Assembly (NCBI GenBank): GCA_007121455.1 | Contig: SKKN01000038.1 | Span: 1 to 64,000 of the forward strand | Direction of reading: 5' to 3' | Origin: Gemmatimonadota bacterium | Lineage (GTDB): Bacteria; Gemmatimonadota; Gemmatimonadetes; Longimicrobiales; Gaopeijiaceae | Length of the DNA: 64,000 nt | Shown here: one piece after another, positions 1 to 64,000 of the stretch | Position numbering within the stretch: position 1 is the first letter of the stretch | How the letters are laid out: each line of letters starts with the position of its first letter | The notes under the pieces: model-generated | Databases searched by the model: none | Told to the model about the DNA's origin: nothing | Seen by the model: only the letters and a program-made list of their open reading frames with translations | Translations under genes and position numbers: made by a program

Positions 1-47
1 ACTTGCGGTGCATTTGGTTGGTCGCACTTCCAAATTATCCCGCAAGT
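1..47. repeat. Two-step hairpin at the left edge of the window
   Basis: The first eight bases ACTTGCGG pair perfectly with CCGCAAGT at 40-47, and inside them ATTTGG (12-17) pairs with CCAAAT (30-35), leaving a 12-base loop and a small internal bulge. The structure begins at base 1, so it may extend outside the window. Such bulged hairpins occur as ends of small mobile elements, REP-like units or attachment sites, but nothing here decides between them. It directly borders a zone of gene fragments. Confidence 0.45.
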
Positions 48-887
48 CGGAGAATCGCTACCTCGGATGCGCCGCTTTCCGTTGTCTCACAAGGGCTTTC
101 AGGTTTCCGGATGGGCACTAGCTCAGGTCGGTGCCGACGAGAATGATCCGGAGAGGCGGTACCGGATCGGGACCGCCTGGCATCCTCGAGGCGATCCCCT
201 CTGATGGTGTATCGACAGGATACATTGCGACCTCGGGGCGGGCAGAAGGTCCCGCATGTGGCGCACGACGCGTTTTCAGGGGTGCCTGAAGGCGAATCGG
301 CGCAGGGAGCACTTTCGTGGAACCCTGAGCAAGTCCCAGGGGCCAACGGATCGTCAGGATCTAAGAAGTGCCGGGCCGCGCGGGCGGAGGTCGCGGGGAC
401 TCGCCAGGATCACCGGAGAGGTGGCAGGGGCTAGCGGTGCGCGCCTTGGACGTGTGGGTTTCGGCGGCGGGGAGGGCGATGGCCCACTCGTCGCTCCGAT
501 TGCCGCTGCCCGGTCCGGAACCGGATGTCCTCGACCGAGGCCCGAGCGACGCACCGCGGGACGGTGCCGGAACTGCGAGAGCCAAAGGTCCGGGAGCGAA
601 CGCCTCATCGTGCTGGGATCCGAAAGGAGTCGTGGCCGATGCCGAGGCCCTACTCGTAGCGGTTGCCTCGGATACGACATGCAGATCGAGGGGCGGGGTG
701 GGCCCGCCCCCTGCAGATGTCAGAGCCGAGAGAAGAAAGAGCACGCGCAGCATACCGATAAGGACGTCATGGTTGGAGTGAGCGTCAACACCTGAGTGTG
801 CGAACGCCACGAGCGAAGGGCGGCTCTCACGTCCGCTCCGGCTGGGTCCGCCTCCACCTTCAACCCGGTGGCGGACCAACGGAACGA
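48..887. other. No recognisable gene
   Basis: I see no family-like protein in this stretch on either strand. The open frames are rich in Arg, Pro and Gly, as expected of non-coding high-GC DNA. The only mildly suggestive item is a minus-strand frame beginning near 752 with a hydrophobic, signal-like start (MLRVLFLLSALTSAGGG), but what follows is low-complexity Ser/Pro/Arg sequence and I do not call it. Confidence 0.6.
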
Positions 888-1372
888 TGACTCGCGGTAG
901 GGCCCAGCCGCTTGTTCAAGAAGCTCGATGATCTGGAGTGGAAGCCGACCATCGGTCGGAACTGGATGACGACGGGTCGGCTCCTGAAGCACTGCACGGA
1001 AGCGTGCGGCCACACCATCAAGGGGTTCGTGGTCGACGGGTGGGGCGCGTACCGGTAGGGACCGACCTGCCGGAGGCTGAAGGAATGGTTCCCCGGGCCG
1101 AAGACAGGGAGTCCGTCTCGAGCGTTGAGGAGGCCCTTTGCCTTCTCGAGGAGGACGAGGCGCTCTGCATGGAGACATTGGCCGGGGTAGAGGACCACCG
1201 GCTTCTGAATGAGCGGCGCGTCGCCCCCTGGGGCGGTCCGGAGGTCACCCTTCTGCAGCACTGCAGCGGGATGATCTGGCATCTTGGGCAGCACAAGGGC
1301 CAGCGCTTCTACTGCCTGAAGGTCCAGGGCAAGGACCTGAACACGTTCCACCCGTGGATGGGTGGGGGGTAA
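888..1372 (+). pseudogene. DinB-family protein, frameshifted remnant
   Basis: Two frames together give one DinB-like four-helix protein. The first frame (from about 909) reads RLFKKLDDLEWKPTIGRNW and continues to a TAG near 1057. The plus-one neighbouring frame then resumes (LPEAEGMVPRAEDRESVSSV) and ends with HLGQHKGQRFYCLKVQGKD. The His of HLGQHKGQ is the type used as a metal ligand in DinB/YfiT proteins. A single base lost near 1050-1060 explains the break, and the amino terminus is also out of frame, since a start at 887 leads quickly to a stop. DinB proteins are thought to be metal-dependent thiol transferases. This copy cannot be translated as a whole and is one of several fragments here. 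Confidence 0.75.
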
Positions 1373-1471
1373 GCGAGGGCTCCGGTTTCCCGCGCGAGAA
1401 AGTGGCTCGCGCGGAAGAGGTGTCGATCGGCCGTCCGAAGAACCGTTCATTTCTAAACCGGGAGGACTTCC

Positions 1472-1604
1472 ATGGCCCGTTCCGTACAACCGGTTCCCGA
1501 AGGTCATCACACGGTCACGCCCTACCTGGTGGTAAGCGATGCCGACGCGGTGCTCACGTTCATCGAGAAGGCGTTCGGCAGAGAGACCCTGGGGCGTCAC
1601 CGGG
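1472..1604 (+). pseudogene. VOC (glyoxalase/PhnB-like) protein, 5' fragment
   Basis: A good ribosome site (GGGAGG) precedes an ATG and about 44 residues typical of PhnB-like VOC proteins (VPEGHHTVTPYLVV, then FIEKAFGRETLG). After this the family match ends abruptly and the frame runs into unrelated Arg/Ser-rich sequence. The junction coincides with the end of a PAS fragment on the opposite strand, so a rearrangement rather than slow decay cut the gene. VOC proteins are metal-dependent small-molecule enzymes or resistance proteins; this piece lacks most of the fold and is surely inactive. Confidence 0.7.
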
Positions 1605-1785
1605 GCCCCCGCTCGGCCTGTTCCCGGTCGTCCTCCTGGAGGAAGCTCATGACGGGGCGGGCCATGAGCTCCACCAGATCCCAGTCCAGCGTCTTGCTCC
1701 ATTCGTCGTTGAGGCGAACAAAGTGACCGTCAGCCAGGACGGCGAAAAGCTGGGGAGAGAGTTCAACACGGATCCTGCACGAAGA
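1597..1785 (-). pseudogene. PAS-domain sensor fragment
   Basis: On the minus strand about 60 residues resemble the first half of a PAS domain: LSPQLFAVLADGHFVRLNDE, then W..TL, then a loop ending in SFLQEDDREQAER, which matches the usual F(V/L)HPDDRE signature. A stop follows at once. No start codon with a ribosome site is evident, and the remainder of the PAS fold and any kinase are missing. It meets the truncated VOC gene tail-to-tail at about 1600, which points to an illegitimate join of two unrelated loci. Confidence 0.6.
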
Positions 1786-2022
1786 GGGTCGTTTTAGGAT
1801 GCAAAACACCGCCTGGGGCCTTACCTTGCAGGGACTTCTGCCAGGAAGTACCCCCCAACGAGGGGAGGCACCCAGACGGTGCGCAGCCACCATACTTCCA
1901 CGAGAAGCGGTTCCGGGCCGATTTTGAGCGATTCCGATACCCTGAAGCATCATCCACCGAAGGAGGGAACCGGGCGAGGTTCCGGGTTCGTCGGGCGCGC
2001 ATGGCTCGGGGGAGAAGGGCCC

Positions 2023-2664
2023 TTGTGTTTGAAGCCTCTCACGATTGGGGTCCTTCTCCTCGTAGGGGCGTGCGACCTCCTCGGCCCAGATCGGGATCCC
2101 ACCGTTAGGTTCGCCGATCCAGCCCTTGAGGCGGCTGTCCGGGGAACCATCGGGCTTCCGGAGGGACCGATCCATGCATCGGATTTGGAGGAACTCACCG
2201 TTCTTCCGGCGGAAGGGCAGGGAATCTCCGACCTCACCGGTCTCGAGCACGCGGTCCACCTCGAGGAATTGGATGTTGGCAGGAACCGGATCTCGGATCT
2301 TTCTCCCTTGGGCGGCCTGGTCCGGCTACGGTCGCTCGACGTGTGGGGGAACGAACTGTCGGACCTGTCCCCTCTCGACGGTCTTAGAAGCCTCGAAGAA
2401 CTGGAGGGTTACAGTAATCAGGTTTCCGATCTATCGCCGCTCAGCGATCTGGAGCGTTTGAAGGTGCTTCGCCTCCGGGACAACCAGATATCCGATCTGT
2501 CTCCGTTGGAGGGGCTTCGCGATTCGGCGTCCGCTGACTCCTTGGCCTGGGGGCGGCCGTGCTCGGAACGGAGCTCGGCCTATTCCGGCACCGGCTCGCG
2601 TGAGCGCTGCCCGGATCGAAGTCTGGCCGGGAAGCCGAGGACTCAATTCCGCCCTGGGATATGA
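2023..2664 (+). CDS. Leucine-rich-repeat lipoprotein with a foreign tail
   Basis: A TTG start after GGAGAAGGG gives a short lipoprotein signal with the lipobox LLVGAC, then a capping region and five 22-residue internalin-type repeats (pattern ISDLSPL..L..L..L....N). This predicts a lipid-anchored surface or periplasmic binding protein. After the last repeat (near 2520) the sequence becomes Ser/Arg-rich, and its final 40 codons overlap a serine-hydrolase remnant in another frame. The normal carboxyl end has therefore been replaced by out-of-frame DNA. Other starts (TTG at 2029, ATG at 1879) are possible; 1879 would bury the signal peptide. It may be expressed as a shortened protein or be dead. 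Confidence 0.55.
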   Translation: MCLKPLTIGVLLLVGACDLLGPDRDPTVRFADPALEAAVRGTIGLPEGPIHASDLEELTVLPAEGQGISDLTGLEHAVHLEELDVGRNRISDLSPLGGLVRLRSLDVWGNELSDLSPLDGLRSLEELEGYSNQVSDLSPLSDLERLKVLRLRDNQISDLSPLEGLRDSASADSLAWGRPCSERSSAYSGTGSRERCPDRSLAGKPRTQFRPGI

Positions 2665-2806
2665 CGCCGGGTCGGACCGCGTCCTGGTAGTGCTCTCGAA
2701 CTTCAGCCCACCCGCTGCCATCGGGGTCGCCGAGGCGCTGGTCGATCTCTACCGCCGGCGAGCGGCCGACGCCCCCGCTGATCCGGCGGGGTGCGACCAC
2801 TCCTGA
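2627..2806 (+). pseudogene. Serine hydrolase (class-C beta-lactamase-like), 3' fragment
   Basis: About 45 residues read like the carboxyl end of a class-C beta-lactamase-related hydrolase: SRGLNSALGYDAGSDRVLVV followed by LSNFSPPAA and an amphipathic last helix. The usual ending of the family is a Gly-rich strand, then VVVLSN-dPPAA. All catalytic motifs (SxxK, YxN) are missing. It lies fused, in another frame, to the tail of the leucine-rich-repeat gene, which suggests a deletion that joined two genes. An intact relative lies a few kilobases downstream. Confidence 0.6.
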
Positions 2807-2938
2807 CTCAACAAAGCATCCGTCCGCACACCGGATATCAGACGGATTCGGCACACGTCCGGGACGTCGGGTTGGCGAAACACCTCGACGATCCGTATCT
2901 CATCCCGGGACCCTCGTCGTGGGGCCGGTACGCTCTCA

Positions 2939-4381
2939 TCAGGGCGCCCGCATCGCCTCCGCCATGGCCTCGAACCCTTCGGCCACCGCGGACCACCCGG
3001 CGTCGAGGTCCACGGCCCGGCCACCGAACCACACGGCTTCCACCTGCCGCGTCGCGGTGATCTCACTGGTGGGATCTCCTCGCACCACGACGAGGTCGGC
3101 CTGAGCCCCCGGCTCGAGATGTCCCAGGGACGTATCGCCCAGGATCCCGGCGGCCACCGAAGTCGCGGCACGAAGGGCTTCGGCAGGGGTCATGCCCATC
3201 CGGGCGAGCGCTTCCAGCTCCTGGTGAAGCCCCCAGCCGGGCATCATCCCCGGCGCGGCGGGCAGGTCCGATCCGGCGCCGATCCGGGCTCCTCCCTCGT
3301 GGAGACGCCCGAAGAGCGCCTCAACGAGCCGGAGCTCCGCCTGGAGGGCGTCCCGGCCCATCTCGCCCATCTGTCGGGCCATCGCCCACCCGGCCTCGAG
3401 ATGGGGCTCCATCCCCGCCAGTCCCGGGAGGTCGTCGAGAGCGAGCGTCTCGGGAGCTTCGGCCTGGATGGGCGTGGCTACGGTCGGCACGAAGGCGGTG
3501 CCGGAATCGACGAGGGCGCGGGCGATGGCGTCGAGAACGGCCTCGTCCAGCTCCGGGTCGAAGGGATCGCCGCCTCTCCGCTGGTACGCCAGAGCCAACC
3601 CGCTGAAGTGCTCCACCGTGGTCACCCCTGCCTCGGCGGCATCGACGATGTCCATGGTTGCCCCGCTGAGGCCGCGGGTGAACGCGGTCCCGATGTCGGC
3701 CGCTACCGGTACGCCGTGCTCCCGGGCTTCGTCGACGGCCGCGCGGAACGCAACGGGATCGATCTGCTCGTAAAGCTTGATGAGATCGACCCCCGCGTCG
3801 GCGAGGGCAGCCACCGCCGATCTGGCTTCCTCCGGATTCTCCACGATCACGGGCATGATCCGATCGAGGGACTGCCGGGCGGGGTGCCCCGGTTCGCTTC
3901 CTGGGAACTGAGCGAAGAAGGCATCCGGCCCATCCAGGAGAGGACCGCTGGCGAAGATGCGCGGGGCGTGCTCCGCCGATCGGAGGGCCCGGACCGTCTC
4001 GAGGTCGTTGTTCGCGTCCCGGATGGTGGTAACGCCGGCTGAGAGGAACGCTCCCACGTAGTGCGGGCGTGCGTGGACGTGGAGGTCGATGAGTCCCGGA
4101 AGGATCGTGGAGCCTGGGAAGGGGTGCACCGGGGTCTCCTCCGGCCACTGGCACGCTCCGGCCTCTCCCGAGCAGGCGACCCGCTCCCCGGCGAGGACCA
4201 CCACACCTTCCTCGATGAGCGAGCCGTCGGAGCTGCGGAAGAGCCGGCCGGTCACGACCTCGGTCGCGTCCTCCACCATGACCGCCTCCGCTTCCTCGCC
4301 CGGCCCCGGAGGTGGGTCGCAGGCGGCGAGGAGGCCCGCACCGGTCGTCAGGAGCAAGGCCGGAAGCAACCTGGATTTCAT
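2939..4381 (-). CDS. Amidohydrolase-family lipoprotein
   Basis: A 480-residue enzyme with a lipoprotein signal (LLAAC, Cys21), placed in the periplasm or outer membrane. The TIM-barrel metal ligands of the imidazolonepropionase/prolidase-like amidohydrolases are all visible: HVH at 101-103 in LIDLHVHARP, the carboxylated-Lys candidate in DLIKLYEQ, His in TTVEHFSG, and the late Asp in IGAGSDLP. A carboxyl Ala-rich strand region (GAQADLVVVRGDP) closes the small beta domain. The start was set at the ATG after GGGAGA; an upstream ATG would bury the signal. The substrate cannot be read from sequence; peptides, cyclic imides or xenobiotics are all possible. It stands alone, with no operon partner within 200 bases. 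Confidence 0.85.
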   Translation of the reverse strand: MKSRLLPALLLTTGAGLLAACDPPPGPGEEAEAVMVEDATEVVTGRLFRSSDGSLIEEGVVVLAGERVACSGEAGACQWPEETPVHPFPGSTILPGLIDLHVHARPHYVGAFLSAGVTTIRDANNDLETVRALRSAEHAPRIFASGPLLDGPDAFFAQFPGSEPGHPARQSLDRIMPVIVENPEEARSAVAALADAGVDLIKLYEQIDPVAFRAAVDEAREHGVPVAADIGTAFTRGLSGATMDIVDAAEAGVTTVEHFSGLALAYQRRGGDPFDPELDEAVLDAIARALVDSGTAFVPTVATPIQAEAPETLALDDLPGLAGMEPHLEAGWAMARQMGEMGRDALQAELRLVEALFGRLHEGGARIGAGSDLPAAPGMMPGWGLHQELEALARMGMTPAEALRAATSVAAGILGDTSLGHLEPGAQADLVVVRGDPTSEITATRQVEAVWFGGRAVDLDAGWSAVAEGFEAMAEAMRAP

Positions 4382-4587
4382 CTGGAACGTCTCCCTTCTG
4401 TGGATGATCGAGCCGCCGGGGATGGGATCTGTCTCCGGTGGTGCAGGGCAGTGCCTCGATCCCCCCACGGAGTACCGCTCGGTTCAGTGAGGGCGCCCGG
4501 CCCGACGCAAAGCGTCCCACCAGGTAACACCATGACCACGATTGGGACCAGGCTCGGCGACGAGGGCGGCCAGCCTCGCCCGTGCGA

Positions 4588-5772
4588 CTATGGGGCGGCA
4601 GGACCGCGGATGCCCAGCGCCTCGAGTTCCAGCAGGAGGCGGGGAAGGAAGCGGTAGGGGAGGGGAGCACCGGTGACCTGATCGACGGTTCCGGAAAGGA
4701 TGAGGTCGAGATCCGGTACGTGGAAGAGCCAGGAGCCGGTGACGCCGGTGTGACCGTAGAGGGTGGGGGCCTGCTTGAACCCGGTGAACATGCGTGGCAT
4801 CCTGAACCGGATCATTCCCAGCCCATACTCCGAGGGCCACCCAGGCCCAACGGGGCGGAGGCTGAGCGAAAACCGAAAAGGATTGAAGTGCTCCCTCATG
4901 AGGTGGGCGGTCGCGGCGTGGTCGAAGGCGTGGCCGTGGACGAGAGCGGCCATGAACCGGAGGGTCTCCTCTGTGGTGCTGTAGAGGTCTCGGTACGAGC
5001 GAAGGGATCCCGGCTGAGTGTCCAGGCGGTCGTCGCCCGCCCAGAACGCCGCGGGCGCCGGGGAGATGCCGGCCGCGGCCGGCGTCCCTGGAAGGAACGT
5101 TCGGGTGAGGTCGAGTGGGCGAAAGACGAGATCCTCGAATGCCTCCTGGAGTGGGCGTTCGTGCGTGCGCTCGATAATGGCGATCAGGAGCTGAAAGTTG
5201 GTGTCGGAATACTGGATCCGGTGCCGCCGGCCGTCGAAGGGGCGAGGAGGGTAGTCGGGGCTCCCGACGTCACGGACGAGGTCCGCGATCTCCTCGATCC
5301 CCCATTCCAGGTCCTGGTCGCCACCCACTCGCTCGAACAGTGATCGCTCCCCCTTTCGGGCGAGCACCAGGTACTCGGGGAGGCCCGTGGCATGGCCGAG
5401 GAGGTGTCGGACGGTGATGTCCCCGGTCCGATCTTCACCCTTCCAGCGGTGAAGTCCGGCCACCAGACCGGCGGGAAGGTAGTCACCCATGGGCGCGTCG
5501 AGGTGGACGCGGCCCTGCTCGTAGAGGCGGAGGACCGCGGTCGCGATGTAGAGTTTGGTCACGCTGGCGAGGAAGTAGGGTGTGTCCGGCGTTATCGGGG
5601 TCTCCGCCCCGTCGGCGGTCCCTTCGGCTCCGGTCCAGATCGGCTCGCCGGTGCCCGATCCCACGGCGACGATGGCGTGGCGTACGCCCCGCTTCTTCGT
5701 GAGGCGGCGCACCATCTCCTGCAGCCGGTCCGCTGCCTCAGTGGACACCTCATGCGTTTCCTCGATCGGCAT
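4588..5772 (-). CDS. Serine hydrolase, class-C beta-lactamase family
   Basis: This 394-residue protein carries the penicillin-binding-protein-like catalytic set: Ser70-V-T-Lys73, the YSDTN loop and a carboxyl HTG (GHTGVTG) equivalent to KTG. It has no signal peptide, so a cytoplasmic esterase or peptidase role is more likely than beta-lactam resistance. The start is fixed by GAGGAGG seven bases upstream of the ATG. The family includes EstB-like esterases, D-aminopeptidases and AmpC. The gene is monocistronic, and a fragment of a related hydrolase is found in the debris at the left end of the window. Confidence 0.82.
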   Translation of the reverse strand: MPIEETHEVSTEAADRLQEMVRRLTKKRGVRHAIVAVGSGTGEPIWTGAEGTADGAETPITPDTPYFLASVTKLYIATAVLRLYEQGRVHLDAPMGDYLPAGLVAGLHRWKGEDRTGDITVRHLLGHATGLPEYLVLARKGERSLFERVGGDQDLEWGIEEIADLVRDVGSPDYPPRPFDGRRHRIQYSDTNFQLLIAIIERTHERPLQEAFEDLVFRPLDLTRTFLPGTPAAAGISPAPAAFWAGDDRLDTQPGSLRSYRDLYSTTEETLRFMAALVHGHAFDHAATAHLMREHFNPFRFSLSLRPVGPGWPSEYGLGMIRFRMPRMFTGFKQAPTLYGHTGVTGSWLFHVPDLDLILSGTVDQVTGAPLPYRFLPRLLLELEALGIRGPAAP

Positions 5773-5799
5773 CGTGCCTCCTCGGTCGTGAGTTCTGGT

Positions 5800-6112
5800 C
5801 AATGGGGCCAGGTGCTACGAGAGCCTGCTCTCCGCCTCCAGGGCTACGGTCTGGAGCAGGCGGAGGAGTTCGGCTTCGCCCTTTCTCCTTCCCCAGCGGT
5901 TGAGGCTTCGGAAGCCTGTGACTCCGCTTCTGCTCGATCCCGGCATCGTCGGCTGCATCCAAGACTTCGCGGAGCGAGTCGCTGCCTGTCTGGAGGGAGC
6001 AGAGGGCTGGCGGTTCGGTTCGGGCCCGCGCCTCCTGGGCCTGGAGCTCGGATGCCCGCTTCCAGAGGGTCCGGGCCTCAGTGTCGGGGATCTGGCGCGA
6101 TGGTGTAGAAAC
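5800..6112 (-). pseudogene. Possible remnant of a helical domain protein
   Basis: On the minus strand one frame contains LWKRASELQAQEARARTEP followed by REVLDAADDAGIEQK. This resembles the short helical N-terminal module (repeated AAELQAREA... then EIAAEVGI) seen in many uncharacterised proteins of this kind of bacterium. It has no credible start, the frame degrades into Pro/Arg-rich sequence, and it abuts the end of the neighbouring membrane protein. I offer it only as a likely decayed gene filling this otherwise empty stretch. Confidence 0.3.
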
Positions 6113-6114
6113 GG

Positions 6115-6753
6115 CTATCCACTGTTCGCCGCCAGAGAGAAGGGAGGGTACCGGTCGGTGAGGAGGATGACCGCGTAGGAGACAACCCGGTTGTGCCACC
6201 GGAGAACCCCTTCGACGAACCGGAAGAGCGGCTCCGGATATCGGCCGGTGAAGAGGATGGCGAACCACGCGAGAATGACCGCGCCCGCGGCTCCGACGGA
6301 GAGCACGATCAGGACAATCACGTGGGGGAGGGCGAGGAGCCACTTGACGAGAGGCATCCATCGGCTGAGATCTCGCTCCGCTTCCGGGTAGGGGATATCG
6401 AGCTCCACGGATTGCCGCTCATCGGTCGAGGGATAGCGGTCGTCCATGAGTGCCAGGTAGGAGACGACCCGGTTGGCGAATCGGAGGAGCTCGACGTTCC
6501 AGTCGTACCACCACCGGGGATACTTTCTCCGGAAGACGATCATCAGGAGTGGGCCTGCCACGAGGAGTCCGCCGGCTGCCCACGTAGCGTTCGTCCCTTC
6601 GCCACCGCGTATGATGGTCGTGCCGAAGACGGAGCCGAGGACGATCGCGATGGGGATCGCGAACACGGGTCGGAGGAAGGTGCTGATCCGGTCGAGGTTC
6701 CGATCCGGATAGTCGACGGAGAAGTGAAGTGGAAAGCCGGGGAAATCTTGCAT
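6115..6753 (-). CDS. DUF4389 membrane protein
   Basis: The 212-residue protein has two pairs of membrane helices (around residues 25-75 and 130-170) and the repeated hallmark of DUF4389: a short RRKYPRWW or GRYPEPLF segment, followed by a helix ending in FANRVVSYLALMDDRYP and, a second time, WHNRVVSYAVILLTDRYPPF. The function of the family is unknown. The start ATG has a weak AGGA site. Its downstream neighbour is degenerate sequence, so it is probably transcribed alone. Confidence 0.8.
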   Translation of the reverse strand: MQDFPGFPLHFSVDYPDRNLDRISTFLRPVFAIPIAIVLGSVFGTTIIRGGEGTNATWAAGGLLVAGPLLMIVFRRKYPRWWYDWNVELLRFANRVVSYLALMDDRYPSTDERQSVELDIPYPEAERDLSRWMPLVKWLLALPHVIVLIVLSVGAAGAVILAWFAILFTGRYPEPLFRFVEGVLRWHNRVVSYAVILLTDRYPPFSLAANSG

Positions 6754-6963
6754 CGAGCTTTTCCTGGAGTGGTGTCGGTCGCTGTTGGTGTCCCATCATG
6801 GGCGCGAACGCTGGTGGGACGCCAGAGAGTCTTGCGGGGAAGGGGTGGGTGGACCTCGGGACGGACCGGGTCCTTTCGTATTCCTCGCGCTCGGGACGCT
6901 GCTGGTGCGGTATGGGTTCCTAACCGCGCTTGCCGGATTCGCGAAAGGGCGCGTCATGTCCCC

Positions 6964-6991
6964 TTGACGGAGTGTCGAGTTCTCCTATTAT
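6964..6991 (+). promoter_or_regulatory. Candidate sigma-70-type promoter of arsR-arsM
   Basis: TTGACG and TATTAT are separated by 16 bases. The expected start of transcription, about seven bases after TATTAT, falls on or next to the arsR ATG at 6999, so the mRNA may have no leader. No Shine-Dalgarno sequence precedes that ATG, which agrees with this reading. Confidence 0.6.
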
Positions 6992-6998
6992 TCTAAAT

Positions 6999-7370
6999 AT
7001 GTCGAATACTCGAAGTATTCTGGAACGGCGGGCCCGGATGCTCAAGGCCCTGGGGAACCCGCACCGCCTGGCCTTGTTCGAGCGCCTGAGCCGTTGCTGT
7101 AAGCCGGGGACCACGTGCAGCACGAAGGACGAGATCCACCACTGCGTCGGCGAACTGGGCGAGGGCCTGGACATCGCCCCGTCCACGCTCTCGCACCACC
7201 TGAAGGAGCTCAATCGCGCCGGGCTCGTGGAGATGGAGCGGCGCGGCAAGGAGGTTCATTGTTGGGTGGAGCCGGCGACGCTGGACGAACTCGCCGGATT
7301 CTTCTCCGGCCCGTTTGCCTCCACGGAGGCCCGTCCGCACCGATCCCACACCCGAGGAGCGACCTCATGA
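6999..7370 (+). CDS. arsR: ArsR-family metalloregulator
   Basis: A winged-helix repressor of 123 residues. The HTH is visible in IAPSTLSHHLKELNRAGLVE and the wing follows (MERRGKEVHCWV). A CCKPGTTC cluster in the second helix region is a plausible arsenite/metal site, although it is not the classic ELCVCDL motif. It overlaps the arsM start by ATGA, so the two form one translationally coupled operon, as expected for an arsenic-responsive pair. I chose the ATG directly after the -10 box; a longer frame upstream would run through the promoter. A palindrome just inside the gene is the likely autoregulatory operator. Confidence 0.85.
   Translation: MSNTRSILERRARMLKALGNPHRLALFERLSRCCKPGTTCSTKDEIHHCVGELGEGLDIAPSTLSHHLKELNRAGLVEMERRGKEVHCWVEPATLDELAGFFSGPFASTEARPHRSHTRGATS
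7004..7020. promoter_or_regulatory. ArsR operator palindrome
   Basis: GAATACT-CGA-AGTATTC is a perfect 7-base inverted repeat with a 3-base centre, lying within codons 2-7 of arsR and just after the predicted transcription start. Position and symmetry suit binding by the ArsR dimer that blocks initiation. Confidence 0.6.
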
Positions 7371-8182
7371 GTACCCATACGAAGCACAATACCCACCGCC
7401 AGAGCGTTCGCAATGCTTACGCCCGGGTCGCGCAGGCCGGGGCCGAGGGCGGCTGCTGCGGCCCCGACTCCGGCTGCTGCGGCGTGTCGGACGACGCGAC
7501 CGTGAACACGCTGATCTCCACGCGGCTCGGCTACAGCGCCGAAGAGCTCGCGCAGGTTCCCTCCGGCGCCGATATGGGCCTGGGCTGCGGCAATCCCAAG
7601 GCGATCGCGGCCCTCCGGCCCGGCGAGGTCGTCGTAGACCTCGGATCGGGCGGCGGATTCGACTGCTTTCTCGCTGCCCGCGAGGTCGGCCCGGGCGGCC
7701 GGGTGATCGGGGTGGACATGACCCCGGACATGCTGAGTAAGGCTCGCGGAAACGCCGACCGCGGCGGCTTCGACAACGTCGAGTTCCGCCTGGGTGAGAT
7801 CGAGCAGCTCCCGGTCGCCGATTCGACCGCCGACGTCATCATCTCGAACTGCGTGATCAACCTTTCGTCCGAAAAGCCTCAGGTCTTCCGCGAGGCCTTT
7901 CGTGTGCTCAAGCCCGGGGGGCGCCTGGCCATCTCCGACGTAGTGGCCACCGTGGAGCTGCCCGACGAGATGCGGACCGACGAGGGGCTCGTCGCCGGCT
8001 GTGTGGGCAACGCATCCCTCGTCGCGGAGCTGGAGTCCACGATCGCCGAAGCCGGCTTCACCGACGTGCGCATAGCACCCAAAGACAAGTCCCGCGAGTT
8101 CATCCGGGACTGGGCCCCGGGTCGCGGGGTCGAGGACTACGTCGTCTCGGCCACGATCGAAGCGGTCAAGCCCGGGAGGTGA
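7367..8182 (+). CDS. arsM: Arsenite methyltransferase ArsM
   Basis: A 271-residue SAM-dependent methyltransferase that converts arsenite to methylated species in the cytoplasm. The N-terminus has the twin-Cys cluster GGCCGPDSGCCG; the SAM motif is VVDLGSGGGFDCF. The Cys residues that bind As(III) in this family are present in GLGCGNPKA, ISNCVINLS and VAGCVGNAS. A preceding GAGGAGC site and the ATGA overlap with the regulator support the start. The carboxyl end overlaps tail-to-tail by 17 bases with the next gene. Length and residue set fit an active enzyme. Confidence 0.92.
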   Translation: MSTHTKHNTHRQSVRNAYARVAQAGAEGGCCGPDSGCCGVSDDATVNTLISTRLGYSAEELAQVPSGADMGLGCGNPKAIAALRPGEVVVDLGSGGGFDCFLAAREVGPGGRVIGVDMTPDMLSKARGNADRGGFDNVEFRLGEIEQLPVADSTADVIISNCVINLSSEKPQVFREAFRVLKPGGRLAISDVVATVELPDEMRTDEGLVAGCVGNASLVAELESTIAEAGFTDVRIAPKDKSREFIRDWAPGRGVEDYVVSATIEAVKPGR

Positions 8183-8789
8183 CGGCAGCCACGAGCCGGT
8201 TCGCGGCTTCCTTGAAGTGACCTCGTCGTGCCTCCCTCACCTCCTGGCTGGGGAGATGCTCCTCGTGGAAGCCCACGACGGTTCGGTCGTTCCCCTTCGG
8301 TTCAGCCGGTACCTGGATGGTCGATGGGCGATCCCATTCCGGCGGCTTCCAGGTGATTCGCAGGCGATCTCCCTCACGCGCTACCCGCACCTCGCCTTTG
8401 GACCCGTCATCGAGCCGGTATCGCTCCCCCGGTTCGAGCACCAATTCGCCCGAAGCTCCGAGCCACGCCTCGATCCCTTCTCGGGACGTCAGCCACTCCC
8501 ATACCCGCGCATGGGGTGCGGTCACGGTTCGCTGCACACCGATTTGGAAGCCCGTTTTCGCGGTTTGGCCCGCGGCCCTCTTCCCCCTCAGCCTTGCGTA
8601 GCCGACCGCGACGCTCTGCTGCCACCACCCGCGGGCGACCTCCCCCTGGTCCCGAACGAGGGCCACGAGCTCCTTGTGCGAGAGCCCTTCGCCCCCAAGG
8701 TGGTCGAGGAGCCTTTCCCACTCCTTCCATGATCGGCCCGTCGCTTCGGTGACCGCGGCATCCGAGATTCCGGGTTCTTCCTTCGCCAT
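8166..8789 (-). CDS. SRPBCC/AHSA1-type protein with N-terminal helical domain
   Basis: The carboxyl 125 residues form an AHSA1-like START fold (TVTAPHARVWEWLTSREGIE, then LEPGERYRLDDGSKGEVRV), a ligand-binding cavity often found next to ArsR regulators. The first 80 residues are a charged helical region resembling DUF4287-type domains (WKEWERLLDHLGGEGLSHKE, GWWQQSVAVGYARLRG). GGAGGG lies ahead of the ATG. It is 17 bases downstream of the membrane-protein gene and probably co-transcribed with it. Ligand and role are unknown. Confidence 0.75.
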   Translation of the reverse strand: MAKEEPGISDAAVTEATGRSWKEWERLLDHLGGEGLSHKELVALVRDQGEVARGWWQQSVAVGYARLRGKRAAGQTAKTGFQIGVQRTVTAPHARVWEWLTSREGIEAWLGASGELVLEPGERYRLDDGSKGEVRVAREGDRLRITWKPPEWDRPSTIQVPAEPKGNDRTVVGFHEEHLPSQEVREARRGHFKEAANRLVAAVTSRA

Positions 8790-8806
8790 GTGCCCTCCGT
8801 TCCTGA

Positions 8807-9631
8807 TCATGTCTCCGGCCGTCGGCTCTCGACGCCTCCGAGCAGCAGCCCGAACGCCACGAGTCCGACGAGGGTCCACGTCGCCCACACCGGAATCTGC
8901 GCTGCGGAACCCTCGATGCCCCGTAGGGCCGCGACGGTCGAGCCGGCAGTGAGAACGAGGGTGTAGGTCGCGCCCTTGAGCACCAAGATCGGGCCCAGAA
9001 CGAAGCCCCACCGTCGCCGTCGCCAGAGAAGGACCCCGCCAATCAGGAAGAAGGGAACCACGAACGAGAGATCCATAGCGGCGATCAGGGCGAAGGCCTC
9101 TTCCCCGACAGCAGGCTCGATTCCAGCGAATATGAAGAAGGCCCACTGCATCGTCCAGGCGACGGCGAGCCCTCCTCCGGTCAGGAGCATGTAGCCTCCC
9201 ACCCAACGTACCGGCGTACCTGGCCCGAACGCTCCTGCAACGCGCCCGACATCCAAGCGGACGAGGGCGAGTATGAGGGCGATCACCGGAAGCACGAAAA
9301 GGAGGACGTAGAGGGGGAAGAACACGTTCAGGCGGGCGCCGAACAGGTAGAACCCGTAGTTGTAGATCGCGTATCCGAGGGCAGAATACCAGACGAGTTC
9401 TCCCCGAACGGACCCGCGGCGCGACAGTGCCAGCCCGACGATCAGGATGGGGCTTCCCACCAGGAGGGTGACCAGGTCATTGCCGAACCAGGCCGCACGA
9501 ATCCACTCCACGTCCCGGTAGAGCTGCGGGAAGAGAAGGCCTCCCGCGGACTGGAAGACCATCAGCCCGGCGATCACCCACGAGAGGTGCACGGCGTGTG
9601 AGCCGTGCACGTTCGGGTGCGGTGTGTTCAA
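8807..9631 (-). CDS. Polytopic membrane protein of unknown function
   Basis: About 274 residues with seven or eight predicted membrane helices, including VIAGLMVFQSAGGLLF, LVTLLVGSPILIVGLAL and VPFFLIGGVLLWRR. No transport signature or catalytic motif is recognisable. A TTG start is proposed because GGAGG lies about eight bases ahead of it and translation then begins close to the first helix; an in-frame ATG 66 bases upstream lacks a ribosome site. It precedes the SRPBCC gene by 17 bases on the same strand, so the two may act together. Confidence 0.6.
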   Translation of the reverse strand: MNTPHPNVHGSHAVHLSWVIAGLMVFQSAGGLLFPQLYRDVEWIRAAWFGNDLVTLLVGSPILIVGLALSRRGSVRGELVWYSALGYAIYNYGFYLFGARLNVFFPLYVLLFVLPVIALILALVRLDVGRVAGAFGPGTPVRWVGGYMLLTGGGLAVAWTMQWAFFIFAGIEPAVGEEAFALIAAMDLSFVVPFFLIGGVLLWRRRRWGFVLGPILVLKGATYTLVLTAGSTVAALRGIEGSAAQIPVWATWTLVGLVAFGLLLGGVESRRPET

Positions 9632-9689
9632 GGTGCGCTCCTCCCGTCCTTCCTCAACTCGCCGGTCCGGAACCCCGGTTGATCCGTGC

Positions 9690-9827
9690 CGAGACAAATG
9701 TCGACCGCGACGTGTTCTTCCGTATCGATATCGAGGTTTGTCTCGGAAAACGAGAGAAAGAGCGACGTCGACCGATCACGGACCGGTCTCGGTCGAGGTT
9801 TGTCTCGCCAGGCGAGACGAATCTCGA
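9690..9827. repeat. Cluster of four 15-bp palindromic repeats
   Basis: Four related 15-mers lie in 138 bases: TCGAGGTTTGTCTCG at 9731-9745 and 9793-9807, and on the opposite strand CGAGACAAATGTCGA at 9690-9704 and CGAGACGAATCTCGA at 9813-9827. Each is close to a palindrome CGAGR-N4-TCTCG (perfect at 9813-9826). CTCG-gaaaa-CGAG at 9742-9754 adds another dyad. They sit between a minus-strand gene starting at 9631 and a plus-strand gene starting at 10125, so an operator array is possible. Apart from these repeats I find no gene in 9632-10124. Confidence 0.55.
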
Positions 9828-10124
9828 CACCGATGGGGCGAACCACGTCCACGGCGAGGTTTTGATCGCTCGCCGGCAGCCGCGACGGGCGCATCACTAC
9901 CGCGACTCCGGCAGCGTCCGTCGTCCGGGTCTCGACGACGCCGCTCCGTCCAGTCCGTTCCGTAGACATCGGCTGCTCCAGGATCAGCTCCAGCTCGTCC
10001 AGCCCATCCCCGACGAATCAACTGTGCCGGGGGAGGGCACCCACGCAATCCCCCCACCTCCGGGAAAACGAGTTGACCCGGCCGATCTTCCGGCGCCCGA
10101 GGCGGCTCGGTAGGTTGTCTCGCC

Positions 10125-10779
10125 ATGCCCTTTCTTCCCCCCGGAACTTCACCAGCTCATCGACCTGGCCGGTGTGGCTGTGTTCGCCGTGAGCGGTGCT
10201 CTGGCCGCGCTTCGGGCCCGAATGGACCTCCTGGGGGTTGCCGTGGTGGCGGCGGTCACGGCGATCGGAGGAGGGACGACCCGCGACTTGCTCCTGGATC
10301 GCCACCCGGTCTTCTGGATCGACGACCCCATTTACCTGGCCGTGATTCTCGTCACGGCCAGGGTCACCATATTCTGGACGCGCATCGCCCCACCACCCAT
10401 GAACTCGCTGGCCTTCGCGGACGCGCTGGGCCTGGCGTTCTTCGCGATCACTGGTGCGCAACTCACTCTCCTTGCGGGCCACCACTGGGGGATCGCGATT
10501 CTCATGGGCACCGTCACCGGTGTCGCCGGCGGAGTAATCCGGGACGTGCTCTCCGCCCAGGTCCCCATGATCCTCCGCCGCGGCGAGCTCTACGCCACGG
10601 CCGCTATCGCGGGGGCCGGCCTCTTTCTTCTCCTCCTGGGCGTCGGGGTTCCGGATACGGTGGCCGCCCTCTGCGGAATGGGTCTCGTCCTCCTCCTGCG
10701 CTTCTCCGCCATCCTCTTCGGGTTTCGGCTGCCAGTGTTGGGACTCCCCCAGGAAGGCCCGCGCCCCCCGCCCCCTTAG
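10125..10779 (+). CDS. TRIC/YicG-family membrane channel, apparent frameshift near start
   Basis: From about 10143 onward the frame encodes a typical bacterial TRIC (UPF0126) protein: seven membrane helices in two repeats with the Gly-rich signatures AIGGGTTRDLLL and GVAGGVIRDVL. The family normally starts with a full first helix. The matching start here (ATG at 10125, reading MPFLPP) is one base out of phase with ELHQLIDLAGVAVFAVSGAL. Removing one C from the CCCCCC run at 10137-10142 restores a normal N-terminus. Otherwise translation would have to begin at GTG 10174, inside helix 1. TRIC proteins are K+-permeable cation channels. Sequencing error, recent mutation or slippage are all possible. 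Confidence 0.8.
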
Positions 10780-11134
10780 ACGGCGGGTTCGTTCCGCTCT
10801 GCGCTCCTCGAGCTCATCCAGGGCGGATAGCTCGATAACGACTCAGATGAGTGGTTTGCCCGCGGACAGGTGATGGCGAACACCCGGCAGGGTTCCCCTG
10901 GCAGCACGTCGTCCTCGATGGCTACGAAGGGGAATCGCCGGTCTGTGCCCGTCCCGACCTCCCGGGGTCTTGTTCCCTCCGTTGCGCCGACGAGCCGGGC
11001 CCCCGAGACTCATGGTTCGAGTTGGACGAAGCCCGGAGTTCGCGAGAGGCCGGAGGACGACCTTGGAAGCCACGATCCATCGCCTCCGGAGTGGCACGCG
11101 CCGCACTCTCCGGGCCTTCGTCCCACCGGGCCTC
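10780..11134. other. No recognisable gene
   Basis: The space between the channel gene and the cyclophilin gene has no family-like frame on either strand; open frames are Arg/Pro-rich. It may hold the promoter of the downstream gene, but no convincing -35/-10 pair stands out. Confidence 0.5.
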
Positions 11135-11833
11135 GTGCGTCCTCGCCGCCCCTCCTCGTTGGAACGTGCAGTCCCCGCCCTGGCCCTGGCCTCTCTCCTC
11201 CTCCTGGCGGTGGCTGCGGGGTGCGGGAACGCGGGGGATGAGGACCCGTCGGAGGCCCCGAACCCTCTCCTCCGCCCCGGGCAGTTCACCGAGACCGGCC
11301 CTTCTCGATTCTCCGTCCGGTTCGAGACCACCGCAGGGGACTTCGTCGTGGAGGTGCATCGGGAATGGGCGCCCGTGGGTGCCGACCGATTCTACAATCT
11401 GGTGAAGGCCGGCTACTACGACGACACCCGTGTCCACCGGGTGGTCCCCGGATTCATGGCCCAGTTCGGCATCCACGGGGACCCGTACGTGAACTACGTT
11501 TGGAGGAGTGCCCTCCTCCGAGATGACCCGGTGGTGGAGTCCAATCGACGGGGGCGCATCGCCTTCGCCAAGGCCGGCCCCCACACCCGGAGCACCGAGG
11601 TCTTCATCTCCACTGAAGACAACGCCTTCCTGGACGAGGATGGTTTCGCTCCCTTCGGGGAGGTGGTGGAGGGGATGGAGGTGGTGGGCGCGTTCCATTC
11701 CGGATACGGCGACGGTCCGCCGCGGGGCGATGGGCCCTATGGGGCTATGGCTCTGGCTCGAGGAAACGAATACCTGGACGAGGAGTTCCCGGAACTGACC
11801 ATCGTGGTGCGAGCCACCCTCGTGGAACCCTGA
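11135..11833 (+). CDS. Cyclophilin-type peptidyl-prolyl isomerase, lipoprotein
   Basis: A 232-residue periplasmic or membrane-anchored isomerase. The signal ends in a lipobox (AVAAGC). The cyclophilin core follows: FETTAGDFVVEVHREWAPVG, then FYNLVKAGYYDDTRVHRVVP with FMAQFG, and later RGRIAFAKAG and STEVFIS. The catalytic Arg lies in VHRVV. The usual GTNGSQFFI element is replaced by HTRSTEVFIS. The start is uncertain: GTG 11135 gives a good positively charged n-region (RPRR) but has no strong ribosome site, and TTG 11159 also works. It probably assists folding of exported proteins. Confidence 0.8.
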   Translation: MRPRRPSSLERAVPALALASLLLLAVAAGCGNAGDEDPSEAPNPLLRPGQFTETGPSRFSVRFETTAGDFVVEVHREWAPVGADRFYNLVKAGYYDDTRVHRVVPGFMAQFGIHGDPYVNYVWRSALLRDDPVVESNRRGRIAFAKAGPHTRSTEVFISTEDNAFLDEDGFAPFGEVVEGMEVVGAFHSGYGDGPPRGDGPYGAMALARGNEYLDEEFPELTIVVRATLVEP

Positions 11834-12071
11834 TCGATCCGACATCCACATCCCCCGCCATGATCCGTGCCTGCCGGGACTTCGTCTCGGAGCCCCGACC
11901 GAGCGGCGGGATCGGCCGTGCCCGCGCCTGCCGCGACGGCGCCGCCTCCCTCCCGGAGGCGCGGTCTCCCCGCGGTTCGTCCAGTTGCCGCTTCCCGCAC
12001 CGGGCAATATGATGCCGTCTTCGCCCGGCCACCCCTTCCTGGTCCGGGCTATACGCGACCGAGGAGGGGGC

Positions 12072-12752
12072 ATGGAATCTCCAGTCGTCGAGCAGGTTGG
12101 AGGTGGAGCGGCGGTCGAGTCGGGACCCGGGCGAGCTACGGGGTGGGCCCTTCTCCTGGGCGGGATTTGCGGTCTGGTCGTGGCAGTGGCTCACCCTCGG
12201 GGACATCCGGTGGAAATGGCGGCGGGCACCGATGCGTGGACCACGATCCACGTTTTCGGAGCGGTGGGGTTCGGATTGCTCGCCACGGCCGCTCTCATCG
12301 AGTTGGCCGCGAGGCAACCCGGCTCGGAACGATCCACGGCGGAAACCATCGGCCTGGCGGGCGCTACCGTCTTCGGCGTGATGGCCATGATCACCATGAC
12401 GATCGATGGATTCACGAATCCCGCTCTCGCCTCACTGCGGGGCACGCCGGGTGCCGAGCATCTCAAGGCGGCGCTACTGGGGATGGAGAGCGGGCTGGCC
12501 GCGATCGGGTACGGCGGGTTCGGGCTCGCCGCGGCGCTCGCTGTCACGGCCCGTCTCCTCCGACTCAGAGGGGCCGCCGCACGAGCGGTCGCCGGTGTCG
12601 CGTCGTTGGCCCTCGTCGCCTTCGCCCTGGGTGCGATCCTCTACATCGGGATGGGAATCCAGGCGCTGGCGCTGCTCATGGCCCCGACTCCCCTGGCGAT
12701 GGCGTGGTTCATTCTCGTGGGAGTGCGGAGCGTGAGGGGGTCGGCGGCGTGA
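12072..12752 (+). CDS. Six-helix membrane protein, unknown function
   Basis: The 226-residue protein has about six hydrophobic helices, starting with ATGWALLLGGICGLVVAVAH and ending with PLAMAWFILVGVRSV. The start is supported by GGAGGGGG just upstream of ATG. The sequence between helices is Gly/Ala-rich, without catalytic motifs. I recognise no family. Both neighbours lie on other transcripts (cyclophilin upstream by 240 bases, DsbA-like gene convergent), so context says little. Confidence 0.6.
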   Translation: MESPVVEQVGGGAAVESGPGRATGWALLLGGICGLVVAVAHPRGHPVEMAAGTDAWTTIHVFGAVGFGLLATAALIELAARQPGSERSTAETIGLAGATVFGVMAMITMTIDGFTNPALASLRGTPGAEHLKAALLGMESGLAAIGYGGFGLAAALAVTARLLRLRGAAARAVAGVASLALVAFALGAILYIGMGIQALALLMAPTPLAMAWFILVGVRSVRGSAA

Positions 12753-12839
12753 CGCCGAGCCGAAAGCGAGTCGCCCGCCCAGCAGCGCGACCCCGGGTTT
12801 GACACGCACAGCCGGTGCGACCACGGCCGCCGGCGGAGA

Positions 12840-13469
12840 TCACCCGGTTGAAGCGGCCCGCTCCAACGCCTGGCGCATGAGATCCGTGGACTGGGCCCCG
12901 GACACTGCCAACGTCTCGTCGATCAGGAAGAAGGGGACCCCCCGGATGCCCAGCGAGCGGGCCCGGTCTTCGTCCTCCCGGACGACGTCCACATAGTCGG
13001 GGCCGGAGAGCACCTTTTCCACCTCTCCGGCGTCCAGTCCCACCTCGGCCGCCAGCGTCGCCAGCTCACCCCGCTCCGCGATCGCCCGGCCCTCGGTGAA
13101 GTATGCACGGAGCAGCCGCTCCTTCATCTTGGACTGCTTCCCCCGCTCCCGGGCGAGGTGGAGGAGCCGGTGGGCGTCCAGAGTGTTTCCCCTCCGAGCC
13201 CGCTCGAAGTCGAACGAAAGGCCCTCCCTGGCCGCCGTCCGGGTCATGTGGTCCATCATCCCCCGAGCCTCTTCGACGCTCATCCGGTACTTGAGAGCCA
13301 GCTCCTCGGCCAAGCTGCCCTCGGGCGCCGACGACGCTTCCGGATCCAGCTCGAAGCTCCGCCACACCAACTCGACGTGGATGTCCGCTTGTTCGACGGC
13401 TGCCTCGAAGCGGCGCTTTCCGATGTAACACCAGGGGCAGACGACGTCGGACCAGATCTCGACCTTCAT
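12840..13469 (-). CDS. DsbA-family oxidoreductase, FrnE-like
   Basis: A 209-residue cytoplasmic thioredoxin-fold protein (no signal peptide) starting MKVEIWSDVVCPWCYIGKRR, with the active-site Cys11-Pro-Trp-Cys14 and the long helical insertion of the FrnE/2-hydroxychromene isomerase-like subgroup. The cis-Pro loop GIRGVPFFLID is intact. AAGGAG precedes the ATG. FrnE relatives act in thiol-disulfide exchange or oxidative-stress tolerance, and a few act in polyketide tailoring. No partner gene is adjacent. Confidence 0.85.
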   Translation of the reverse strand: MKVEIWSDVVCPWCYIGKRRFEAAVEQADIHVELVWRSFELDPEASSAPEGSLAEELALKYRMSVEEARGMMDHMTRTAAREGLSFDFERARRGNTLDAHRLLHLARERGKQSKMKERLLRAYFTEGRAIAERGELATLAAEVGLDAGEVEKVLSGPDYVDVVREDEDRARSLGIRGVPFFLIDETLAVSGAQSTDLMRQALERAASTG

Positions 13470-13591
13470 GAAGGGCTCCTTCGGGGTTCGTCGGTTCGGC
13501 TCGCAATGGAAGCGTCGCGGAAGGGTCAGGTGGGTAAGGGAAGTACCGTGCCCGGGTGACGGCCCCCTGTCTCGCGCGCGTCCTCCACCCT

Positions 13592-14149
13592 CTACTGGCT
13601 CGGGAATCCCGCTTCCGCTTCCACTCGCTCCGCCTGGTTCACGTGCCTCTGCTGGTGAACGACGAGCATCTCCAGGCATTCGCCCAGAGTGAGGGTGATG
13701 AAGCGGCTCAGAGGAGAGCGGATCCGGATGCCGTTCAGGTCCGCACCGGCTGCGTCCTGAATGAACCCCAGGAGTTCAACCTGCGACGAAATGAACCTCT
13801 GGGGTGCGTCCGGTCGCGGGGGAGGCGGAACAAAGGGTCCTCGAGCCCGGATTCTGACCGGCCCGTCAGGTTCGGCACCCTTGATGAAGAGGCGCCCGAA
13901 CAGCCGGGGACGATATGTGGTCGAGGGCGAGGCCGGGGTTTCCTCCAACGCGGTCCGGATCCTCGAATGATAGGCCTCGGCGATGACGAGGAGGTGCTCA
14001 AAGCAGTCGGCCACGCCCCACCGGCCGGGCTGGGGCCGCCAGAGGAGCTGCTCCGCCGTGAGCCCCTCCGCAAGCCACCGGACATCTCGGTTGATCGTCT
14101 CCACCCGGACCCTCAGGCCCGAAAGGAAATCGCCGCTGGGAAGCGCCAT
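13592..14149 (-). CDS. DinB-family protein
   Basis: A 185-residue four-helix DinB_2 protein. The three metal-ligand His positions are visible: WGVADCFEHLLVIAEAYHS in helix 2 and HQQRHVNQAE near the end. The family uses bound Ni or Zn to activate small thiols and includes YfiT/BstA and bacillithiol transferases. The exact thiol in this organism is unknown. The start codon directly follows weak purines. A 20-base palindrome 45 bases upstream may be its operator. A broken relative sits at the left end of the window. Confidence 0.78.
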   Translation of the reverse strand: MALPSGDFLSGLRVRVETINRDVRWLAEGLTAEQLLWRPQPGRWGVADCFEHLLVIAEAYHSRIRTALEETPASPSTTYRPRLFGRLFIKGAEPDGPVRIRARGPFVPPPPRPDAPQRFISSQVELLGFIQDAAGADLNGIRIRSPLSRFITLTLGECLEMLVVHQQRHVNQAERVEAEAGFPSQ

Positions 14150-14193
14150 CTGTCACTCCTGGCCGGGCTCCGTCCCTCGAACTCGCGCGTAAT

Positions 14194-14213
14194 CGATCGA
14201 AATTTCTCGATCG
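14194..14213. promoter_or_regulatory. Palindrome upstream of the DinB gene
   Basis: CGATCGA-AATTTC-TCGATCG is a perfect 7-base inverted repeat with a 6-base AT-rich centre, placed 45 bases ahead of the minus-strand DinB start. It looks like a repressor operator; no matching regulator gene is adjacent. The rest of 14150-14440 shows nothing else. Confidence 0.35.
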
Positions 14214-14440
14214 TGCTGCTGAATGTCACGAAGAGACCATTCATCCGCCAGAGACCGGAGCACCGCACCCGGGACGGGCGGTCGGCCAGAGCCTTCGAGA
14301 CATCGTTCATGCGGGATGAGTTGCAGGGGGTTTCATGTCGAGGGAGGAGGCGCCTTGCTTGCGCTCGGCCCAGGGAAACCCCGAAGGCCCATTTTTTCTG
14401 CCTTCGACAGCGTCTCTATCGCTCGAACGAACAGGTCCCG

Positions 14441-14557
14441 ATGTCGTCTCGATCCACGGAAGAGGTGTTCCTCGATCATCTTGCACGGGCCCGGCGGGGC
14501 GATGTCGAGGGGGACATGCGGCGAAACATGGGTTTTGAACCGGGGGGCATGAGATGA
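14441..14557 (+). pseudogene. SnoaL-like (NTF2 fold) N-terminal fragment
   Basis: Thirty-eight codons begin MSSRSTEEVFLDHLARARRG and continue DVEGDMRRNMGF. This matches the first two helices of SnoaL-like proteins (pattern EEVFEDHL...GDVEGDLRRNY). The protein then stops. The final TGA overlaps the start of the following dehydrogenase as ATGA, so the leftover piece may now serve as a translated leader that couples ribosomes to that gene. Confidence 0.5.
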
Positions 14558-15309
14558 GTTCGCTGGACGGGAAAGTCGGCATCGTCACGGGTGGTGGATC
14601 GGGTCTCGGAGAGGCCATCGCAAAGGACCTGGCTGCCCGGGGCGTAAGGGTGGTTGTCTCGGACATCGACCGGGACGCCGCCGAGCGGGTGGCCGAGGGG
14701 ATCCGCGACGGAAGCGGCACGGCTCGGGCATTCCGCCAGGACACGGCGAATTCAGAGGATTGCCGCGCCGTGGTGGAGCACGCCGTCGAGAGCTGGGGAG
14801 CGCTCCACTACGCTGTGAACAACGCCGGGATCGGCGGTGCGCAGGCGCCAGCGGGGGAAACGGACCTGGCCGAGTGGCAGAAGGTGATCGACATCAATCT
14901 GAACGGTGTTCTCTACGGGATGCGCTTCCAGATCCCGGCCATGCTGGAGTCCGGGGCGCGCGATTGTGCCATCGTAAATATGGCTTCGATCCACGGGATG
15001 GTGGCGGCGGTGGGGAACGGAGCCTACACGGCGGCTAAGCACGGCGTGGTGGGGCTGACGAAGAACGCGGCCGCCGAGTACGGCCCCGAGGGCCTCCGCA
15101 TCAACTGCGTCGGCCCCGCTTACATCAAGACCCCTTTGTTGGCGGAGCTCCCGGAAGAGGTGCGCAACCAACTGGTATCGCGGCATCCCCTTGGACGCCT
15201 CGGCAGGCCGGAGGAGGTTGCACCGTTCGTGCGCTTCCTGCTCTCGGACGAAGCCTCGTTCATGACCGGCGGATACTACCTCGTGGACGGAGGTTATACC
15301 GCGGTGTAA
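14554..15309 (+). CDS. Short-chain dehydrogenase/reductase
   Basis: A classical SDR of 251 residues. It shows the nucleotide motif [12 protein letters not shown], the catalytic Ser in MASIHG, and YTAAK. Asp38 after the second strand (VVSDIDRD) favours NAD(H) over NADP(H). The carboxyl end closes with the family's [13 protein letters not shown]. Ribosome access may come from the GGGGGG tract upstream or from coupling to the short remnant frame that overlaps its start. The substrate is unknown; a BCCT transporter follows about 100 bases later on the same strand. Confidence 0.88.
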
Positions 15310-15407
15310 TCAAGACATTGGCCGGACCGGTGTTCCCCGTGTGGCAGGGTATGGTCCACTTCGAGGGGGGTGGCGCCTGAGACCTGGCGGGGACACGTTT
15401 CCGCCGC

Positions 15408-17027
15408 ATGAGTCCCGATTCCACCCCCCGTGGTCAGGTTCCCGAGGTCGCCTGGCCTTCCGTTCTTGTTCTCGTCCTCTTTCTGATGTTCGTCTGGAGC
15501 CGGCCGGACCAGGCGGCGGAAGCCTTCGGTGCACTGCGCGAGCGGATCGAGACCAGCTTCGGCTGGGCGTACGTGCTCCTCACCACCGGGGTTCTCGTCT
15601 ACCTCCTACGGCTCGGACTGGGACGCTTCCGGCACGTCCGGCTGGGCGCCGACGATTCCCGCCCGGAGTTCAATACCGTCTCGTGGTTCGCAATGCTTTT
15701 CTCGGCCGGGATGGGAATTGGGCTGATCTTCTGGTCCATCGCCGAGCCGATCGAGCATTTCGCGTCGAACCCCTTCGCCGGCCCCGGGGAGACTGATAGC
15801 CGGCGGGCCCACGCCGCCCTTCGTCTCACCTTCTTCCACTGGGGCCTCCACGCCTGGGGCGTCTTCGCCCTCATGGGGCTGGCGCTCGGATATTTCAGCT
15901 TCCGGCACGGGCTTCCGATGACGCTCCGCACCACCCTCTATCCGGTACTCGGCCAGCGCATCTATGGGCCCCTCGGTCACGCGGTCGATGTCTTCGCGGT
16001 CTTCGGTACGGTCGCGGGGGTCGCGACCTCGCTGGGTCTGGGCGCACAGCAGATCGTGGTGGGACTCGGCGAGCTTACGGATCTGGAGGTGGGGCTGAGC
16101 ACCGAACTCATCGTGGTGGCGCTCATCACCGTGCTGGGTACCGCCACTCTGATGGCCGGTCTGCGCCGGGGGATCGAGAACCTCTCGAACGTGAACCTCG
16201 GACTGACGGTCATGCTCGCCGCGATCCTCCTGCTGGCCGGTCCGACCCTCTTCCTGGTCAATCTCGGGGTGCATGGGCTGGGCGAGTACTTGCAGAACCT
16301 CATCGGCCAATCCCTGTGGGTGTCTCCGATCGAGGAGGCGGGATGGCACCGCACGTGGACCCTCTTCTATTGGGGCTGGTGGATCTCCTGGGCGCCCTTC
16401 GTGGGGATTTTCATCGCCCGAATCTCGTACGGCCGCACCATCGGCGAGTTCGTCCTCGGGGTTCTCGTGGTGCCCACCATGCTCACCCTCCTCTGGCTCA
16501 CCATCTTCGGGGGAACGGCGTTGAGCCTCGAGTTGGCGTCTCCGGGGGTACTCGTGGATGCGGTTGTGGAGCACGAGGCCGTGGCGCTCTTCCGGACGCT
16601 CCAGCTCCTCCCGCTCGCCGGGTGGCTCGTTCCCTTGGCGCTCACGCTCGTGGTGGTTCTCATCGGTACCTACTTCCTTACCTCGATGGCGGCAGCCACC
16701 TACGTGGTCAACCAGCTCATCGCGGGCGGGGAAACGCATCCGCTCCGACGCCACCGTCTTTTGTGGGGGATCACGATCGGGGCGATCGGAGGGTCGCTGC
16801 TCGCCGCGGGGGGGCTGGAGGCGATCCAGGCGGTGGCCATCGCCGCCGCTCTTCCCCTCGTCCTCGTGTTCGGGATCATGATCTACGGCTTCGAAGGTGG
16901 GCTCGCCGCCGATTCGCCCCTGCCTCCGCGCCGACGTGCCCGACTCTTCTCGCGTCCTCATCCTGCGCACCCGGAGGATCCACCTCTGGTGGCGGTGGAT
17001 CCGGACGGCGGGGAGCCCGGCGGCTGA
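15408..17027 (+). CDS. BCCT-family (betaine/carnitine/choline) transporter
   Basis: A 539-residue inner-membrane carrier with about 12 helices. The diagnostic segments are GMGIGLIFWSIAEPIEHF and the Trp-rich stretch FYWGWWISWAPFVGIFIARI with the following SYGRTIGEF. The family imports quaternary ammonium osmolytes with Na+ or H+. The segment after GMG (GMGIGL rather than a basic GMGVGL...D variant) does not settle the coupling ion. The C-terminal tail is short and proline-rich, so osmosensing of the BetP type is not evident. An osmoprotection or catabolic role is inferred. Confidence 0.9.
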   Translation: MSPDSTPRGQVPEVAWPSVLVLVLFLMFVWSRPDQAAEAFGALRERIETSFGWAYVLLTTGVLVYLLRLGLGRFRHVRLGADDSRPEFNTVSWFAMLFSAGMGIGLIFWSIAEPIEHFASNPFAGPGETDSRRAHAALRLTFFHWGLHAWGVFALMGLALGYFSFRHGLPMTLRTTLYPVLGQRIYGPLGHAVDVFAVFGTVAGVATSLGLGAQQIVVGLGELTDLEVGLSTELIVVALITVLGTATLMAGLRRGIENLSNVNLGLTVMLAAILLLAGPTLFLVNLGVHGLGEYLQNLIGQSLWVSPIEEAGWHRTWTLFYWGWWISWAPFVGIFIARISYGRTIGEFVLGVLVVPTMLTLLWLTIFGGTALSLELASPGVLVDAVVEHEAVALFRTLQLLPLAGWLVPLALTLVVVLIGTYFLTSMAAATYVVNQLIAGGETHPLRRHRLLWGITIGAIGGSLLAAGGLEAIQAVAIAAALPLVLVFGIMIYGFEGGLAADSPLPPRRRARLFSRPHPAHPEDPPLVAVDPDGGEPGG

Positions 17028-17029
17028 TC

Positions 17030-17205
17030 CGAGCGTGACGACAGAGCTCCTGGAGCAGCCCCGAAAGCGCATGGAGCGTGGGGTCGGTACGGTTCCAGCG
17101 GTTTGGGCCATCGTGGAGGAGCACGACGATCCCAACCGGGAGGACTCCGAAGGTCACTTCGTCGACAACGCTTCGGGCTCCCGCCCCCGGTGAGTCCTCC
17201 GTCGA
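17030..17205 (-). pseudogene. Polysaccharide deacetylase, C-terminal remnant
   Basis: On the minus strand, directly after the stop of the SRPBCC gene, about 55 codons read DSPGAGARSVVDEV, then GIVVLLHDGPNRW and a final amphipathic helix. GxIVLLHDG is the last motif of NodB-type deacetylases, preceded in the family by a short linker of the same pattern. No start, signal or catalytic TFDD motif remains. It is a leftover 3' end. Confidence 0.5.
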
Positions 17206-17709
17206 CTACTGCAGCAACGAATCCAGGAGCTGGTAGCTGAGCTCCATCCCATCCGTCATCCCGGAGGCCATGGCGGCGTCCCGGGCTTCCTTCGAGCCGA
17301 AGTCCATCCGGGTCGTGACAGTCGTCATGCCGTCCCGCTCCTCGAAGGTCACCGTGATCCTCGCTTCTCCCGCCTCCCCCATGCTCCCACCCACGTTTCC
17401 GGGGTCGTAGATCTCGGTGTGCCGGAGCCGGGCCGGGGGGTCGACCTCCTCGAACACTCCATGGAATCCGAATTGGCTTCCCTCCTCCTCCGAACGCCAG
17501 ACCCAACGGAAGGCTCCACCCTCGCGCACGTCCATCTCGCACACCGGCATCGTCCACCCCGGCGGGCCGAGCATCCAGCGCTGAAGGAGGGCCGGCTCGG
17601 TATATGCGCGAAAAACGAGAGCGCGGGGCGCCGAGAACCTGCGTGTGACGAGGACTTCGCGGTCGCTCGGAAGGGTCACCTGGGCCGGCTCCTGATCCTT
17701 CGTGGTCAT
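17206..17709 (-). CDS. SRPBCC (AHSA1-like) protein
   Basis: A 167-residue START-fold protein (REVLVTRRFSAPRALVFRAY, LLQRWMLGPPGW, GGAFRWVWRS, then the TVTFEE strand and a long final helix). It is the third gene of a minus-strand operon whose first gene is an ArsR repressor and second a VOC protein. This trio recurs in many bacteria and is presumed to sense or sequester an unidentified hydrophobic small molecule. The ATG is 41 bases after the VOC stop, with AGGAG nearby. Confidence 0.82.
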   Translation of the reverse strand: MTTKDQEPAQVTLPSDREVLVTRRFSAPRALVFRAYTEPALLQRWMLGPPGWTMPVCEMDVREGGAFRWVWRSEEEGSQFGFHGVFEEVDPPARLRHTEIYDPGNVGGSMGEAGEARITVTFEERDGMTTVTTRMDFGSKEARDAAMASGMTDGMELSYQLLDSLLQ

Positions 17710-17750
17710 CGCAGAACTCCTCTCAGAGGGGCGGGGGAATGGGGGGAGGC

Positions 17751-18188
17751 TCAGCCGGCTGCCGCTCGGTCGAGCTCTGCCACATCGATCTTCCGCATCG
17801 CGAGCATCGCCTGCATGACCCGCTCCGCCTTCGCGCGATCCGGGTCGGACAGGTGCCGCATGAGGGCCTTCGGGACCACCTGCCATGAGAGGCCGTAGCG
17901 GTCCCTCAGCCACCCGCATTGGCCCTCCTCGCCCCCGTCCACCGTCAGGCGCGACCAGTACCGGTCCACCTCCTCCTGGCCCTCGCACTCGATGAAGAAG
18001 GAGACTGCTTCGTTGAACTCCCGGTGCGGACCGCCGCTCAACGCCCTGAAGCGCTGTCCCGCGATCTCGAAGGTCGCAGACTGCGGGGAGGTCGCGATCT
18101 CGCGAAAGTCGTCGAAGATGGACCGGTAATGGGCGACCACCTCGTCGAGCGGAACGTTGAACCAGAGGTAGGGGGTGACCTTCGGCAT
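17751..18188 (-). CDS. VOC-family protein, PhnB/3-demethylubiquinone type
   Basis: A 145-residue VOC protein: MPKVTPYLWFNVPLDEVVAH at the start, GQRFRALSGGPHREFNEAVS in the middle (the 'metal/ligand strand' of the PhnB group) and WGxxRD-like GWLRDRYGLSWQVVPKAL near the end. It starts two bases after the ArsR gene ends, so translation is likely coupled. PhnB-like proteins lack a settled function. In this operon it is probably part of an ArsR-controlled response to a small molecule. Confidence 0.85.
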   Translation of the reverse strand: MPKVTPYLWFNVPLDEVVAHYRSIFDDFREIATSPQSATFEIAGQRFRALSGGPHREFNEAVSFFIECEGQEEVDRYWSRLTVDGGEEGQCGWLRDRYGLSWQVVPKALMRHLSDPDRAKAERVMQAMLAMRKIDVAELDRAAAG

Positions 18189-18190
18189 CG

Positions 18191-18583
18191 TCACTCTTCT
18201 CCGGGGCTTCGGGTTGATCGAGGATGATTCTCTCCGGGTGTCGCGCTCTGGAGCTCGTCCAGGACGGCGTCCAGCCTGCGGTAGTTCGCCTCCCAAATCT
18301 CCCGGTGGCGCTCGATCCAGTCCGTGGCGGCCTCGAGGGGCTCAGGTTCGAGCCGGCGGGGCCGCAGGCGTCCCTCGCTCCGCGCCGAAATGAGGCCCGC
18401 CCGCTCGAGGACGCGGAGATGCTTCGAGATCGCCGGTTGGCTCATCTCGAAGGGATCGGCCAGCTCGGTCACCGTGGCCTCGCCACCCGCGAGGCGGGCG
18501 AGAATCGCCCGGCGGGTGGGGTCCGCGAGGGCGAAGAAGGTGGCGTCGAGGTTTCGGGGCTCGAGTTGCGGAGCCTGGTTCAC
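18191..18583 (-). CDS. ArsR-family repressor of the VOC/SRPBCC operon
   Basis: A 130-residue winged-helix regulator with LADPTRRAILARLAGGEATV and the HTH FEMSQPAISKHLRVLERAGL. The Cys metal-site motif is absent, so it belongs to the non-metal group that often precedes SRPBCC/VOC genes. GTG start with a CCGGAG site. The last 20 residues (PGENHPRSTRSPGEE) are a loose charged tail. An inverted repeat about 30 bases upstream is the likely operator. It heads the operon. Confidence 0.85.
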   Translation of the reverse strand: MNQAPQLEPRNLDATFFALADPTRRAILARLAGGEATVTELADPFEMSQPAISKHLRVLERAGLISARSEGRLRPRRLEPEPLEAATDWIERHREIWEANYRRLDAVLDELQSATPGENHPRSTRSPGEE

Positions 18584-18613
18584 ACCGAACTCCGGCGGGC
18601 GTCTCGATGATAC

Positions 18614-18629
18614 ATAACTGGAAGGTTAT
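18614..18629. promoter_or_regulatory. Candidate ArsR operator
   Basis: ATAAC-N6-GTTAT lies about 30 bases upstream of the GTG start and next to TATGTAT on the minus strand, which could be a -10 box. The AT-rich dyad contrasts with the GC-rich surroundings. Confidence 0.4.
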
Positions 18630-18731
18630 TGGTTGGGTGCGCTCGGTCAAGAGGCGCGCCGCCCGGGACGGGGTGGAGGAATGAAACGTCCGGCACAGGG
18701 AGCGCGCGTCCGTTCCAGCGGGAAGCCAGCG

Positions 18732-19238
18732 CTATGCCTCGCGCCTCGGCTCGCGTGCCCAGACGGCGTCGATGGCACGGTGAAGCCCGTACAGAAACGC
18801 GACACCGATCATGATCAAGAGTCCATCCGTAAGCAGCGGAAGGAGTCCCAGCGACACGATGAGCGTCGTGGCGCAGGCGGGAGCGTGTACGGTCCGGGTG
18901 GCAACCATCGCACCGGCGGTGAGGGCGACCGAGAGCACTGCGCTCCCGGTGAGACGAACGGCTTCGAGCGACCATGCGGCGGGCATCGAGCCGAGCGTAA
19001 GCCCGCCGGCCACGAGATGGTAGCTCAGAAGACCGGCCGAGACGCCCCAAAGGTGGCCGCCGATCACCTCCCGGGCGGGGTGCTGCCTCGGCCGGAGGGC
19101 CAGCATGAACGCGGTGGGGCCGAGGCTTGGGAAGACGAACGGGCGCCCGGTCAGCCAGAGGATCACCCCTAGCGCGGCGATCATGAAGCCGGACTTGAGT
19201 CCGGTTCTCCAAGGAGATGCAGGGATGTGATCTGACAT
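18732..19238 (-). CDS. HPP-family membrane protein
   Basis: A 168-residue protein of four or five membrane helices. The HPP-family core is recognisable: RPFVFPSLGPTAFMLALRP (the family's FPSLGPSA motif), followed by GGHLWGVSAG and, near the end, APACATTLIVSLG. Plant and bacterial members have been implicated in nitrite transport; this one is unproven. It lacks the CBS domains of longer relatives. It diverges from a cupin gene, with 180 bases between their starts. Confidence 0.8.
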   Translation of the reverse strand: MSDHIPASPWRTGLKSGFMIAALGVILWLTGRPFVFPSLGPTAFMLALRPRQHPAREVIGGHLWGVSAGLLSYHLVAGGLTLGSMPAAWSLEAVRLTGSAVLSVALTAGAMVATRTVHAPACATTLIVSLGLLPLLTDGLLIMIGVAFLYGLHRAIDAVWAREPRREA

Positions 19239-19419
19239 TGGAGCCGCGTTGGCGTTTAGCGTGCCTGCCGGGCAGGCCAGAGTCTAGAGAGAAAGGGGAC
19301 GAAAGTGTAGGGAATCATGTTCCCCAAGCCCCCTCGCGTGCTTGCCAGACGGGGCTCCGTCGTGAGAGGATATCGATCGTGCACGAACGCATCGAGAACC
19401 GGACCGGCAGGAGACCGTG

Positions 19420-19791
19420 ATGTCTTCACTCGAACGATCGCTCCATGGATCCCCCCTCGTCCTCGCTCTCGACGAGGAGCGAGCGGAGGCCGAACGGCAC
19501 GGGCTGCACGAGGCACGAGGCAGGACGGCCCGGACGCTCGTCAAGGACGACGCCCTGCGCGTGACTCTCATCACCCTGGCACCGGGCGGGGAGCTGCGGG
19601 AGCATACGGCTCCCGGGCCGATCACGGTTCAACCGCTCAAGGGTCGAATCCGGTTCACCGTGGGCGATGCGGAGCACGACCTCGGTCCGGACGATTTCCT
19701 CGCGCTCCAGGCGAAGAAGCCGCACTCGGTCACCTCCGAACATGGAGGGACCTTCCTCCTCACCGTCGTCCGTGCCGGCTCTGAGCGATGA
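19420..19791 (+). CDS. Small single-domain cupin protein
   Basis: A 123-residue beta-barrel protein. The cupin motif 1 is HTAPGPITVQPLKGRIRFTV and the second motif PHSVTSEHGGTFLLTVV. Of the usual metal ligands, one His of motif 1 and one His of motif 2 are present; the Glu is not obvious. AGGAGA lies before the ATG; an in-frame GTG directly ahead of it is less likely. Role unknown; such cupins often bind small acids or act as sensor proteins. Confidence 0.75.
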   Translation: MSSLERSLHGSPLVLALDEERAEAERHGLHEARGRTARTLVKDDALRVTLITLAPGGELREHTAPGPITVQPLKGRIRFTVGDAEHDLGPDDFLALQAKKPHSVTSEHGGTFLLTVVRAGSER

Positions 19792-19860
19792 GCGCCTTGG
19801 TCTGACGGCTCCTGCAGGATTGGGATAGGAATTGGACGAAAGGCCGGCGATGCAGTGGTG

Positions 19861-20316
19861 TTAGAACCGCTCTCCCTTCGCCTCCCGGAGGTGACTTCCC
19901 ACGGGACGGATTCGGGGCCACATCGTCCAGAAGTAAACCGCGAGCCCCAGGATCTGACCTATGGATGAGAGAACGACCGTCCATCGTAGCCATCCAGCGT
20001 CGGATGCCGATCGAGCCAGTTCGCTCGCGAATCGAGCGGCGGTCGCCACCACCAGGATCCAGTACGCGAGCGCAGCCCTCTCGGGTCGGTACCGCTCATC
20101 CCCTTTCGGCGCTCTGGGAAACAGCCACAGCGCTACTCCGAGGATCAGGAATAGGATGAAGCCCACCTGAACGGCGTGAGTGTGCGCGGAGACGAGATGA
20201 GGGTGAGGGAAGGTCCCGAAGATCTCTCGTTGTACGAGGACCCAGGCGCCGACCCCGAGTCCCGCGAAGAGGAAGGCGATGCCGGTCTTGATGAACCGGC
20301 GTACGAGAGTATACAC
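19861..20316 (-). CDS. Four-helix haem-copper-oxidase-like membrane protein
   Basis: The 151-residue protein has four membrane helices and resembles a quarter of a cbb3/NorB-type catalytic subunit: VSAHTHAVQVGFILFLILGV ends a helix with the His pattern used for haem, and LFPRAP follows. It lacks the six ligands of a full oxidase. Proteins of this size occur next to NirK-like copper proteins and cytochromes, as here, and are thought to be small haem membrane proteins. It is the last gene of a probable three-gene operon (copper protein, cytochrome c, this). Confidence 0.65.
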   Translation of the reverse strand: MYTLVRRFIKTGIAFLFAGLGVGAWVLVQREIFGTFPHPHLVSAHTHAVQVGFILFLILGVALWLFPRAPKGDERYRPERAALAYWILVVATAARFASELARSASDAGWLRWTVVLSSIGQILGLAVYFWTMWPRIRPVGSHLREAKGERF

Positions 20317-20332
20317 GATCTACGCCTGGTGC

Positions 20333-20770
20333 CTACCGGTTCGGATCACGAAAGCGTACTGGCTCTCCGACCCGACGTCGTTCTTCCACCTGCTCTGGCG
20401 TGACCGTCCCGCCGTCATGACCCCAGGCGTTGAGCACGTAATTCATGATTGCGGCCACCTGTTCGTCGGAGAGGTAGTCGACCGGCGGCATCGCACCTTC
20501 ATAGAACTCGTCCACTCGGATCGGGTCGAGCAGGCCATGGAGGATGATGTCGACCGTCCGCTCAGGGTTCTCCAACAAGAACCGGGACTCGACCAGCGGC
20601 GGAAAGGCGCGCTCCACCCCCTCCCCATCGGATCCGTGGCACACGCCGCAGTAGATCTCGTAGAGTTGTTCGTCCGCTTCGACCTGGGCGGATGCGTCGG
20701 AGGCCCGGAATCCAGCCAGTAAAGGGAAGAGGACGAGCGCGAGGACGAGGGATCGACGAGTGTATCGCAT
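20333..20770 (-). CDS. Periplasmic monohaem cytochrome c
   Basis: A class I cytochrome of 145 residues with a Sec signal (RRSLVLALVLFPLLAG...ASAQ), the haem motif Cys41-G-V-Cys44-His45 and the likely axial Met94 in EGAMPPVDYLSDEQ. It lies 16 bases downstream of the NirK-like copper protein and upstream of the small haem membrane protein, so it probably carries electrons between the copper site and the membrane. The spacing suggests a single transcript. Confidence 0.88.
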   Translation of the reverse strand: MRYTRRSLVLALVLFPLLAGFRASDASAQVEADEQLYEIYCGVCHGSDGEGVERAFPPLVESRFLLENPERTVDIILHGLLDPIRVDEFYEGAMPPVDYLSDEQVAAIMNYVLNAWGHDGGTVTPEQVEERRRVGEPVRFRDPNR

Positions 20771-20786
20771 GGCAGGCTCCAGGGTC

Positions 20787-21929
20787 TCACTCGAGGCGGG
20801 GGGCTACGACGATGACGCCGCCGGCGGCCCCGCGTTCCGGGTGCGCGAATGTGTGGTCGACGAACTTGTACTCACCCGCTTCGGGGATGATGAACTCGAC
20901 GACCGAGCCCTGGCTCGCGCCCAGGGTGATCGTCTGCATCCCATGCTGGACGTTTTCCAGGTTCCCCTCGGGATACACCTTGTCGAAAACCGCCCCAATC
21001 ACGTGGAAGCTCGAGATCTCGTTCGGGCCCGCGTTCAAGACATACATACGAACCCGGTCCCCTTCGGTCGCCTCCAAGGGTTCGACGACGTGCCGGGACC
21101 GGTGCCCGTTGAATGCGACGATCGTAGGCTCCCGATCGACCGCGGCTTGATGGTCGTACGATCTCAGTCCATCCTCCCCACGCGGCCCGAGATAGAACTC
21201 CGATTGAACCAGCGCGAACTCGTGGTCGACCTCGTCCGGGTACCCTTCCCGCGGAAGGACGATCACGGCCCCGTACTGGCCCATCGCCGTGTGCATGAGA
21301 ACGCTCGGAGTACCACAGTGGTACATGAAGACCCCGGGGTAATTCGCGACCCACTCGAACTCGATCGTCTGACCCGGAGGAATCGTCCGCCATTTGTCAT
21401 CCGCCGCGACGGTGCCTGAATGGAAGTCCATGGAGTGCGCCATGGGGAAGATCGCTGCCTCGGGCGCCATCCAGGGGTTGTCCACGACCTGCTCCAGGAA
21501 GGGCGACGCGGTTCCTGGCTCGGTAATGACGACTTCTTCGTTCGTGCGATTCGCCATGGTGAAGCGCACCAGGTCGCCCTGTCGAACCGTGAGTACGGGC
21601 CCGGGAACGGTTCCCCCGAACGTCCACGCCTGGAACCGGTTGCCCCGCTCCACCTCGACCTCCTGCACAAAGGTGTCCAGGCGAATTTCGTGAATGCGGT
21701 TTCCGTCATAGTCGAGGGTGGCGACCGAGGGCGGCATCGTCAGGTATTCGCCCACGACCGGCGGGCCGGTGTAGTCCTCGGTGAATACCCGCGCCTCGGG
21801 CATGCCGAAGATCATTCCGTCTCGCTCCCAAGAGTCTTCCGGGTACTCGATTCCGGCACCGTCGCAGGCTCCGAGGGCGAATACCGCCAGAACTGCGAGG
21901 ACGCCTTTGCTTTCGCGTGCTTTTCGCAT
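20787..21929 (-). CDS. NirK-like two-domain copper protein, lipoprotein
   Basis: The 380-residue protein has a lipobox (ALGAC, Cys22) and two cupredoxin domains. Type 2 copper ligands match NirK by eye: His170 in AHSMDFHSG (with the catalytic Asp168 and the type 1 His165), His204 in YHCGTP and His309 in SSFHVIG. Type 1 Cys205 and His213 are present. Two key positions differ: the axial Met of the type 1 site is Gln218 (GQYGA where NirK has GMNGA), and the catalytic His of the THVVFNG loop is Ile270 (TIVAFNG). It belongs to a clade usually annotated as multicopper oxidase domain proteins, and nitrite reduction is therefore doubtful. Electrons may come through the adjacent cytochrome c. Confidence 0.82.
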   Translation of the reverse strand: MRKARESKGVLAVLAVFALGACDGAGIEYPEDSWERDGMIFGMPEARVFTEDYTGPPVVGEYLTMPPSVATLDYDGNRIHEIRLDTFVQEVEVERGNRFQAWTFGGTVPGPVLTVRQGDLVRFTMANRTNEEVVITEPGTASPFLEQVVDNPWMAPEAAIFPMAHSMDFHSGTVAADDKWRTIPPGQTIEFEWVANYPGVFMYHCGTPSVLMHTAMGQYGAVIVLPREGYPDEVDHEFALVQSEFYLGPRGEDGLRSYDHQAAVDREPTIVAFNGHRSRHVVEPLEATEGDRVRMYVLNAGPNEISSFHVIGAVFDKVYPEGNLENVQHGMQTITLGASQGSVVEFIIPEAGEYKFVDHTFAHPERGAAGGVIVVAPRLE

Positions 21930-22075
21930 GTGGTGAGGGGGGTGGAAAGGAAGGGTCGCGGAACTCGCCGAAGGCCCCAACGTACCTCGACGCCGGGGGA
22001 CGCCGCAACGCCGGGCGTGCCACACGGTTACCGTTGCAAGGGCGTCAGCAAGGGCGTCGCCGACAGGACGAAACC

Positions 22076-22429
22076 ATGAAGAAAACGCTTTTCATCGTGA
22101 ACCACCCGCCCTACGGGACGGAACACGCCTTCAACGCTCTCCGGCTGGCCAACACCCTGAGCGCACGGGAGGAACAGGAGGTGAGGGTCTTCCTTCAGGG
22201 GGATGCGGCGTCATGCGCCAAGGCCGGCCAGGAGGTCCCCAAGGGGTTCTACAACCTGGAGCGCATGTTCAAGATCGGCCGCTCACGCGGTGTGCAAGTA
22301 GGGGTCTGCAGCACGTGCATGGATGCCCGGGGGCTCACCGACGAGGAATTGGCCGAAGGGCTCGAGCGGAGCACGCTGGAAGAGCTGGCCGACTGGACCG
22401 AATGGGCCGAAAAGGTGCTCGTGTTCTGA
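22076..22429 (+). CDS. DsrE/DsrF-like sulfur-relay family protein
   Basis: The 117-residue protein starts MKKTLFIVNHPPYGTEHAFN, then LRLANTLSAREEQEVRVFLQ, typical of the DsrE fold. A conserved Cys pair lies in VGVCSTCMDARG and one more Cys in GDAASCAKAG. These single-domain cytoplasmic proteins transfer or bind reactive sulfur. It diverges from the copper-protein operon with a 146-base gap, so the two may share a regulatory region. Confidence 0.82.
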   Translation: MKKTLFIVNHPPYGTEHAFNALRLANTLSAREEQEVRVFLQGDAASCAKAGQEVPKGFYNLERMFKIGRSRGVQVGVCSTCMDARGLTDEELAEGLERSTLEELADWTEWAEKVLVF

Positions 22430-22443
22430 CTGGAGGGCGGCCC

Positions 22444-22644
22444 ATGTGCGACCAGTTCGGCCGAGAGATAATGGGCTATGGACGCGTCGATGTGGGCTCG
22501 GCTCTGCTCGTGGAGGCGGAGGAAGGGTGTGGCGGTGCAGAGCGCCCCCGGCGAAAATACATCATGGTGCAGCGAACTCAGCTGAGCTGGTCTGAAGTCC
22601 AGCGGCTTTCAGAGATCCGCGATTCCTCCCTCGCTGCCGTGTGA
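22444..22644 (+). CDS. Small protein downstream of the DsrE-like gene
   Basis: Sixty-six codons begin 14 bases after the DsrE stop. GGAGG lies eight bases ahead of the ATG, which is the main reason to call it. The protein (MCDQFGREIMGYGRVDVG...) has three Cys and no recognisable family, signal or helix. Its end overlaps the flavodoxin gene on the other strand by 36 bases. It could be a real small protein or a decayed 3' partner of dsrE. Confidence 0.35.
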   Translation: MCDQFGREIMGYGRVDVGSALLVEAEEGCGGAERPRRKYIMVQRTQLSWSEVQRLSEIRDSSLAAV

Positions 22645-23187
22645 CCTCCCTGATACCTCTCCTGCAAAATCACCCGCGAACCGTTCGACGGCCTCCCAAT
22701 CGGTGTAGTCGTGGTCCTGGGTCATATCCGTGGGCCGGCCGTGGCGCTTCGCGATGAGCTTCATCACGTGGCGCAGAAAGAAGTTGTACTGGGAATAGAC
22801 GAGCGCTCCCGCAATCGGTTCGACACGGAGCGGTTGCCAGCCCGTTTCCCGGACGAATCGGTCTACTACGGCCTGCACGTCCTGGCGCGCCTCGTCATCC
22901 GGATACGCTGCGGTGAGGCTGACTGAGAAGAACGCCGAAGGGATTCGAACGAGCAGATCCCGGTGGCGACGGACGAATTCACGGACGCTGCTCTGGTGCT
23001 CTCCCCCGTGCACCGAGCCGCCGACGACCACGCCGTCATACGCCTGATCAAGGGCAGCCCCGCGAAGGTCCCGAGCGTCGGGGACGTGCACTTCGTGGCC
23101 CGCCTCTTTCATCACCGCTCCGATGCGTTTCGCTACGGTCCCGGTATGACCCTCCGTGGTGCCGTAGACAACGAGGATCTTCGCCAC
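22609..23187 (-). CDS. Flavodoxin-domain protein, HemG/menaquinone-dependent protoporphyrinogen oxidase type
   Basis: A 192-residue flavodoxin with the FMN-phosphate loop VVYGTTEGHTGTVAKRI, the later SVHGGEHQSSVREF loop and the HemG-like stretch YSQYNFFLRHVMKLIAKRHG, in which a long helix follows the inserted loop. HemG oxidises protoporphyrinogen using menaquinone at the membrane; relatives with this loop but another role exist. GTG start chosen because GAGGAAGAGG precedes it by seven bases. No other haem gene is adjacent. Confidence 0.78.
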   Translation of the reverse strand: MAKILVVYGTTEGHTGTVAKRIGAVMKEAGHEVHVPDARDLRGAALDQAYDGVVVGGSVHGGEHQSSVREFVRRHRDLLVRIPSAFFSVSLTAAYPDDEARQDVQAVVDRFVRETGWQPLRVEPIAGALVYSQYNFFLRHVMKLIAKRHGRPTDMTQDHDYTDWEAVERFAGDFAGEVSGRSHGSEGGIADL

Positions 23188-23958
23188 GACTCGACCTCTT
23201 CCTCGAGGGGGAACGACTGGCACCCGATGGGTGCCGAGACCAAGAACAGAGGGGAACGGGACTCCCTCCGATGCTCGCCCGGTATGCTCCTTAGGAAGAG
23301 CACGATCCATACCAGCGCGCTCGAGGACGCGCGGGCAGCGACGAGCAGAGCCGCGGCCCCGGTGCGCTCTCCGAGATGCGACATTCCTCCTTGTCCGTCA
23401 CGCGTGCCGAGGTACGGAGCCCAAGGAGTGCGGCGTGAGGCGCCGGCCATCCTGTAGAAAGAGGAGAGGAAGTAGAACGCAGACCGGATCTGGAAACGCG
23501 GGAACCCTGAGCCATGGCGATGCCGTGATTCGCTTGCTTCCACCAAGCACCGAGACAATCCGGCCCATCGAAAGGCGGGTCGCCCCTGCGCTCCCCCGAA
23601 ATGTGGCTTGCAGGCGGGAGTGGCATCGACCCCCGATGCGCCGGAGCGAAGCTTCGGCACGATTCGCGGGCGAATGGTGCGGATGCTGGACGCGATCGAC
23701 CGCACGATGGAGCAGTTGCCGTCCGAGCGCGCCTCCGCCCGGGCCATGAAACGGCAGTTCGATGGGGAACTCCATCCTCAACCGCCATCGATTATCCCAC
23801 GGGGGCGTTCGTCACGGCGCGCCCGAAGGAGAAAATGAGGTCCGCTGGATTGATTGAGTAGCGTCCTTGTGCGATTCATTGGCAATCCGTCGAGCGTCGT
23901 TGGGTCCGCCAAACCGGCGACAGGTGCTGCCCTCATGAGAGGGGAATGGAGTCCTACG
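23188..23958. other. Long gap, at most a small unrecognised gene
   Basis: Neither strand holds a familiar domain. Two weak candidates exist. One is a plus-strand frame from TTG 23608 (FGTIRGRMVRMLDAIDRTME...) whose codons look coding-like but which has no good ribosome site. The other is a minus-strand frame near 23383 with one hydrophobic helix (ALVWIVLFL), which overlaps the flavodoxin start. I call neither. Confidence 0.45.
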
Positions 23959-24282
23959 ATGGGAAAGCGACGACGACACCCGGTGGTGCAGCCCGATCCT
24001 GTGCGAACCCTCCACGGTTCCAATCCGGAAGCCACACTCGATTTGCACAACCTCACGGCTTCGCAGGGCGAGCGAAGAGTGCGAGACCTCGTGCAGAGCT
24101 GGCGGAGGCGCCGGCCTGGAACTGTGCTCCGCATCATCACAGGAAAGGGACGCCGGTCAGAGGCCGCTCCGGTTCATCTCGAACGGATACGGGAGCTGTT
24201 GTCGGGAGCGCTCAGAGGTGATGTCGAGGAGTTCGTGCTCGAGGCGGGAGGTGGGTCCTACCTGGTCCGGCTCCGTGGATGA
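23959..24282 (+). CDS. Stand-alone Smr-domain protein
   Basis: A 107-residue protein made almost entirely of an Smr domain: LDLHNLTASQGERRVRDLV (the LDLHG-type motif), IITGKGRRSE (usually TGKG.HS) and VEEFVLEAGGGSYLVRL (usually GGxGaTxVxL). Smr domains, as in MutS2, nick branched DNA or cleave RNA; key LDLH and TGKG motifs are kept. The final HGGxGA motif has become AGGGS. Start ATG is preceded by GGAG at seven bases; the longer frame upstream has no domain. Confidence 0.78.
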   Translation: MGKRRRHPVVQPDPVRTLHGSNPEATLDLHNLTASQGERRVRDLVQSWRRRRPGTVLRIITGKGRRSEAAPVHLERIRELLSGALRGDVEEFVLEAGGGSYLVRLRG

Positions 24283-24451
24283 ATCGCCTCCGGCCCGGCA
24301 AGAAAATCACCTAGGTTTCTCGAGGTAGTTCGCCCGGCTCCCCCTCGACCGTCCTTCGGCGGCACAACTCATGCAACCCCCAGGGCTTTAGGCCCCCAGG
24401 CTTCGCGTACTCGAACAGGCGAGCCGGGACCCCCCAGGGTTGGAGTTCGCC

Positions 24452-25207
24452 ATGATGTGCCCGCCAAACCTTCGCCTGATCCTGCTCGGCATCGTCCTGT
24501 CGCTCGCGGGCGGGGGCACCCTCCATGCGCAATCGGTGCTCGAACGCACCCCCAATCTCCACAACGGCTGGATCGGAGATCAGGTGCAGTTCACCTTCAA
24601 TCACCGGATGTGGCGCTCCGAAATCGCGGGTGAGCGAAGATTGCTGGCCTCCCCGACGTTCCTTCTCGGCGTTCCCGTGCAGGGAACCGTGCTGGTCGCG
24701 GCCCAATATGCGAGCAGTTCCGGAGTGGTCGAGGCCAACGAATGGGAGGTGTTCGCCCGCTGGACACCGCTCGATCCCGGAGAGATCGTCCCATTCGGGG
24801 CATCCCTCACCGTCGCATGGAATACCGCCGCGGAAAGCGGCGATGGTGAATTGTCCCTCTTGCTTCCTGTGGCGAACCTGCAACTGCTCGGGGTGGTCCG
24901 CGCCTTCTCCAGTGCGTACGAGACGACGGATTCCCGGCTGGCCTTCGGAGCCGGACTCGTCGCCGGCGTGAGCGAGTCGGTCGCCTTTGCGGGAGACGTG
25001 GTGTCGCTGAGGAACCGGGAGCCCGACGAGGAGGTCGTGTGGAGCGGCGGCCTGCAGCTACAGATTCCGCGTAGCCCACACACGTTCTCTTTCCAGGTGA
25101 CCAACGCGCCGAGCGCGACCTTGCACGGGAGCTCGAGAGGGAACGATGTGGTGATGTGGGGCTTCGAGTTCACCACTCCCCTGACCTTTTTCGGCGACGG
25201 GGGCTAA
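24452..25207 (+). CDS. Secreted beta-barrel-like protein, DUF5777-like
   Basis: A 251-residue exported protein: signal peptide (LRLILLGIVLSLAGGGTLHAQ) then alternating beta strands to the end, consistent with a small outer-membrane barrel. RTPNLHNGWIGDQVQFTFNH, LASPTFLLGVPVQGTVLVAA and QYASSS resemble DUF5777 proteins, which carry sTPtL.ng.. and SPTFLLG..iP..tmlgaqYatns. The last residues, though not aromatic-terminal, end in a strand. Ribosome site GGAG precedes tandem ATGs. Function unknown. Confidence 0.6.
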   Translation: MMCPPNLRLILLGIVLSLAGGGTLHAQSVLERTPNLHNGWIGDQVQFTFNHRMWRSEIAGERRLLASPTFLLGVPVQGTVLVAAQYASSSGVVEANEWEVFARWTPLDPGEIVPFGASLTVAWNTAAESGDGELSLLLPVANLQLLGVVRAFSSAYETTDSRLAFGAGLVAGVSESVAFAGDVVSLRNREPDEEVVWSGGLQLQIPRSPHTFSFQVTNAPSATLHGSSRGNDVVMWGFEFTTPLTFFGDGG

Positions 25208-25300
25208 AGTCTCCTCGAGACCGGGGGCCCGATCCCCAAACCTGCTCGATGTGATATCGTTGGGGGACTCGAAATCGTCCTTCCTCCAGATTCCTCGGTC

Positions 25301-26335
25301 ATGTCCTGGATTACCTGGCTCGGCATCGCGCTCTGTCTTTCCCAGTCCGCCACCCTCTCCGGACTCAATCTGGCCTGCTTCCGGGTCACTCGCCTCCGTC
25401 TCGAGCTGGAGACCTCGCAAGGCAGCCGGGATGCGGAGCGCCTTCTGGCCCTCAGAACGGACGCGAATTTCCTCCTGGTGACCATCCTGTGGGGAAATGT
25501 GGCAGTGAACGTCCTTCTCGCTCTCCTTTCCGGGTCGGTAATGAGCGGGGTCATGGCGTTCGTCTTCTCGACCGTCATCATTACCGTGGTGGGGGAGATC
25601 ATGCCCCAGGCGTATTTCTCCCGGCACGCCGTGCGCGTGGCGTCGGCCCTGTCGCCCCTCATTCGTCTCTACCAGGTCGTACTTTTTCCGGTCGCGAGGC
25701 CGACCGCCCTTCTCCTGGACCGCTGGCTCGGTCAGGAGGCGATCGTCTATCTCGAGGAGCGAGACCTCCGGACGCTCCTGAAGTTGCACGTGCATGGGGC
25801 CGACACGGAGATCGGAAGGATGGAGGGACTCGGGGCGTTGAACTTTCTGGACCTGGACGACCTCCCCCTCTCGGCCGAAGGAGAGGCGGTAGGAGCGGCC
25901 GGGGTTGTAACCCTCCCCTTCGAGGGAGGCCGCCCTCTGTTTCCGCCCATCAGCCCGAGTGCTTCGGATCCGCTCCTTCGGGAGATCGATGAGGCGGAGC
26001 AGGACTGGATCGTTCTCGTGGACGAGGCAGGGGAAGCCCGCATGGTCCTGAACGCCAACGGCTTTCTTCGAGACGCCCTCTTTCGCCACGATGGCTTCAA
26101 TCCCTATGCCCATTGCCACAGACCGATCATCGCAACCGATCCGTCCACTCCCCTCGGAACGCTGGTCCCGCGGTTTCGCGCTCAACCTGCCCACACCCAG
26201 GACGATCTTCTGGAGGAGGACATCATCCTCCTCTGGGGAGACGAGCGTCGAATCGTCACCGGCACCGATATCCTGGGCCGACTGCTTCGCGGGGTCGTCC
26301 GGCAAGGGGGGCCGATCGAGGCAGCCGTGCCCTGA
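25301..26335 (+). CDS. CNNM/CorB-type transmembrane protein
   Basis: The 344-residue protein has a DUF21/CNNM domain (SQSATLSGLNLACFRVTRLR; NFLLVTILWGNVAVNVLLAL; TVIITVVGEIMPQAYFSRHA) with three to four helices, then a degenerate CBS-pair region. It resembles magnesium/cobalt transporters of the CorB/CNNM group, in which the GEIxPK-like motif lies in the membrane; here it reads GEIMPQ. The Lys-to-Gln change and the poor CBS consensus leave doubt about transport activity. Probably monocistronic. Confidence 0.85.
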   Translation: MSWITWLGIALCLSQSATLSGLNLACFRVTRLRLELETSQGSRDAERLLALRTDANFLLVTILWGNVAVNVLLALLSGSVMSGVMAFVFSTVIITVVGEIMPQAYFSRHAVRVASALSPLIRLYQVVLFPVARPTALLLDRWLGQEAIVYLEERDLRTLLKLHVHGADTEIGRMEGLGALNFLDLDDLPLSAEGEAVGAAGVVTLPFEGGRPLFPPISPSASDPLLREIDEAEQDWIVLVDEAGEARMVLNANGFLRDALFRHDGFNPYAHCHRPIIATDPSTPLGTLVPRFRAQPAHTQDDLLEEDIILLWGDERRIVTGTDILGRLLRGVVRQGGPIEAAVP

Positions 26336-26359
26336 TCCTCCGAGGAGCTCTCGATCGGT

Positions 26360-27211
26360 TCACGCCCGTACGAGTGCCGGTTCGAGAAACCGCATGATTT
26401 CGCGGGCGATGGCCTCGGCCTGAGTATGGGGACCGTAATGTCCGGCGTCGGCGACCTCTCGCACGTGAGGGTCGGCCAGATGGTCGGCGACGTAATGCAC
26501 GAACTCGATGTTCATCGGGTGTGACCGGGCTCCGTGCAGGAGGAGGACGGGGACGGTCGTCGCCGCGAGGGTGGCCGGCTGGGTCCACACCGTTCCCTCG
26601 GACTCGGCGACGTCCAATTCCTGCACGAACATCGGGATGTTCTGCAGTGACGCTCCCCACAAGCCCTCGGCGGCGCCGTCCGCCATGTCTTCTTCCGTAT
26701 AGTAGCCGTGCGTGGCCATGGCCTCCACGAAGGTGCGGGCGGCATCGGTCAACCGGCCGTCCGTAGCCAGTTCCGCGATGCGTTCGAAAATCCCTTGGAT
26801 CTGCGCAGCGTCCTGTTCGCTGGCCACCTCGAGCACGAGTGGATCATAGGTGGCGACGGCGGAGACCGAGCTGCTTCCCTGCGCTGCGACGAGGGACCAG
26901 GAGGCTCCCACGAAGCTGCCCCACTCCACCAGAGCCACGGGCCCTCCGATGCTTTCGGCGAACGCCCGGATGTCTTCGATCATGCGTTCGGGCGAGTGGT
27001 CCGGGTGATCCGCACTCAGGCCGCGGCCGCGCGTGTTGAGCAGATGGCAGGTGAACGATTCGCTGAGGTAGGGCAGGGCGTAGTGCCATGTCGTCTCCGC
27101 ATCTGCGGGTCCGGCGGGGAGGAGGATCAGCGGCGGGCCCTGTCCATGCACGTGCGCGGTGACCTGCGTGCCGTCCTCGGAGGTGGCTCGGTGGATTCTG
27201 TCCTCGGTCAT
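26360..27211 (-). CDS. Alpha/beta hydrolase with an altered nucleophile elbow
   Basis: A 283-residue cytoplasmic alpha/beta-fold protein (LLPAGPADAETTWHYALPYL, HLLNTRGRGLSADHP) with the acid/His side intact (VPVLLLHGARSHPMN, DAGHYGPH). The elbow reads VEWGSFVGAS: by position the usual Ser would be Gly98, with Ser99 one place later. Either the elbow is shifted or the enzyme is not a conventional Ser hydrolase. It is divergent from a TetR gene, with paired operators between, so it is the likely target of that repressor. Confidence 0.8.
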   Translation of the reverse strand: MTEDRIHRATSEDGTQVTAHVHGQGPPLILLPAGPADAETTWHYALPYLSESFTCHLLNTRGRGLSADHPDHSPERMIEDIRAFAESIGGPVALVEWGSFVGASWSLVAAQGSSSVSAVATYDPLVLEVASEQDAAQIQGIFERIAELATDGRLTDAARTFVEAMATHGYYTEEDMADGAAEGLWGASLQNIPMFVQELDVAESEGTVWTQPATLAATTVPVLLLHGARSHPMNIEFVHYVADHLADPHVREVADAGHYGPHTQAEAIAREIMRFLEPALVRA

Positions 27212-27260
27212 CTGAAACTCCCGGGTCGAGGTGCTCGAATGGCGATGGCGGCGGAATAAA

Positions 27261-27296
27261 TAGTACGACCGTGCTATCTATTCTTGGCACGGTCGT
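27261..27296. promoter_or_regulatory. TetR operator pair in the divergent region
   Basis: ACGACCGTGC and GCACGGTCGT form a perfect 10-base inverted repeat with a 12-base spacer. Each half is itself dyadic (TAGTAC-GACC-GTGCTA at 27261-27276; TGGCAC-GGTC-GTGTTA at 27285-27300), so two dimers could bind side by side. It lies between the hydrolase and tetR starts, 15-50 bases from both. Confidence 0.7.
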
Positions 27297-27311
27297 GTTA
27301 TCTTGTCAACC

Positions 27312-27986
27312 ATGGCGAAACCCGACGACCGGACCGTGCGGACTCGTCGCCGTTCCGACGGCGCAAGGACGCACGAGCAGATTCTCGCGACAGCGATGGA
27401 GCTCGCATCGGTAGAGGGACTGGGCAGCCTCACGATTGGACGACTCGCGCGAGAGCTCGATCTCAGCAAGAGCGGCGTGTTCGCCCACTTCCGCTCGAAG
27501 GCACGCCTCCAGCAACAGACGATCGAAGCGGCCCGCGAGGTGTTCGAGCGTGAGGTCCTCGAACCCGGCCTGGATGCACCCGACGGCCTCGCCCGGCTCG
27601 AAAGCCTCTGCGAGGCGTACCTTTCATACGTGGAGCGTGGGGTCTTCCCGGGCGGTTGTTTCTTCGCCCAGCTCCTCGCGGAGTTCGACGCGCCCCGGGG
27701 CCCGATCCACGACGAGGTCGTCGAGCTTCAGCGCGGATGGCTCGCTTTGCTCGAACGATTGATCGGCACCGCGAAGGAGCGAGGCGAACTCGACTCTTCT
27801 GTGGATGCGCAGCAGCTCGCCTTCGATCTCTACGCCCCCCTCGAGTTGGCGAACTACCTTTCCGTCCTCCGCCGCGACCCGACGGTCGTCGAACGGGGTC
27901 GAACTGCGATCCGGGCCACGCTGACTTCAGCCGGGCGAAGGGAAGGGGATCGCAACCGGCTCGGTGGTCGGCCCACCAAGGAATGA
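27312..27986 (+). CDS. TetR-family repressor
   Basis: A 224-residue repressor. The N-terminal HTH is typical (THEQILATAMELASVEGLGS, then IGRLARELDLSKSGVFAHF with RSKARL). The second domain begins FEREVLEPGL and resembles the TetR_C_33/YsiA-like all-helix ligand domain, with a FPGGCFFAQLLAEFD loop. Start set at the ATG after TTGTCAACC. It probably represses itself and the divergent hydrolase through the operators between them. The ligand is unknown. Confidence 0.88.
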   Translation: MAKPDDRTVRTRRRSDGARTHEQILATAMELASVEGLGSLTIGRLARELDLSKSGVFAHFRSKARLQQQTIEAAREVFEREVLEPGLDAPDGLARLESLCEAYLSYVERGVFPGGCFFAQLLAEFDAPRGPIHDEVVELQRGWLALLERLIGTAKERGELDSSVDAQQLAFDLYAPLELANYLSVLRRDPTVVERGRTAIRATLTSAGRREGDRNRLGGRPTKE

Positions 27987-28106
27987 CCCGCTTTTCCCGG
28001 ACGTTCACTGCGGGGTCCTGGTCGACCTCCGCTCGCGTATGGGTGGGCTGCTCGATAAGTTCGGTCGCTCGACCATCGACCACCCCGCCTTCGGTGGACT
28101 CCAAGC

Positions 28107-28610
28107 ATGATGACGAGAGCGCTCTTCGGTATGCTCACCCTTCTGCTCGCATGGGGTGCGCTGGCCTCCACCGAAGCCCAGCAGATGGAAACCATCGGCG
28201 CCTGGAGGTACGCGGCCGAAGTCGAGGGGGCCCCGCCGGGCAGCCGTCAGGACATGGCCATCGTAGAAGGGGAGGACCCGTCGGGTGCAGGGTCCCTCGT
28301 CCTGACGTGCGTGGGGGACGGGAACATCGTCGTCATGGCCCTCTGGCCCGCGGATCTCGGATCCTCGAGCACGCACGAGGTGAACGTCCGCTTCGACCAG
28401 GATGATCTGGGTCGCCTCACCTGGGTGACGGGCAGCAACGGCCGAGCTCTGGTCGTGCCCGGTGGACACCACGGGCACGTTGCATTCCTCTACCGGATGC
28501 TGACAGCGGACACGCTGGAGCTCGAGGTCCTGGAATCGGAAGACGTCGCGACCAGGATCCGGTTGCACTATGCGCCCGGCCTGCCGGAGGTGCTCGACCG
28601 GCTCTACTGA
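28107..28610 (+). CDS. Secreted protein, distantly VasI-like
   Basis: A 167-residue exported protein: signal MTRALFGMLTLLLAWGALASTEAQ in two parts, then a beta-rich body. LVLTCVGDGNIVVMALWPAD and NVRFDQDDLGRLTWVTGSNG followed by ALVVPGG recall the VasI/TssS-like fold (LxVRC...vyvdW...RxD...W..S.dg). No type VI genes are near, so I claim only a fold resemblance. It runs convergent with the SLC13 gene across a hairpin. Confidence 0.5.
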   Translation: MMTRALFGMLTLLLAWGALASTEAQQMETIGAWRYAAEVEGAPPGSRQDMAIVEGEDPSGAGSLVLTCVGDGNIVVMALWPADLGSSSTHEVNVRFDQDDLGRLTWVTGSNGRALVVPGGHHGHVAFLYRMLTADTLELEVLESEDVATRIRLHYAPGLPEVLDRLY

Positions 28611-28615
28611 CTCCA

Positions 28616-28633
28616 CCGGCCCGGTCGGGCCGG
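28616..28633. terminator. Bidirectional terminator-like hairpin
   Basis: CCGGCCC-GGTC-GGGCCGG is a perfect 7-base stem with a tetraloop placed between two convergent genes. There is no U-tract, so strength as an intrinsic terminator is doubtful. Confidence 0.5.
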
Positions 28634-28669
28634 CCGTTGTGCTGCGAACGGCGAGACCGTCAGGACGAC

Positions 28670-30106
28670 CTATCCGCCGAAGAAGGCCATGAGCGTGAGG
28701 TAGCTGACGAGGGGAATCGCCATCGCGAAGAGAAGGTTCAGCACGATCCCGGCCTTTGCCATCTGCGGAATCGTGATGAAGCTGCTTCCATAAACGATCG
28801 CATTCGGAGGGGTTGCGACTGGAAGCATGAAGGCGCAGCTCGCGCCGAGGGCCGCTGGGACGGCCAGCAGCAAGGGATCCTCACCGATCCCGACCGCCAG
28901 CGCCGCGAGGACCGGGAGGAAGGCTGCGGCAGATGCAGTGTTGCTGGTGACCTCGGTGAGGAAAATGATCACGAAGGCGACCACCATCATCACGAGAAGG
29001 ATCGGGAATGCGCCGACCCCACCGAGAGCCTCACCGATCCAATCGGCAAGACCGCTTCGTGTAATCGCTCCGGCCAGGGACAGCCCACCGCCGAAGAGGA
29101 TCAGGACATCCCAGGGAATGTTGCGCGCGTCCTTCCATTCCAGCGCAAACCGACGCCCGTGGCGCTCGACAGGAAGCGCGAAGAGGAGAAGGGCGGCTCC
29201 AACCGCGATGCCCGCATCACTCAGGCCGGGTAACACCTCCTCGAGGACCGGTCGAGCGACCCACGCCGTGGCAGTGAGCACGAAGACGGCCGCCACTGTC
29301 TTTTCACCCCGCGTGGGCCGTCCGAGCTCGGTGATCTCCCGATCGATCACCTCTCTCCCTCCGGGGATCTCGCGAAGGTGGATCGGAAAAATCCAACGTG
29401 TCAGGATCCACCAGGTGAGTGGAAGCATCACGATCGCGAGGGGCAACGCGATCGACATCCACTGCCCGAAGCCGATGGAGACCCCATAGGCCTCCGCCAT
29501 GAATCCGGCGAGGAGCGCGTTCGGCGGGGTCCCGATGAGTGTCGCTGCGCCTCCGATGCTCGCGGCATAGGCGATCCCGAGCATCAGCGCCACAGCGAAA
29601 TTCATGTCTCCCGGCTCGCTCGGAGCATCCGGATCGCTCTGCATCACGAGGTCGATGACCGAGAGGCCGATGGGAAGCATCATAACCGCCGTGGCGGTGT
29701 TGCTGACCCACATGCTCAGAAACGCGGTGGAGAGCATGAATCCCGCGACGAGACGGACCGGCTGAGTGCCTACCCACCGGACGAGGTGGAGAGCGATCCG
29801 TCGGTGGAGCCCCCATCGTTGGACCGCCTGGGCCAGCATGAATCCCCCGAGGAAGAGGAAGATTACGGGGTTGGCGTAGGGGGCTGCTGCGGCATCGATC
29901 GCTCCGAGGCCGAGAATCGGGATCAGAACCAGGGGGAGCAGAGCGGTCGCGGGTATGGGAATGGCCTCGCTGATCCACCATGCCGCCATGAGAAGCCCGA
30001 GCCCCGCCGCGCGCCACGCCTCCGGCTCCATCCCCGTGGGTGGAGGGGCGAGCAGGGTCACTATGAGAAGGCAGGGGCCGAGGAGGAAGCCGAGCCGGTG
30101 ACGCAT
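28670..30106 (-). CDS. SLC13/DASS-family anion:sodium symporter
   Basis: A 478-residue inner-membrane carrier. The paired SNT signatures of the family are present (MWVSNTATAVMMLPIGL and EVTSNTASAAAFLP), with PAALGASCAFMLPVATPPNA and GSSFITIPQMAKAG at the carboxyl half, typical of di- and tricarboxylate transporters. Dicarboxylate or sulfate substrates are both possible. Start: ATG with GGGGA very close; GTG at 30130 is an alternative. Confidence 0.88.
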   Translation of the reverse strand: MRHRLGFLLGPCLLIVTLLAPPPTGMEPEAWRAAGLGLLMAAWWISEAIPIPATALLPLVLIPILGLGAIDAAAAPYANPVIFLFLGGFMLAQAVQRWGLHRRIALHLVRWVGTQPVRLVAGFMLSTAFLSMWVSNTATAVMMLPIGLSVIDLVMQSDPDAPSEPGDMNFAVALMLGIAYAASIGGAATLIGTPPNALLAGFMAEAYGVSIGFGQWMSIALPLAIVMLPLTWWILTRWIFPIHLREIPGGREVIDREITELGRPTRGEKTVAAVFVLTATAWVARPVLEEVLPGLSDAGIAVGAALLLFALPVERHGRRFALEWKDARNIPWDVLILFGGGLSLAGAITRSGLADWIGEALGGVGAFPILLVMMVVAFVIIFLTEVTSNTASAAAFLPVLAALAVGIGEDPLLLAVPAALGASCAFMLPVATPPNAIVYGSSFITIPQMAKAGIVLNLLFAMAIPLVSYLTLMAFFGG

Positions 30107-30384
30107 TCCCCGTTCGCCATTTTCGCTCACGGACAGAAGCCGTGGCTCATCGCCGACGCACGACGAAGGGGGCGCGTTCCGTGTCCCGGACAAGGGTAAG
30201 GGGCCGTGGTGGTCGGCCCCCACGATGTCACCCGGCAGAAATCACGCATCTCTGGTCCTCGAAAAGGTAAGGGGTCGCGAAGCAGGGCCCCTCCGGTGCG
30301 GAACACCAACCGGCAAGTGGTGGTCCGAAGGACTGGGCCATCTGTTGGCCTGCCTGCTCTGTGCCCCCGGCGACGGAGGATCCG

Positions 30385-30849
30385 ATGCACAGGACGCTGA
30401 GAATTCCCCGATCGAAGATCGCTTGCATGCGGCGGATCGGTCGCCCGGGAGGAGAGGGCTCCTGCGGTACGGCCGCGGCATCGAGGTCGGGCCCCTGCAA
30501 TCTGCTGATCATCTCGCTCATTGCGGTCCTGTTCACGACCGTTGCCTGCGACGCGCTCTTTCCGGACGAAGGCGAGATCGACCGGGACACGTTCATCGAG
30601 ACGCAGGTCGAACTCGAACTTGCTGCCACAGAAACGACGACGGAAGAGCTCACCCAGGTTCAACGCGACAGCATCCTGGCGGAGCAGGGGGTCACCGAGG
30701 AAGAGCTCGAAGCGTTCATCGCGGTGCACGGCGCCGATGAGTTGTATATGACGGAGCTCTGGGCGGAGGTCGACCGCCGGGTTCTGGAAGCGCGAGGGCT
30801 CGAACCCCCGAACACGTCGGGCCGGACCAGCTCGAGGGCCAAGCCATGA
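30385..30849 (+). CDS. Small lipoprotein-like protein preceding the reductase
   Basis: A 154-residue protein with a long basic N-region, one hydrophobic stretch (NLLIISLIAVLFTTVAC) that ends in a Cys suitable for lipidation, and then an acidic helical body (DTFIETQVELELAATE, EEELEAFIAVHGADEL). GGAGG five bases before the ATG supports the start, though a later ATG (MRRIGRPG) would give a more usual signal. The stop overlaps the reductase start (ATGA), so the two are made together. The conserved pattern F.e..V.L.l, then ILaeqGVTeeeLe.F, resembles short uncharacterised lipoproteins. Confidence 0.6.
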   Translation: MHRTLRIPRSKIACMRRIGRPGGEGSCGTAAASRSGPCNLLIISLIAVLFTTVACDALFPDEGEIDRDTFIETQVELELAATETTTEELTQVQRDSILAEQGVTEEELEAFIAVHGADELYMTELWAEVDRRVLEARGLEPPNTSGRTSSRAKP

Positions 30850-31850
30850 AGACGGATCCCCGATCCCGACCCCACGGGCCATCATCCGCCCCGGAACCGA
30901 TCGCCTGTCGAGCGCTCACGCGAAGAGATGCCCTCCGCATGGGTGCGGGCGCCCTGGCCATAGTGGCAATCTCCCCCGGGGCCATGGCCGGACGCGCGGG
31001 CGCCGAAGGTCCGGTATCTCAGGATGTGATCCTCAAGAGGATTCCCGTCTCGGGCGAAGAGATTCCGGTGATCGGACTCGGAACGTGGCAGACCTTCATG
31101 GTCGAGGATCGGGAGGAGGAGCTCGCTCCGCTGCGGGAGGTGCTCCGGTCGTTCGTCGAGTTGGGGGGCACCGTGATCGACTCCTCCCCAATGTACGATC
31201 CGGCGGAGGAGGTCGCTGGCAGTGTAGCGACCGAGCTCGGCGTGATCGACGATCTCTGGGTGGCGACCAAGGTGTGGACGGAAGGCGAAGCGGAAGGCCG
31301 CGCCCAGATGGAGCGATCGATGGCCGAGCTCCAGCGAGAGACGATCGAGCTCATGCAGGTACACAACCTCCTGGACGTGGAAACGCACCTGGACACGCTC
31401 GAAGAGTGGAAGGAGAGAGGTCGGTTCCGTTACATCGGAATCACGAACACTTCGCGGGAGCGGTATCCCGCCGTGGAGGCCCTGCTCGATGATGAACGGA
31501 TCGACTTCCTTCAGACGAATTATAGTCTCGCCGAGCGCGAATCGGCCGAACGGTTGCTTCCGAAGGCATCCGAGCAAGGTGTCGCCGTGATCACCGCGCG
31601 GCCCTTTGCGGGGGGCGCACTCTTCCAGCGCGTTCAGGACAGGCCCCTCCCGGACTGGGCGGCCGAGTTCGACTGCACGGCGTGGAGTCAGTTCTTCCTC
31701 AAGTACATCGTGTCTCATCCGGCGGTAACGTGCGCCATTCCGGCGACCTCCAACCCGGAGCACCTCCGCGAAAACATGGGAGCAGCTGTCGGCCGGCTCC
31801 CGGACGACGCGACTCGTCGGCGCATGGAAAGCTTGATCGACTCGCTCTGA
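30846..31850 (+). CDS. Tat-exported aldo/keto reductase
   Basis: A 334-residue enzyme with a twin-Arg signal (LTRRDALRMGAGALAIVAIS) followed by a TIM-barrel reductase. The catalytic tetrad can be read: Asp and Tyr in VIDSSPMYDPAEE, Lys in WVATKVW, His in LMQVHNLL. NADPH-type motifs near the end (CAIPATSNPEH) are intact. Export of a nicotinamide enzyme by Tat implies that it folds with cofactor in the cytoplasm first. Overlaps the lipoprotein gene by four bases. Substrate unknown. Confidence 0.87.
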   Translation: MKTDPRSRPHGPSSAPEPIACRALTRRDALRMGAGALAIVAISPGAMAGRAGAEGPVSQDVILKRIPVSGEEIPVIGLGTWQTFMVEDREEELAPLREVLRSFVELGGTVIDSSPMYDPAEEVAGSVATELGVIDDLWVATKVWTEGEAEGRAQMERSMAELQRETIELMQVHNLLDVETHLDTLEEWKERGRFRYIGITNTSRERYPAVEALLDDERIDFLQTNYSLAERESAERLLPKASEQGVAVITARPFAGGALFQRVQDRPLPDWAAEFDCTAWSQFFLKYIVSHPAVTCAIPATSNPEHLRENMGAAVGRLPDDATRRRMESLIDSL

Positions 31851-31855
31851 AAAGG

Positions 31856-31876
31856 CTCGACCCCAGGCGGGTCGAG
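31856..31876. terminator. Hairpin between convergent genes
   Basis: CTCGACCC-CAGGC-GGGTCGAG is an 8-base perfect stem just after the reductase stop and before the end of the convergent kinase gene. AAAA precedes it, so on the minus strand it is followed by UUUU, which could end the kinase transcript. Confidence 0.5.
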
Positions 31877-31911
31877 AGGGGGGCGTTCCCGCCGTCGCGA
31901 GCGAGGCGGCA

Positions 31912-33060
31912 CTACCGATCTCGTTCGAGATCGACGAGGATTCGGTGGATTTCTTCGGGATCCGCAGGCTTCGTGAGGTGCACGTCGAAGCCGGCGTTCA
32001 ACGCCTCCTCCTTGTCCTTTTCCTGGCCCCACCCGGTCACGGCGACCAGCAATATGGTCTGGCCCCAGGGCTGCCGGCGGATTCTGTGCGCGACTTCGTA
32101 GCCGTCGACCTCCGGCATGCCGACGTCGAGGAAGATGACATCGGGTTGTTGGATTCGAGCCTTCTCGAGGGCCTCGGCACCGCTTTCCGCCGTCTCGACA
32201 TCATGGCCGTTGTACCGGAGGAGGGTCGCAACGGCTGTGAGTGCATCGCGATTGTCGTCGACAGCAAGCACGGACCGGAGGGGGGACGCGGTATCGGTGG
32301 TGTCGACCGGTTCGCGGTCGTCGCCGGCAGTGCGGCCCACCCCTGGTGGGTGCGGCGGCTCTCCGGGAGGTGCCAGCGGCAAGCGGACCGTGAACTCGCT
32401 GCCTTTCCCGCGGCCATCGCTCTTCGCCTCGATCGCGCCTCCGTGCAGCTCCACGAGCGAGCGGGTGAGCGAGAGTCCGATTCCGAGGCCTCCCTGGGTC
32501 GTCCGGCCAGGGCTGCCCACCTGGGCGAACATTTCGAAAATGTGTTCGAGGTGCGAGCGCTCGATACCGATCCCGCTGTCCCTCACCCGGATGAGAGCCT
32601 GCCCATCCTCCTCGGTCGCGGAGACATGGATGCTGCCGCCTGGTTCGGTGAACTTGTGAGCGTTGTTGAGCAGGTTGTCGATGATCTGAGCAATGCGCAC
32701 CGGGTCGCCGTCGATCACCAGCGGGCTCCGTGGGAGCTCTGACGTGAAGGTGATCTCAGCGCGTTCGCATTCGTCTCGAAACGGGCTGACGGTCTGGGCG
32801 ATCAGGGAGCCGAGGTCGAGCCGCTCCTTGCGGAGATCGATCCTCCCGTGCGTGATGCGGCTGACATCGAGAAGGTCATCGATGAGCCGAGTCATGTTGG
32901 CCGTCTGGCGGGTGATGACGTTGGATACCTGCTCGAGACGCGTGGTGTCGTCCTTTACGACCTCGAGCAACTCTGCAGCCATGCGGACGGGCGCGAGGGG
33001 GTTGCGTAGCTCATGGGCGAGCGTCGCGAGGAACGTCCCAGAGCTGCCGGGCAACGTCAC
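31912..33060 (-). CDS. Hybrid histidine kinase, sensor part lost
   Basis: The open frame codes for a HisKA domain (phospho-acceptor His16 in ATLAHELRNPLAPVR), a HATPase (NLLNNAHKFTEPGG; DSGIGIE; GGLGIGLSLTRSLVELHGG) and a carboxyl receiver (VLAVDDNRDA; VIFLDVGMPEVDGYEVAHRI; LTKPADP). Only 15 residues precede the H-box, which is too short for dimerisation and sensing. The GTG start has no clear ribosome site. The missing sensor appears upstream in another frame, so this gene is probably a deletion product and possibly inactive, or it makes an unregulated kinase. Confidence 0.75.
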   Translation of the reverse strand: MTLPGSSGTFLATLAHELRNPLAPVRMAAELLEVVKDDTTRLEQVSNVITRQTANMTRLIDDLLDVSRITHGRIDLRKERLDLGSLIAQTVSPFRDECERAEITFTSELPRSPLVIDGDPVRIAQIIDNLLNNAHKFTEPGGSIHVSATEEDGQALIRVRDSGIGIERSHLEHIFEMFAQVGSPGRTTQGGLGIGLSLTRSLVELHGGAIEAKSDGRGKGSEFTVRLPLAPPGEPPHPPGVGRTAGDDREPVDTTDTASPLRSVLAVDDNRDALTAVATLLRYNGHDVETAESGAEALEKARIQQPDVIFLDVGMPEVDGYEVAHRIRRQPWGQTILLVAVTGWGQEKDKEEALNAGFDVHLTKPADPEEIHRILVDLERDR

Positions 33061-33235
33061 TGAAATCGCGGCCGAGGGGATTGGTGCCGAGGTCGGGATG
33101 CGCCGCGAGGTCCATCAGCACGAGCCGAAATTCCGTGTCGATGACGTAGATCTCGACGGCGTCTCCGGGGGGAGATGGTCTTGTCGGCTTCTTGCTGTCC
33201 GGGCCGGTCCTCGGTGATCGACGCATGAGTACCAC
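33011..33235 (-). pseudogene. PAS-domain N-terminal half of the broken kinase
   Basis: A 74-codon frame contains VEIYVIDTEFRLVLMDLAAH and PLGRDFSDVARQLWD, the first strands and helix of the PAS domain (YvvDsdfRilhvN..., LiGRdF.eV...LWP) that normally precedes HisKA in such kinases. It then meets a stop. The second half of the PAS domain and the linker are absent, and the frame differs from that of the kinase; the two frames overlap by 50 bases. A deletion with frameshift at about 33030 explains both. Confidence 0.6.
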
Positions 33236-33347
33236 GTTCTCGCAGCGCGAGCCGGTTCACAAGGGGCCCCCCGCTCCAGAGACTCCAGGGGCAGGTCGCG
33301 TGGGATCGTTGCAAAACCCCGGAGCTGCGTTTTGTGCCCGCAGGAAG

Positions 33348-33386
33348 AAAAAAAAAGCCCGGCCGCCTCGAACAGAGGCGGCCGGG
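33348..33386 (-). terminator. Strong intrinsic terminator
   Basis: A 12-base GC stem (CCCGGCCGCCTC / GAGGCGGCCGGG) with a 5-base loop is followed on the minus strand by nine U residues. It ends the minus-strand sigma-factor operon after the DUF4382 gene. Confidence 0.9.
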
Positions 33387-33449
33387 CGCGGATAGGCCGG
33401 AAGTCGGCCCGCGGTTCGAGTCTCGAGCCGCGGACCGATCGAGCAGGGC

Positions 33450-34082
33450 TCAGGGGTTGGTGTTTCGCGCAAGCTCCCGAAGGACCGGTGTGAACAGCAC
33501 GCCCTGGATTCCTGCGGGAGTGTTCGGGTCTCCCTGGATCACGAAGTTCTCGTTCACGTCGAAGTCGAGGAGGATGACGCTCACCATCCCGCCCTCGGTA
33601 TCGATAGGCTCGTCGAGCATGGCCTTGATCCCGGTCTGAGCGCCGCTCGGAACGACGAGATCCCGCGTCTGTCCACCGTCGGCGAACTCATACTCCTCGT
33701 TGAGCGTCACTTCGGCCCTGCTCACGATCATGCGGAGCTGCCGGTACCTTCCTGCGGGGAGCTCGACCTCACCTGTGACATCCTCCACGACCCCGTCCTG
33801 AAGGGTCAGGAGGTCGACCCAGAGTGGCTCCACTCCGTCATCGGAGGCATTGAAGAGATCGACGAACGGCGGTCCTTCCTCCGGATCCTCCTCCCCCGGG
33901 ATCAGGTACACCCGAGAGATCTCGACGAAGGCTGTCGAAAGGTACTCGTCGGGAGAGTCGGTGATGAGGACCTGTATCCGGGACATGTCGTCCGCGGTGC
34001 TCGGACTCGAGTCGCAAGCGGCCGTGGCTGCGACCACAGTTGCGAGAGCGAAGGTGATGGCGGTCTTTCTGGTCAGCTTCAT
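33450..34082 (-). CDS. DUF4382 lipoprotein
   Basis: A 210-residue lipoprotein (signal ending in VVAATAAC). The body matches DUF4382: SRIQVLITDSPDEYLSTAFV, then EISRVYLIP, LWVDLLTLQDG with VVEDVTGEVELPAGRYRQLR, and LLDFDVNENF. These secreted beta-sandwich proteins have unknown roles. It is the last gene before a strong terminator and lies 48 bases after the Pro/Gly-rich protein gene. Confidence 0.85.
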   Translation of the reverse strand: MKLTRKTAITFALATVVAATAACDSSPSTADDMSRIQVLITDSPDEYLSTAFVEISRVYLIPGEEDPEEGPPFVDLFNASDDGVEPLWVDLLTLQDGVVEDVTGEVELPAGRYRQLRMIVSRAEVTLNEEYEFADGGQTRDLVVPSGAQTGIKAMLDEPIDTEGGMVSVILLDFDVNENFVIQGDPNTPAGIQGVLFTPVLRELARNTNP

Positions 34083-34130
34083 GAATACGTCTCCATTTGG
34101 TGTGCCAAGGATGCTGAAGGCTCCTGCGAC

Positions 34131-34796
34131 TCAACCTCCTCCACCGGGAGGTCCGCCCGGCGGTCCGCTGGGCGGACCTCCCGTCGGCGGCTCAGGCGGC
34201 CCTCCCTGACCGGGCGCCGGCACGGGGGAGGGAGGGCCGGGCTCGACCCCGCTGGGCGGTCCGCCTCTTCCCGGAACCACGGTACCGACGGGGGGTGCTG
34301 CCGCTCCGGGGAGCTCTGCGAGGGCTGACGGTCCGCGGGCGAGCGCCTCGTGAACACGGAGGAGCGCTTCGTCCGGCACCACCCCGGATTCAACCAGATG
34401 GGTGAGGGCAGCGATGGCCACGGCTCGGTGCTCCGTGGGTGCGGCTCCGCCGATTTCGGTCAGCACGGCTTCTCTCACTCCCGCTCCCAGGGCGTCGGCG
34501 CCCACGCCGAGCTGGACCCCGTCCACCTCGCTTCCGACCCCTTCCAGGGCCTGAGCGGCGCGGGTGAGACCCTCGAGACGATGCTCCACTGCCTGGGCGA
34601 GCCGGTCTGCCGGGACGCCCTTCGCCTGACCCTCCGCCAACTTGCTCTCGAGCAGCCACGCCGGGATTCCTCTCTCCTCGGCCTGCTCGAAGGCGGTTTG
34701 GATCCGCTCCTCGGGAGCCTGGGCCCAACCGGCCGCAGGAATGAGGAGGAGTCCAGCGAGGATGGTCAGCCCCCCGCGCTTGATGTTCTTGCTCAT
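34131..34796 (-). CDS. Secreted helical protein with Pro/Gly-rich tail
   Basis: A 221-residue exported protein: signal GGLTILAGLLLIPAAGWAQA, a helical middle (AFEQAEERGIPAWLLESKLA; RLAQAVEHRLEGLTRAAQAL) that resembles an antiparallel coiled pair, and about 45 final residues made almost wholly of Pro and Gly (GGPPEPPTGGPPSGPPGGPP). I recognise no family. The start has a GTGTCTTT-poor site. Together with the preceding sigma gene and the following DUF4382 gene it seems to be an output of the operon. Confidence 0.65.
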   Translation of the reverse strand: MSKNIKRGGLTILAGLLLIPAAGWAQAPEERIQTAFEQAEERGIPAWLLESKLAEGQAKGVPADRLAQAVEHRLEGLTRAAQALEGVGSEVDGVQLGVGADALGAGVREAVLTEIGGAAPTEHRAVAIAALTHLVESGVVPDEALLRVHEALARGPSALAELPGAAAPPVGTVVPGRGGPPSGVEPGPPSPVPAPGQGGPPEPPTGGPPSGPPGGPPGGGG

Positions 34797-34870
34797 GGTG
34801 TCTTTCTCCGGCTCGGCACGCCCTCGACAGGGCGCGCGGCATTTCCACTTCGATTCATTGCCTTCATCTA

Positions 34871-35449
34871 TCAAGACGAGGTTCCCCCGGCGGAGGTCAC
34901 ACTCTCGTCCACTCCCACCGCCTCGAGCCTCGCCTTCAGACGCTCCCGGGCACGATGGACGCGCATCTTGAGCGCGCTCACCGAAAGGCCCAGCATCCGA
35001 GCCATGTCCTCGTAGGAGTGCCCTTCCACATGCTTGAGGACGAATGCCTCCCTCTGGTCCCAAGGGAGGTCGTTCATCGCCTCGTCCAGCCTCGCCTTCA
35101 GGGTGGTTCGTTCGTGGTCCCGTTCAGGGTGTCGCCCCTGGTCGTCGGGAAGATGGGGCTCGAGTCGGGTGTTCCTCCGGCTCGCCGCGCTCTTCAGGTG
35201 GTCCAGGCACCGGTTCCGGAGAATCCGGCCCACCCATACGTGGAATCGATCCGGCTCCCGGCATTCGCCGAGGTTCTCGTAGGCGCGTACCAGGGTGTCC
35301 TGAACCACGTCGGCAGCCTCCTCCTGGTCGAGCCCCAGGGAGAGGGCATGACGGAAGAGCATTCCCTGGTGCCGCCGCACGAGAAGCGCGAACCCGTTCG
35401 TGTGCCCCGCAAGAACGGCTTCCACGACCTCCCCGTCCGTCTCGCTCAT
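34871..35449 (-). CDS. ECF RNA polymerase sigma factor
   Basis: A 192-residue sigma factor of the extracytoplasmic type. Region 2 is EAADVVQDTLVRAYENLGEC after GFALLVRRHQGMLFRHALSL, and region 4 is LPWDQREAFVLKHVEGHSYE with MARMLGLSVSALKMRVHRAR. GGAGG precedes the ATG. It overlaps the CBM48/barrel gene upstream by ATGA. A membrane protein with the layout of an anti-sigma factor lies two genes upstream in the same operon, so it is the candidate partner. Confidence 0.9.
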   Translation of the reverse strand: MSETDGEVVEAVLAGHTNGFALLVRRHQGMLFRHALSLGLDQEEAADVVQDTLVRAYENLGECREPDRFHVWVGRILRNRCLDHLKSAASRRNTRLEPHLPDDQGRHPERDHERTTLKARLDEAMNDLPWDQREAFVLKHVEGHSYEDMARMLGLSVSALKMRVHRARERLKARLEAVGVDESVTSAGGTSS

Positions 35450-36567
35450 GGAGCACCTCCTCCGGGTACGATCAGGACGGCCACCCACCCCCCCATTCCG
35501 TCGTCGCGACGGTGTGCCACCGATTCCGGAACGAACCACTCTCCGTCCGCAGAGCGGAAGGCGTAATGATAGAGGCCTGGTTTCAGGTCGAGGTCGAGTC
35601 GCCAGGAGTCGCCCCTCCGGTGCATCCGCACCGGTTCCCAGGAGGTGAAGTCTCCTGCCACCATGGGAGGAGAAGATGCCTCGGAAAGTGGGAGTCGGAG
35701 CACGACCCGTTCGCCGGACCGGTGCTCGGCTCCCGACCGAGGGGGGGCCGAGCGGTCTCCTCCGCCCAGACGGTAGCTGATTCCGGCGCCCCAGCTCGTC
35801 CTCGCCGCTCCCAGGAAGTGCGGGTCGAACGGCTCCCGTCGCGCGCTCACCCAGAGCGTCGTCGCAGGGGTTACCGGAAGCGAACCGCCGAGTGCCCAAG
35901 CGGTGGAAGATGATTCGTCCTCCTCGATACCCGAGACCCAGCTTCCGACGGAGGCCTGGACTCCACCGGGGCCTACGGCGGCCGAAGCGCCTCCGCCCAC
36001 GAACGTGTACGCTTCGTTCTCGGGTCGCAGGTGGCGAGCGTGGCCCTCGATCCGGATCGAGGGATCGAGAGGGAGCGAGAGTGCGAAGTCCGTCACGTGG
36101 AGGTCGCGGGACCAGTCCGTTCCTCCCATTCTCCCGCGGTACCAGGATCCTCCGCTCCGGCCTTCCATGATCAGGGGACCGACGGAAACCGAGAGGACGG
36201 GCATGAGCTCTCCCCGCATTCCCCATCCTGGTGCCTCGGCCACCGCGTCGCGCTGTCCATGCGCCTGCCCGGTCGCATCGAGCCCCAGCTCGATACGGCC
36301 CCGACGGAATGCGATCCGGTCCCCACCCACGACCGCCCCCCAAAAGAGATCGCCCGAGGAGAGGGGGGCTGCGGCCGCCACCTGGAAGAACCGCTGATCG
36401 ACAGCGAAGCGGAGCCCCGCAATGACGTTGCTGGACTCGGATGCCAAAGGTGCGGTCTCGTAACTTGCCTTGCCAGCGTGGACGTCGGCCACCCACTCCT
36501 GCGCGGAGGCTTCCCCGGTGAGGAGGAGCGCCAAGGCCGTGAAAACGAGCGCGTAGAAGAAGGCCAT
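35446..36567 (-). CDS. Secreted beta-rich protein with C-terminal CBM48-like domain
   Basis: The 373-residue protein starts with a signal peptide (FTALALLLTGEASAQ). About 260 residues of alternating strands with frequent Gly and aromatic residues suggest an outer-membrane barrel or a large beta sandwich. The carboxyl 95 residues match the glycogen-binding (AMPK-beta/CBM48) domain: VVLRLPLSEASSPPMVAGDF, TSWEPVRMHRRGDSWRLDLD, LKPGLYHYAFRSADGEW. The Trp and Lys/Arg residues of the sugar site are partly conserved. Overlaps the sigma gene start and follows the membrane CBM48 protein by 47 bases. Confidence 0.7.
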   Translation of the reverse strand: MAFFYALVFTALALLLTGEASAQEWVADVHAGKASYETAPLASESSNVIAGLRFAVDQRFFQVAAAAPLSSGDLFWGAVVGGDRIAFRRGRIELGLDATGQAHGQRDAVAEAPGWGMRGELMPVLSVSVGPLIMEGRSGGSWYRGRMGGTDWSRDLHVTDFALSLPLDPSIRIEGHARHLRPENEAYTFVGGGASAAVGPGGVQASVGSWVSGIEEDESSSTAWALGGSLPVTPATTLWVSARREPFDPHFLGAARTSWGAGISYRLGGGDRSAPPRSGAEHRSGERVVLRLPLSEASSPPMVAGDFTSWEPVRMHRRGDSWRLDLDLKPGLYHYAFRSADGEWFVPESVAHRRDDGMGGWVAVLIVPGGGAP

Positions 36568-36614
36568 CCCCGGTCCGCCGTGAAGCGATCGCCGGCCCGG
36601 TCTTTCGGCGGAAG

Positions 36615-37295
36615 TCAGGTGTCCCCCCTACCGTTGTTGAGGAGGAGAGCGAGTCGGCTGTTTTCCCCTCCGAAGCCGTCATCCACCCGAGGCGCCGTCG
36701 GGTCCGGGACCCACTCGTCCCCATCGACCACGAATGCGTAATCGTGAACCCCGGGGCTCAGAGGCACCAGGATGGACCAGACACCGGGGCTCGTCTCTCG
36801 GAGCGTGTAGGCTGGATCCCAACCCGTGAAGCTTCCCGCGAGGCGCACGTCCGAGGCGTCGGGCGCCTCGAGGCGGAATTGCACGTAAACCGTCACGGCC
36901 TCCGGCGCATCCGCGACCTCGGGAAGCTGTTCTCCCGGTGAAGCGATCTCCGGAGGTGCGCCGTCTCCATTTGGGAGCACGACGGCTACGAGGAGTGCCG
37001 CGGCAGCCAGGAGTCCGTATGCGGGGCGGAGCCGGACCGGTCGCGGCTCCCAGAGCAGACGGATCCACGCGGGCAGCGTGGGCCGGTCGTGGTCTGCCGA
37101 AGGCGCGGGCGGTGCAGCCTCCCGTCCGATTCGGCCCATCACAGGCCCGCTCAGATCCGGAGGGTCGGCTTCCCGGAGGATGGGGAGCGCCTCACGGATC
37201 AGGCTCTCGTACCCCTCGACCTCTCGGCGCTCCTCGCTGGAGAGCTTCGAGAAGGGCAGCTCCCCGTCCAGATACTGGTGGATCCTGTCGTTCAT
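36615..37295 (-). CDS. Anti-sigma-like membrane protein with extracytoplasmic CBM48 domain
   Basis: A 226-residue protein. The N-terminus (MNDRIHQYLDGELPFSKLS) has the layout of anti-sigma proteins but lacks the His-x3-Cys-x2-Cys zinc motif. One membrane helix follows (YGLLAAAALLVAVVL). The outer part is a glycogen-binding domain: SDVRLAGSFTGWDPAYTLRE, GVWSILVPLSPGVHDYAFVV, DGDEWVPDPTAPR. It is the first gene of the sigma operon and is divergent from SusC. A plausible reading, not shown here, is a membrane sensor that binds a glucan outside and holds the sigma factor inside. Confidence 0.72.
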   Translation of the reverse strand: MNDRIHQYLDGELPFSKLSSEERREVEGYESLIREALPILREADPPDLSGPVMGRIGREAAPPAPSADHDRPTLPAWIRLLWEPRPVRLRPAYGLLAAAALLVAVVLPNGDGAPPEIASPGEQLPEVADAPEAVTVYVQFRLEAPDASDVRLAGSFTGWDPAYTLRETSPGVWSILVPLSPGVHDYAFVVDGDEWVPDPTAPRVDDGFGGENSRLALLLNNGRGDT

Positions 37296-37360
37296 TCGTC
37301 CCCCCTCACGCTCCTTATTCTTCGTATGCCCGTGCGAGATCCCGAACCGCAGGGCTGTCG

Positions 37361-37393
37361 AGTATAAGACGAGCCAGCCCCGGAAACGTCACA
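37361..37393 (-). promoter_or_regulatory. Candidate promoter of the sigma operon
   Basis: On the minus strand TGTGACGTTTCC and CGTCTTATACT are spaced so that GTGAC and CGTC lie 16 bases apart, as in ECF promoters of the AAC/CGTC kind. TATACT could instead be a sigma-70 -10 box, but no -35 fits it. It lies 66 bases upstream of the first gene, so autoregulation by the ECF factor is possible. Confidence 0.35.
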
Positions 37394-37547
37394 TCCGAGG
37401 GTCGCGCCTCTTGCCCGCCCCGTCCTCGCACCTTATCGGTCACATGGTGCAGTGCCTGCTCGAGGAGCCTGCGCCCCGCTTTTTTGAAAACGGCTTGTCG
37501 GTCCCACTCGCGGTTCCAGGTCTCATCCGCCCTTCAAGGAGGCTCCT

Positions 37548-40418
37548 ATGAAGATCCCACGTCAGCCGGGTCGCTGTATCCGCCGAATGCTGGGCTTGGC
37601 CGTCGCGGCAATCCTGATTGCTGCCCCTGTAGCCGGCCAACAAACGGGCACGATCACGGGGACCGTGACGGACCAGACGACCCTCGCACCGCTGGAGGGC
37701 ACGCAGATCCACATTCCTGGCACTGACGTCGGTGTCTTCGCCGGGCAGGACGGGAGCTTCACTCTGACGAACGTGCCTGCCGGGGAGCAGGTCGTCCGGG
37801 CGGAGCGCCTCGGCTACGGGAGCGTGGAGGAGACGATCGAGGTCACTCCGGGCGCGACGGTTCAATCGGATTTCCAGCTCCGGGAGCGAGCGCTTGCGCT
37901 CGATGCGGTCGTCGTGACCGGGACTGCGGGACAGGCGCGCCAGCGCGAGGTGGGCACCTCGATCGCTCAGGTGAACATGGCCGACATCCGCGAGCCGGTG
38001 GGAAGCGTGGACAACCTGCTCTCGGCACGGGCACCTGGAGTAAACGTCCTGGGCACGAGCGGAATGTCGGGCGGGGGAGCCCAGATCCGGCTGCGGGGGA
38101 ACGTGAGCGTCGCGATGTCGAACCAGCCCCTCATCTACATCGACGGGGTGCGGATGCGAAGCGATGGCCTCCCGAAGAACCATGCCGTGGGAGAGCACGT
38201 TTCCTTCGGTGGGAACGAGTCGATGGGGCCGCTCAACACGATCAACCCCGAAGACATCGATCGGATCGAGGTGGTCCGCGGCCCGGCGGCGACCGCCCTC
38301 TACGGGACCGAGGCGGCCGGCGGGGTGATCCAGATCTTCACCCGGAGGGGGCAGGCCGGCGATCCGCAGTGGACCGCCCAGGTGGATCAGGGCGTGGACT
38401 GGATGCAGAGCTTTGGTCCCGCCAACGAGCCGCTCATGAGGATGGACCCCTGGCTTCGGAACGCCCACAACCAGCGGTACAACCTGTCCGTGCGAGGCGG
38501 GGGTGACGCGCTCCAGTACTTCCTCTCCGGAAGCCTCCACGAGCTCCAGGGGGTCCTCCCACGAGACGAGGACCGGAGGTACATCGTCCGAAGCAACTTC
38601 GGCTTCCAACCGATCCGCGGCGTGGACCTCGAGTGGAACACGATGCTGAGCCGCCAGGAGGTCTCGAACACCACGATGGGGAACAACCCCTACAGCATCG
38701 CCCTGAACGCCTTTCGCATGCCGGCCGGCCGGCCGGGGAACTACATCGGATCGGATCGCGAGGAGGACGTGACTCGCCTCCTCGACTACGACATCTTCAG
38801 CGATGTCGAGCGCATCACGACAGGGATGACGGCTACCCACTCGGTCACGGACAACATCACGAACCGGGTCAGCGTGGGGCTGGATCGCATCGACAGTGAG
38901 ATGCGGAATGTGCGTCCCTACGGCTACATCGCCTATCCCGGAGGCTCGATTTCGAATCAGCACTGGCAGAACCGCACCCTCACCCTCGACTACGTGGGGA
39001 CGGCGGATTTCCGGCTCACACCCAATTTCCGGAACAGCTTTTCCTGGGGTGGCCAGTGGGTGGATGAGGACGAAGTCTCGGTCTCCGCACGTGGTGATGG
39101 ACTTCCCGGCCCCGGCGAGCACACGGTGGAGAGTGCCGGCAATCGGTTCGGGTACGAGGAGCGCTTCCGGGTCGTCACTGCCGGATTCTTCGTCCAGAAC
39201 CTCTTCGACATCCTGGACCGTTACTTCCTGACCGTCGCTTTGCGGGTGGACGGGAACAGCGCGTTCGGGGAAGGAATGGGGCTGCAGCCGTACCCGCGCG
39301 CCACGCTCTCCTACGTCCTCTCCGACGAGGACTTCTGGCCCGAGGATCGGTTCGGGGAGGTAAAGCTGCGTGCAGCCTGGGGCCAGGCGGGCCGGGCGCC
39401 CGGAGCGTTCGACGCCGTGCGCACCTGGGTGCCTCATCCCTGGCGGGGCCAGACGGGGTTCATGCCACAGAACCTCGGAAACCCCGAGTTGGGGCCGGAG
39501 CGGACGGAGGAGTACGAGGTCGGGTTCGAGGCAGCGATCCTCGATCAGCGGGTGAGCCTGGATTTCACCTACTACAATCAGCAGACTCGCGATGCCCTCT
39601 TCAACGTACAGCAGGTCGCGAGCCAGGGGTTCACCGGATCCCAGCTCGAGAACCGCGGAGAGATCTCGAACCGGGGGATCGAGCTCGCGGTGAACGCCGA
39701 TGTGATCCGCAGCCCCGACTTCTCCTGGGACGTGGGATTCAACGTCTACACGAACACGAGCCGGGTCGAGAGCCTCGGCGGGTCCCCGGCATTCGCGATC
39801 GGCGGAGGGTGGATCGAGGAGGACGGCCCGGTTCCCGCGATCCGGAATTGGGGCATCCGGAACCCGAACGAGTTCGCGGAGCCGGAGATCGTGCGGGATT
39901 CGATTTTCGGGCCGAACCAGCCCACCCACACGATCGGGGTGAACACCTCCTTCGAATTGCCCGGAGGCATCGTGCTTTCCGGCCGGGGTGAGTATCAGGG
40001 CGGGCACTACATCTTCGATGGAGGAAACGGCGGAGGCATCAGCCGGGGAGCCACGTCGCCCTTCTGCGACGACATCTTCCCGCGGATCCAGGCAGGGGAG
40101 CGGGATCAGTTCACGGCCCGGGAACGGTCGTGGTGCGACCCATCGGTCCAGCATGCGAATCTCGTCTACCCCGCAGACTTTTTCCGGGTGAGGGACCTCA
40201 CGCTTCAGCTTCCCATCCCATTCGCGCTTCCCGGTGCAAGCCAGGCGACCTTCCGGATGTCGGCGCAGAACGCCCTCACATGGAAGAACAGCGACTTCCT
40301 CGCCATGGATCCGGAAATGGCCGGGAACTGGGGAATGGAATCGGGACTCGCGCGGAGCATCACGGAACATATTCCGCCTCCCGCGTCGTTCGTGGCCTCG
40401 CTACGCGTCGTCTTCTGA
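37548..40418 (+). CDS. SusC/RagA-type TonB-dependent outer-membrane transporter
   Basis: A 956-residue protein. Signal peptide (LGLAVAAILIAAPVAGQ), then a carboxypeptidase-regulatory-like beta-sandwich (GTITGTVTDQTTLAPLEGTQ, GVFAGQDGSFTLTNVPAGEQ), the plug domain (DALLSARAPGV-like VDNLLSARAPGVNVLG; IYIDGVRM; INPEDIDRIEVVRGPAATAL; YGTEAAGGVIQIFTRRG) and a long 22-strand barrel. There is no N-terminal STN signalling domain, so it does not feed a FecR-type pathway directly. AAGGAGG precedes the ATG. With the SusD protein next to it this is a glycan or peptide importer of a type common in Bacteroidota and Gemmatimonadota. Confidence 0.93.
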   Translation: MKIPRQPGRCIRRMLGLAVAAILIAAPVAGQQTGTITGTVTDQTTLAPLEGTQIHIPGTDVGVFAGQDGSFTLTNVPAGEQVVRAERLGYGSVEETIEVTPGATVQSDFQLRERALALDAVVVTGTAGQARQREVGTSIAQVNMADIREPVGSVDNLLSARAPGVNVLGTSGMSGGGAQIRLRGNVSVAMSNQPLIYIDGVRMRSDGLPKNHAVGEHVSFGGNESMGPLNTINPEDIDRIEVVRGPAATALYGTEAAGGVIQIFTRRGQAGDPQWTAQVDQGVDWMQSFGPANEPLMRMDPWLRNAHNQRYNLSVRGGGDALQYFLSGSLHELQGVLPRDEDRRYIVRSNFGFQPIRGVDLEWNTMLSRQEVSNTTMGNNPYSIALNAFRMPAGRPGNYIGSDREEDVTRLLDYDIFSDVERITTGMTATHSVTDNITNRVSVGLDRIDSEMRNVRPYGYIAYPGGSISNQHWQNRTLTLDYVGTADFRLTPNFRNSFSWGGQWVDEDEVSVSARGDGLPGPGEHTVESAGNRFGYEERFRVVTAGFFVQNLFDILDRYFLTVALRVDGNSAFGEGMGLQPYPRATLSYVLSDEDFWPEDRFGEVKLRAAWGQAGRAPGAFDAVRTWVPHPWRGQTGFMPQNLGNPELGPERTEEYEVGFEAAILDQRVSLDFTYYNQQTRDALFNVQQVASQGFTGSQLENRGEISNRGIELAVNADVIRSPDFSWDVGFNVYTNTSRVESLGGSPAFAIGGGWIEEDGPVPAIRNWGIRNPNEFAEPEIVRDSIFGPNQPTHTIGVNTSFELPGGIVLSGRGEYQGGHYIFDGGNGGGISRGATSPFCDDIFPRIQAGERDQFTARERSWCDPSVQHANLVYPADFFRVRDLTLQLPIPFALPGASQATFRMSAQNALTWKNSDFLAMDPEMAGNWGMESGLARSITEHIPPPASFVASLRVVF

Positions 40419-40453
40419 TGGTCCGGCTTACGAGCGCTCTGGAGGAGGAGGGA

Positions 40454-41740
40454 ATGATGAAGGGAATCAGTAAGCAACGTATTTCGGCCGGGCTCCGCAC
40501 CCTCGTATTCGGGATCATCGGGGCGAGCCTCATCGCGTGCGACGTGAACGTGGTGAACCCCGGCCCCGCGCAGGACGAGTTCCTGGACGACCCGGGCGCC
40601 CATCAGGCGGTCGTTGCGGGCACGGAGCGGGCGATGGCGATCGCACTGAACTGGGTCGCCTACACCTCTGCCTACATCTCGCGGGAGACCGTGCCGTCCG
40701 GGAATCTCGGCAACCTCTTCGGAGCGCCCACCCAGGTTCGTCAGGGGTTGCTCAACGAGGATGAAAACGACACGCACTGGCAGCACGCTCAACGCGCCCG
40801 CTGGATGGCCGAGGACGCGATCCGTCGGTTTCGCGTGGCCATGGAATCGGGCGAGCTCAGCGGGAGCCCCCTCGTGGCCGAAGTCATGCTGCGAGCCGGA
40901 TACGCGAACCGCCTCCTGGGAGAGAACATGTGCGTGGCGGTGATCGACGGCGGGGGAGCGGAGCCCTGGACGGCCTATCTGGAGCGCGCGGAGGATTATT
41001 TCACCGATGCGATCCAGGTCGCGGGGCAGGCGGGTCGGTCGGACCTTCGCACGGCCGCCTACGCGGGCCGAGCCTCCGTCAGGGCCGGCATGGCCGACTG
41101 GCCCGGCGCCGAAGCCGACGCGCAGGAGGTTCCACGCGACTTCGTATACCAGCAGACGTACTTCACGCAGGATTGGGACGACCACAACCGGTTCTTCTGG
41201 GGGAACAACTATCCGGCGAGCCCCTTCCGGGCCCACACGGTCTGGAGCACCTACTTCGAGGAGTACTACGAGGAGAGCGGGGACCCGCGCACGGCGTGGG
41301 GCTCCGATCCGGACATTCCGCAGGGCACCGTGGAGCAGTGGCCCTGGTACTTCCAGCTCAAGCACGACGAGCTGGATTCACCGATCAACCTCTCATCGGG
41401 ACGTGAGATGGAGCTCGTCCGCGCGGAAGCGGCGCTCCACGGCGGGCAGTGGCAGGAAGCGTCCGATCTGATCAACGGGCTGCGCGCGGACGTGGGCGTG
41501 GACGCGTGGCCGATCTCCAACAGCGAGGAGGCGTGGAGCGCGCTCAAGCAGGAGCGCTCGATCGAGCTCTGGCTCGAGGGGCGCCGACTCGGCGATCTTC
41601 GCCGCTGGCATGTGGACGGGGCTCCAGGAGCGGCGCCGGAGGACATGACCGGGCGGAGCCTCTGCTTCCCGATCGGGGAATCCGAGATCGACACGAACCC
41701 GAACGTGAGCGGGGAGGATCAGCAGGACCTGCTCGGCTGA
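40454..41740 (+). CDS. SusD/RagB-type surface lipoprotein
   Basis: A 428-residue lipoprotein, partner of SusC at the cell surface. The signal ends in SLIAC; NPGPAQDEFLDDPGAHQAVV is the family's typical opening, and helices of the tetratricopeptide-like core follow (RAGYANRLLGENMCVAVIDG; YLERAEDYFTDAIQVA). The end has RSIELWLEGRRLGDLRRW and FPIGESEIDTNPN, both hallmarks of SusD. Two adjacent ATGs follow GGAGGAGGAGG. An ATG overlapping the SusC stop (TGATG, 40418) could also be used and would couple translation. Confidence 0.9.
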   Translation: MMKGISKQRISAGLRTLVFGIIGASLIACDVNVVNPGPAQDEFLDDPGAHQAVVAGTERAMAIALNWVAYTSAYISRETVPSGNLGNLFGAPTQVRQGLLNEDENDTHWQHAQRARWMAEDAIRRFRVAMESGELSGSPLVAEVMLRAGYANRLLGENMCVAVIDGGGAEPWTAYLERAEDYFTDAIQVAGQAGRSDLRTAAYAGRASVRAGMADWPGAEADAQEVPRDFVYQQTYFTQDWDDHNRFFWGNNYPASPFRAHTVWSTYFEEYYEESGDPRTAWGSDPDIPQGTVEQWPWYFQLKHDELDSPINLSSGREMELVRAEAALHGGQWQEASDLINGLRADVGVDAWPISNSEEAWSALKQERSIELWLEGRRLGDLRRWHVDGAPGAAPEDMTGRSLCFPIGESEIDTNPNVSGEDQQDLLG

Positions 41741-41861
41741 GGGGGTAACCTCCGGGGGAGCGTGCATTCTCCACGATCGGTGAAGGCACCCCTCTTGCAG
41801 CGGTCGCCGGGATAGTGCCCTTACTTGCCGTCCACGGTCCCTGTCGCGCCGAGTCTCCCTG

Positions 41862-43685
41862 GTGAGGTCATCCTTCACATTCCGCATCACCCGCCTGCTC
41901 GAGACAGCGGGGGCCCCCAGATGGGCGGCCCCCGCTGTCGTCGGTCTCGGGCTGGCGGCCGCCCTGTTGGAAGGAGCAGGGCTCTATCTCTTCATCCCCC
42001 TCGTGGGAGCCCTGGGGGCTGCGGGCGAAGCCGGCTCCACCCTCGAGGCACTGTTCGAACGGGCCCTCTCCCCGATCCCGCCCGACTGGCGCATTCCGCT
42101 CCTCGTGGGCGGCCTGTTCGTGAGCATCGTTCTGAAGAATGGGATCATCCATCTCAACCACTACGTGACGCATTACGTGGAGGGACTCGTCGCGCACCGG
42201 CTGCGGACGCTCGTGATGCGTCAGACGGTCGCGTCCTGCATTGATTATCGGGTGGAAAACCGCCGAACCGACATCGTGGAGACCATCACGAGGAACACCT
42301 GGACCCTCGGCGCTGCGCTGATGGAGACGTACAGGATGCTGGTCAGCGGAGTCACCCTCACCGTCTTCGTCGCCCTCCTCTTCGTGATCTCCCCGGGGCT
42401 GACCGCGGTCGCGCTCCTCTGCTTTGGCAGCATCGCGGCGGTCGTGCACCTGGTGACCCGAAAGGCGCAGACGGTCGGCGAGGAGGTGGTGGAGCAGAAC
42501 AGGTCCTTTGGTCTCCGGATGTGGGAGAGCATCACCGGGCTCCGACTGATCCGAAGCTGTGCCCGCGAGGAGCACGAGATGTCCCGCTTCGAGTCGGAGT
42601 CGGACAACGTTCGGCGCCGCTTCCTCCACATGAATGTGCTCTGGTCGATCCCTGCACCTGCGTCCGAGGTCGCGGTGGCGTTCGGTATCGGTGCATTGAT
42701 CCTCCTCGGCCACTGGGCGGGAATCGGCTTGCCGTCCCTCGCCGCGTTCCTCGCTCTGCTCACGAGGACGCGCGGGCCGGTGCGGGAGCTGATGTCGGCC
42801 CGCGTGGGGTTCGATTCCTCCTATGGAGCGGTGGCGGACGTCGCGGACTTCCTCGAGCGTACTCGAGAGCCGTACCTCACCAGTGGGAGTCGGACCTTCC
42901 GACGGCTGCGACATGGCATCGAGCTTCGGGAGGTCACCTTCCAGTACGTGTCGGACGAGCCGCCGGCACTCGACAACGTATCGGTCACGATCCTCCGCGG
43001 GAGGACCACGGCCATCGTGGGTCGGTCCGGAGCGGGAAAGTCCACACTCCTGGACCTCCTCTTCCGGTTTCGCGACCCCACCTCCGGGGAGGTTCTGGTC
43101 GATGGCACCCCGCTTCCCGCGTTCGACCTCGGAAGCTGGCGGAGCCGGATCGCCCTCATGTCGCAGGACGTCTATCTCTTCCACGACACCGTTGCGGTGA
43201 ACATCGGGTTTGGAGGAGTCGACGCCTCGCCTGGTGAGATCCGGAGAGCCGCCGAGATCGCCGGTGCCCACGAGTTCATCATGGGGCTGCCGCGGGGATA
43301 CGACACGATCATTGGCGATTCGGGGGTCCGCCTTTCCGGCGGCCAGCGCCAGCGGATCGCCCTCGCGCGCACGATCCTCCGCGATCCCGAGATACTGCTT
43401 CTTGACGAAGCGACGAACGCTCTGGATCAAGAGACGGAGCGTGCATTCCACGAGGCGCTGGAGGAGTATGCGGAGGGAAGGACCGTCGTCGTCATCGCGC
43501 ACCGGCTTTCGACCGTGGAGAGCGCCGACCAGATCCTCGTGCTCGAGGAGGGGAGGGTCGTCGAGACGGGCCCTCCGGAAGCGCTCCTCGTTTCCGATGG
43601 GCCTTTCGCGCGTTTACACCGAGGCATGAAGTCGAAACCGCGCAGGCTGTCGGAAGCGCTGCCGGTACAGGAGACGGAGGTTTGA
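41862..43685 (+). CDS. ABC exporter, fused membrane and ATPase domains
   Basis: A 607-residue MsbA-like half-transporter. About six membrane helices fill residues 20-310, followed by an ATPase with Walker A (VGRSGAGKSTLL), signature (RLSGGQRQRIALARTIL) and Walker B (EILLLDEATNALD), plus the H-loop IAHRL. GTG start without a strong ribosome site. It lies at the edge of the glycan island and convergent with glycosyltransferase genes, so a lipid-linked glycan or a decorated lipid is the probable cargo. Confidence 0.88.
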   Translation: MRSSFTFRITRLLETAGAPRWAAPAVVGLGLAAALLEGAGLYLFIPLVGALGAAGEAGSTLEALFERALSPIPPDWRIPLLVGGLFVSIVLKNGIIHLNHYVTHYVEGLVAHRLRTLVMRQTVASCIDYRVENRRTDIVETITRNTWTLGAALMETYRMLVSGVTLTVFVALLFVISPGLTAVALLCFGSIAAVVHLVTRKAQTVGEEVVEQNRSFGLRMWESITGLRLIRSCAREEHEMSRFESESDNVRRRFLHMNVLWSIPAPASEVAVAFGIGALILLGHWAGIGLPSLAAFLALLTRTRGPVRELMSARVGFDSSYGAVADVADFLERTREPYLTSGSRTFRRLRHGIELREVTFQYVSDEPPALDNVSVTILRGRTTAIVGRSGAGKSTLLDLLFRFRDPTSGEVLVDGTPLPAFDLGSWRSRIALMSQDVYLFHDTVAVNIGFGGVDASPGEIRRAAEIAGAHEFIMGLPRGYDTIIGDSGVRLSGGQRQRIALARTILRDPEILLLDEATNALDQETERAFHEALEEYAEGRTVVVIAHRLSTVESADQILVLEEGRVVETGPPEALLVSDGPFARLHRGMKSKPRRLSEALPVQETEV

Positions 43686-43696
43686 GGATCCGCGGG

Positions 43697-45079
43697 CTAT
43701 GCGGATTGCTCGCTGCGTTCGCCGAGGGAAGTCGTTACTGGTCGGCGGACCGGGGAGCGGGACTGAGAAGAGCGGCGGACGAGCGGATCGCCGTGGTCGG
43801 ACAACTGGGGCACTGCATGCGACCGGCGCCACCCGGGGCGGAGGACCAGGGTGAGTCCCCCCCACCAGCCGCGAACCTGAGGGAGGAGAAGCCGCATGTG
43901 ATCGCTCGATCCATCGCGGAGCGCCCGGAGCGCCACCCGCAGGAAGTATTGGGGAAGCTGCAGGCCGATCCGCCGGAGATTCCCGCGATGCCGATAGCGC
44001 AGGTACTGGGCTCCGAGCGCAGCGACGTGTCCACGCATGTAGGCCTGCATCTGCTCCTCCAGCCCCCCCCAGTCCGGTCGGTGATGGTGATGGACCACGG
44101 CGCGAGGCTCGTAGAGGCAGGAGCCTCCGTCAGCGAGGATCCGATACCACAACTCCGAGTCTTCCGAGCACCCCGCGGCACCGGCTCCGAGCCGTTCGTC
44201 GAATAGCCCCACGCGCATGAAGGTCTCCCGGCGGAAAGCCATGTTCGCACCGGCCCCGAGTCGCCAGACCTGAAGTCCATGATTCAGACCTTCGGAGCGA
44301 AACCGACTCCCGAAGCGAACCGGGACGTAGCCGGTCCCGAACCCTCCGAGTTGGAGTTCGTAAAACCGTTGGGCAGGGGTGGAAAGTGAGGCCGGGAGGA
44401 CGAGACCCGTGATCGCATCCGCCTCGGGCGCTGACGCGAAGGCCCGCGCCACTTGCCCCGTCCATCCGGGATCCACCTCGACGTCGTCGTCGGTGAAGGC
44501 GATGATCGGGCGCGTAGCCGCGGCCACCCCGGTATTCCTCGCGACGCTCAGCCCCGGGCGCTTCTCGTGAAGGTGACGCACACGACGGAAGTGGGCGGAC
44601 ACGACCTGGGCGTCACCGGACTCCGAGTTGTCGACAACGATGATCTCCCCCGGCGGAGCCCGTTGAGCGTCCAGGGCGGCCAGGCACGAACGAAGCAGTT
44701 TCGGTCGGCCGCGGGTGCAGACGATCACCGACACGTCGTCCGCGGGTGTCTGCGGGTCGGCCGCGAGCGCATCGAGCACGGCGGAGGCTCCTCTGCAGGC
44801 GCGGATGTCCGCGAGGGTCGGCTCCAACTCGACTCGACCGTCCCGGCCCGCCTCGGGAACTCCTCCGAGGCTCGGCCCTCGGGCAGCGAGCTGTTTCGCT
44901 GCAAAGCGACCGGCGAGGGTGAGGATCTGGTCCTGTGAGAGGGGAAGCTCTTCCGGGACGAAGGCCTCGGCTCCCAGGGGTAGGCTGCCCCACCAGAACA
45001 CGATGAACGCGTGGCCTTCCGCAGGGTCGACCGGCGGCGCTTCGCGGCTCAGGTCCAGGTGCACCACGCGCCAGGTCAT
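43697..45079 (-). CDS. Family-2 glycosyltransferase with extra N-terminal domain
   Basis: A 460-residue protein. The GT-A core runs from SVIVCTRGRPKLLRSCLAAL through VVDNSESGDA and the DxD region IAFTDDDVEVDPGW, to the catalytic GCSEDSELWYRI. About 95 residues precede it (MTWRVVHLDLSREAPPVD, later AFIVFWWGSLPLGAEAFV) and share a pattern with the next gene. It overlaps that gene by four bases. The last 40 residues are an unusual Arg/Ser-rich tail. Confidence 0.85.
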   Translation of the reverse strand: MTWRVVHLDLSREAPPVDPAEGHAFIVFWWGSLPLGAEAFVPEELPLSQDQILTLAGRFAAKQLAARGPSLGGVPEAGRDGRVELEPTLADIRACRGASAVLDALAADPQTPADDVSVIVCTRGRPKLLRSCLAALDAQRAPPGEIIVVDNSESGDAQVVSAHFRRVRHLHEKRPGLSVARNTGVAAATRPIIAFTDDDVEVDPGWTGQVARAFASAPEADAITGLVLPASLSTPAQRFYELQLGGFGTGYVPVRFGSRFRSEGLNHGLQVWRLGAGANMAFRRETFMRVGLFDERLGAGAAGCSEDSELWYRILADGGSCLYEPRAVVHHHHRPDWGGLEEQMQAYMRGHVAALGAQYLRYRHRGNLRRIGLQLPQYFLRVALRALRDGSSDHMRLLLPQVRGWWGGLTLVLRPGWRRSHAVPQLSDHGDPLVRRSSQSRSPVRRPVTTSLGERSEQSA

Positions 45080-46302
45080 GCGACCCCCTCGCGAATCCGG
45101 CGGCTCCGCTCGAGCGACCGGTCGTATTCGCCCAGGAGCCCCTGGATCCCACCCCGGATCTCGGCGGCGATCATCCGAGCGCGGCCCGGGCGTAGCTGAA
45201 CGGATGCTTTCACGAACCCCATGGTCTTGTCCACGAACCACCAGCGGAGCATGGCGCTATGCCGCGGGTGAAGGGCCGGGTCCGTGCGGCGACACTTGGT
45301 GAGGAACGCCATGAATCCGAGGCCCCAGCTCCAGTACTGGCGGCGGAGCTGATTCAGCGTTTCACGGTGTTCGTGAAAGACGGTGAATCCCGGCTCGTAG
45401 ACGATCGTGCGGCCCGCCCGGATCACGCGATAGAAGATGTCCAGATCCCCCCCGCCCGGGAGCGGCGCGCCGGTGTCCAGCGCTTCGTCGAAGCCCCCGA
45501 GCCGGTCGAGGAGCCTCCGGTCGAAGGCCATGTTGCACCCGGCACCCACCACTCCCACGCCCACCGGGTGCAATGCATTGTGCATCTTGGCCCCGCGGTG
45601 GTGGATCCGGGTGAACCCCCGTCCAAACCCTCCACGACGCTCGAACTCGATTTGAGCCGAAGAATCGAGCCGGAGCGGCAGGACCAGCCCCGTGTATCCT
45701 CCGGCATTCGGATAGTCAGACCACGCGGCGTAGAGCCCATCCAACCAACCCGAATCGACGACCACGTCATCGTCGAGGAAGGCCAGCAGGTCACCGGCTG
45801 CGGTCCTGAGCGCCGCGTTGCGCGCGAAATCGAGCCCGACACGGGGCTCCTCCACATAACGCACCCCCACGAAATCGCCCACGACCTCTCGGGTTGCCGC
45901 ATCAGCGGAAGCGTTGTCGACGACGAGGACTTCGAGCGACCGAAAAGGCGATGCCGGACGCAGGACCTCGAGCGACTCGAGAAGGCGAGCCAAGCCCTGC
46001 GGTCGGTCCTTCGTGCAGACCGCCACCGTCAGGGAGGGTGCCGGCCCCGGATCAGGATGCGGCCACCGCCCGCTGAGCTCCGCTTCGACCTCGAGGGCGA
46101 GCACCTTACGAGTGAACTCCCGCTCGACGGCCTGGCGGAGAGCACGGGGGGATAGGGTCCCACCCGGCGGGACCGGCTGGAGCGTGAAGCCGACCGGGCG
46201 CCCGTGCCAGCGCCCCACGAGGGCGAACCCGTCCTCGACCCCCTCCGGCACCAGCTCCGGCAAGGGCTCGGACAACTCGAGATCGACGATCCGGTAGGGC
46301 AT
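45076..46302 (-). CDS. Family-2 glycosyltransferase with the same N-terminal domain
   Basis: A 408-residue protein. GT-A core: TVAVCTKDRPQGLARLLESL, LVVDNASADA, LLAFLDDDVVVDSGWLDGL, GGGDLDIFYRVIRAGRTIVY. The first 85 residues (MPYRIVDLELSEPLPELVPE; ALVGRWHGRPVGFTLQPVPP) parallel the N-terminus of the following paralogue. DDD is the likely metal site. First of a pair of overlapping genes; probably adds sugars to the island's polysaccharide. Confidence 0.86.
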   Translation of the reverse strand: MPYRIVDLELSEPLPELVPEGVEDGFALVGRWHGRPVGFTLQPVPPGGTLSPRALRQAVEREFTRKVLALEVEAELSGRWPHPDPGPAPSLTVAVCTKDRPQGLARLLESLEVLRPASPFRSLEVLVVDNASADAATREVVGDFVGVRYVEEPRVGLDFARNAALRTAAGDLLAFLDDDVVVDSGWLDGLYAAWSDYPNAGGYTGLVLPLRLDSSAQIEFERRGGFGRGFTRIHHRGAKMHNALHPVGVGVVGAGCNMAFDRRLLDRLGGFDEALDTGAPLPGGGDLDIFYRVIRAGRTIVYEPGFTVFHEHRETLNQLRRQYWSWGLGFMAFLTKCRRTDPALHPRHSAMLRWWFVDKTMGFVKASVQLRPGRARMIAAEIRGGIQGLLGEYDRSLERSRRIREGVA

Positions 46303-46350
46303 GTCAGGATGGTGCGCGATGGTGAACGGGCAGCCTCGGACGGAGTGTTT

Positions 46351-47325
46351 TCATCGTGACGGAGCGCCTCGGGCGCGGGCGTGGCGCTGGATGAGCCGAA
46401 GCGCATTGGACGGAGATGCAGCCGCAGCGCAGACGGCGAAGGCTGCGGCGGAGATCCGGGAGCCTTCCGACGCGGAGAGAAGGCAGTGGGAGCGGAGGTA
46501 CCAGAAGAGGTCGTGTTTGATGTCGCTCCACCGGCGTGCGCTCCAAAGGGGCCGGTCCGCCTGGAACTCCTCCAGGGTGGGGATGGGCTCCGAACGCCGC
46601 CGTGCGTCATCGCGGGCCATGATCAACCGGAGCATCGCCCGCTGCTCGAACAGTCGCTCGAAGGACATGCTCTGCCGGTGGATCCGGTACCGGATCAGCG
46701 GCTCCGGCACGACCACGATGACGTGGTCGTGCGCGACGCGGGTCCAGAGCTCGGTGTCCGCTGCGGGCCCGAACAGCGGATCGTAGCCTCCGAGTTCGAG
46801 GATCGTGGGACCGTGCATCAGCACCGAGGGATGCACGAGTGGTACGCGCCGACCCGTCGCGCGCATCTCCAGGAAGCTCTCGGTCGTGGTGGGACCGATC
46901 GCCCTCCGGCCGATGGTGCGCCCTTCGGAATCGATCTCGACGGCCCAGGTACCGATCACGCGAGCCATCGGTTCTCGGGCCAGGACCTCGAGTTGCCGCT
47001 TCAGCCTCTCCGGCTCGCAGACGTCATCGTGGTCCAGGATCGCAATCCATTCGTGACGCGCCAGCTCCAGACCACGGTTCAGGGTGACAGGCTGATCCCT
47101 GTTTCGCTGTCGTACGATCCTGATTCGATCATCTGCGGCGGCGTAGCGAGCGAGGGTGCGCTGGGTTCCGTCCGTTGAACCGTCATCGAGGATGAGGAAC
47201 TCGAAGTCGTCGTGCGTCTGCGCCAGGACGCTCTCGATTGCCGTGGAGAGGTACCGCTCACCGTTGTGGACGGGCATCAGCACCGTGACCGGGGGAAGCG
47301 ACTTGGCTCGTTCGACGGGATTCAT
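46351..47325 (-). CDS. Family-2 glycosyltransferase, single domain
   Basis: A 324-residue glycosyltransferase: VTVLMPVHNGERYLSTAIES, FEFLILDDGSTDGTQRTL, then the DxD ILDHDDVCEPERLKRQ, and GPAADTELWTRVAHDH in the acceptor region. AGGTGGCG lies just before the ATG. It follows the carrier-protein gene by about 220 bases on the same strand and precedes the glycosyltransferase pair, so one transcript may run through the whole series. Confidence 0.87.
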   Translation of the reverse strand: MNPVERAKSLPPVTVLMPVHNGERYLSTAIESVLAQTHDDFEFLILDDGSTDGTQRTLARYAAADDRIRIVRQRNRDQPVTLNRGLELARHEWIAILDHDDVCEPERLKRQLEVLAREPMARVIGTWAVEIDSEGRTIGRRAIGPTTTESFLEMRATGRRVPLVHPSVLMHGPTILELGGYDPLFGPAADTELWTRVAHDHVIVVVPEPLIRYRIHRQSMSFERLFEQRAMLRLIMARDDARRRSEPIPTLEEFQADRPLWSARRWSDIKHDLFWYLRSHCLLSASEGSRISAAAFAVCAAAASPSNALRLIQRHARARGAPSR

Positions 47326-47546
47326 CGCCACCTGGGCACAAAGGGTTGAAAGGTGGAGAACATCTCTCTCCCGTGAAGATGTGGACGAACCCGGAAGAGC
47401 AAGAACGATACCCGAGCGGAGCCGCCACTCCGGGGCTGGGCGCTTGCCTGCGTTCCGTGCGAGGTGCTGTGTATGCAACGCCTCGCCCTTCGGCGCCGGT
47501 GCAACAGTGCGTAGGCACACCGCGACAGGCTCGGGCGAAGGCTCCG

Positions 47547-47810
47547 TCAGACGATCCCGAAACGTTTCTCCAGAAAGGAGGTGATCGCTCCCACACTACG
47601 GAAGTCCTCGATGTCCAGGTGCTCCACATCCACCTCGACCTCGAACGCCTCCTCCAGGCGTACCAGGATCTCCACGAAGGTGAGGGAATCCAGGAGCCCT
47701 GTGACGAGTACGTCCGTGTCTTCGCCGACCTGCACCTCGAGACCCTGGTGGAGGATCTCCGCCACCCGCGCCGCGATGGTAGGGTCACGCGTCTCCGCCT
47801 TCGGTAGCAT
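47547..47810 (-). CDS. Discrete acyl/peptidyl carrier protein
   Basis: An 87-residue carrier protein. The phosphopantetheine site is Ser42 in TGLLDSLTFVEILVRLEEAF, the classic (D/L)SL motif, and acidic helix 2/3 residues follow (EVDVEHLDIEDF). AAGGAGG precedes the ATG. It overlaps the acetyltransferase gene as TAATG and lies in one run with an amino-acid adenylation protein, which could charge it. Confidence 0.9.
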   Translation of the reverse strand: MLPKAETRDPTIAARVAEILHQGLEVQVGEDTDVLVTGLLDSLTFVEILVRLEEAFEVEVDVEHLDIEDFRSVGAITSFLEKRFGIV

Positions 47811-48376
47811 TATCGTTCCTCCTTGGTCAGGGCAGCGGTGGCGATTCCTCCACTCCCCTTCGTTGGTTCCGGGTAGCTGCGAAATTCCTCCGCCAGGAGG
47901 TCGAAGTGGAGCCGGTCGTAGAGCTGTCCCTTCACCCGGTGGCAGCGGCGCCTTCGTCCGACCTGGGTGAAGTTCAGCCGCTCCAGGACCCGCCGCCCGC
48001 CCCGATTGGCCTCGACCGTCCATGCAAATACGGACTGCAGGCCCATCACTCGGAAGCCGTGGTCCAACATTGCGGAGACCGCTCGGACCGTGAGGTTGCG
48101 ACGGCGGTACTCTTGCTCTCCCAGAACGAACCACACCTCTCCCGTGCCGAACTCTCGGTCGACGTTGCTCAGGCCCACCACTCCCACGGGAGTCGGCGCG
48201 TCGCTCGGGCCGTAGACGCGCAGGCAGTGAAGGCTGCGCTGGGACATGATCTTGAGGCCCATCGCATCGACGCTCCTGCGGCCTCCCCCGAAGTCGAGCC
48301 AGCGCGAGTTCTCCTCGTCCTGCAGCCATCCGGCAACGGTCTCGAACTCGTCCCCATGGATCGCTCTCAAGTTCAT
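47810..48376 (-). CDS. GNAT-family acetyltransferase
   Basis: A 188-residue GNAT protein. The acetyl-CoA region is seen in FVLGEQEYRRRNLTVRAVSA (in place of Q/RxxGxG/A) with MLDHGFRVMGLQSVFAWTVE and NRGGRRVLERLNFTQVGRRR. It resembles RimJ/RimL-type enzymes that acylate amino groups. It is inserted between adenylation protein and carrier protein, with overlaps on both sides, so it probably modifies what they assemble, or transfers the carrier-bound group. Confidence 0.84.
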   Translation of the reverse strand: MNLRAIHGDEFETVAGWLQDEENSRWLDFGGGRRSVDAMGLKIMSQRSLHCLRVYGPSDAPTPVGVVGLSNVDREFGTGEVWFVLGEQEYRRRNLTVRAVSAMLDHGFRVMGLQSVFAWTVEANRGGRRVLERLNFTQVGRRRRCHRVKGQLYDRLHFDLLAEEFRSYPEPTKGSGGIATAALTKEER

Positions 48377-50022
48377 GCTGTCTCCTTCATCCAGTCTTCG
48401 ATTTTCCGTCGGTCCACCTTGCCCCGGCTGGTCAAGGGGAGCTGATCGACCGCCTTCCACCGCACGGGGATCATGTAATCCGGAAGGATCCGGGCGAGGT
48501 CTTCCTTGAGCGCTCTGGGCGAGGCGGCCTGGCCGTTCGCCGGAACGAAGGCACAGCCGAGGAGCTTTCCGGGCACTCCATCGCGAGCGAACCCCACGAC
48601 CGCACACCCTTCCACCTCGGGAAGAGAGCGTAGGGCACCCTCCAGCTCTCCGAGTTCCACGCGAAACCCTCTCGTCTTCACCTGTTGGTCCTCGCGGCCC
48701 AGGAAGTGCACGTTCCCCTCCCCGTCCATCCTTCCCAGGTCACCGGTCCTGTAGATTCGGGACCCCTGCGACTTTTCGTCGAACGGATCGGGCAGGAAGA
48801 CCTCGCGCGTTCGTTCCGGCTCTCGCCAGTAACCCGGACTCAGCCCGGCCCCCCGAATGTGAAGGTGACCCACCGACCCGAGCGGCACCGGGCGCAGGCC
48901 GTCATCCAGGAGGAGCAACTCCTCACCGGCGCAGGCCTTTCCGATCGGAACCGGCGCCGCGGATTCGTCCGGGACTTCCGGAACCCGGTAATAGCTGCTC
49001 GCGACCGTGGTTTCGGTAGGGCCGTAGAGGTTCGCGAATCGGGTATGCGGAAGCCGATCCATCCAGTAGCGGAGGGATGCGTTCGGAAGCACGTCCCCGC
49101 ACCAGGTCATCCACCGCAGGTCGGGAAGGTCGTCCGGGCGAACGGCGTCGAACCGCGTCGCGTACTCGAAGAACGAGGGCACGGAGAGCCAGTGCGTGAG
49201 CTTCGCCTTCCTCATGAATGCCACGATCTTGGGCGGCAGGAGCTTGAGCTCCTCCGGGACCATGTGGAGCTCGGCACCGGAGGCGAAGGTCGCGTAGATG
49301 TCGAACGTGGAGAGATCGAACGTGAGCTCGGTGTACCCACCGATGCGATCCTCACGACTCAATCCGAAATAGGAGACCGCCCATTCGATGAAGGTGGTGA
49401 CATTCCTGTGGGTGACCACCACGCCTTTGGGTGTGCCCGTCGAGCCGGAGGTGAAGAGGATGTACGCCGCATCGTCAGGGTGTCCGGCCGATTGCGGCGA
49501 AGAGGAGGGGAGCGCCTCGACATCGGACCAGGTGAAGGCCGCTTCGAACTCCCGGCTGGGAGACGCATCGACTGAGGGCGCCTCGGAACGAATGGTGCCC
49601 GCCGATTCGGGCTCGATGTCCATCCAACCCAACCGGACGGGTTGGTCGAGCGCACCCTCCCCCGCGAGCTCCTCGAACCTCGCGCGGGTCGGCGGGCCGG
49701 CGAGGATCACGGTAGGCTCACATCTCGCGATTACCTTCGCCAGCCGCGCGGCCGGGCTTCGGACCTCGAGAGGAACATAGATGCAGTCGGCTTTGAGGAT
49801 GCCGACGATGACCGCGAGGGCCATGGGTGTTCGTGGCAGGAGGAATGCCACTCGATCCCCTCGGCGGCACCCCACCTCCCGAAGAGCCCGGGCCAGCCGG
49901 TTGCTCGTGCGTTCCAGGTCCTCGTATGTGAGAACCTCATCGGTCCGAACCAGCGCTCGTCCGTCCGGATCCGCTTCTGCGGCACGCGTCACCCACTCGT
50001 GGAGGAGATGAACGGCCGTCAC
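48373..50022 (-). CDS. Stand-alone amino-acid adenylation enzyme
   Basis: A 549-residue ANL-family enzyme with all A-domain core motifs: LTYEDLERTSNRLAR, LKADCIYVPLEV, YILFTSGSTGTPKGVVVTHR, FDLSTFDIYATFASG, NLYGPTETT, RTGDLGRMDGEGNVHFLGRE, QVKTRGFRVELGELE and the catalytic Lys in LTSRGKVDR. The Asp of FDLSTFD (amino-group contact) argues for an amino-acid substrate rather than a fatty acid. It has no attached carrier or condensation domain, so it presumably charges the nearby discrete carrier protein. ATGA overlaps join it to both neighbours. Confidence 0.88.
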   Translation of the reverse strand: MTAVHLLHEWVTRAAEADPDGRALVRTDEVLTYEDLERTSNRLARALREVGCRRGDRVAFLLPRTPMALAVIVGILKADCIYVPLEVRSPAARLAKVIARCEPTVILAGPPTRARFEELAGEGALDQPVRLGWMDIEPESAGTIRSEAPSVDASPSREFEAAFTWSDVEALPSSSPQSAGHPDDAAYILFTSGSTGTPKGVVVTHRNVTTFIEWAVSYFGLSREDRIGGYTELTFDLSTFDIYATFASGAELHMVPEELKLLPPKIVAFMRKAKLTHWLSVPSFFEYATRFDAVRPDDLPDLRWMTWCGDVLPNASLRYWMDRLPHTRFANLYGPTETTVASSYYRVPEVPDESAAPVPIGKACAGEELLLLDDGLRPVPLGSVGHLHIRGAGLSPGYWREPERTREVFLPDPFDEKSQGSRIYRTGDLGRMDGEGNVHFLGREDQQVKTRGFRVELGELEGALRSLPEVEGCAVVGFARDGVPGKLLGCAFVPANGQAASPRALKEDLARILPDYMIPVRWKAVDQLPLTSRGKVDRRKIEDWMKETA

Positions 50023-51041
50023 ACCGACGCCCTCGCCAGGACCGTGTCGAACGCTGCGCTGGCATTCTCGAGGTCCGCTTCGTCGAAGGGAACGTCAACG
50101 AGAAAGGTTCGACAGCCAGATTTGATGTATCGCATCAGCTCTCGGCCCACATCATGGTGACTTCCCACGAGGTATGGGCACATGGTCTTGTAGTTCTCGA
50201 ACGGGGTGAGCCAATACGGATCAGCTTCGTCGACCTTGACGTCCACCAAGGCGGTGAGGTCCCGGTGCCACTCCGAGTCCGATGTCTTTCGGGCCATTTC
50301 GCGCAGGAGCTTTCCCTTTCGGGAAGGGGGGAAGCGCTCGTGGGCGATCCGCCATGCCGTCTGTCTGCTCTCGCGCGCAATGATCCCCATTCGAAAGCCG
50401 GGCTTGCGCTCCGCCGGAGCGAGATAGGGCTCTTGATCGCCGGGCGGCTTGGGGTAGGCGACCGGACGAGCCCCCAGATGATCCGCGGCCCTTCTTCCCG
50501 CTTCGGAGGAGCCTGAAACGAACACCTCCGGCAGGAGGTCGTTGGGGAGGTGAGGTGACAGTTTCAGGTCGCGGACGCGGTAGAAGTCCCCCTCGAAATT
50601 CACCGTCCCCCCTCGGAGGAGGTCCATGATGATCGTGGTGTACTCGATGAGGCGGTCGTATCGGCGATCATGAGGCGTCCGGTCGTCGAGCGCCTCCAGA
50701 TCGTTCTTGAAACCGCCCGCCACCATGTTGAGATACGTACGGCGTCCGTGGAACTGGGCGAGCGTGGTCACGAGCTTCGCCACGGCATAAGGATGCATAT
50801 AGGCCGGCTGGACCGCGACGAGAGGGATGAGCCGCTCGGTCGCCTGGACCAGGAGCTGAGCAACGATCCAGGGGTCTACCAGCCGGTTGTCCGCGTAGAT
50901 CAGGCTCGCCGAGAACCCATGTTTCTCGCTCCATCGCCCCACCTCCGTGATGCGCTTTTCGTAGGCGGAAGTCGGCACGTCCGCGGATGCGGGCAGGGCC
51001 GTGATCAGTTCGATTTCGATCCCGTTTCGCTCGATGAGCAT
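50019..51041 (-). CDS. LLM-class flavin monooxygenase (luciferase-like)
   Basis: A 340-residue TIM-barrel flavin enzyme of the bacterial-luciferase/SsuD group: GRWSEKHGFSASLIYADNRL, DPWIVAQLLVQATERLIPLV, AQFHGRRTYLNMVAGGFKND, then LLPEVFVSGSSEAGRRAADH, which is the flavin-phosphate loop. FMNH2 must be supplied by a reductase that I do not find here. It is the first gene of the cassette and overlaps the adenylation gene. In natural-product loci such enzymes oxidise carrier-bound or free amino/acyl groups. Confidence 0.87.
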   Translation of the reverse strand: MLIERNGIEIELITALPASADVPTSAYEKRITEVGRWSEKHGFSASLIYADNRLVDPWIVAQLLVQATERLIPLVAVQPAYMHPYAVAKLVTTLAQFHGRRTYLNMVAGGFKNDLEALDDRTPHDRRYDRLIEYTTIIMDLLRGGTVNFEGDFYRVRDLKLSPHLPNDLLPEVFVSGSSEAGRRAADHLGARPVAYPKPPGDQEPYLAPAERKPGFRMGIIARESRQTAWRIAHERFPPSRKGKLLREMARKTSDSEWHRDLTALVDVKVDEADPYWLTPFENYKTMCPYLVGSHHDVGRELMRYIKSGCRTFLVDVPFDEADLENASAAFDTVLARASV

Positions 51042-51399
51042 CGATCTCCCGGCGTTCACGTTGGTGGGCTGGGGGCGCACTCGATGCAGGGCAAACGATG
51101 TGCCATCCGGGTCGTTCGGTTCCCGGCACCCGCACCGATCGACTCCTGTCCCGGATGAGCCGCAGAGGACGCCGCCCGAGAGCCTATGGTCCCGCTCTGT
51201 TCCAGGGACTCGAAAGGCCGGCTTCGGCGGCTCGGGTGAGGCGGTGGCTCCACAGGCCGCAGGATGTGAGGAGACATCGCTACCATCGATCGAGCACGCC
51301 GTGGAGGGAGCGTCCCGCCAACCGGCACATCGCTTGCACCTCATGCTCGACGGCTCCGCGCGTTCGAGCCCCCGGATATGCACCCTCCTCCAGAGTGCC
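51042..51399. other. Divergent intergenic region of the glycan island
   Basis: The space between the monooxygenase start and the plus-strand acyltransferase start has no domain-bearing frame. It must hold promoters for both directions, but no clear -35/-10 pair or dyad stands out by eye. Confidence 0.45.
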
Positions 51400-52443
51400 A
51401 TGGCAATCGAGCTACTACCTCTCACATCCGACCGACTCACGGAGCTCGAGACCCTTCTTCTGCCCGTGTGGCAACGGCGGTGGGACCGGCTGCAGAGCGA
51501 ACGAATCTTTCGCTGGCGCTTCCTGGAGCGACCTGAAGGGGAAGGGCTCATCGCCTACGACAACGGTCGGGCGGTGGGATTCATCGATTCGTTTTTTCGC
51601 CAGTACCGAACGCGCGCCGGCCTGATCCGGGTCCGGGAGCCCGCGGATTGGTACTGCCATCCCAGCTACAGGCCGCTCCTCAGTATCCGACTCATCCGGA
51701 AGCTCATGCAGAGCGGGGAAGCGCTCCTCGTAGTTGGCGGAAACCCCAACACCCGCAACGTTCTTCCAAAGCTGGGCTACAAGGCGCTGCCAGACGTCGC
51801 CTCGTATATGCTCCCGACCGGTACCGGGGCTTTCGCGAAGGTACTTGCCGGGACGGTCCGATTTCCGCTCCACCGTGTGCCACGGTTTCTGATCCGACCC
51901 CTCTCGGTGAGAACGCTTTGGGGCGGCCGTGCGCACCGCTCGTCGTTGGAATTCGGAATGCGGCAGGTACAGGGCCCGCCGCCCATGCCCGAGGCCTCCA
52001 CGAACGGAGGATCCTACGGGTTGGCGCCCGTGTTCCCGACGGAGGAGCACGACTGGTTCCGGAATGCCCCTGGCCGGATGGGGGAGTTCATGTGGTTCGA
52101 ATTCGAGACGGCCCATGCGAAGGGCCTCTCCTTCGTTCGCCTGTACCAGGACGGGCCATTCCGTGCGGCCCGGATCCTCCACATCGAAGCCTCTCGTCCC
52201 TCGGTACTCCTCTACGACTCCATCCTGAGAGGGACGATAGGGGCACTTCTCCCCTACCGGCCTCAATGGATCACGGCCCGCTTCACCTCTCCAATGGCCC
52301 GTCAGGCCATCCAATCCGCCGGCTTCAAGGGAGTGGGCGCGTACAAGGCGTTTTGGTGGCACCGTGATATCCCACCACCCGAAGGCCCCCTCCATTTGAG
52401 CTGGACAACGAGCGACGAGGGCCTGCTCCCCTATCCGAATTGA
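51400..52443 (+). CDS. GNAT-fold acyltransferase, FemAB/CelD-like type
   Basis: A 347-residue protein with the two-lobed GNAT architecture seen in polysaccharide loci: LLPVWQRRWDRLQSERIFRW then GLIAYDNGRAVGFIDSFF in the first half; LIRKLMQSGEALLVVGGNPN and TRNVLPKLGYKAL near the first acyl-CoA-like loop. The second half repeats the fold loosely. It may add acyl or amino-acyl groups to sugars. The assignment to a precise family is uncertain. Lies on its own strand between the monooxygenase cassette and the lyase pair. Confidence 0.65.
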   Translation: MAIELLPLTSDRLTELETLLLPVWQRRWDRLQSERIFRWRFLERPEGEGLIAYDNGRAVGFIDSFFRQYRTRAGLIRVREPADWYCHPSYRPLLSIRLIRKLMQSGEALLVVGGNPNTRNVLPKLGYKALPDVASYMLPTGTGAFAKVLAGTVRFPLHRVPRFLIRPLSVRTLWGGRAHRSSLEFGMRQVQGPPPMPEASTNGGSYGLAPVFPTEEHDWFRNAPGRMGEFMWFEFETAHAKGLSFVRLYQDGPFRAARILHIEASRPSVLLYDSILRGTIGALLPYRPQWITARFTSPMARQAIQSAGFKGVGAYKAFWWHRDIPPPEGPLHLSWTTSDEGLLPYPN

Positions 52444-52540
52444 CCTGGACTGTTGCTGGTGACGTGTCTTCTGCTTCCTACGAACGTAGCGCCAACGCCA
52501 CGGCTATCGGGGCGGTGATCCCCGCCGGTGTCTCAGCGAG

Positions 52541-53740
52541 TCACCGCGTGTGGGTCCAGTCGGTCCAACCCATGTTCTTTCCGTGGCTCGATGGAATGGG
52601 CGCAGGAAACGACGTGCCGTAGTAGTAATTCACGACGTGGGGCTGCCACGTGTTCCCGCGGTCCGCCGGAAATTCCACTTCGTCATGAATCCAGCGCACG
52701 GCGCGGAGAATCGCCTTGTCTCCCCATTCAAAAGGAGCGAACCCGGCCTGGTGCAGCACGATCGCTTGCATCATGATTCCCTGCAGCGCCTCCCACACGT
52801 ACAGTTCCTGGGGAGGAGGCCAGTCATCCGGATCAAACCTCCCTCCACGACGCTGGTCGTCCGGTATGATCCCGTCGAAGTTCCGACCTTCCTTCCTGCA
52901 TCCTGCGGGATTGATTCCCACGGGGCGCCCGCCGTCACACTCCCACGAGTGATCTCGATCGTCTCGAGGCCCTCCGAACTCGAACCCCGCGTAGGAGGAG
53001 TGATCGCCGAGAAAGCCCTTGAAGACCTGAGCAGTTCGCTCCAGTTCCTCTTCGTCATCCAGGTAGACGGCTACGGCGGCACGAGCACCACCGCAGTGTG
53101 TGCCCCAGTTGTTCGGCCGGCGTTCATGACAGTCGACGAGGCTGCTGGCCGCACCGCGGGTCGACGTCGTGAGAAGCTCCCTGAGCTTCGAACGTACGGC
53201 CATGTCCAGGGCTGGGTTCACGGAGGAGAGTCCCACCAGGTCGGCCGAGATCACGTACGCTCCCAGATTCCGGCCCAGTGCGAGAGCCCTCCCGTCGTAG
53301 CGCCCCATCGAAGCCAGCGCCTCCAACGCCTCGACGACCTCGGAGAGGTAGGCGGCTTCGCCGGTGCGGGAGTAAACGAGCGCCTTCGCGAGCACACATG
53401 TGTTGTTTCGGTTGTCCTGGTCGGAGAGGTCGAACGAGGGACAGTCAGGGTCGGCTGCGTCTTTCAGCCCCCGCCACGCGGGCCCCCAGGTGGGAAGAAG
53501 CGCGAGTCGCTCGGGTGCGATCCAGATCCCGCTCCCGGCCGGCCAAGGATTCGGTCCGACCACTCGAAGGTCGGTGGCGTCCGTAGCCTCCCGTTCGATG
53601 AGCAGATGAGCTGCCGACGGCCGCTGATCGGGCGCCTCGGGGCCGACCACGAGCGCTGCGCACGACGCGATCGCGATGGACGCCAGGAATGCCAGTGACG
53701 GGCGCAGCATTCGCGCGCCCAGCCCTTCTCTGGTCCCCAT
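52541..53740 (-). CDS. Lipoprotein with alginate-lyase-like helical domain
   Basis: A 399-residue lipoprotein (lipobox IAIASC). The body is helical with six to seven Ala-rich repeats typical of an alpha/alpha toroid: NNTCVLAKALVYSRTGEAAY, ALEALASMGRYDGRALALGR, then ERRPNNWGTHCGGARAAVAV, which has the Asn-Asn-Trp-Gly motif of alginate lyase-like enzymes. EFPADRGNTWQPHVVNYYYG closes it. GGGGAG precedes the ATG. It is a close paralogue of the carboxyl part of the large protein further upstream on the same strand; a degradative or glycan-trimming role is inferred. Confidence 0.6.
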   Translation of the reverse strand: MGTREGLGARMLRPSLAFLASIAIASCAALVVGPEAPDQRPSAAHLLIEREATDATDLRVVGPNPWPAGSGIWIAPERLALLPTWGPAWRGLKDAADPDCPSFDLSDQDNRNNTCVLAKALVYSRTGEAAYLSEVVEALEALASMGRYDGRALALGRNLGAYVISADLVGLSSVNPALDMAVRSKLRELLTTSTRGAASSLVDCHERRPNNWGTHCGGARAAVAVYLDDEEELERTAQVFKGFLGDHSSYAGFEFGGPRDDRDHSWECDGGRPVGINPAGCRKEGRNFDGIIPDDQRRGGRFDPDDWPPPQELYVWEALQGIMMQAIVLHQAGFAPFEWGDKAILRAVRWIHDEVEFPADRGNTWQPHVVNYYYGTSFPAPIPSSHGKNMGWTDWTHTR

Positions 53741-53779
53741 AGGTCTCCCCTGCCTCTTCGCCCTGGGCTGATCGGTGAT

Positions 53780-54706
53780 CTACGATTCGCCGTATTTCAC
53801 GGCCCTCGGCTCAGCCGACTCACCTCCTGAGGGGGAGGGGCGGGTCGGCTTCAGGTCCTTCGGGGTCGAGGAAAGGAACACCTTCACCGGGCTGTACCAC
53901 GTCGCGCTGTAGCGCTCCGAGGCAACCAGGTCGAAGGAGCCCTGCAACCAATCGAGGAGCGAACGACTCGTGAACTCGGTGAGGTGTTTGGGCACGTCTC
54001 CGGCATCCTCTCCTGCGCTCCGTTCCTCGAGGCCGTCCTTCACCTTGTGGGCCATGACCTTCACGGCGGAGATCGGACCTCGCACCTCGTGCACGCTCTG
54101 CAGGATGTGCAGCCGTCCGCCGGGCTTAAGCACCCGGCGAACTTCAGCCAGAAACCCTTCCTTGTCGCGGAAGTGGTCAAGAGCGGCAAGCACCGTCACA
54201 TCGGTGAAGGTGGCGTCCTTGAACGGAATCGATTCTGCAAGAGACTGCACGAACGGGAAGTCCGCGACCTCCGGGAGAGCAATCGGATCGAGCCCGACGT
54301 ACTGGACGCGCTCCAGGTCGAAATGAGAGCGGAGCTTTCCGGGTCCGCATCCCACGTCGAGGAGAGTACCCTCCTGGATCGCAGTGAACCGAGCGAAAGC
54401 GGGCTGTGGTTGCGACTTCTTTGCCAGTCGCGTCACCGGTCGGTCCGGGTGGTCGATTCGCTCCTTCCTCCGCGCTTCGAACTTGGCGAGGTGGTCGCGC
54501 CACAGCTTCCAGTCGTTGCCGGTCAGGGCGTCATGGGGAATAAGGTGAGGTACTCCGAAACGAACCGGATAGACCGCCTTGCATCGGGTGCATCGAAGCT
54601 CCCCCTCCTCGAAGGGTTGCCCGGCGACGGTTTCAGGAGCCGTGTCCAGTTCCTTCTTTTGACAGGTCGGGCACCACAACATGGACAAGATTTCCGGTGT
54701 GAGCAC
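53780..54706 (-). CDS. SAM-dependent methyltransferase with N-terminal zinc ribbon
   Basis: A 308-residue protein. The first 55 residues carry a Trm112-like ribbon with paired Cys (MLWCPTCQKKE; LRCTRCKAVYPVRFGVPHLI). The class I methyltransferase follows: GTLLDVGCGPGKLRSHFDLE, FPFVQSLAESIPFKDATFTD, FLAEVRRVLKPGGRLHILQS. GTG start is chosen because GGAGGG lies six bases ahead; an in-frame ATG further up has no ribosome site. Such ribbon-methyltransferases often occur in glycan loci and methylate sugars or lipid carriers. It sits between two paralogous lyase-like genes. Confidence 0.85.
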   Translation of the reverse strand: MLTPEILSMLWCPTCQKKELDTAPETVAGQPFEEGELRCTRCKAVYPVRFGVPHLIPHDALTGNDWKLWRDHLAKFEARRKERIDHPDRPVTRLAKKSQPQPAFARFTAIQEGTLLDVGCGPGKLRSHFDLERVQYVGLDPIALPEVADFPFVQSLAESIPFKDATFTDVTVLAALDHFRDKEGFLAEVRRVLKPGGRLHILQSVHEVRGPISAVKVMAHKVKDGLEERSAGEDAGDVPKHLTEFTSRSLLDWLQGSFDLVASERYSATWYSPVKVFLSSTPKDLKPTRPSPSGGESAEPRAVKYGES

Positions 54707-54824
54707 TCGACGCCCTCCGGGTAGTGGATGAGACGGAAGCGATCGCCATGGATCAGCGCCCCGAAACGCAAATTCTGAGCCAGGCGAGGCGGCGGAATGG
54801 CGCCCGCTCTGTTTCCCCGATGCG

Positions 54825-54862
54825 AAAAGGGGTGGAAGCCCGAGTCTTCGGACTTCCACCCC
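54825..54862 (-). terminator. Intrinsic terminator after the FN3-lyase gene
   Basis: A 10-base stem GGGGTGGAAG / CTTCCACCCC with an inner CCGA/TCGG helix is followed on the minus strand by UUUU. It lies directly downstream of the large lyase-like gene, inside the N-terminal upstream region of the methyltransferase gene, which must then have its own promoter or depend on read-through. Confidence 0.8.
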
Positions 54863-54884
54863 TCCTTCACGATCAGGCCTCGGG

Positions 54885-56909
54885 TTAGCGGTGGGTCCAG
54901 TCGGTCCAGCCCACGTTCTTCCCGTGCCGGGAGGGCGTCGGTGCAGGGAAGGATGTGCCGTAGTAGTGGTTCACGACATGGGGCTGCCAGGTGTTCCCTC
55001 GGTCGGCTGGAAAGTCCGCTTCATCGTGGAGCCAACGCACGGTGCGGAGGATTGCCCTGTCTTCCCATTCGAAGGGCCTGTAGCCGGCCTCGGTGAGGAT
55101 GATCGCCTGCATCATGATCCCCTGAAGCGCTTCCCACACGTAGAGTTCTTTCGGGGGAGGCCAGTCGTCCGGGTCGAAGCTTCCGCCTCGACGCTGGTCG
55201 TCCGGTATGACGCCGTCGAGGTTCCGACCGTCCTTCCGGCATCCCACGGGGTTGATTCCGACGGGTCGATCCGGGTCGCACTCCCATGAATGATCCCGGC
55301 TTCCGTAGGGTCCGCCGAAGGTGAAGCCGGAATAGGAGGAGCGGTCCCCTACGAAGCCGCGGAAAACCTGCGCGGTTCGGGCCAGCTCATTTTCGTCTCC
55401 GAGGTAGACGGCGACCGCGGCGCGAGCTCCCCCGCAGTGGGTGCCCCAGTTGTTCGGTCTGCGTTCGTGGCAGTCGACGAGGCTGCTCGCGGCACCATGT
55501 GTGGATGTAGTGAGCAGCTCCCTGAACTTCGCGCGGACTGCATCGTCGAGTGCAGCGTCGAGGGAGGAGAGCCCCACCAGGTCGGCGGCGATTGCGTACG
55601 CTCCCAGGTTCCGCCCCATCGCCAGCGCGCGCCCGTCATACGTGCCCATGGTGGCCAGTGCCTCGAGCGCCTCGACGATCTCCGGGAGGTAGGAGACGTC
55701 CCCCGTCCTGGAGTAGACCAGGGCCTTCGCCATCACACAGGTGTTGTTCCGGTTGTTCTGGTCCGCCAGATCGAACGACGGACAGGAGCGGTCGGCTGCG
55801 TTCTTCAACCCATCCCATGCTGATCCGGAGGTGGGAAGGGAAGCCAGGCGGTCCGGGTCGATCCAGAGGCCACTGCCGGCCGTCCCAGTCGAAAGGGACG
55901 TGTCCCTGGCTTCCGTTTCTCCGGTAGGACGGTTGGAGGGGTCGCCAAACAGCCGGGATCCAGATTCATCGTACCGGTAGGCGATCACTCCGAACACGTA
56001 TTCCGTTCCGGACTCCAGGTCCGGCACGGTGCATCCGTAGGTGGCCCCGATCTCGACGCCCTCCACCGGATTCGCGCACGCACCATCCTCGACCATGGTG
56101 AAGTCGTCCGGCCAGGAGGGGTTCGTGGAGGTCTTGGCGAACCGGACACGATAATATGCGGGCTCTCCAGTGCCATCGTTCACCTCCGTGAAGTCGAGGT
56201 CGACGGAGCTGGAGGTCGCACCGCTCGTGCGCAGGTCGGCCACCGTGCCGGGACGAGAGGTCTTCTCCTCCTCTTCGTCCCCCTTGTCCTCCTTTTCGTC
56301 GCCCTCCGTCTGTTCCTCTTCCTCGTTCTCCTCCTCTTCGTCCTCCTCCTTCTCACCCTCCGTCTCTTCCTCGTCCTTGGCCTCTTCTTCTTCCTGCGCT
56401 GCCGCCGTTTCGCCGCTCGCAGTGTCCGAGTTTCGCCCGTAGACATTCCTATGGCCATCCTGCCGGAAGGCTCGTACGCGGAACTCGTGCGACGTGTCCG
56501 GCTCGAGATCTTCTACCGTGCAGGTCAAGCTGCTCCCCGCACTGGTGCCGCGGACCGGGGCCGCACACGAACCGCTGACGACGGGGGAGGCGTTACCCCA
56601 TCCTTCGCCGGGGACCCGGTGGTAGACCTCGTAATCTGCGGCGTCTCCGGCTCCGTCGTTGACCTCGGTCCAATGGAGGTCGATCGAGGTCTCCGTCGTC
56701 CTGCCGACGGAAAGATCCTCGACTGTTCGAGGCCGGTCGTTCTGGCCTCGAGAGAAAACCGCTGAATCGTCGGGGGCCATCGGGATGTGATCTGCACACC
56801 CGGCAGCGACGACCAGGATCAGGAGCCAAAGCCAGTGGGATGGCTTCGCTTCGGACCGGCGGGGACGTAAAGACCTCGCACTCATAAATACCTGCTTCCA
56901 CGCGACCAT
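54885..56909 (-). CDS. Large lipoprotein: two FN3 domains, acidic linker, alginate-lyase-like domain
   Basis: A 674-residue lipoprotein (lipobox VVAAGC). Two fibronectin type III domains (about residues 60-165 and 230-335; TVEDLSVGRTTETSIDLHWT; TVADLRTSGATSSSVDLDFT) are separated by a 60-residue linker made almost only of Glu, Asp and Lys. The last 345 residues are a toroid domain with ERRPNNWGTHCGGARAAVAV and NTWQPHVVNHYYGTSFPAPT, mostly identical to the shorter paralogue next door. Starts at 56909 or 56885 are both possible. The linker suggests a flexible, highly charged spacer at the cell surface; a carbohydrate target is inferred. Confidence 0.68.
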   Translation of the reverse strand: MVAWKQVFMSARSLRPRRSEAKPSHWLWLLILVVAAGCADHIPMAPDDSAVFSRGQNDRPRTVEDLSVGRTTETSIDLHWTEVNDGAGDAADYEVYHRVPGEGWGNASPVVSGSCAAPVRGTSAGSSLTCTVEDLEPDTSHEFRVRAFRQDGHRNVYGRNSDTASGETAAAQEEEEAKDEEETEGEKEEDEEEENEEEEQTEGDEKEDKGDEEEEKTSRPGTVADLRTSGATSSSVDLDFTEVNDGTGEPAYYRVRFAKTSTNPSWPDDFTMVEDGACANPVEGVEIGATYGCTVPDLESGTEYVFGVIAYRYDESGSRLFGDPSNRPTGETEARDTSLSTGTAGSGLWIDPDRLASLPTSGSAWDGLKNAADRSCPSFDLADQNNRNNTCVMAKALVYSRTGDVSYLPEIVEALEALATMGTYDGRALAMGRNLGAYAIAADLVGLSSLDAALDDAVRAKFRELLTTSTHGAASSLVDCHERRPNNWGTHCGGARAAVAVYLGDENELARTAQVFRGFVGDRSSYSGFTFGGPYGSRDHSWECDPDRPVGINPVGCRKDGRNLDGVIPDDQRRGGSFDPDDWPPPKELYVWEALQGIMMQAIILTEAGYRPFEWEDRAILRTVRWLHDEADFPADRGNTWQPHVVNHYYGTSFPAPTPSRHGKNVGWTDWTHR

Positions 56910-57568
56910 TTCTGCTTTCTCCGTTCAGAGTACCGTCGGAGGTGCAGGGGAATCGCGCCTGAGCGCTCAGTCACCGTACTTCAGGATCTCCGGGCCCCGT
57001 GGGTCCGAACAAACGAAAGCCGCCGGCGAACGTCCCCGTGAACCTCCCGGAATGCGTCGCTGGCGGCTCGGCTGGCGTGACATGTCGTGCTCATTGCGAC
57101 ATGCTGTAGCCCCGTCACTCTGCGCCACCACCTTTCGGCGGCTTTGCTCTGAGCAGCGACCGACTGCTCGATTCGTTGTTTTTTGTGGCTACCCGCCTGG
57201 GGGCCACCCTCGCTCCCGGTCGCGGGGCGAGGCGTTCAGGTCAGTTCAATTCATTCGCTGCCCTCCTTTCCCGGTGTTCGGCAGATTCGGTTGCTGCATG
57301 CGGACAACAAACGTACGGCCCGCCACCGGAGAAGCGTTGCCTTGAGGCAACGGTCCTGCGGTGCGCGAACAACATACTGTCCATTGACGGGGGCGCAACC
57401 AGTGGTGCTGGCGCCACGGTTCGGATTGGCTCCTTGCGGTGAAAAGTGCTCCCGCCGCATCCGTGTGGGACCGGACCTTGCACTGACCTGGGGAGGACAA
57501 GTCGAGCCCTGGCCGTTGACGGGAAAAGCTCGTTGGCTTGACCCACGGACATCAGGAGTGTGCGGTGC
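56910..57568. other. Long non-coding stretch with a strong hairpin
   Basis: No gene is recognisable on either strand. The base composition is patchier than elsewhere, with runs such as TTGTTTTTTGTGG and AACAAACG. CGTTGCC-TTGA-GGCAACG at 57335-57352 is a perfect 7-base stem with a tetraloop. The region could contain promoters for both flanking genes or a non-coding RNA. Confidence 0.45.
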
Positions 57569-58706
57569 ATGAGGATATGGCGAACGAGTCCGGCCCTGCT
57601 CTCGGCTGGAGAGCTGGATATCTGGCGGGAGATCCATCGGAGCCGTGAGGCGTATTTCAGCCCCTTTTTCCACCCTGCGTACACCCTGGCGATGGCTTCG
57701 GTGATTCCGGGCGTTGAAGTGGCGGTACTGGAGGAGGGCGGCGGCGAGATCGTCGGCTTTCTCTCTTATGAGAGGAGCCGATGGAATGTAGGGGTCTCTC
57801 CCGGAGGCCGGCTGTGTGATCATTCCGGACCGATCCTCCGGCCCGGTGTCCGGTATGACCCCTTGCGCCTGGTGCGGGATTGTGAGCTCGCCGGCCTCCA
57901 CATCCGGGGTGCTCCGGCGGCATCTCCGAAGCTCCTCCCGTACGTTCGTACGCGAGTGGGAAGCCTTACAGATCGAGTTGAGAGACGGGTTTACAGAGTA
58001 CCGGGAGATCCGTCGCAGAGCCGGTTCGAACTTCGTAACCAAAGAACTTCGCAAGCGTCGCAAGCTGGAGCGGGAGATCGGGCCCGTCCGCTTCGTGGAG
58101 CACACCCTGGATCCCGATGCCTTTACCGCCCTGCTTGCGTGGAAATCAGAGCAGAGAAGGCGAACGAAGACTGTGGACATTCTCCAGCGGGGCTGGGCCG
58201 TGGATGCCCTCGACCGCATCCGAACCATCGAGATGGAGGGGTTTTCGGGGTGCTTCTCGGCGCTCTACGCAGGTGATCACCTGCTGGCCGTTCATCTCGG
58301 GATGCGGAGTCATGGGGTCTTACATCACTGGTTCCCTGCTTTCGACCGAGCTTTCGGAAAGTACTCCCCAGGAATCCTCCTGCTGATCGAGATGACGAGG
58401 GCGTTCGCCGACCGGGGGGTGACCCGTATCGATCTGGGGAAAAGGGGAGAGAGTTACAAGGACAGAGTTGCGACGGCGTCCAATGTCCTGACGGATGTGA
58501 CGATGGACCGGAGCCCGATCCTCCGGGTCGTTACGGAAGCGCGCTATCGGACGCGCTCATGTGCAGACGGATCGGTGGCGGGTGAGCATCTGCGTCAGGG
58601 GAAACGTCTCGCCCTGCGGTGCTATCACTCCGTAGCAGGATCGCTGGGGCGGTCACCGGCGCCGGAACCCACGCGGCCCAAGCCCAAGGCCCCGGGTGAG
58701 AACTGA
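57569..58706 (+). pseudogene. CelD/BcsL-like GNAT acyltransferase, frameshifted
   Basis: The first frame begins MRIWRTSPALLSAGELDIWR with an AGGAG-type site and carries the N-terminal half (VAVLEEGGGEIVGFLSYERS, then LCDHSGPILRPGVRYDPLRL). The second half is in another frame: FVREWEALQIELRDGF, KELRKRRKLEREIGPVRFVE, FSGCFSALYAGDHLLAVHLG, LHHWFPAFDRAFGKYSPGIL and RIDLGKRGESYKDRV, as in CelD-type acyltransferases. The change of frame lies near 57890-57945. One or two bases lost or gained would restore the usual 370-residue enzyme. Overlaps the end of the family-4 glycosyltransferase by 82 bases. Confidence 0.75.
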
Positions 58707-60043
58707 TCCGGCGATTCCCCGCCCGCTTCCGCTACCGGCGCGGATCCTCCTTGCCGTTCGATGTGCTTCAGAATCTCGCCCGCCGTGCTTCGCAGGTTGA
58801 ATTCACGGAGAACCCTGTCCCGGCCGGCTTTTCCCATGCGCTCTCGCATGTCGGGATTCCCGGCCAAGCGAGCCAGGGCATCGGCAAGAGCGGAAGGATC
58901 CCCCGGAGGGACGAGGAGCCCCGATTCTTCGTGCTCGACCAACTCTGGAATTCCGCTCAACGCGCTCGCTACGACGGGAAGCCGCATGGCCATCGCTTCC
59001 ATGAGGGCCACGGGGATGCCTTCGCGTTTCCCCGAAGCCGTCGGATGGCTCGCGAGGACGGCCACATGGGCTCGGTCCAGCGCTCGAAGGACTTCCGGGC
59101 GGGGGAGGCTTCCCATGAGCAGGACCTTCCCTTCGAGCCCCGCTTCAGTGATCGCTCGGGCGAGCCTCTTCCGGTGCGGTCCCGCACCAACCAGCTCACA
59201 CTGAAGATCAACTCCCCGTTCGATCAAAAGGCGACAGGCCTGGATGAGAAATCGGTGCCCTTTGACCTCCTCGAGCGAAGCGACGCAAACGAGCCGCAGA
59301 GGCAGGTTCGCACCCTCCTTTTCGTCCCGGACCGCACTCGGCACGAAAGCTTCCACATCCACTCCGCAGTGGATCACCGCGACCTTCTCCCGCACGTCCT
59401 CCCCGCATTCTTCCACGATCAGGTTCCGGTTGTACTCCGACACAGTGGCGACGAACTGCGCTGACTGGACTTTCGACCGGAGCATCCTTCGCTCCACGTG
59501 CAGGTCCGATCCATGGGCCGTGAAGCTGTAAGGGATTGCGGTCAGGCGGTGAATCGCCCACGCCGCGAGGGCAGGGTGATTCGCGAAGTGAGCATGGACA
59601 TGATCGACTTCCAGGCGCTCCATCTCCCGAGCGAAGAGCACGACCTTCGGGAGGATTCCGATCCCACCGAGCAGGAAGTTGGCGCTCCCCCAGGTCCCGA
59701 AAACCACATCCCGCCATAATGCCAGATACGCGCGGGTGTGCCGACGGAGAAAGAACCAGTTCGCTCGGAGGATGGAGGGAGAGATAAAGGGTCGAAATCG
59801 TGCCTTGGAGACGAGGTGATCGGCTTCCGGATGCCGGGTGCGGGACCGGTGGCGAAGAAGGGGGAAGATCTCGACATCCGCGCCCTCTGCCTCCAGGGCG
59901 AGCATCTCGTAGAGCACGAACGTCTCCGTGAGCTTCGGGAAGCGAGACATCACGTAAGCCACCCGGGGAGCAGGCCCACCGTCTTGTGGAGTGCCGGAGG
60001 GGCTGTCGAGCCTGGAGAATGGGTCTCGCGGAACGCCCGTCAT
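58625..60043 (-). CDS. Family-4 glycosyltransferase
   Basis: A 472-residue GT-B enzyme. N-terminal domain: VAYVMSRFPKLTETFVLYEM, HVHAHFANHPALAAWAIHRL, SFTAHGSDLHV. C-terminal domain: LRLVCVASLEEVKGHRFLIQ, ELVGAGPHRKRLARAI, the E-x7-E region REGIPVALMEAMAMRLPVVA. The opening 'SRFPKLTETFVLYEM' is typical of exopolysaccharide glycosyltransferases. The last 40 residues are a loose tail that overlaps the acyltransferase remnant. Likely transfers a hexose in assembly of the repeat unit. Confidence 0.9.
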   Translation of the reverse strand: MTGVPRDPFSRLDSPSGTPQDGGPAPRVAYVMSRFPKLTETFVLYEMLALEAEGADVEIFPLLRHRSRTRHPEADHLVSKARFRPFISPSILRANWFFLRRHTRAYLALWRDVVFGTWGSANFLLGGIGILPKVVLFAREMERLEVDHVHAHFANHPALAAWAIHRLTAIPYSFTAHGSDLHVERRMLRSKVQSAQFVATVSEYNRNLIVEECGEDVREKVAVIHCGVDVEAFVPSAVRDEKEGANLPLRLVCVASLEEVKGHRFLIQACRLLIERGVDLQCELVGAGPHRKRLARAITEAGLEGKVLLMGSLPRPEVLRALDRAHVAVLASHPTASGKREGIPVALMEAMAMRLPVVASALSGIPELVEHEESGLLVPPGDPSALADALARLAGNPDMRERMGKAGRDRVLREFNLRSTAGEILKHIERQGGSAPVAEAGGESPDQFSPGALGLGRVGSGAGDRPSDPATE

Positions 60044-60180
60044 GGACTTCGTCTCGGGGTGGTTGGGTCGGCGGAGCCGGAGCTATGCTTTCACTCTTCG
60101 TGGGGCGTGTGGAGCCGACGATGGTTTGGATGCAAGACCTCTGCCGCTGCGGGGGGCTCTCCCCCACAGCCATGACCCGA

Positions 60181-61767
60181 TCAGCCCAGAATCCACCGAA
60201 CGAGTGGGATTCGGGAGAGTTCGGGAAACGTTTCGTGAATTCCGATGAAGCGATGAGTGAGCCTGAGGAGAAGCAGCGAGATCACTCCGACCAGTGCCAC
60301 CCCCTGATACAACGAGAGGCTCACTACCTGCTGAAGGGCGATCAGCCCGGCGAGCAGGACGAAGATGACGCAGTGCACCCGTACGAACCGGAAATCGATG
60401 AGTCGAACCCCGGTCCCGGTCCACCAGAGACCGAGATGCTTGAACAGTGCCTGGAAGATCATGAGCATCGTCACGGCGATGGCCGCGCCGAGCGGTCCGT
60501 ACGCCGGTATGAGCAGGAACCCGAGCCCGATCCCGAACCCGGCGGCAAGGAGATCGCTGGCGACCAGAAAACGCACCCTCCCGTACACGGTCAGGGTTTT
60601 CGCATTGTATCCCATGGACGCGTACACGAAGTGCCCCACGGCAAGGAGTGCCAGGAGGGTTCCGGATCCAGCGTATTCTTCTCCGAAGAGAACGACGGCG
60701 AGGGGCTCCGCCATGGTGACCGAAACGGCGAAGACCGGAAAGCTCAACACGGAGATCCAGGTCGCGGTCCTCCAGTAGAGATCACTGATGTCTTCGCTCT
60801 GTTTTCGCGCGTACATGCGCGAAGCCAGGGGTACGAAGAGAAACGCGAATGCTTCGGAGGCGACGAGGTTCACCCCTGCGATCGGCAGGACGGCGCGGTA
60901 CCCGGCCACCGCGGTCGTCGTGTGAAAGTATTCCAGGAGCAGGACGGCTACGGACCCTCGGACCAGGCCTGGAAAGTCAGCGGTCACCAAGGGGATGCTG
61001 AAGGTGTAGATCTCGCGCACCGGAACGATGAGGCGTTTCGGTCGGAGGTACTGGAGGAGTCCCTTCTGCCGCCAGTCCCGAATCAGGATCGCTACGTAGA
61101 GCCAAACTCCGATCAACCCGCCGATCACGTATCCGTACGCCAGAAGGTGGGCGTCTCCCGCGACGAGCATGACGAGGAGCACCGCGGCCAGCTTGAGGCC
61201 GGGGCCGACCACATGACGCCGGAAAAAGATGGCCCGGGCCCCGATGAACACCGCCGCGAGCTTCTGGAGAAGCGTATCCAGGGCGTGGAGCGGTGTGAGC
61301 GCAATCAGGATCAGGAGGACGGACAGGGAGAGTGGATCCGTCACGAGCGTCCCCTCGATCACTCCCCGGAGACCATGTAGCAGGAGGACGACCGCGAGCC
61401 CCAGCCCCACCACCGTTCCCACGGCCAGCACGATCGTGCCGAATGCGCGCCCCGTCTCACCCCTTTCATGATACATCGGCACGAACCGTGGCAGGGCTTT
61501 GCCGAGGCCGAGCAGGATCATGCTCGACCCGATGGATGCCACCCCCAGGGCGTAAGCGAATGCGCCGTATTCCGCCACGGCGAGGTGGCGAACGGTGAGT
61601 ACCTGGACCGCGAGGTTCAGCAGGACGGAGACGATGCGGCCGAAAAGCAGGAGACTCGAGCCGCGCACGAATTCGCGAGTGGTCGCGGTCGCGGCCGAAC
61701 CCTCCGTCGGTCGGGGCGGTGGCTTGGGAGGGGGAAACCCGACGCGCGGCGGCTCAGGTCGATTCAT
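60181..61767 (-). CDS. Wzx-type oligosaccharide flippase
   Basis: A 528-residue polytopic protein with about 14 helices of the MVF/polysaccharide-transporter superfamily: FVRGSSLLLFGRIVSVLLNL, VRHLAVAEYGAFAYALG, LGKALPRFVPMYH, then LASRMYARKQSEDISDLYW, and FGEEYAGSGTLLALLAVGHF in the second half. It would move lipid-linked repeat units across the inner membrane. No Wzy polymerase or chain-length regulator is in the window. The Pro-rich first 20 residues are cytosolic. Confidence 0.88.
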   Translation of the reverse strand: MNRPEPPRVGFPPPKPPPRPTEGSAATATTREFVRGSSLLLFGRIVSVLLNLAVQVLTVRHLAVAEYGAFAYALGVASIGSSMILLGLGKALPRFVPMYHERGETGRAFGTIVLAVGTVVGLGLAVVLLLHGLRGVIEGTLVTDPLSLSVLLILIALTPLHALDTLLQKLAAVFIGARAIFFRRHVVGPGLKLAAVLLVMLVAGDAHLLAYGYVIGGLIGVWLYVAILIRDWRQKGLLQYLRPKRLIVPVREIYTFSIPLVTADFPGLVRGSVAVLLLEYFHTTTAVAGYRAVLPIAGVNLVASEAFAFLFVPLASRMYARKQSEDISDLYWRTATWISVLSFPVFAVSVTMAEPLAVVLFGEEYAGSGTLLALLAVGHFVYASMGYNAKTLTVYGRVRFLVASDLLAAGFGIGLGFLLIPAYGPLGAAIAVTMLMIFQALFKHLGLWWTGTGVRLIDFRFVRVHCVIFVLLAGLIALQQVVSLSLYQGVALVGVISLLLLRLTHRFIGIHETFPELSRIPLVRWILG

Positions 61768-61848
61768 CGGAACTCGGAATCGCCCCTCGGAGCGGCCGGC
61801 CTCCAGGAGCCGGGTTCCGAGGGCGAAGGAGCCCGCAGACGCTTCGCC

Positions 61849-62952
61849 TCATGCACCTTCTGAACGATTGCCGGAGAGAGCCGAGTTCAGTGCTTCCAGC
61901 AACCCCTCGGCCGATAAGCCCGTGGTGACCCCGCTCGGATCATCGAACCGGTGCCGCCACCGGTCCACTGCGGAGAACCAGGGGCGCATCCGAAGACGAA
62001 AGATGAGTGGGGTCGTGCTCCGGGTGACATTCGTCCGGCGAAGCCGGAGGGGGTCGGTCACCCCGATGTGATTGAGCCCGTCGAGGCAGGTGAAACCCAG
62101 CTCGAAACCTTCCTCCCGGGCCGCCTGGACCGTTTCCCTGTCGTGGAATCCGTACGGGTAGGCGATCACCGGCGCTACGTGCGGGAGAGCCCCCTGGAGA
62201 TCCTCCATGCATTCTTTCAGCTCGCTCCGAATTCGATCCTTGGAGGTACGGGGCAGGGGAGGATGCCAACGAGTGTGCGCGCCGATGGAAAGCCCTTCCC
62301 CTGCCAGCGCCCGGAGCTCATCCCAGTCCAGGACGTTGGGGGGCTGCTCCCCCTCTGCCGCCCCCGGAAAGGCCTGGTCGAGCTCGTCCACGATTTCGTT
62401 CGCCTCCTCGTGTGTCAGCCCTTTCATCTGACGGCGGAGTCGGGACCAGTCCGTGGCGCGAGATCGGTCCGAAGCATGGTCGGCAGAGCGCGACGAGACG
62501 GCGGACCCTTGCGAGCTCGCGACCGCCCTCCGGAAGAGTCGATGGAGTCGATCCCACCAGAACGCTCGCTCCGGACGTCCGGGATAGGCCGTCGGAACGA
62601 AAAGCGTGGCGGGCAGACGGAGCCCTTTCAATATTGGCCAGGCGATCTCCCCAACATCCCGATAGGCGTCGTCGAAGGTGATGAGGACCGCCCGCTCCGG
62701 GAGGGTGGCAATCCCGCGAAACGCAGCCAACACCTCCTCGAGTGAGACGACGGAGTACCGGTGTGCGAGGTGGCGCATCTGGCGCCGGAAACCATCCGGG
62801 GAGACACTTATCAGAGCGGGGTCGAGTGCCGGCGTCGCTTCCGGGTCGGCCACCCTGTGGTAGACGAGAACCCGCAGGGGACGTGCGTGGGCCGGGCCCA
62901 CACCCCGATGGAGCGGTGTGCCTTTGGCCGGATTCCGGGAGCCACCGCTCAT
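61849..62952 (-). CDS. Polysaccharide deacetylase (NodB-like)
   Basis: A 367-residue hydrolase. Motifs: LRVLVYHRVADPEATP, AVLITFDDAYRDVGEIAW (catalytic Asp and metal Asp), IGAHTRWHPPLPRTSKDRI (the H-x3-H pair) and VIAYPYGFHDRETVQAAREE. A 70-residue insertion with many Ser/Arg lies between motifs 1 and 2. No signal peptide is evident; location is uncertain. The start overlaps the phosphotransferase stop as ATGA. It fits removal of N-acetyl groups from the exported glycan or its precursor. Confidence 0.87.
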   Translation of the reverse strand: MSGGSRNPAKGTPLHRGVGPAHARPLRVLVYHRVADPEATPALDPALISVSPDGFRRQMRHLAHRYSVVSLEEVLAAFRGIATLPERAVLITFDDAYRDVGEIAWPILKGLRLPATLFVPTAYPGRPERAFWWDRLHRLFRRAVASSQGSAVSSRSADHASDRSRATDWSRLRRQMKGLTHEEANEIVDELDQAFPGAAEGEQPPNVLDWDELRALAGEGLSIGAHTRWHPPLPRTSKDRIRSELKECMEDLQGALPHVAPVIAYPYGFHDRETVQAAREEGFELGFTCLDGLNHIGVTDPLRLRRTNVTRSTTPLIFRLRMRPWFSAVDRWRHRFDDPSGVTTGLSAEGLLEALNSALSGNRSEGA

Positions 62953-64000
62953 CGCGGGCTCCGTTTGCACTGGAGGAGCGGTTGGTGTGTCCCGGCAGGT
63001 CCTCCACCGGCCTCGCCAGCTGCGGGGAAGAAGGTGTGGCTTCCGGATGCGGCGACGAGATCCTTCCAGAATCGAAAGAAGTGGTGATGTAGTATCGCTC
63101 GCTCGCCCCCTCGAGACGCTGCATCCGCGAGGGATCGATCGGGTCTCTGAAGGAGACGCGCGAGTATGCGCGTCCAACAGCAGATGAAGAGAGGCTCGGC
63201 AGCGCTCGAGGGAAGCTCCAGCGCCTCCCAGTAGCGGGAGATCCAGGGGTGCGCCCAGCCGTCGGTTCTCCTGAACGCACGGTGCATCGTCTGGAGCTTT
63301 TCGTCCCACGTCCGTGCGGGCTCGCGTGCCAGTGCCATGGATGCGAGGAAGAAGAAGAGATCGATAGCCGGAAACCCCCGAGCCTCCGCGAACTCCCAGT
63401 CCACCACGGTGATCGCCGTTTCCCCCGGTGTCTTGGCCCCGGCGAGAATGTTCGATCCGCAGAGGTCGCCGTGCTCGAGCACGGCAGGAAGGTCGAAGCT
63501 CGCAAGGTCTTCCAGAGCCCGGTCCGCACGCAGTATGAGTCCCTGGTGGGATTCCGATTGGGGAAGGTGCCGCTCGAGCTCTCGGATGGGGAGGCGCACC
63601 AGACAATCGTATCGGTCCGGTGCCGTAGTCCCTGCAGCGGAGGTCGCTTTGTGAAGGTCGATCAACCAATGGACGATCTCGTCCGCCCATCCCTCGGGGT
63701 CTCGGCGGAGCGTATGCCGGCTGAGGGCGGCCCCGGGCATACCGGACAAGGTCAGGCTTCGGGTCCCACCGGACCTGCCGTCGGCCAGGACCGTCGGGAC
63801 GGAACGAGTGATCGAGGGCTGGATTTCGGCCACCGTCCGCAACCCACCCGCCTCCCGTGCGAGCGCGCCTTCTGCCCGCGCATGACCCGGGAGGCGAGCC
63901 GACTTCACCACTGCTGCCGGTCGTTCGCTGCCCTCTCGAAGAAGAAAGGTCATTGCGAACGAAGAGCCGCGCCGGCTGAGGAGAACCCACGAAAGCTCCT
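62949..64000 (-). CDS. Aminoglycoside-phosphotransferase-fold kinase (partial, runs off the edge)
   Basis: At least 350 residues of an APH-fold kinase. The Brenner motif is LEHGDLCGSNILAG and the metal Asp is in ITVVDWEFAEARGFPAIDLF. An internal ATG at 63953 would start at MTFLLREG, but the frame stays open to the window edge and the residues before it (WVLLSRRGSSFA) look like the first strand of the fold, so the gene probably begins beyond 64000. Substrates could be sugars or lipid-linked intermediates. ATGA coupling with the deacetylase indicates a shared role. Confidence 0.8.
   Translation of the reverse strand, partial: ELSWVLLSRRGSSFAMTFLLREGSERPAAVVKSARLPGHARAEGALAREAGGLRTVAEIQPSITRSVPTVLADGRSGGTRSLTLSGMPGAALSRHTLRRDPEGWADEIVHWLIDLHKATSAAGTTAPDRYDCLVRLPIRELERHLPQSESHQGLILRADRALEDLASFDLPAVLEHGDLCGSNILAGAKTPGETAITVVDWEFAEARGFPAIDLFFFLASMALAREPARTWDEKLQTMHRAFRRTDGWAHPWISRYWEALELPSSAAEPLFICCWTRILARLLQRPDRSLADAASRGGERAILHHHFFRFWKDLVAASGSHTFFPAAGEAGGGPAGTHQPLLQCKRSPR

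Follow-up and report, generated by a model that had tools for sequence, protein, structure and literature searches.

A minus-strand operon in the window (the whole 64-kb stretch of Gemmatimonadota DNA analyzed here) encodes, in this order, an anti-sigma-like membrane protein with an AMPK-type CBM48 domain (ANTI), a second CBM48 protein modeled as an outer-membrane barrel (OMC), an ECF sigma factor (SIG), the secreted protein P4 and a lipoprotein of the DUF4382 type, and is closed by an intrinsic terminator (Table 1). Our main reading, to which we assign a probability of roughly 0.6, is that this is a self-regulating trans-envelope operon with a small, self-centered regulon, in which the state of the CBM48 pair decides the release of SIG.

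Table 1. Features of the operon, with positions in the window
Feature	Position	Strand	Basis
Operon promoter, TGTGAC (37393-37388) N16 CGTCTTA (37371-37365)	37365..37393	-	Consensus, PWM
ANTI, anti-sigma-like, 226 aa	36615..37295	-	Pfam, AF2, Foldseek
CBM48 domain of ANTI, AMPK-type	36645..36893	-	Residue comparison with AMPK beta1
OMC, second CBM48 protein, 373 aa	35446..36567	-	Pfam, AF2, Foldseek
SIG, 192-aa ECF sigma factor with regions 2 and 4	34871..35449	-	Pfam, TIGR02937
Internal promoter copy, TGTGAC-N17-CGTC	34875..34901	-	PWM score 22.3, second in the window
P4, secreted protein	34131..34796	-	Conserved motif, constant companion
DUF4382 lipoprotein, lipobox AAC	33450..34082	-	Pfam DUF4382, E 1.6e-21
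Intrinsic terminator	33357..33387	-	13-bp stem and T-tract

Composition and distribution of the operon

The original prediction listed an anti-sigma-like protein, a CBM48 protein, a sigma factor, two secreted proteins and a terminator, all of which are present, and it expected the gene order to be conserved in relatives. This is the case: the full operon recurs across Gemmatimonadota, and the core of SIG, ANTI and P4 is also found in several other phyla, with three gene orders among the loci (SIG first, SIG third and SIG unlinked). A contig search returned nothing with a single-protein query and 354 stretches with an alignment query. This CBM48-bearing sigma/anti-sigma gene set of several phyla appears to have been unstudied so far; in the open-access literature, we found no papers on CBM48 anti-sigma factors. 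P4, which matches no Pfam family, carries a conserved IPxxLLxSKxxEGxAKGVP motif and a Pro/Gly-rich tail, and is present in 49 of the 51 genomes with ANTI. The SusC/SusD genes that were predicted to diverge from the operon do so in the window but lie near it in only 2 other loci and were ruled out as members of the system; with the pairing not conserved, the functional tie to SusC/SusD is weakened and is not established.

SIG and ANTI

SIG consists of Sigma70 regions 2 and 4 only (Pfam Sigma70_r2, 3.3e-15; r4_2, 5.5e-18) at ~190 aa, as in ECF sigma factors, and scores 97 bits against TIGR02937 (cut-off 42.9); its start codon overlaps the OMC stop (ATGA). ANTI combines a helical N-domain (residues 1-60, YLDGEL...), a TM helix (~87-107) and the CBM48 domain (135-217), with helices at 3-9, 20-42, 49-60 and then 91-106 in the AF2 model; the N-domain is probably cytoplasmic and the CBM48 domain periplasmic. 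A helical N-terminal domain ahead of a TM helix, together with a linked ECF sigma gene, is the layout of ASDI anti-sigma factors. The CBM48 assignment that had been made for both ANTI and OMC holds by fold and by family score. In ANTI, AMPK1_CBM (E 1.2e-11) and CBM_48 (E 4.6e-6) both score above cut-off, and the top Foldseek match is the glycogen-binding domain of AMPK beta1 (1z0m, 84 columns, 30% identity).

As predicted, the usual zinc motif (Hx3Cx2C) is missing from the ANTI of the window, where zf-HC2 reaches only E 0.15 in the Pfam scan, below cut-off; scans against Pfam and NCBIfam gave no RsgI N-terminal domain. The canonical motif is found in 7 relatives of the same layout; zf-HC2 is above cut-off in one relative only (L177) and close to cut-off in L207. 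When zinc-less and zinc-bearing N-domains are compared with hhalign, one 15-residue stretch aligns, a weak match at a probability of 14%.

Orthologs of SIG and ANTI occur together in 50 of the 51 genomes with ANTI (Fisher 6e-22), and in the single remaining genome the SIG frame of the locus is shortened. In Longimicrobiaceae, where the SIG gene is unlinked, the operon promoter and the ANTI N-domain are still kept. The gene order, the co-occurrence, this retention in trans and the zinc motif of the 7 relatives support the proposed sigma/anti-sigma pairing, in which ANTI would bind SIG.

A predicted outer-membrane partner

OMC has a signal peptide, a modeled 14-stranded barrel (residues 25-266) and a C-terminal CBM48 domain (279-367). 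The AF2 model (mean pLDDT 90.5) is an OmpG-like beta-barrel, and the best Foldseek matches (2wvp, 2x9k and 2f1c) are all OmpG or E. coli porin; the strand number is that of OmpG-like porins, and pore activity is a prediction. The protein had been described as secreted, with a CBM48 domain; the domain stands, but the model and the OmpG matches led us to replace the merely secreted protein with an outer-membrane barrel. This modeled architecture, a barrel with a C-terminal CBM48, is new in this analysis. The domain scores barely above cut-off in OMC itself (AMPK1_CBM, E 4.9e-6, 27.1 bits against 26.8), and AMPK1_CBM is matched by all 34 members of the OMC family. With OMC modeled in this way, the CBM48 domains of both ANTI and OMC should face the periplasm. 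In one Nitrospiraceae, one proteobacterial and two Desulfobacterota loci, the place of OMC is taken by a small protein with a CBM48 domain and, in most cases, a lipobox.

Promoters and regulon

The operon promoter, 72 nt ahead of the ANTI start codon, has the top PWM score of the window (25.0), and the internal copy lies at the 3' end of the SIG gene, 78 nt ahead of P4. The predicted ECF promoter is real, although its TGTGAC-to-CGTC spacer in the window is 16 rather than 15. NGTGAC-N14..17-CGTC precedes 39 of 50 operons (~0.2 per class in shuffles), with a spacer of 17 in 31 loci and 16 in 8. The promoter also precedes P4 in 34/49 loci, compared to 1/57 for OMC, the internal control. All 11 sigma-less loci, in which SIG is unlinked, keep the operon promoter. 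The consensus was not found in 10 of the 16 SIG-first loci. It is mostly absent from the unlinked SIG genes of Longimicrobiaceae, so that self-regulation of SIG is not universal.

The PWM scan of the window yields only the two sites of the operon. The promoter search of the genome that had been suggested finds a fitting gene behind each of these two sites and none elsewhere. Neither of the two GH13 gene clusters of this genome has the promoter, and an alpha-glucan regulon in it is rejected on this ground. Among relatives, several genomes have more exact sites than sites of the reversed-pattern control (16 vs 3 in G084, 10 vs 1 in G079 and 10 vs 1 in G071), but others do not (19 vs 21 in G078, 8 vs 8 in G059), and a wider regulon in relatives was not adopted. 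Unlinked genes for DUF4382-type lipoproteins bear the same promoter in relatives. Other recurrent targets there are RCC1-like lipoproteins, a polysaccharide epimerase and PAS-GGDEF proteins, which we list as leads only.

What the CBM48 pair might sense

The AMPK-type CBM48 is the domain by which animal AMPK holds glycogen. Trp100, Trp133 and Asn150 of AMPK contact cyclodextrin (PMC9788615). Their counterparts in ANTI are W159, W195 and N212 (AMPK beta1 numbering W100, W133 and N150), and A187 sits at the position of K126. Across the ANTI family, the equivalents of Trp100, Trp133 and Asn150 are kept in 48, 44 and 44 of 48 members, respectively, whereas that of Lys126 is found in 0/48; its apparent retention in SIG-first loci was ruled out, the Lys there preceding the Tyr.

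The predicted signal, an alpha-glucan, would be periplasmic glycogen, maltodextrin or starch that frees SIG on binding to the CBM48 of ANTI, with OMC as the entry porin for the glucan or as a second binding site. The conserved Trp and Asn residues of ANTI agree with such a signal, as does the resemblance of OMC to OmpG, a sugar porin. Among the nearest relatives in fold and sequence are the glycogen-binding domain of AMPK and a pullulanase. CBM48 is also present on a feruloyl esterase, so that the sugar does not follow from the fold by itself. The missing Lys126, the loss of the Asn from most OMC domains and of both Trp from the partner lipoproteins of two Desulfobacterota, the promoter-less GH13 clusters and the lack of conserved SusC/SusD nearby all count against this signal, which we consider unlikely. 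Another explanation is a sugar-free sensor of envelope integrity, in which the CBM48 domains bind each other (or P4) across the periplasm, much as the signaling domain of a receptor contacts the anti-sigma factor in cell-surface signaling, and damage or mis-assembly of OMC disrupts this contact and frees SIG. In its favor, one CBM48 per membrane recurs despite a different outer anchor (barrel or lipoprotein) and even when the partner loses its aromatic binding residues, and the regulon consists mostly of the exported proteins of the module itself. There is a precedent in the FoxA signaling domain, which binds and protects the FoxR anti-sigma factor without a signal (PMC11637429). A purely structural domain, however, need not conserve the binding Trp and Asn as strongly as most ANTI members do, and we regard this explanation as possible but short of probable.

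A third alternative denies ANTI any anti-sigma role and makes it a membrane scaffold that only shares an operon with SIG. The N-domain indeed has no family match above cut-off and only a weak profile match to the zinc-bearing relatives, but SIG and ANTI co-occur and stay paired through changes of layout, same-layout relatives bear the zinc anti-sigma motif, and the N-domain is kept when SIG is unlinked; we view a mere scaffold as very improbable.

Comparison with known systems

The RsgI/SigI systems of cellulolytic clostridia likewise have a transmembrane anti-sigma factor whose extracytoplasmic module is sensory (and binds carbohydrate in several of them) and whose intracellular part binds the sigma factor; its gene lies in a self-regulated operon with that of its own sigma (PMC6056542). 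They differ in the type of anti-sigma and sigma factor, in being Gram-positive, in sensing biomass polysaccharides and in driving cellulosome genes. RsgI/SigI systems are not known to have an outer-membrane partner or a CBM48. FecA-FecR-FecI and FoxA-FoxR-FoxI share with the operon an outer-membrane barrel with a periplasmic domain, an inner-membrane anti-sigma factor and an ECF sigma factor (PMC11637429). Their barrel is, however, a TonB-dependent receptor with an N-terminal signaling domain, whereas OMC is modeled as a 14-strand barrel of the OmpG type that carries its CBM48 at the C-terminus, and the outer domain of the anti-sigma-like protein here is a CBM48.

ASDI systems (RskA/SigK, RseA/RpoE) have the same small helical domain ahead of the TM helix, often without the zinc motif, and are associated with ~79% of Gemmatimonadetes ECFs (PMC7406223). 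That paper names no CBM48 outer domain, with no occurrence of glycogen, AMPK or carbohydrate in it, and ASDI systems are not known to have a paired outer-membrane CBM48 protein. With the AMPK beta-subunit domain, the CBM48 of ANTI shares the fold, the two stacking Trp and the Asn; the Lys126 of AMPK is missing, and the domain resides here in an anti-sigma-like protein of the bacterial envelope. The ECF41 promoter, TGTCACA-N16-CGTC, has the same architecture and -10 element (PMC3426412), but the -35 element here is TGTGAC, and SIG lacks the fused C-terminal ECF41 domain.

Proposed mechanism and implications

Under our main reading, the self-regulating trans-envelope operon, SIG would drive the TGTGAC-N16/17-CGTC promoters ahead of its own operon and of P4 and, in relatives, also the genes for DUF4382 lipoproteins. 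The N-terminal domain of ANTI would keep SIG at the inner membrane and display the CBM48 in the periplasm, whereas the OMC barrel, or the small lipoprotein in other phyla, would anchor the second CBM48 at the outer membrane, facing the periplasm. Release of SIG would be set by the CBM48 pair, through a common bound glycan or a direct touch between the domains, and the response would replenish the exported OMC, P4 and DUF4382 protein as well as the switch itself. The N-domain of ANTI that stays below every anti-sigma family cut-off, its weak profile match to the zinc-bearing relatives and the loci without the promoter count against this reading. More tentatively, at slightly below even odds, the CBM48 on the inner-membrane anti-sigma factor and the CBM48 tethered to the outer membrane through a porin-like barrel or a lipid anchor, together forming the sensor, plus P4 as a new secreted component could represent an undescribed class of trans-envelope signaling distributed over several phyla.

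If this is correct, the operon would embody a new design of ECF sensor, in which each of the two membranes has its own copy of the AMPK-type glycogen-binding fold and the partner is an outer-membrane barrel. P4 would be flagged as an unnamed protein family tied to the module, and Gemmatimonadota, along with several poorly studied phyla, would gain a defined, testable signaling module with a known promoter.

Features of the operon and its surroundings
Feature	Coordinates	Strand	Remark
Operon	37393-33357	-	single unit, from promoter to terminator
ANTI	36615-37295	-	anti-sigma-like protein; AMPK1_CBM/CBM_48
OMC	35446-36567	-	second CBM48 protein; AMPK1_CBM
SIG	34871-35449	-	ECF sigma factor; sigma regions 2 and 4
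P4	34131-34796	-	secreted; no Pfam match
Last gene	33450-34082	-	lipoprotein; DUF4382
SusC/SusD pair	37548-41740	+	diverges from operon
Histidine kinase and receiver protein	31912-33060	-	just beyond terminator

Operon and its proteins

The operon encodes an ECF sigma factor with an anti-sigma-like partner and an outer-membrane partner, and is preceded by a conserved promoter, an arrangement that is firm by computation. Pfam scans bear out the original prediction of a sigma factor and two CBM48 proteins, ANTI and OMC being the only proteins of this genome that score with AMPK1_CBM, and the terminator lies at the operon end as predicted. The divergent SusC/SusD pair is present as claimed but does not adjoin the operon in close relatives. 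No obvious sensor part lies upstream in frame of the histidine kinase/receiver protein.

The AF2 model of ANTI (mean pLDDT 86) consists of N-terminal helices, a TM segment and a CBM48 domain, with the AMPK beta1 glycogen-binding domain as best fold match. W159 is conserved in 48/48 homologs, and W195 and N212 in 44/48 each; the position equivalent to Lys126 of AMPK beta1 is Lys in 0/48 (for the roles of the matching AMPK residues, see PMC9788615). As proposed, ANTI lacks the usual zinc motif; the motif is absent in Gemmatimonadota and present in seven relatives (L177, L181, L189, L193, L206, L209, L214), so that the zinc-less ANTI fits the mixed distribution of this motif among class I anti-sigma domains (PMC7406223). 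Direct profile matching between zinc-less and zinc-bearing N-domains is weak.

OMC does carry the same domain but is not merely secreted: its model (pLDDT 90.5) is a 14-stranded, OmpG-like barrel followed by CBM48. Barrels with an even strand number have the C-terminus in the periplasm. A protein of 106-118 aa, mostly with a recognisable lipobox, supplies the second CBM48 in Nitrospiraceae, a proteobacterium, Desulfobulbus and Desulfobacula. Both Trp are gone from the Desulfobulbus and Desulfobacula partners, in an alignment whose AMPK row agrees with a separate AMPK comparison.

Occurrence and gene order

Homologs of ANTI, some of them CBM48-only matches, were detected in 55/98 genomes (E 0.001), on contigs recorded as Gemmatimonadetes/Gemmatimonadota and Longimicrobiaceae. 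The predicted conservation of gene order holds, with three layouts: ANTI-OMC-SIG-P4 (the window type), SIG-ANTI-OMC-P4 and, in Longimicrobiaceae, ANTI-OMC-P4 without a nearby sigma. SIG (E below 1e-26) co-occurs with ANTI in 50 of 51 ANTI genomes (Fisher 6e-22, a guide only, given that related genomes are not independent), and P4 in 49. Every Longimicrobiaceae genome searched that lacks a neighbouring sigma encodes one clear SIG ortholog elsewhere (E 1e-35 to 1e-49; next paralogs mostly 1e-17 to 1e-22, one 9e-30). These unlinked genes (L120-L130) are orphans with no adjoining anti-sigma gene, mostly without the operon promoter before them, and many have as neighbour a divergently oriented gene, apparently for citrate synthase. 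At L142:7001-8017, one frame fuses ANTI and the second CBM48 protein across assembly N; the latter seems barrel-less, although masking may hide sequence.

Promoter and regulon

NGTGAC-N14..17-CGTC stands before the first gene of the operon in 22/23 loci of the window type, 11/11 without a nearby sigma and 6/16 with the sigma gene first, compared with about 0.2 matches per locus class in dinucleotide shuffles. The spacer is 16 or 17 at every first-gene site found, not the 15 of the predicted TGTGAC-N15-CGTCTTA. A further copy precedes P4 in 34/49 and DUF4382 in 4/11; OMC, the internal control gene, has one in 1/57. A PWM built from 73 sites, all pre-selected for GTGAC and CGTC, matches nothing in the 64-kb window beyond the two sites of the operon. 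The proposed genome-wide search yielded nine exact sites, against four with the reversed pattern as control; of the nine, the two at the operon alone precede a fitting gene.

In four Longimicrobiaceae genomes, the site precedes unlinked DUF4382-type lipoprotein genes, assigned to this type by similarity to P0005. Candidate targets in relatives (L281, L288, L298, L304; L267, L269, L270; L295, L311; L296) comprise lipoproteins of the DUF4382 type, lipoproteins with RCC1-like repeats, a polysaccharide epimerase and one protein of export type. Two GH13/CBM48 clusters of the same genome, outside the window (G000:C1:83500-91900 and G000:C74:18100-22500), likely for trehalose and alpha-glucan metabolism, yielded no sigma promoter when searched.

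Sensed signal

In the periplasm, the CBM48 domains of ANTI and OMC might touch each other or bind a common ligand, and so control SIG release. A domain-domain role is favoured because the second CBM48 recurs with a changed anchor and at times without the binding aromatics; the Trp and Asn conserved in ANTI favour a glycan, and both may be true. The alpha-glucan-driven regulon originally proposed is the weaker reading, the PWM having found zero sites in the GH13 regions tested in this genome.

Distribution beyond Gemmatimonadota

The ECF sigma, class I anti-sigma, CBM48 and OmpG-like barrel are each already known; their combination and the paired CBM48 design did not turn up in the open-access papers searched. 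Profile searches place SIG beside a CBM48 anti-sigma, usually with P4 next, in Balneolaceae, Rhodothermaceae, Nitrospiraceae, Spirochaetes, Krumholzibacteriota, Desulfobulbus, Desulfobacula, a deltaproteobacterium and others, mostly on MAG contigs, some with taxon labels that look wrong (e.g., L165, labelled Gammaproteobacteria). One Balneolaceae and one Rhodothermaceae locus have the order SIG-ANTI-OMC-P4-DUF4382. P4, with the motif IPxxLLxSKxxEGxAKGVPxDRI (alignment A4), accompanies the SIG/ANTI system across phyla, some matches beyond Gemmatimonadota being weak (E 1e-5 to 1e-8), and deserves a protein family of its own.

Follow-up and report, generated by a model that had tools for sequence, protein, structure and literature searches.

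A luciferase-type monooxygenase, adenylation enzyme, GNAT and carrier cassette that looks like an undescribed way of decorating surface sugar polymers

Main finding

A compact four-gene cassette encoding a bacterial luciferase-type (LLM) flavin monooxygenase, a stand-alone amino-acid adenylation enzyme (A), a GNAT acyltransferase and a discrete carrier protein (T) looks like an undescribed way of decorating surface sugar polymers. The gene order of the cassette is kept far beyond chance and is no local accident, as LLM, A and T are found together in about 50 loci belonging to many phyla. The reading that we prefer, and to which we give nearly an even chance, is that the dedicated carrier holds an aminoacyl group while it is modified for an extracellular polysaccharide. 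The starting amino acid, for which glycine and D-alanine are the likeliest candidates, would be oxidised, capped at the nitrogen and transferred. Here, we infer the substrate from the binding pocket of A, and likewise all of the reactions and the acceptor.

Organisation and setting of the cassette

The window, a stretch of 64,000 nucleotides from a Gemmatimonadota contig, carries the cassette on its minus strand. The LLM monooxygenase comes first (51041-50019; 340 aa, PF00296 99.5 bits), followed by A (50022-48373; 549 aa), the GNAT (48376-47810; 188 aa, PF13302 51 bits) and T (47810-47547; 87 aa, PF00550 33.8 bits). LLM and A overlap by 4 bases, A and GNAT by 4, and GNAT and T by 1, while a Shine-Dalgarno-like AAGGAGG is situated immediately before T, whose phosphopantetheine site reads GLLDSL. 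Both the coordinates and the Pfam/TIGR family scans agree with the original prediction of four parts with overlaps of 1-4 bases. It had also described A as the amino-acid type, which is supported by a TIGR01733 score of 393 bits (cut-off 317) that places A in the NRPS adenylation domain family, and the cassette as free of condensation, thioesterase and polyketide domains; in line with this, the family scans found no condensation, thioesterase or KS domain within it.

The proposed polysaccharide locus was confirmed by the surrounding genes, which include three family 2 and one family 4 glycosyltransferases, a Wzx-type protein, an ABC exporter and a polysaccharide deacetylase. On the side of T lie a HepA/MsbA-like ABC exporter (41862-43685, plus strand; PF00005/PF00664; 438 bits to the HepA model NF045513, below its cut-off of 725) and the three family 2 glycosyltransferases, all on the minus strand (43697-45241, 45076-46302 and 46351-47520; PF00535 71, 63 and 112 bits, respectively). 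On the side of LLM, the first of these genes encodes a GNAT-type protein on the plus strand (51400-52443), probably a tandem GNAT and transcribed divergently from the cassette, with a PF00583 score of 18.2 bits that is below the cut-off of 20.7. A methyltransferase with a Trm112-like N-terminus is encoded at 53780-54859 on the minus strand (PF08241 58 bits, Trm112p 21.9 bits); a Trm112-type methyltransferase is also found in the EPS locus L160 (L160:14028-15218). The CelD/FemAB-type acyltransferase gene (57560-58706, plus strand; PF13480 109 bits) is apparently frameshifted, since its PF13480 match corresponds to the 3' frame (57816-58706) and the 5' part runs on in another frame. The remaining genes are on the minus strand and encode the family 4 glycosyltransferase (58625-60043; PF00534 122 bits), the Wzx-type polysaccharide flippase (Polysacc_synt, 60181-61767; PF01943 35.8 bits, above the cut-off of 28.2) and a reading frame with a polysaccharide deacetylase domain (61849-63990; PF01522 73 bits).

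Conservation and genomic context in other bacteria

A search with the LLM protein, using one genome per species, yielded 29 loci. The LLM family was detected in 16 of 298 genomes of the phylum of the window, in 9 of 297 of an Acidobacteria-type phylum, in 7 of 95 of a Rokubacteria-type phylum and in 1 of 274 Gammaproteobacteria-type genomes, the last three groups being identified by the named locus on which each search was centred. Downstream of nearly all LLM genes, A and then T follow. The member in the window is a divergent one, with its LLM on a long branch and with an altered A pocket and GNAT CoA loop.

To assess the setting, loci were compared with control stretches, which were contig starts picked by number and no strict random draw. 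In the first set, EPS markers were found in 12 of 32 long loci and in 3 of 26 control stretches (p = 0.035); when only Gemmatimonadota loci were counted, the difference was not significant (4 of 14 versus 3 of 26, p = 0.21). Because this enrichment was weak, fresh loci with control stretches from the same genomes served as an independent test. After two duplicates had been taken out beforehand, any EPS marker was present in 11 of 13 fresh loci versus 3 of 28 same-genome stretches (p = 7e-6), and chain-length, kinase, sugar-transferase or polymerase genes in 8 of 13 versus none of 28 (p = 1.3e-5).

In the loci L147, L150, L151 and L160, the genes run in a common order: Wzc, tyrosine kinase, Wzy, family 4 glycosyltransferase, LLM, A, GNAT, T, tandem GNAT and FemAB-type protein. 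A sugar phosphotransferase is additionally present in L128, L147 and L160, and a polysaccharide deacetylase or PgaB-like gene in L013, L150, L151 and L160. The window contains the same kinds of genes as these EPS loci, but rearranged. Glycan genes are absent from the stretch seen in a minority of loci. The original prediction had suggested looking for the same gene order beside glycan genes elsewhere, and this order was found, the 11 of 13 fresh loci being glycan loci; by the same count, siderophore loci devoid of glycan genes, which it had named as the outcome that would speak against it, are not the rule.

The monooxygenase

The AlphaFold model of LLM (pLDDT 89) has the alkanesulfonate monooxygenase MsuD as its best PDB match (TM 0.77-0.80, about 24% identity). 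An assignment as an SsuD/MsuD alkanesulfonate monooxygenase was rejected, as the score of 94 bits against the equivalog model TIGR03565 is below the cut-off of 518; the likeness to MsuD is thus one of fold only. Homologues with 39-50% identity occur in plasmid-borne natural-product clusters of Tritonibacter, Gemmobacter, Rhizobium and Streptomyces, so the family is not specific to glycans. These PCP-bound pathways share carrier proteins and AMP-binding enzymes with the cassette, which suggests that the LLM family acts on carrier-bound substrates. In contrast to the cassette loci, they contain a P450, a halogenase or an acyl-CoA dehydrogenase and lack glycan genes, and their LLMs fall outside the EPS-locus LLM family in a quick tree.

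The adenylation enzyme and its predicted substrate

The pocket of A was read by motif alignment over GrsA positions 235 to 331, giving D235, L236, F239, L278, T299, C301, L322, V330 and A331 (DLFLTCLVA) for the enzyme in the window. D235, L236, C301, L322 and A331 are invariant in all 44 A enzymes, including this one. It departs from the family, in which 32 enzymes have the pocket DLFFLCLIA, at positions 278, 299 and 330. L236 and C301 align with L248/C316 of AlmE and L198/C269 of DltA, which have been named as Gly- and D-Ala-selecting residues (PMC11253843). This shared Leu/Cys pair points to a substrate of the Gly or D-Ala type, and a small amino acid, either glycine or D-alanine, would be the most likely one. 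Proline is a further possibility, based on the best profile match among stand-alone A enzymes in the PDB, the proline enzyme PltF (6o6e, 369 bits), which scores above DltA (346 bits). No paper on the pocket code of A was found in a search of open-licence literature.

The alternating GNAT and formyltransferase

Between A and T, 19 loci encode a GNAT and 12 a formyltransferase, and none of these 31 loci has both. In the first set, where the gene lies between A and T or adjoins them, 10 loci including the window have the GNAT, 11 a Formyl_trans_N enzyme and none both. The fresh loci, scored with profiles built from the first set alone, comprise nine with the GNAT, one with the formyltransferase and none with both. 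According to the LLM tree, a quick tree with SH-aLRT support only, the type of N-acyl enzyme switches at least three times, two of these switches being forced by starred branches. The formyltransferases retain the catalytic N-x-H and D residues. Combined with this retention, the exchange of the two enzymes is most simply explained by a shared intermediate that bears an amine and would be capped by either acetyl or formyl.

The GNAT in the window scores 256.7 bits against a family HMM built with it included. Its CoA loop reads YRRRNLTVRA, compared with RGYxTRA in its relatives, and the usual glycine is missing. The closest GNAT paralogue in the same genome (48% identical) adjoins NRPS carriers and a phosphopantetheinyl transferase, which would favour GNAT action on a carrier. 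It had been proposed that the GNAT might hand the activated group to a sugar. The replacement of the GNAT by a formyltransferase in the same slot makes N-acylation of the carrier-bound amino acid more likely than such a transfer.

Candidate enzymes for the final transfer

The last step is better assigned to neighbours of the tandem-GNAT or FemAB/CelD type than to the cassette GNAT. A protein family, here called c3, is encoded directly after T in 14 loci. The single member scanned gave no Pfam match, and the model (pLDDT 88) displays a tandem GNAT fold like that of N-myristoyltransferase and Eis. The window contains no close c3 copy; the protein encoded at 51400-52443 shows weak full-length similarity to this family, and either it or the CelD/FemAB-type protein is possibly the final transferase of the window.

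Comparison with known systems

The Dlt system (DltA, DltC, DltB and DltD), responsible for D-alanylation of teichoic acids, likewise pairs a stand-alone adenylating enzyme with a discrete carrier for a cell-surface polymer. Besides the Leu/Cys pair common to A and DltA, T resembles DltC. However, the cassette has an LLM monooxygenase and an N-acyltransferase in addition, and neither the DltB MBOAT acyltransferase nor DltD was found among the window proteins that were family-scanned at 41.9-64 kb. Assignment as a Dlt system was rejected by the cut-offs of the curated models, as A reaches 306 bits against the DltA model NF003417 (cut-off 476) and 296 against TIGR01734 (cut-off 560), and T 34.4 bits against the DltC model NF003464 (cut-off 68). 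Glycinylation of Vibrio lipid A by AlmE, AlmF and AlmG also relies on an adenylation enzyme with the Leu/Cys pair, a carrier and a transferase for a surface glycolipid. Here, the transferase AlmG is of the LPLAT type, and the system has no monooxygenase or N-acyl step and is situated outside EPS polymerisation loci.

Many relatives of the cassette are found in EPS loci that, as in XrtA/PEP-CTERM systems, contain homologues of the XrtA-type chain-length, kinase and Wzy/O-ligase proteins together with a FemAB-like protein, but those chain-length, kinase and Wzy/O-ligase homologues score under the XrtA cut-offs. Five of the 9 genomes searched have an exosortase (PF09721), and the genome of the window, which is 95.6% complete, has none. 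This absence and the score of A against the AMP-ligase model TIGR03098 (253 bits, cut-off 592) led us to reject the locus as an XrtA system. Nothing relevant on this combination of enzymes was found in open-licence papers.

Proposed pathway and alternative explanations

The simplest account would be a Dlt/Alm-like route with two additional steps, oxidation and N-capping. A would first activate its substrate, a small amino acid that is most likely Gly or D-Ala, and load it onto T, whereupon LLM, with FMNH2 and O2, would oxidise the carrier-bound aminoacyl group at the alpha-carbon or the nitrogen. The GNAT would then cap the nitrogen with acetyl, or the formyltransferase with formyl in other loci, and a GNAT-fold transferase would move the group to a sugar amino or hydroxyl function before export. 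N-Acetyl-D-alanyl and N-acetylglycyl groups are known on amino sugars of glycans (PMC3210612). Since these groups match the predicted substrate together with a GNAT, they fit the decoration reading. Points that speak against this reading are the divergent pocket, CoA loop and LLM branch of the window's cassette, its missing close c3 copy, the PltF match of A, the LLM homologues in natural-product clusters and the non-significant EPS link among the Gemmatimonadota loci of the first set.

The main rival, which we regard as rather unlikely, is a free N-acylated and oxidised amino-acid metabolite, for instance one that acts as a signal or modulates biofilms, with its genes carried along in EPS loci. 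Against it, there is no conserved thioesterase or other release enzyme. In addition, the module lies between polymerase or glycosyltransferase genes and FemAB or tandem-GNAT transferases as one block in several phyla. Nevertheless, N-acyl amino acid synthase genes adjoining EPS-associated PEP-CTERM/exosortase genes (PMC7293339) speak for a free product. Natural-product clusters in which LLM family members accompany PCP, P450 and halogenase are also consistent with it, as are variant loci that additionally encode KASIII, 3-hydroxyacyl-CoA dehydrogenase, an aminotransferase and a second A.

The remaining explanations turn on the exchange of GNAT and formyltransferase. In pathways to hydroxamate siderophores of the pyoverdine and vicibactin type, a formyltransferase or an acetyltransferase acts after N-hydroxylation, and the same exchange is seen here. 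LLM could accordingly N-hydroxylate the carrier-bound amino acid, with the GNAT or formyltransferase completing a hydroxamate for a siderophore or a metal-binding glycan. We consider this improbable, because LLM is nearest to alkanesulfonate monooxygenases and not to ornithine hydroxylases of the SidA/PvdA type, the A pocket suggests Gly or D-Ala and not ornithine or lysine, and scans of neighbouring proteins revealed nothing recognisable as the product of a siderophore gene. A slightly longer shot is that glycine or D-alanine is N-hydroxylated by LLM and N-acetylated or N-formylated, which would give soil phyla EPS with metal-binding hydroxamate side groups made by a widespread undescribed system. 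Glycan loci commonly contain amino-sugar formyltransferases and GNATs of the ArnA/VioF type, and ArnA is the best NCBI model for the formyltransferase, at 116 bits far under the cut-off of 777. The two enzymes might then act directly on amino sugars, with LLM, A and T forming a separate aminoacyl pathway in a shared operon. The chance of this appears small, as the exchange takes place at the same A-T position and in blocks on the LLM tree, and an NRPS locus contains a close paralogue of the GNAT.

Significance

If the preferred reading, decoration of an extracellular polysaccharide, is true, the cassette would join Dlt and Alm as a third route that uses a carrier protein to place amino-acid groups on surface polymers. 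Such a route would include a redox step, offer alternative N-caps and be spread over soil-abundant, mostly uncultured phyla. It would provide a genetic origin for the N-acylaminoacyl groups of glycans and extend the luciferase-type monooxygenases to a new class of substrate, and the cassette would serve as a genomic marker predicting EPS side groups.

A c-di-GMP-I riboswitch (RF01051) was found on the (-) strand of the window at 57059-57158, scoring 43.4 bits against an Rfam gathering score of 35. It lies approximately 150 bases upstream of the gene at 54885-56909 (-), whose product contains fn3 domains and an acidic repeat. Part of the glycan locus of the window is therefore probably under c-di-GMP control. 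When seven relative exopolysaccharide loci, which carry the LLM monooxygenase, adenylation and carrier genes (LLM-A-T) in other genomes, were scanned, none gave an Rfam match. The fn3-containing protein has a shorter paralogue, encoded at 52541-53740 (-); the C-terminal 350 residues of the two are closely alike, and this common part is without a Pfam match. A CelD/FemAB-type acyltransferase gene (PF13480) at 57560-58706 (+) is split over two frames, which would reflect either a frameshift or an assembly error.

In the window's own genome, a paralogue of the window GNAT (48% identity) is encoded at L202:14014-14532 (-), flanked by NRPS genes and a phosphopantetheinyl transferase. Genes for NodU-type carbamoyltransferases recur near LLM-A-T (loci L003, L006, L012, L013, L019, L022, L055, L060 and L063).

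Variant LLM-A-T loci (L005:10629-12995, L158:290-6638 and L128:16363-19403) contain either KASIII and a 3-hydroxyacyl-CoA dehydrogenase 3′ of the carrier gene, or a second adenylation enzyme and a class I aminotransferase. These additional genes suggest that the carrier-bound group is extended in some genomes.
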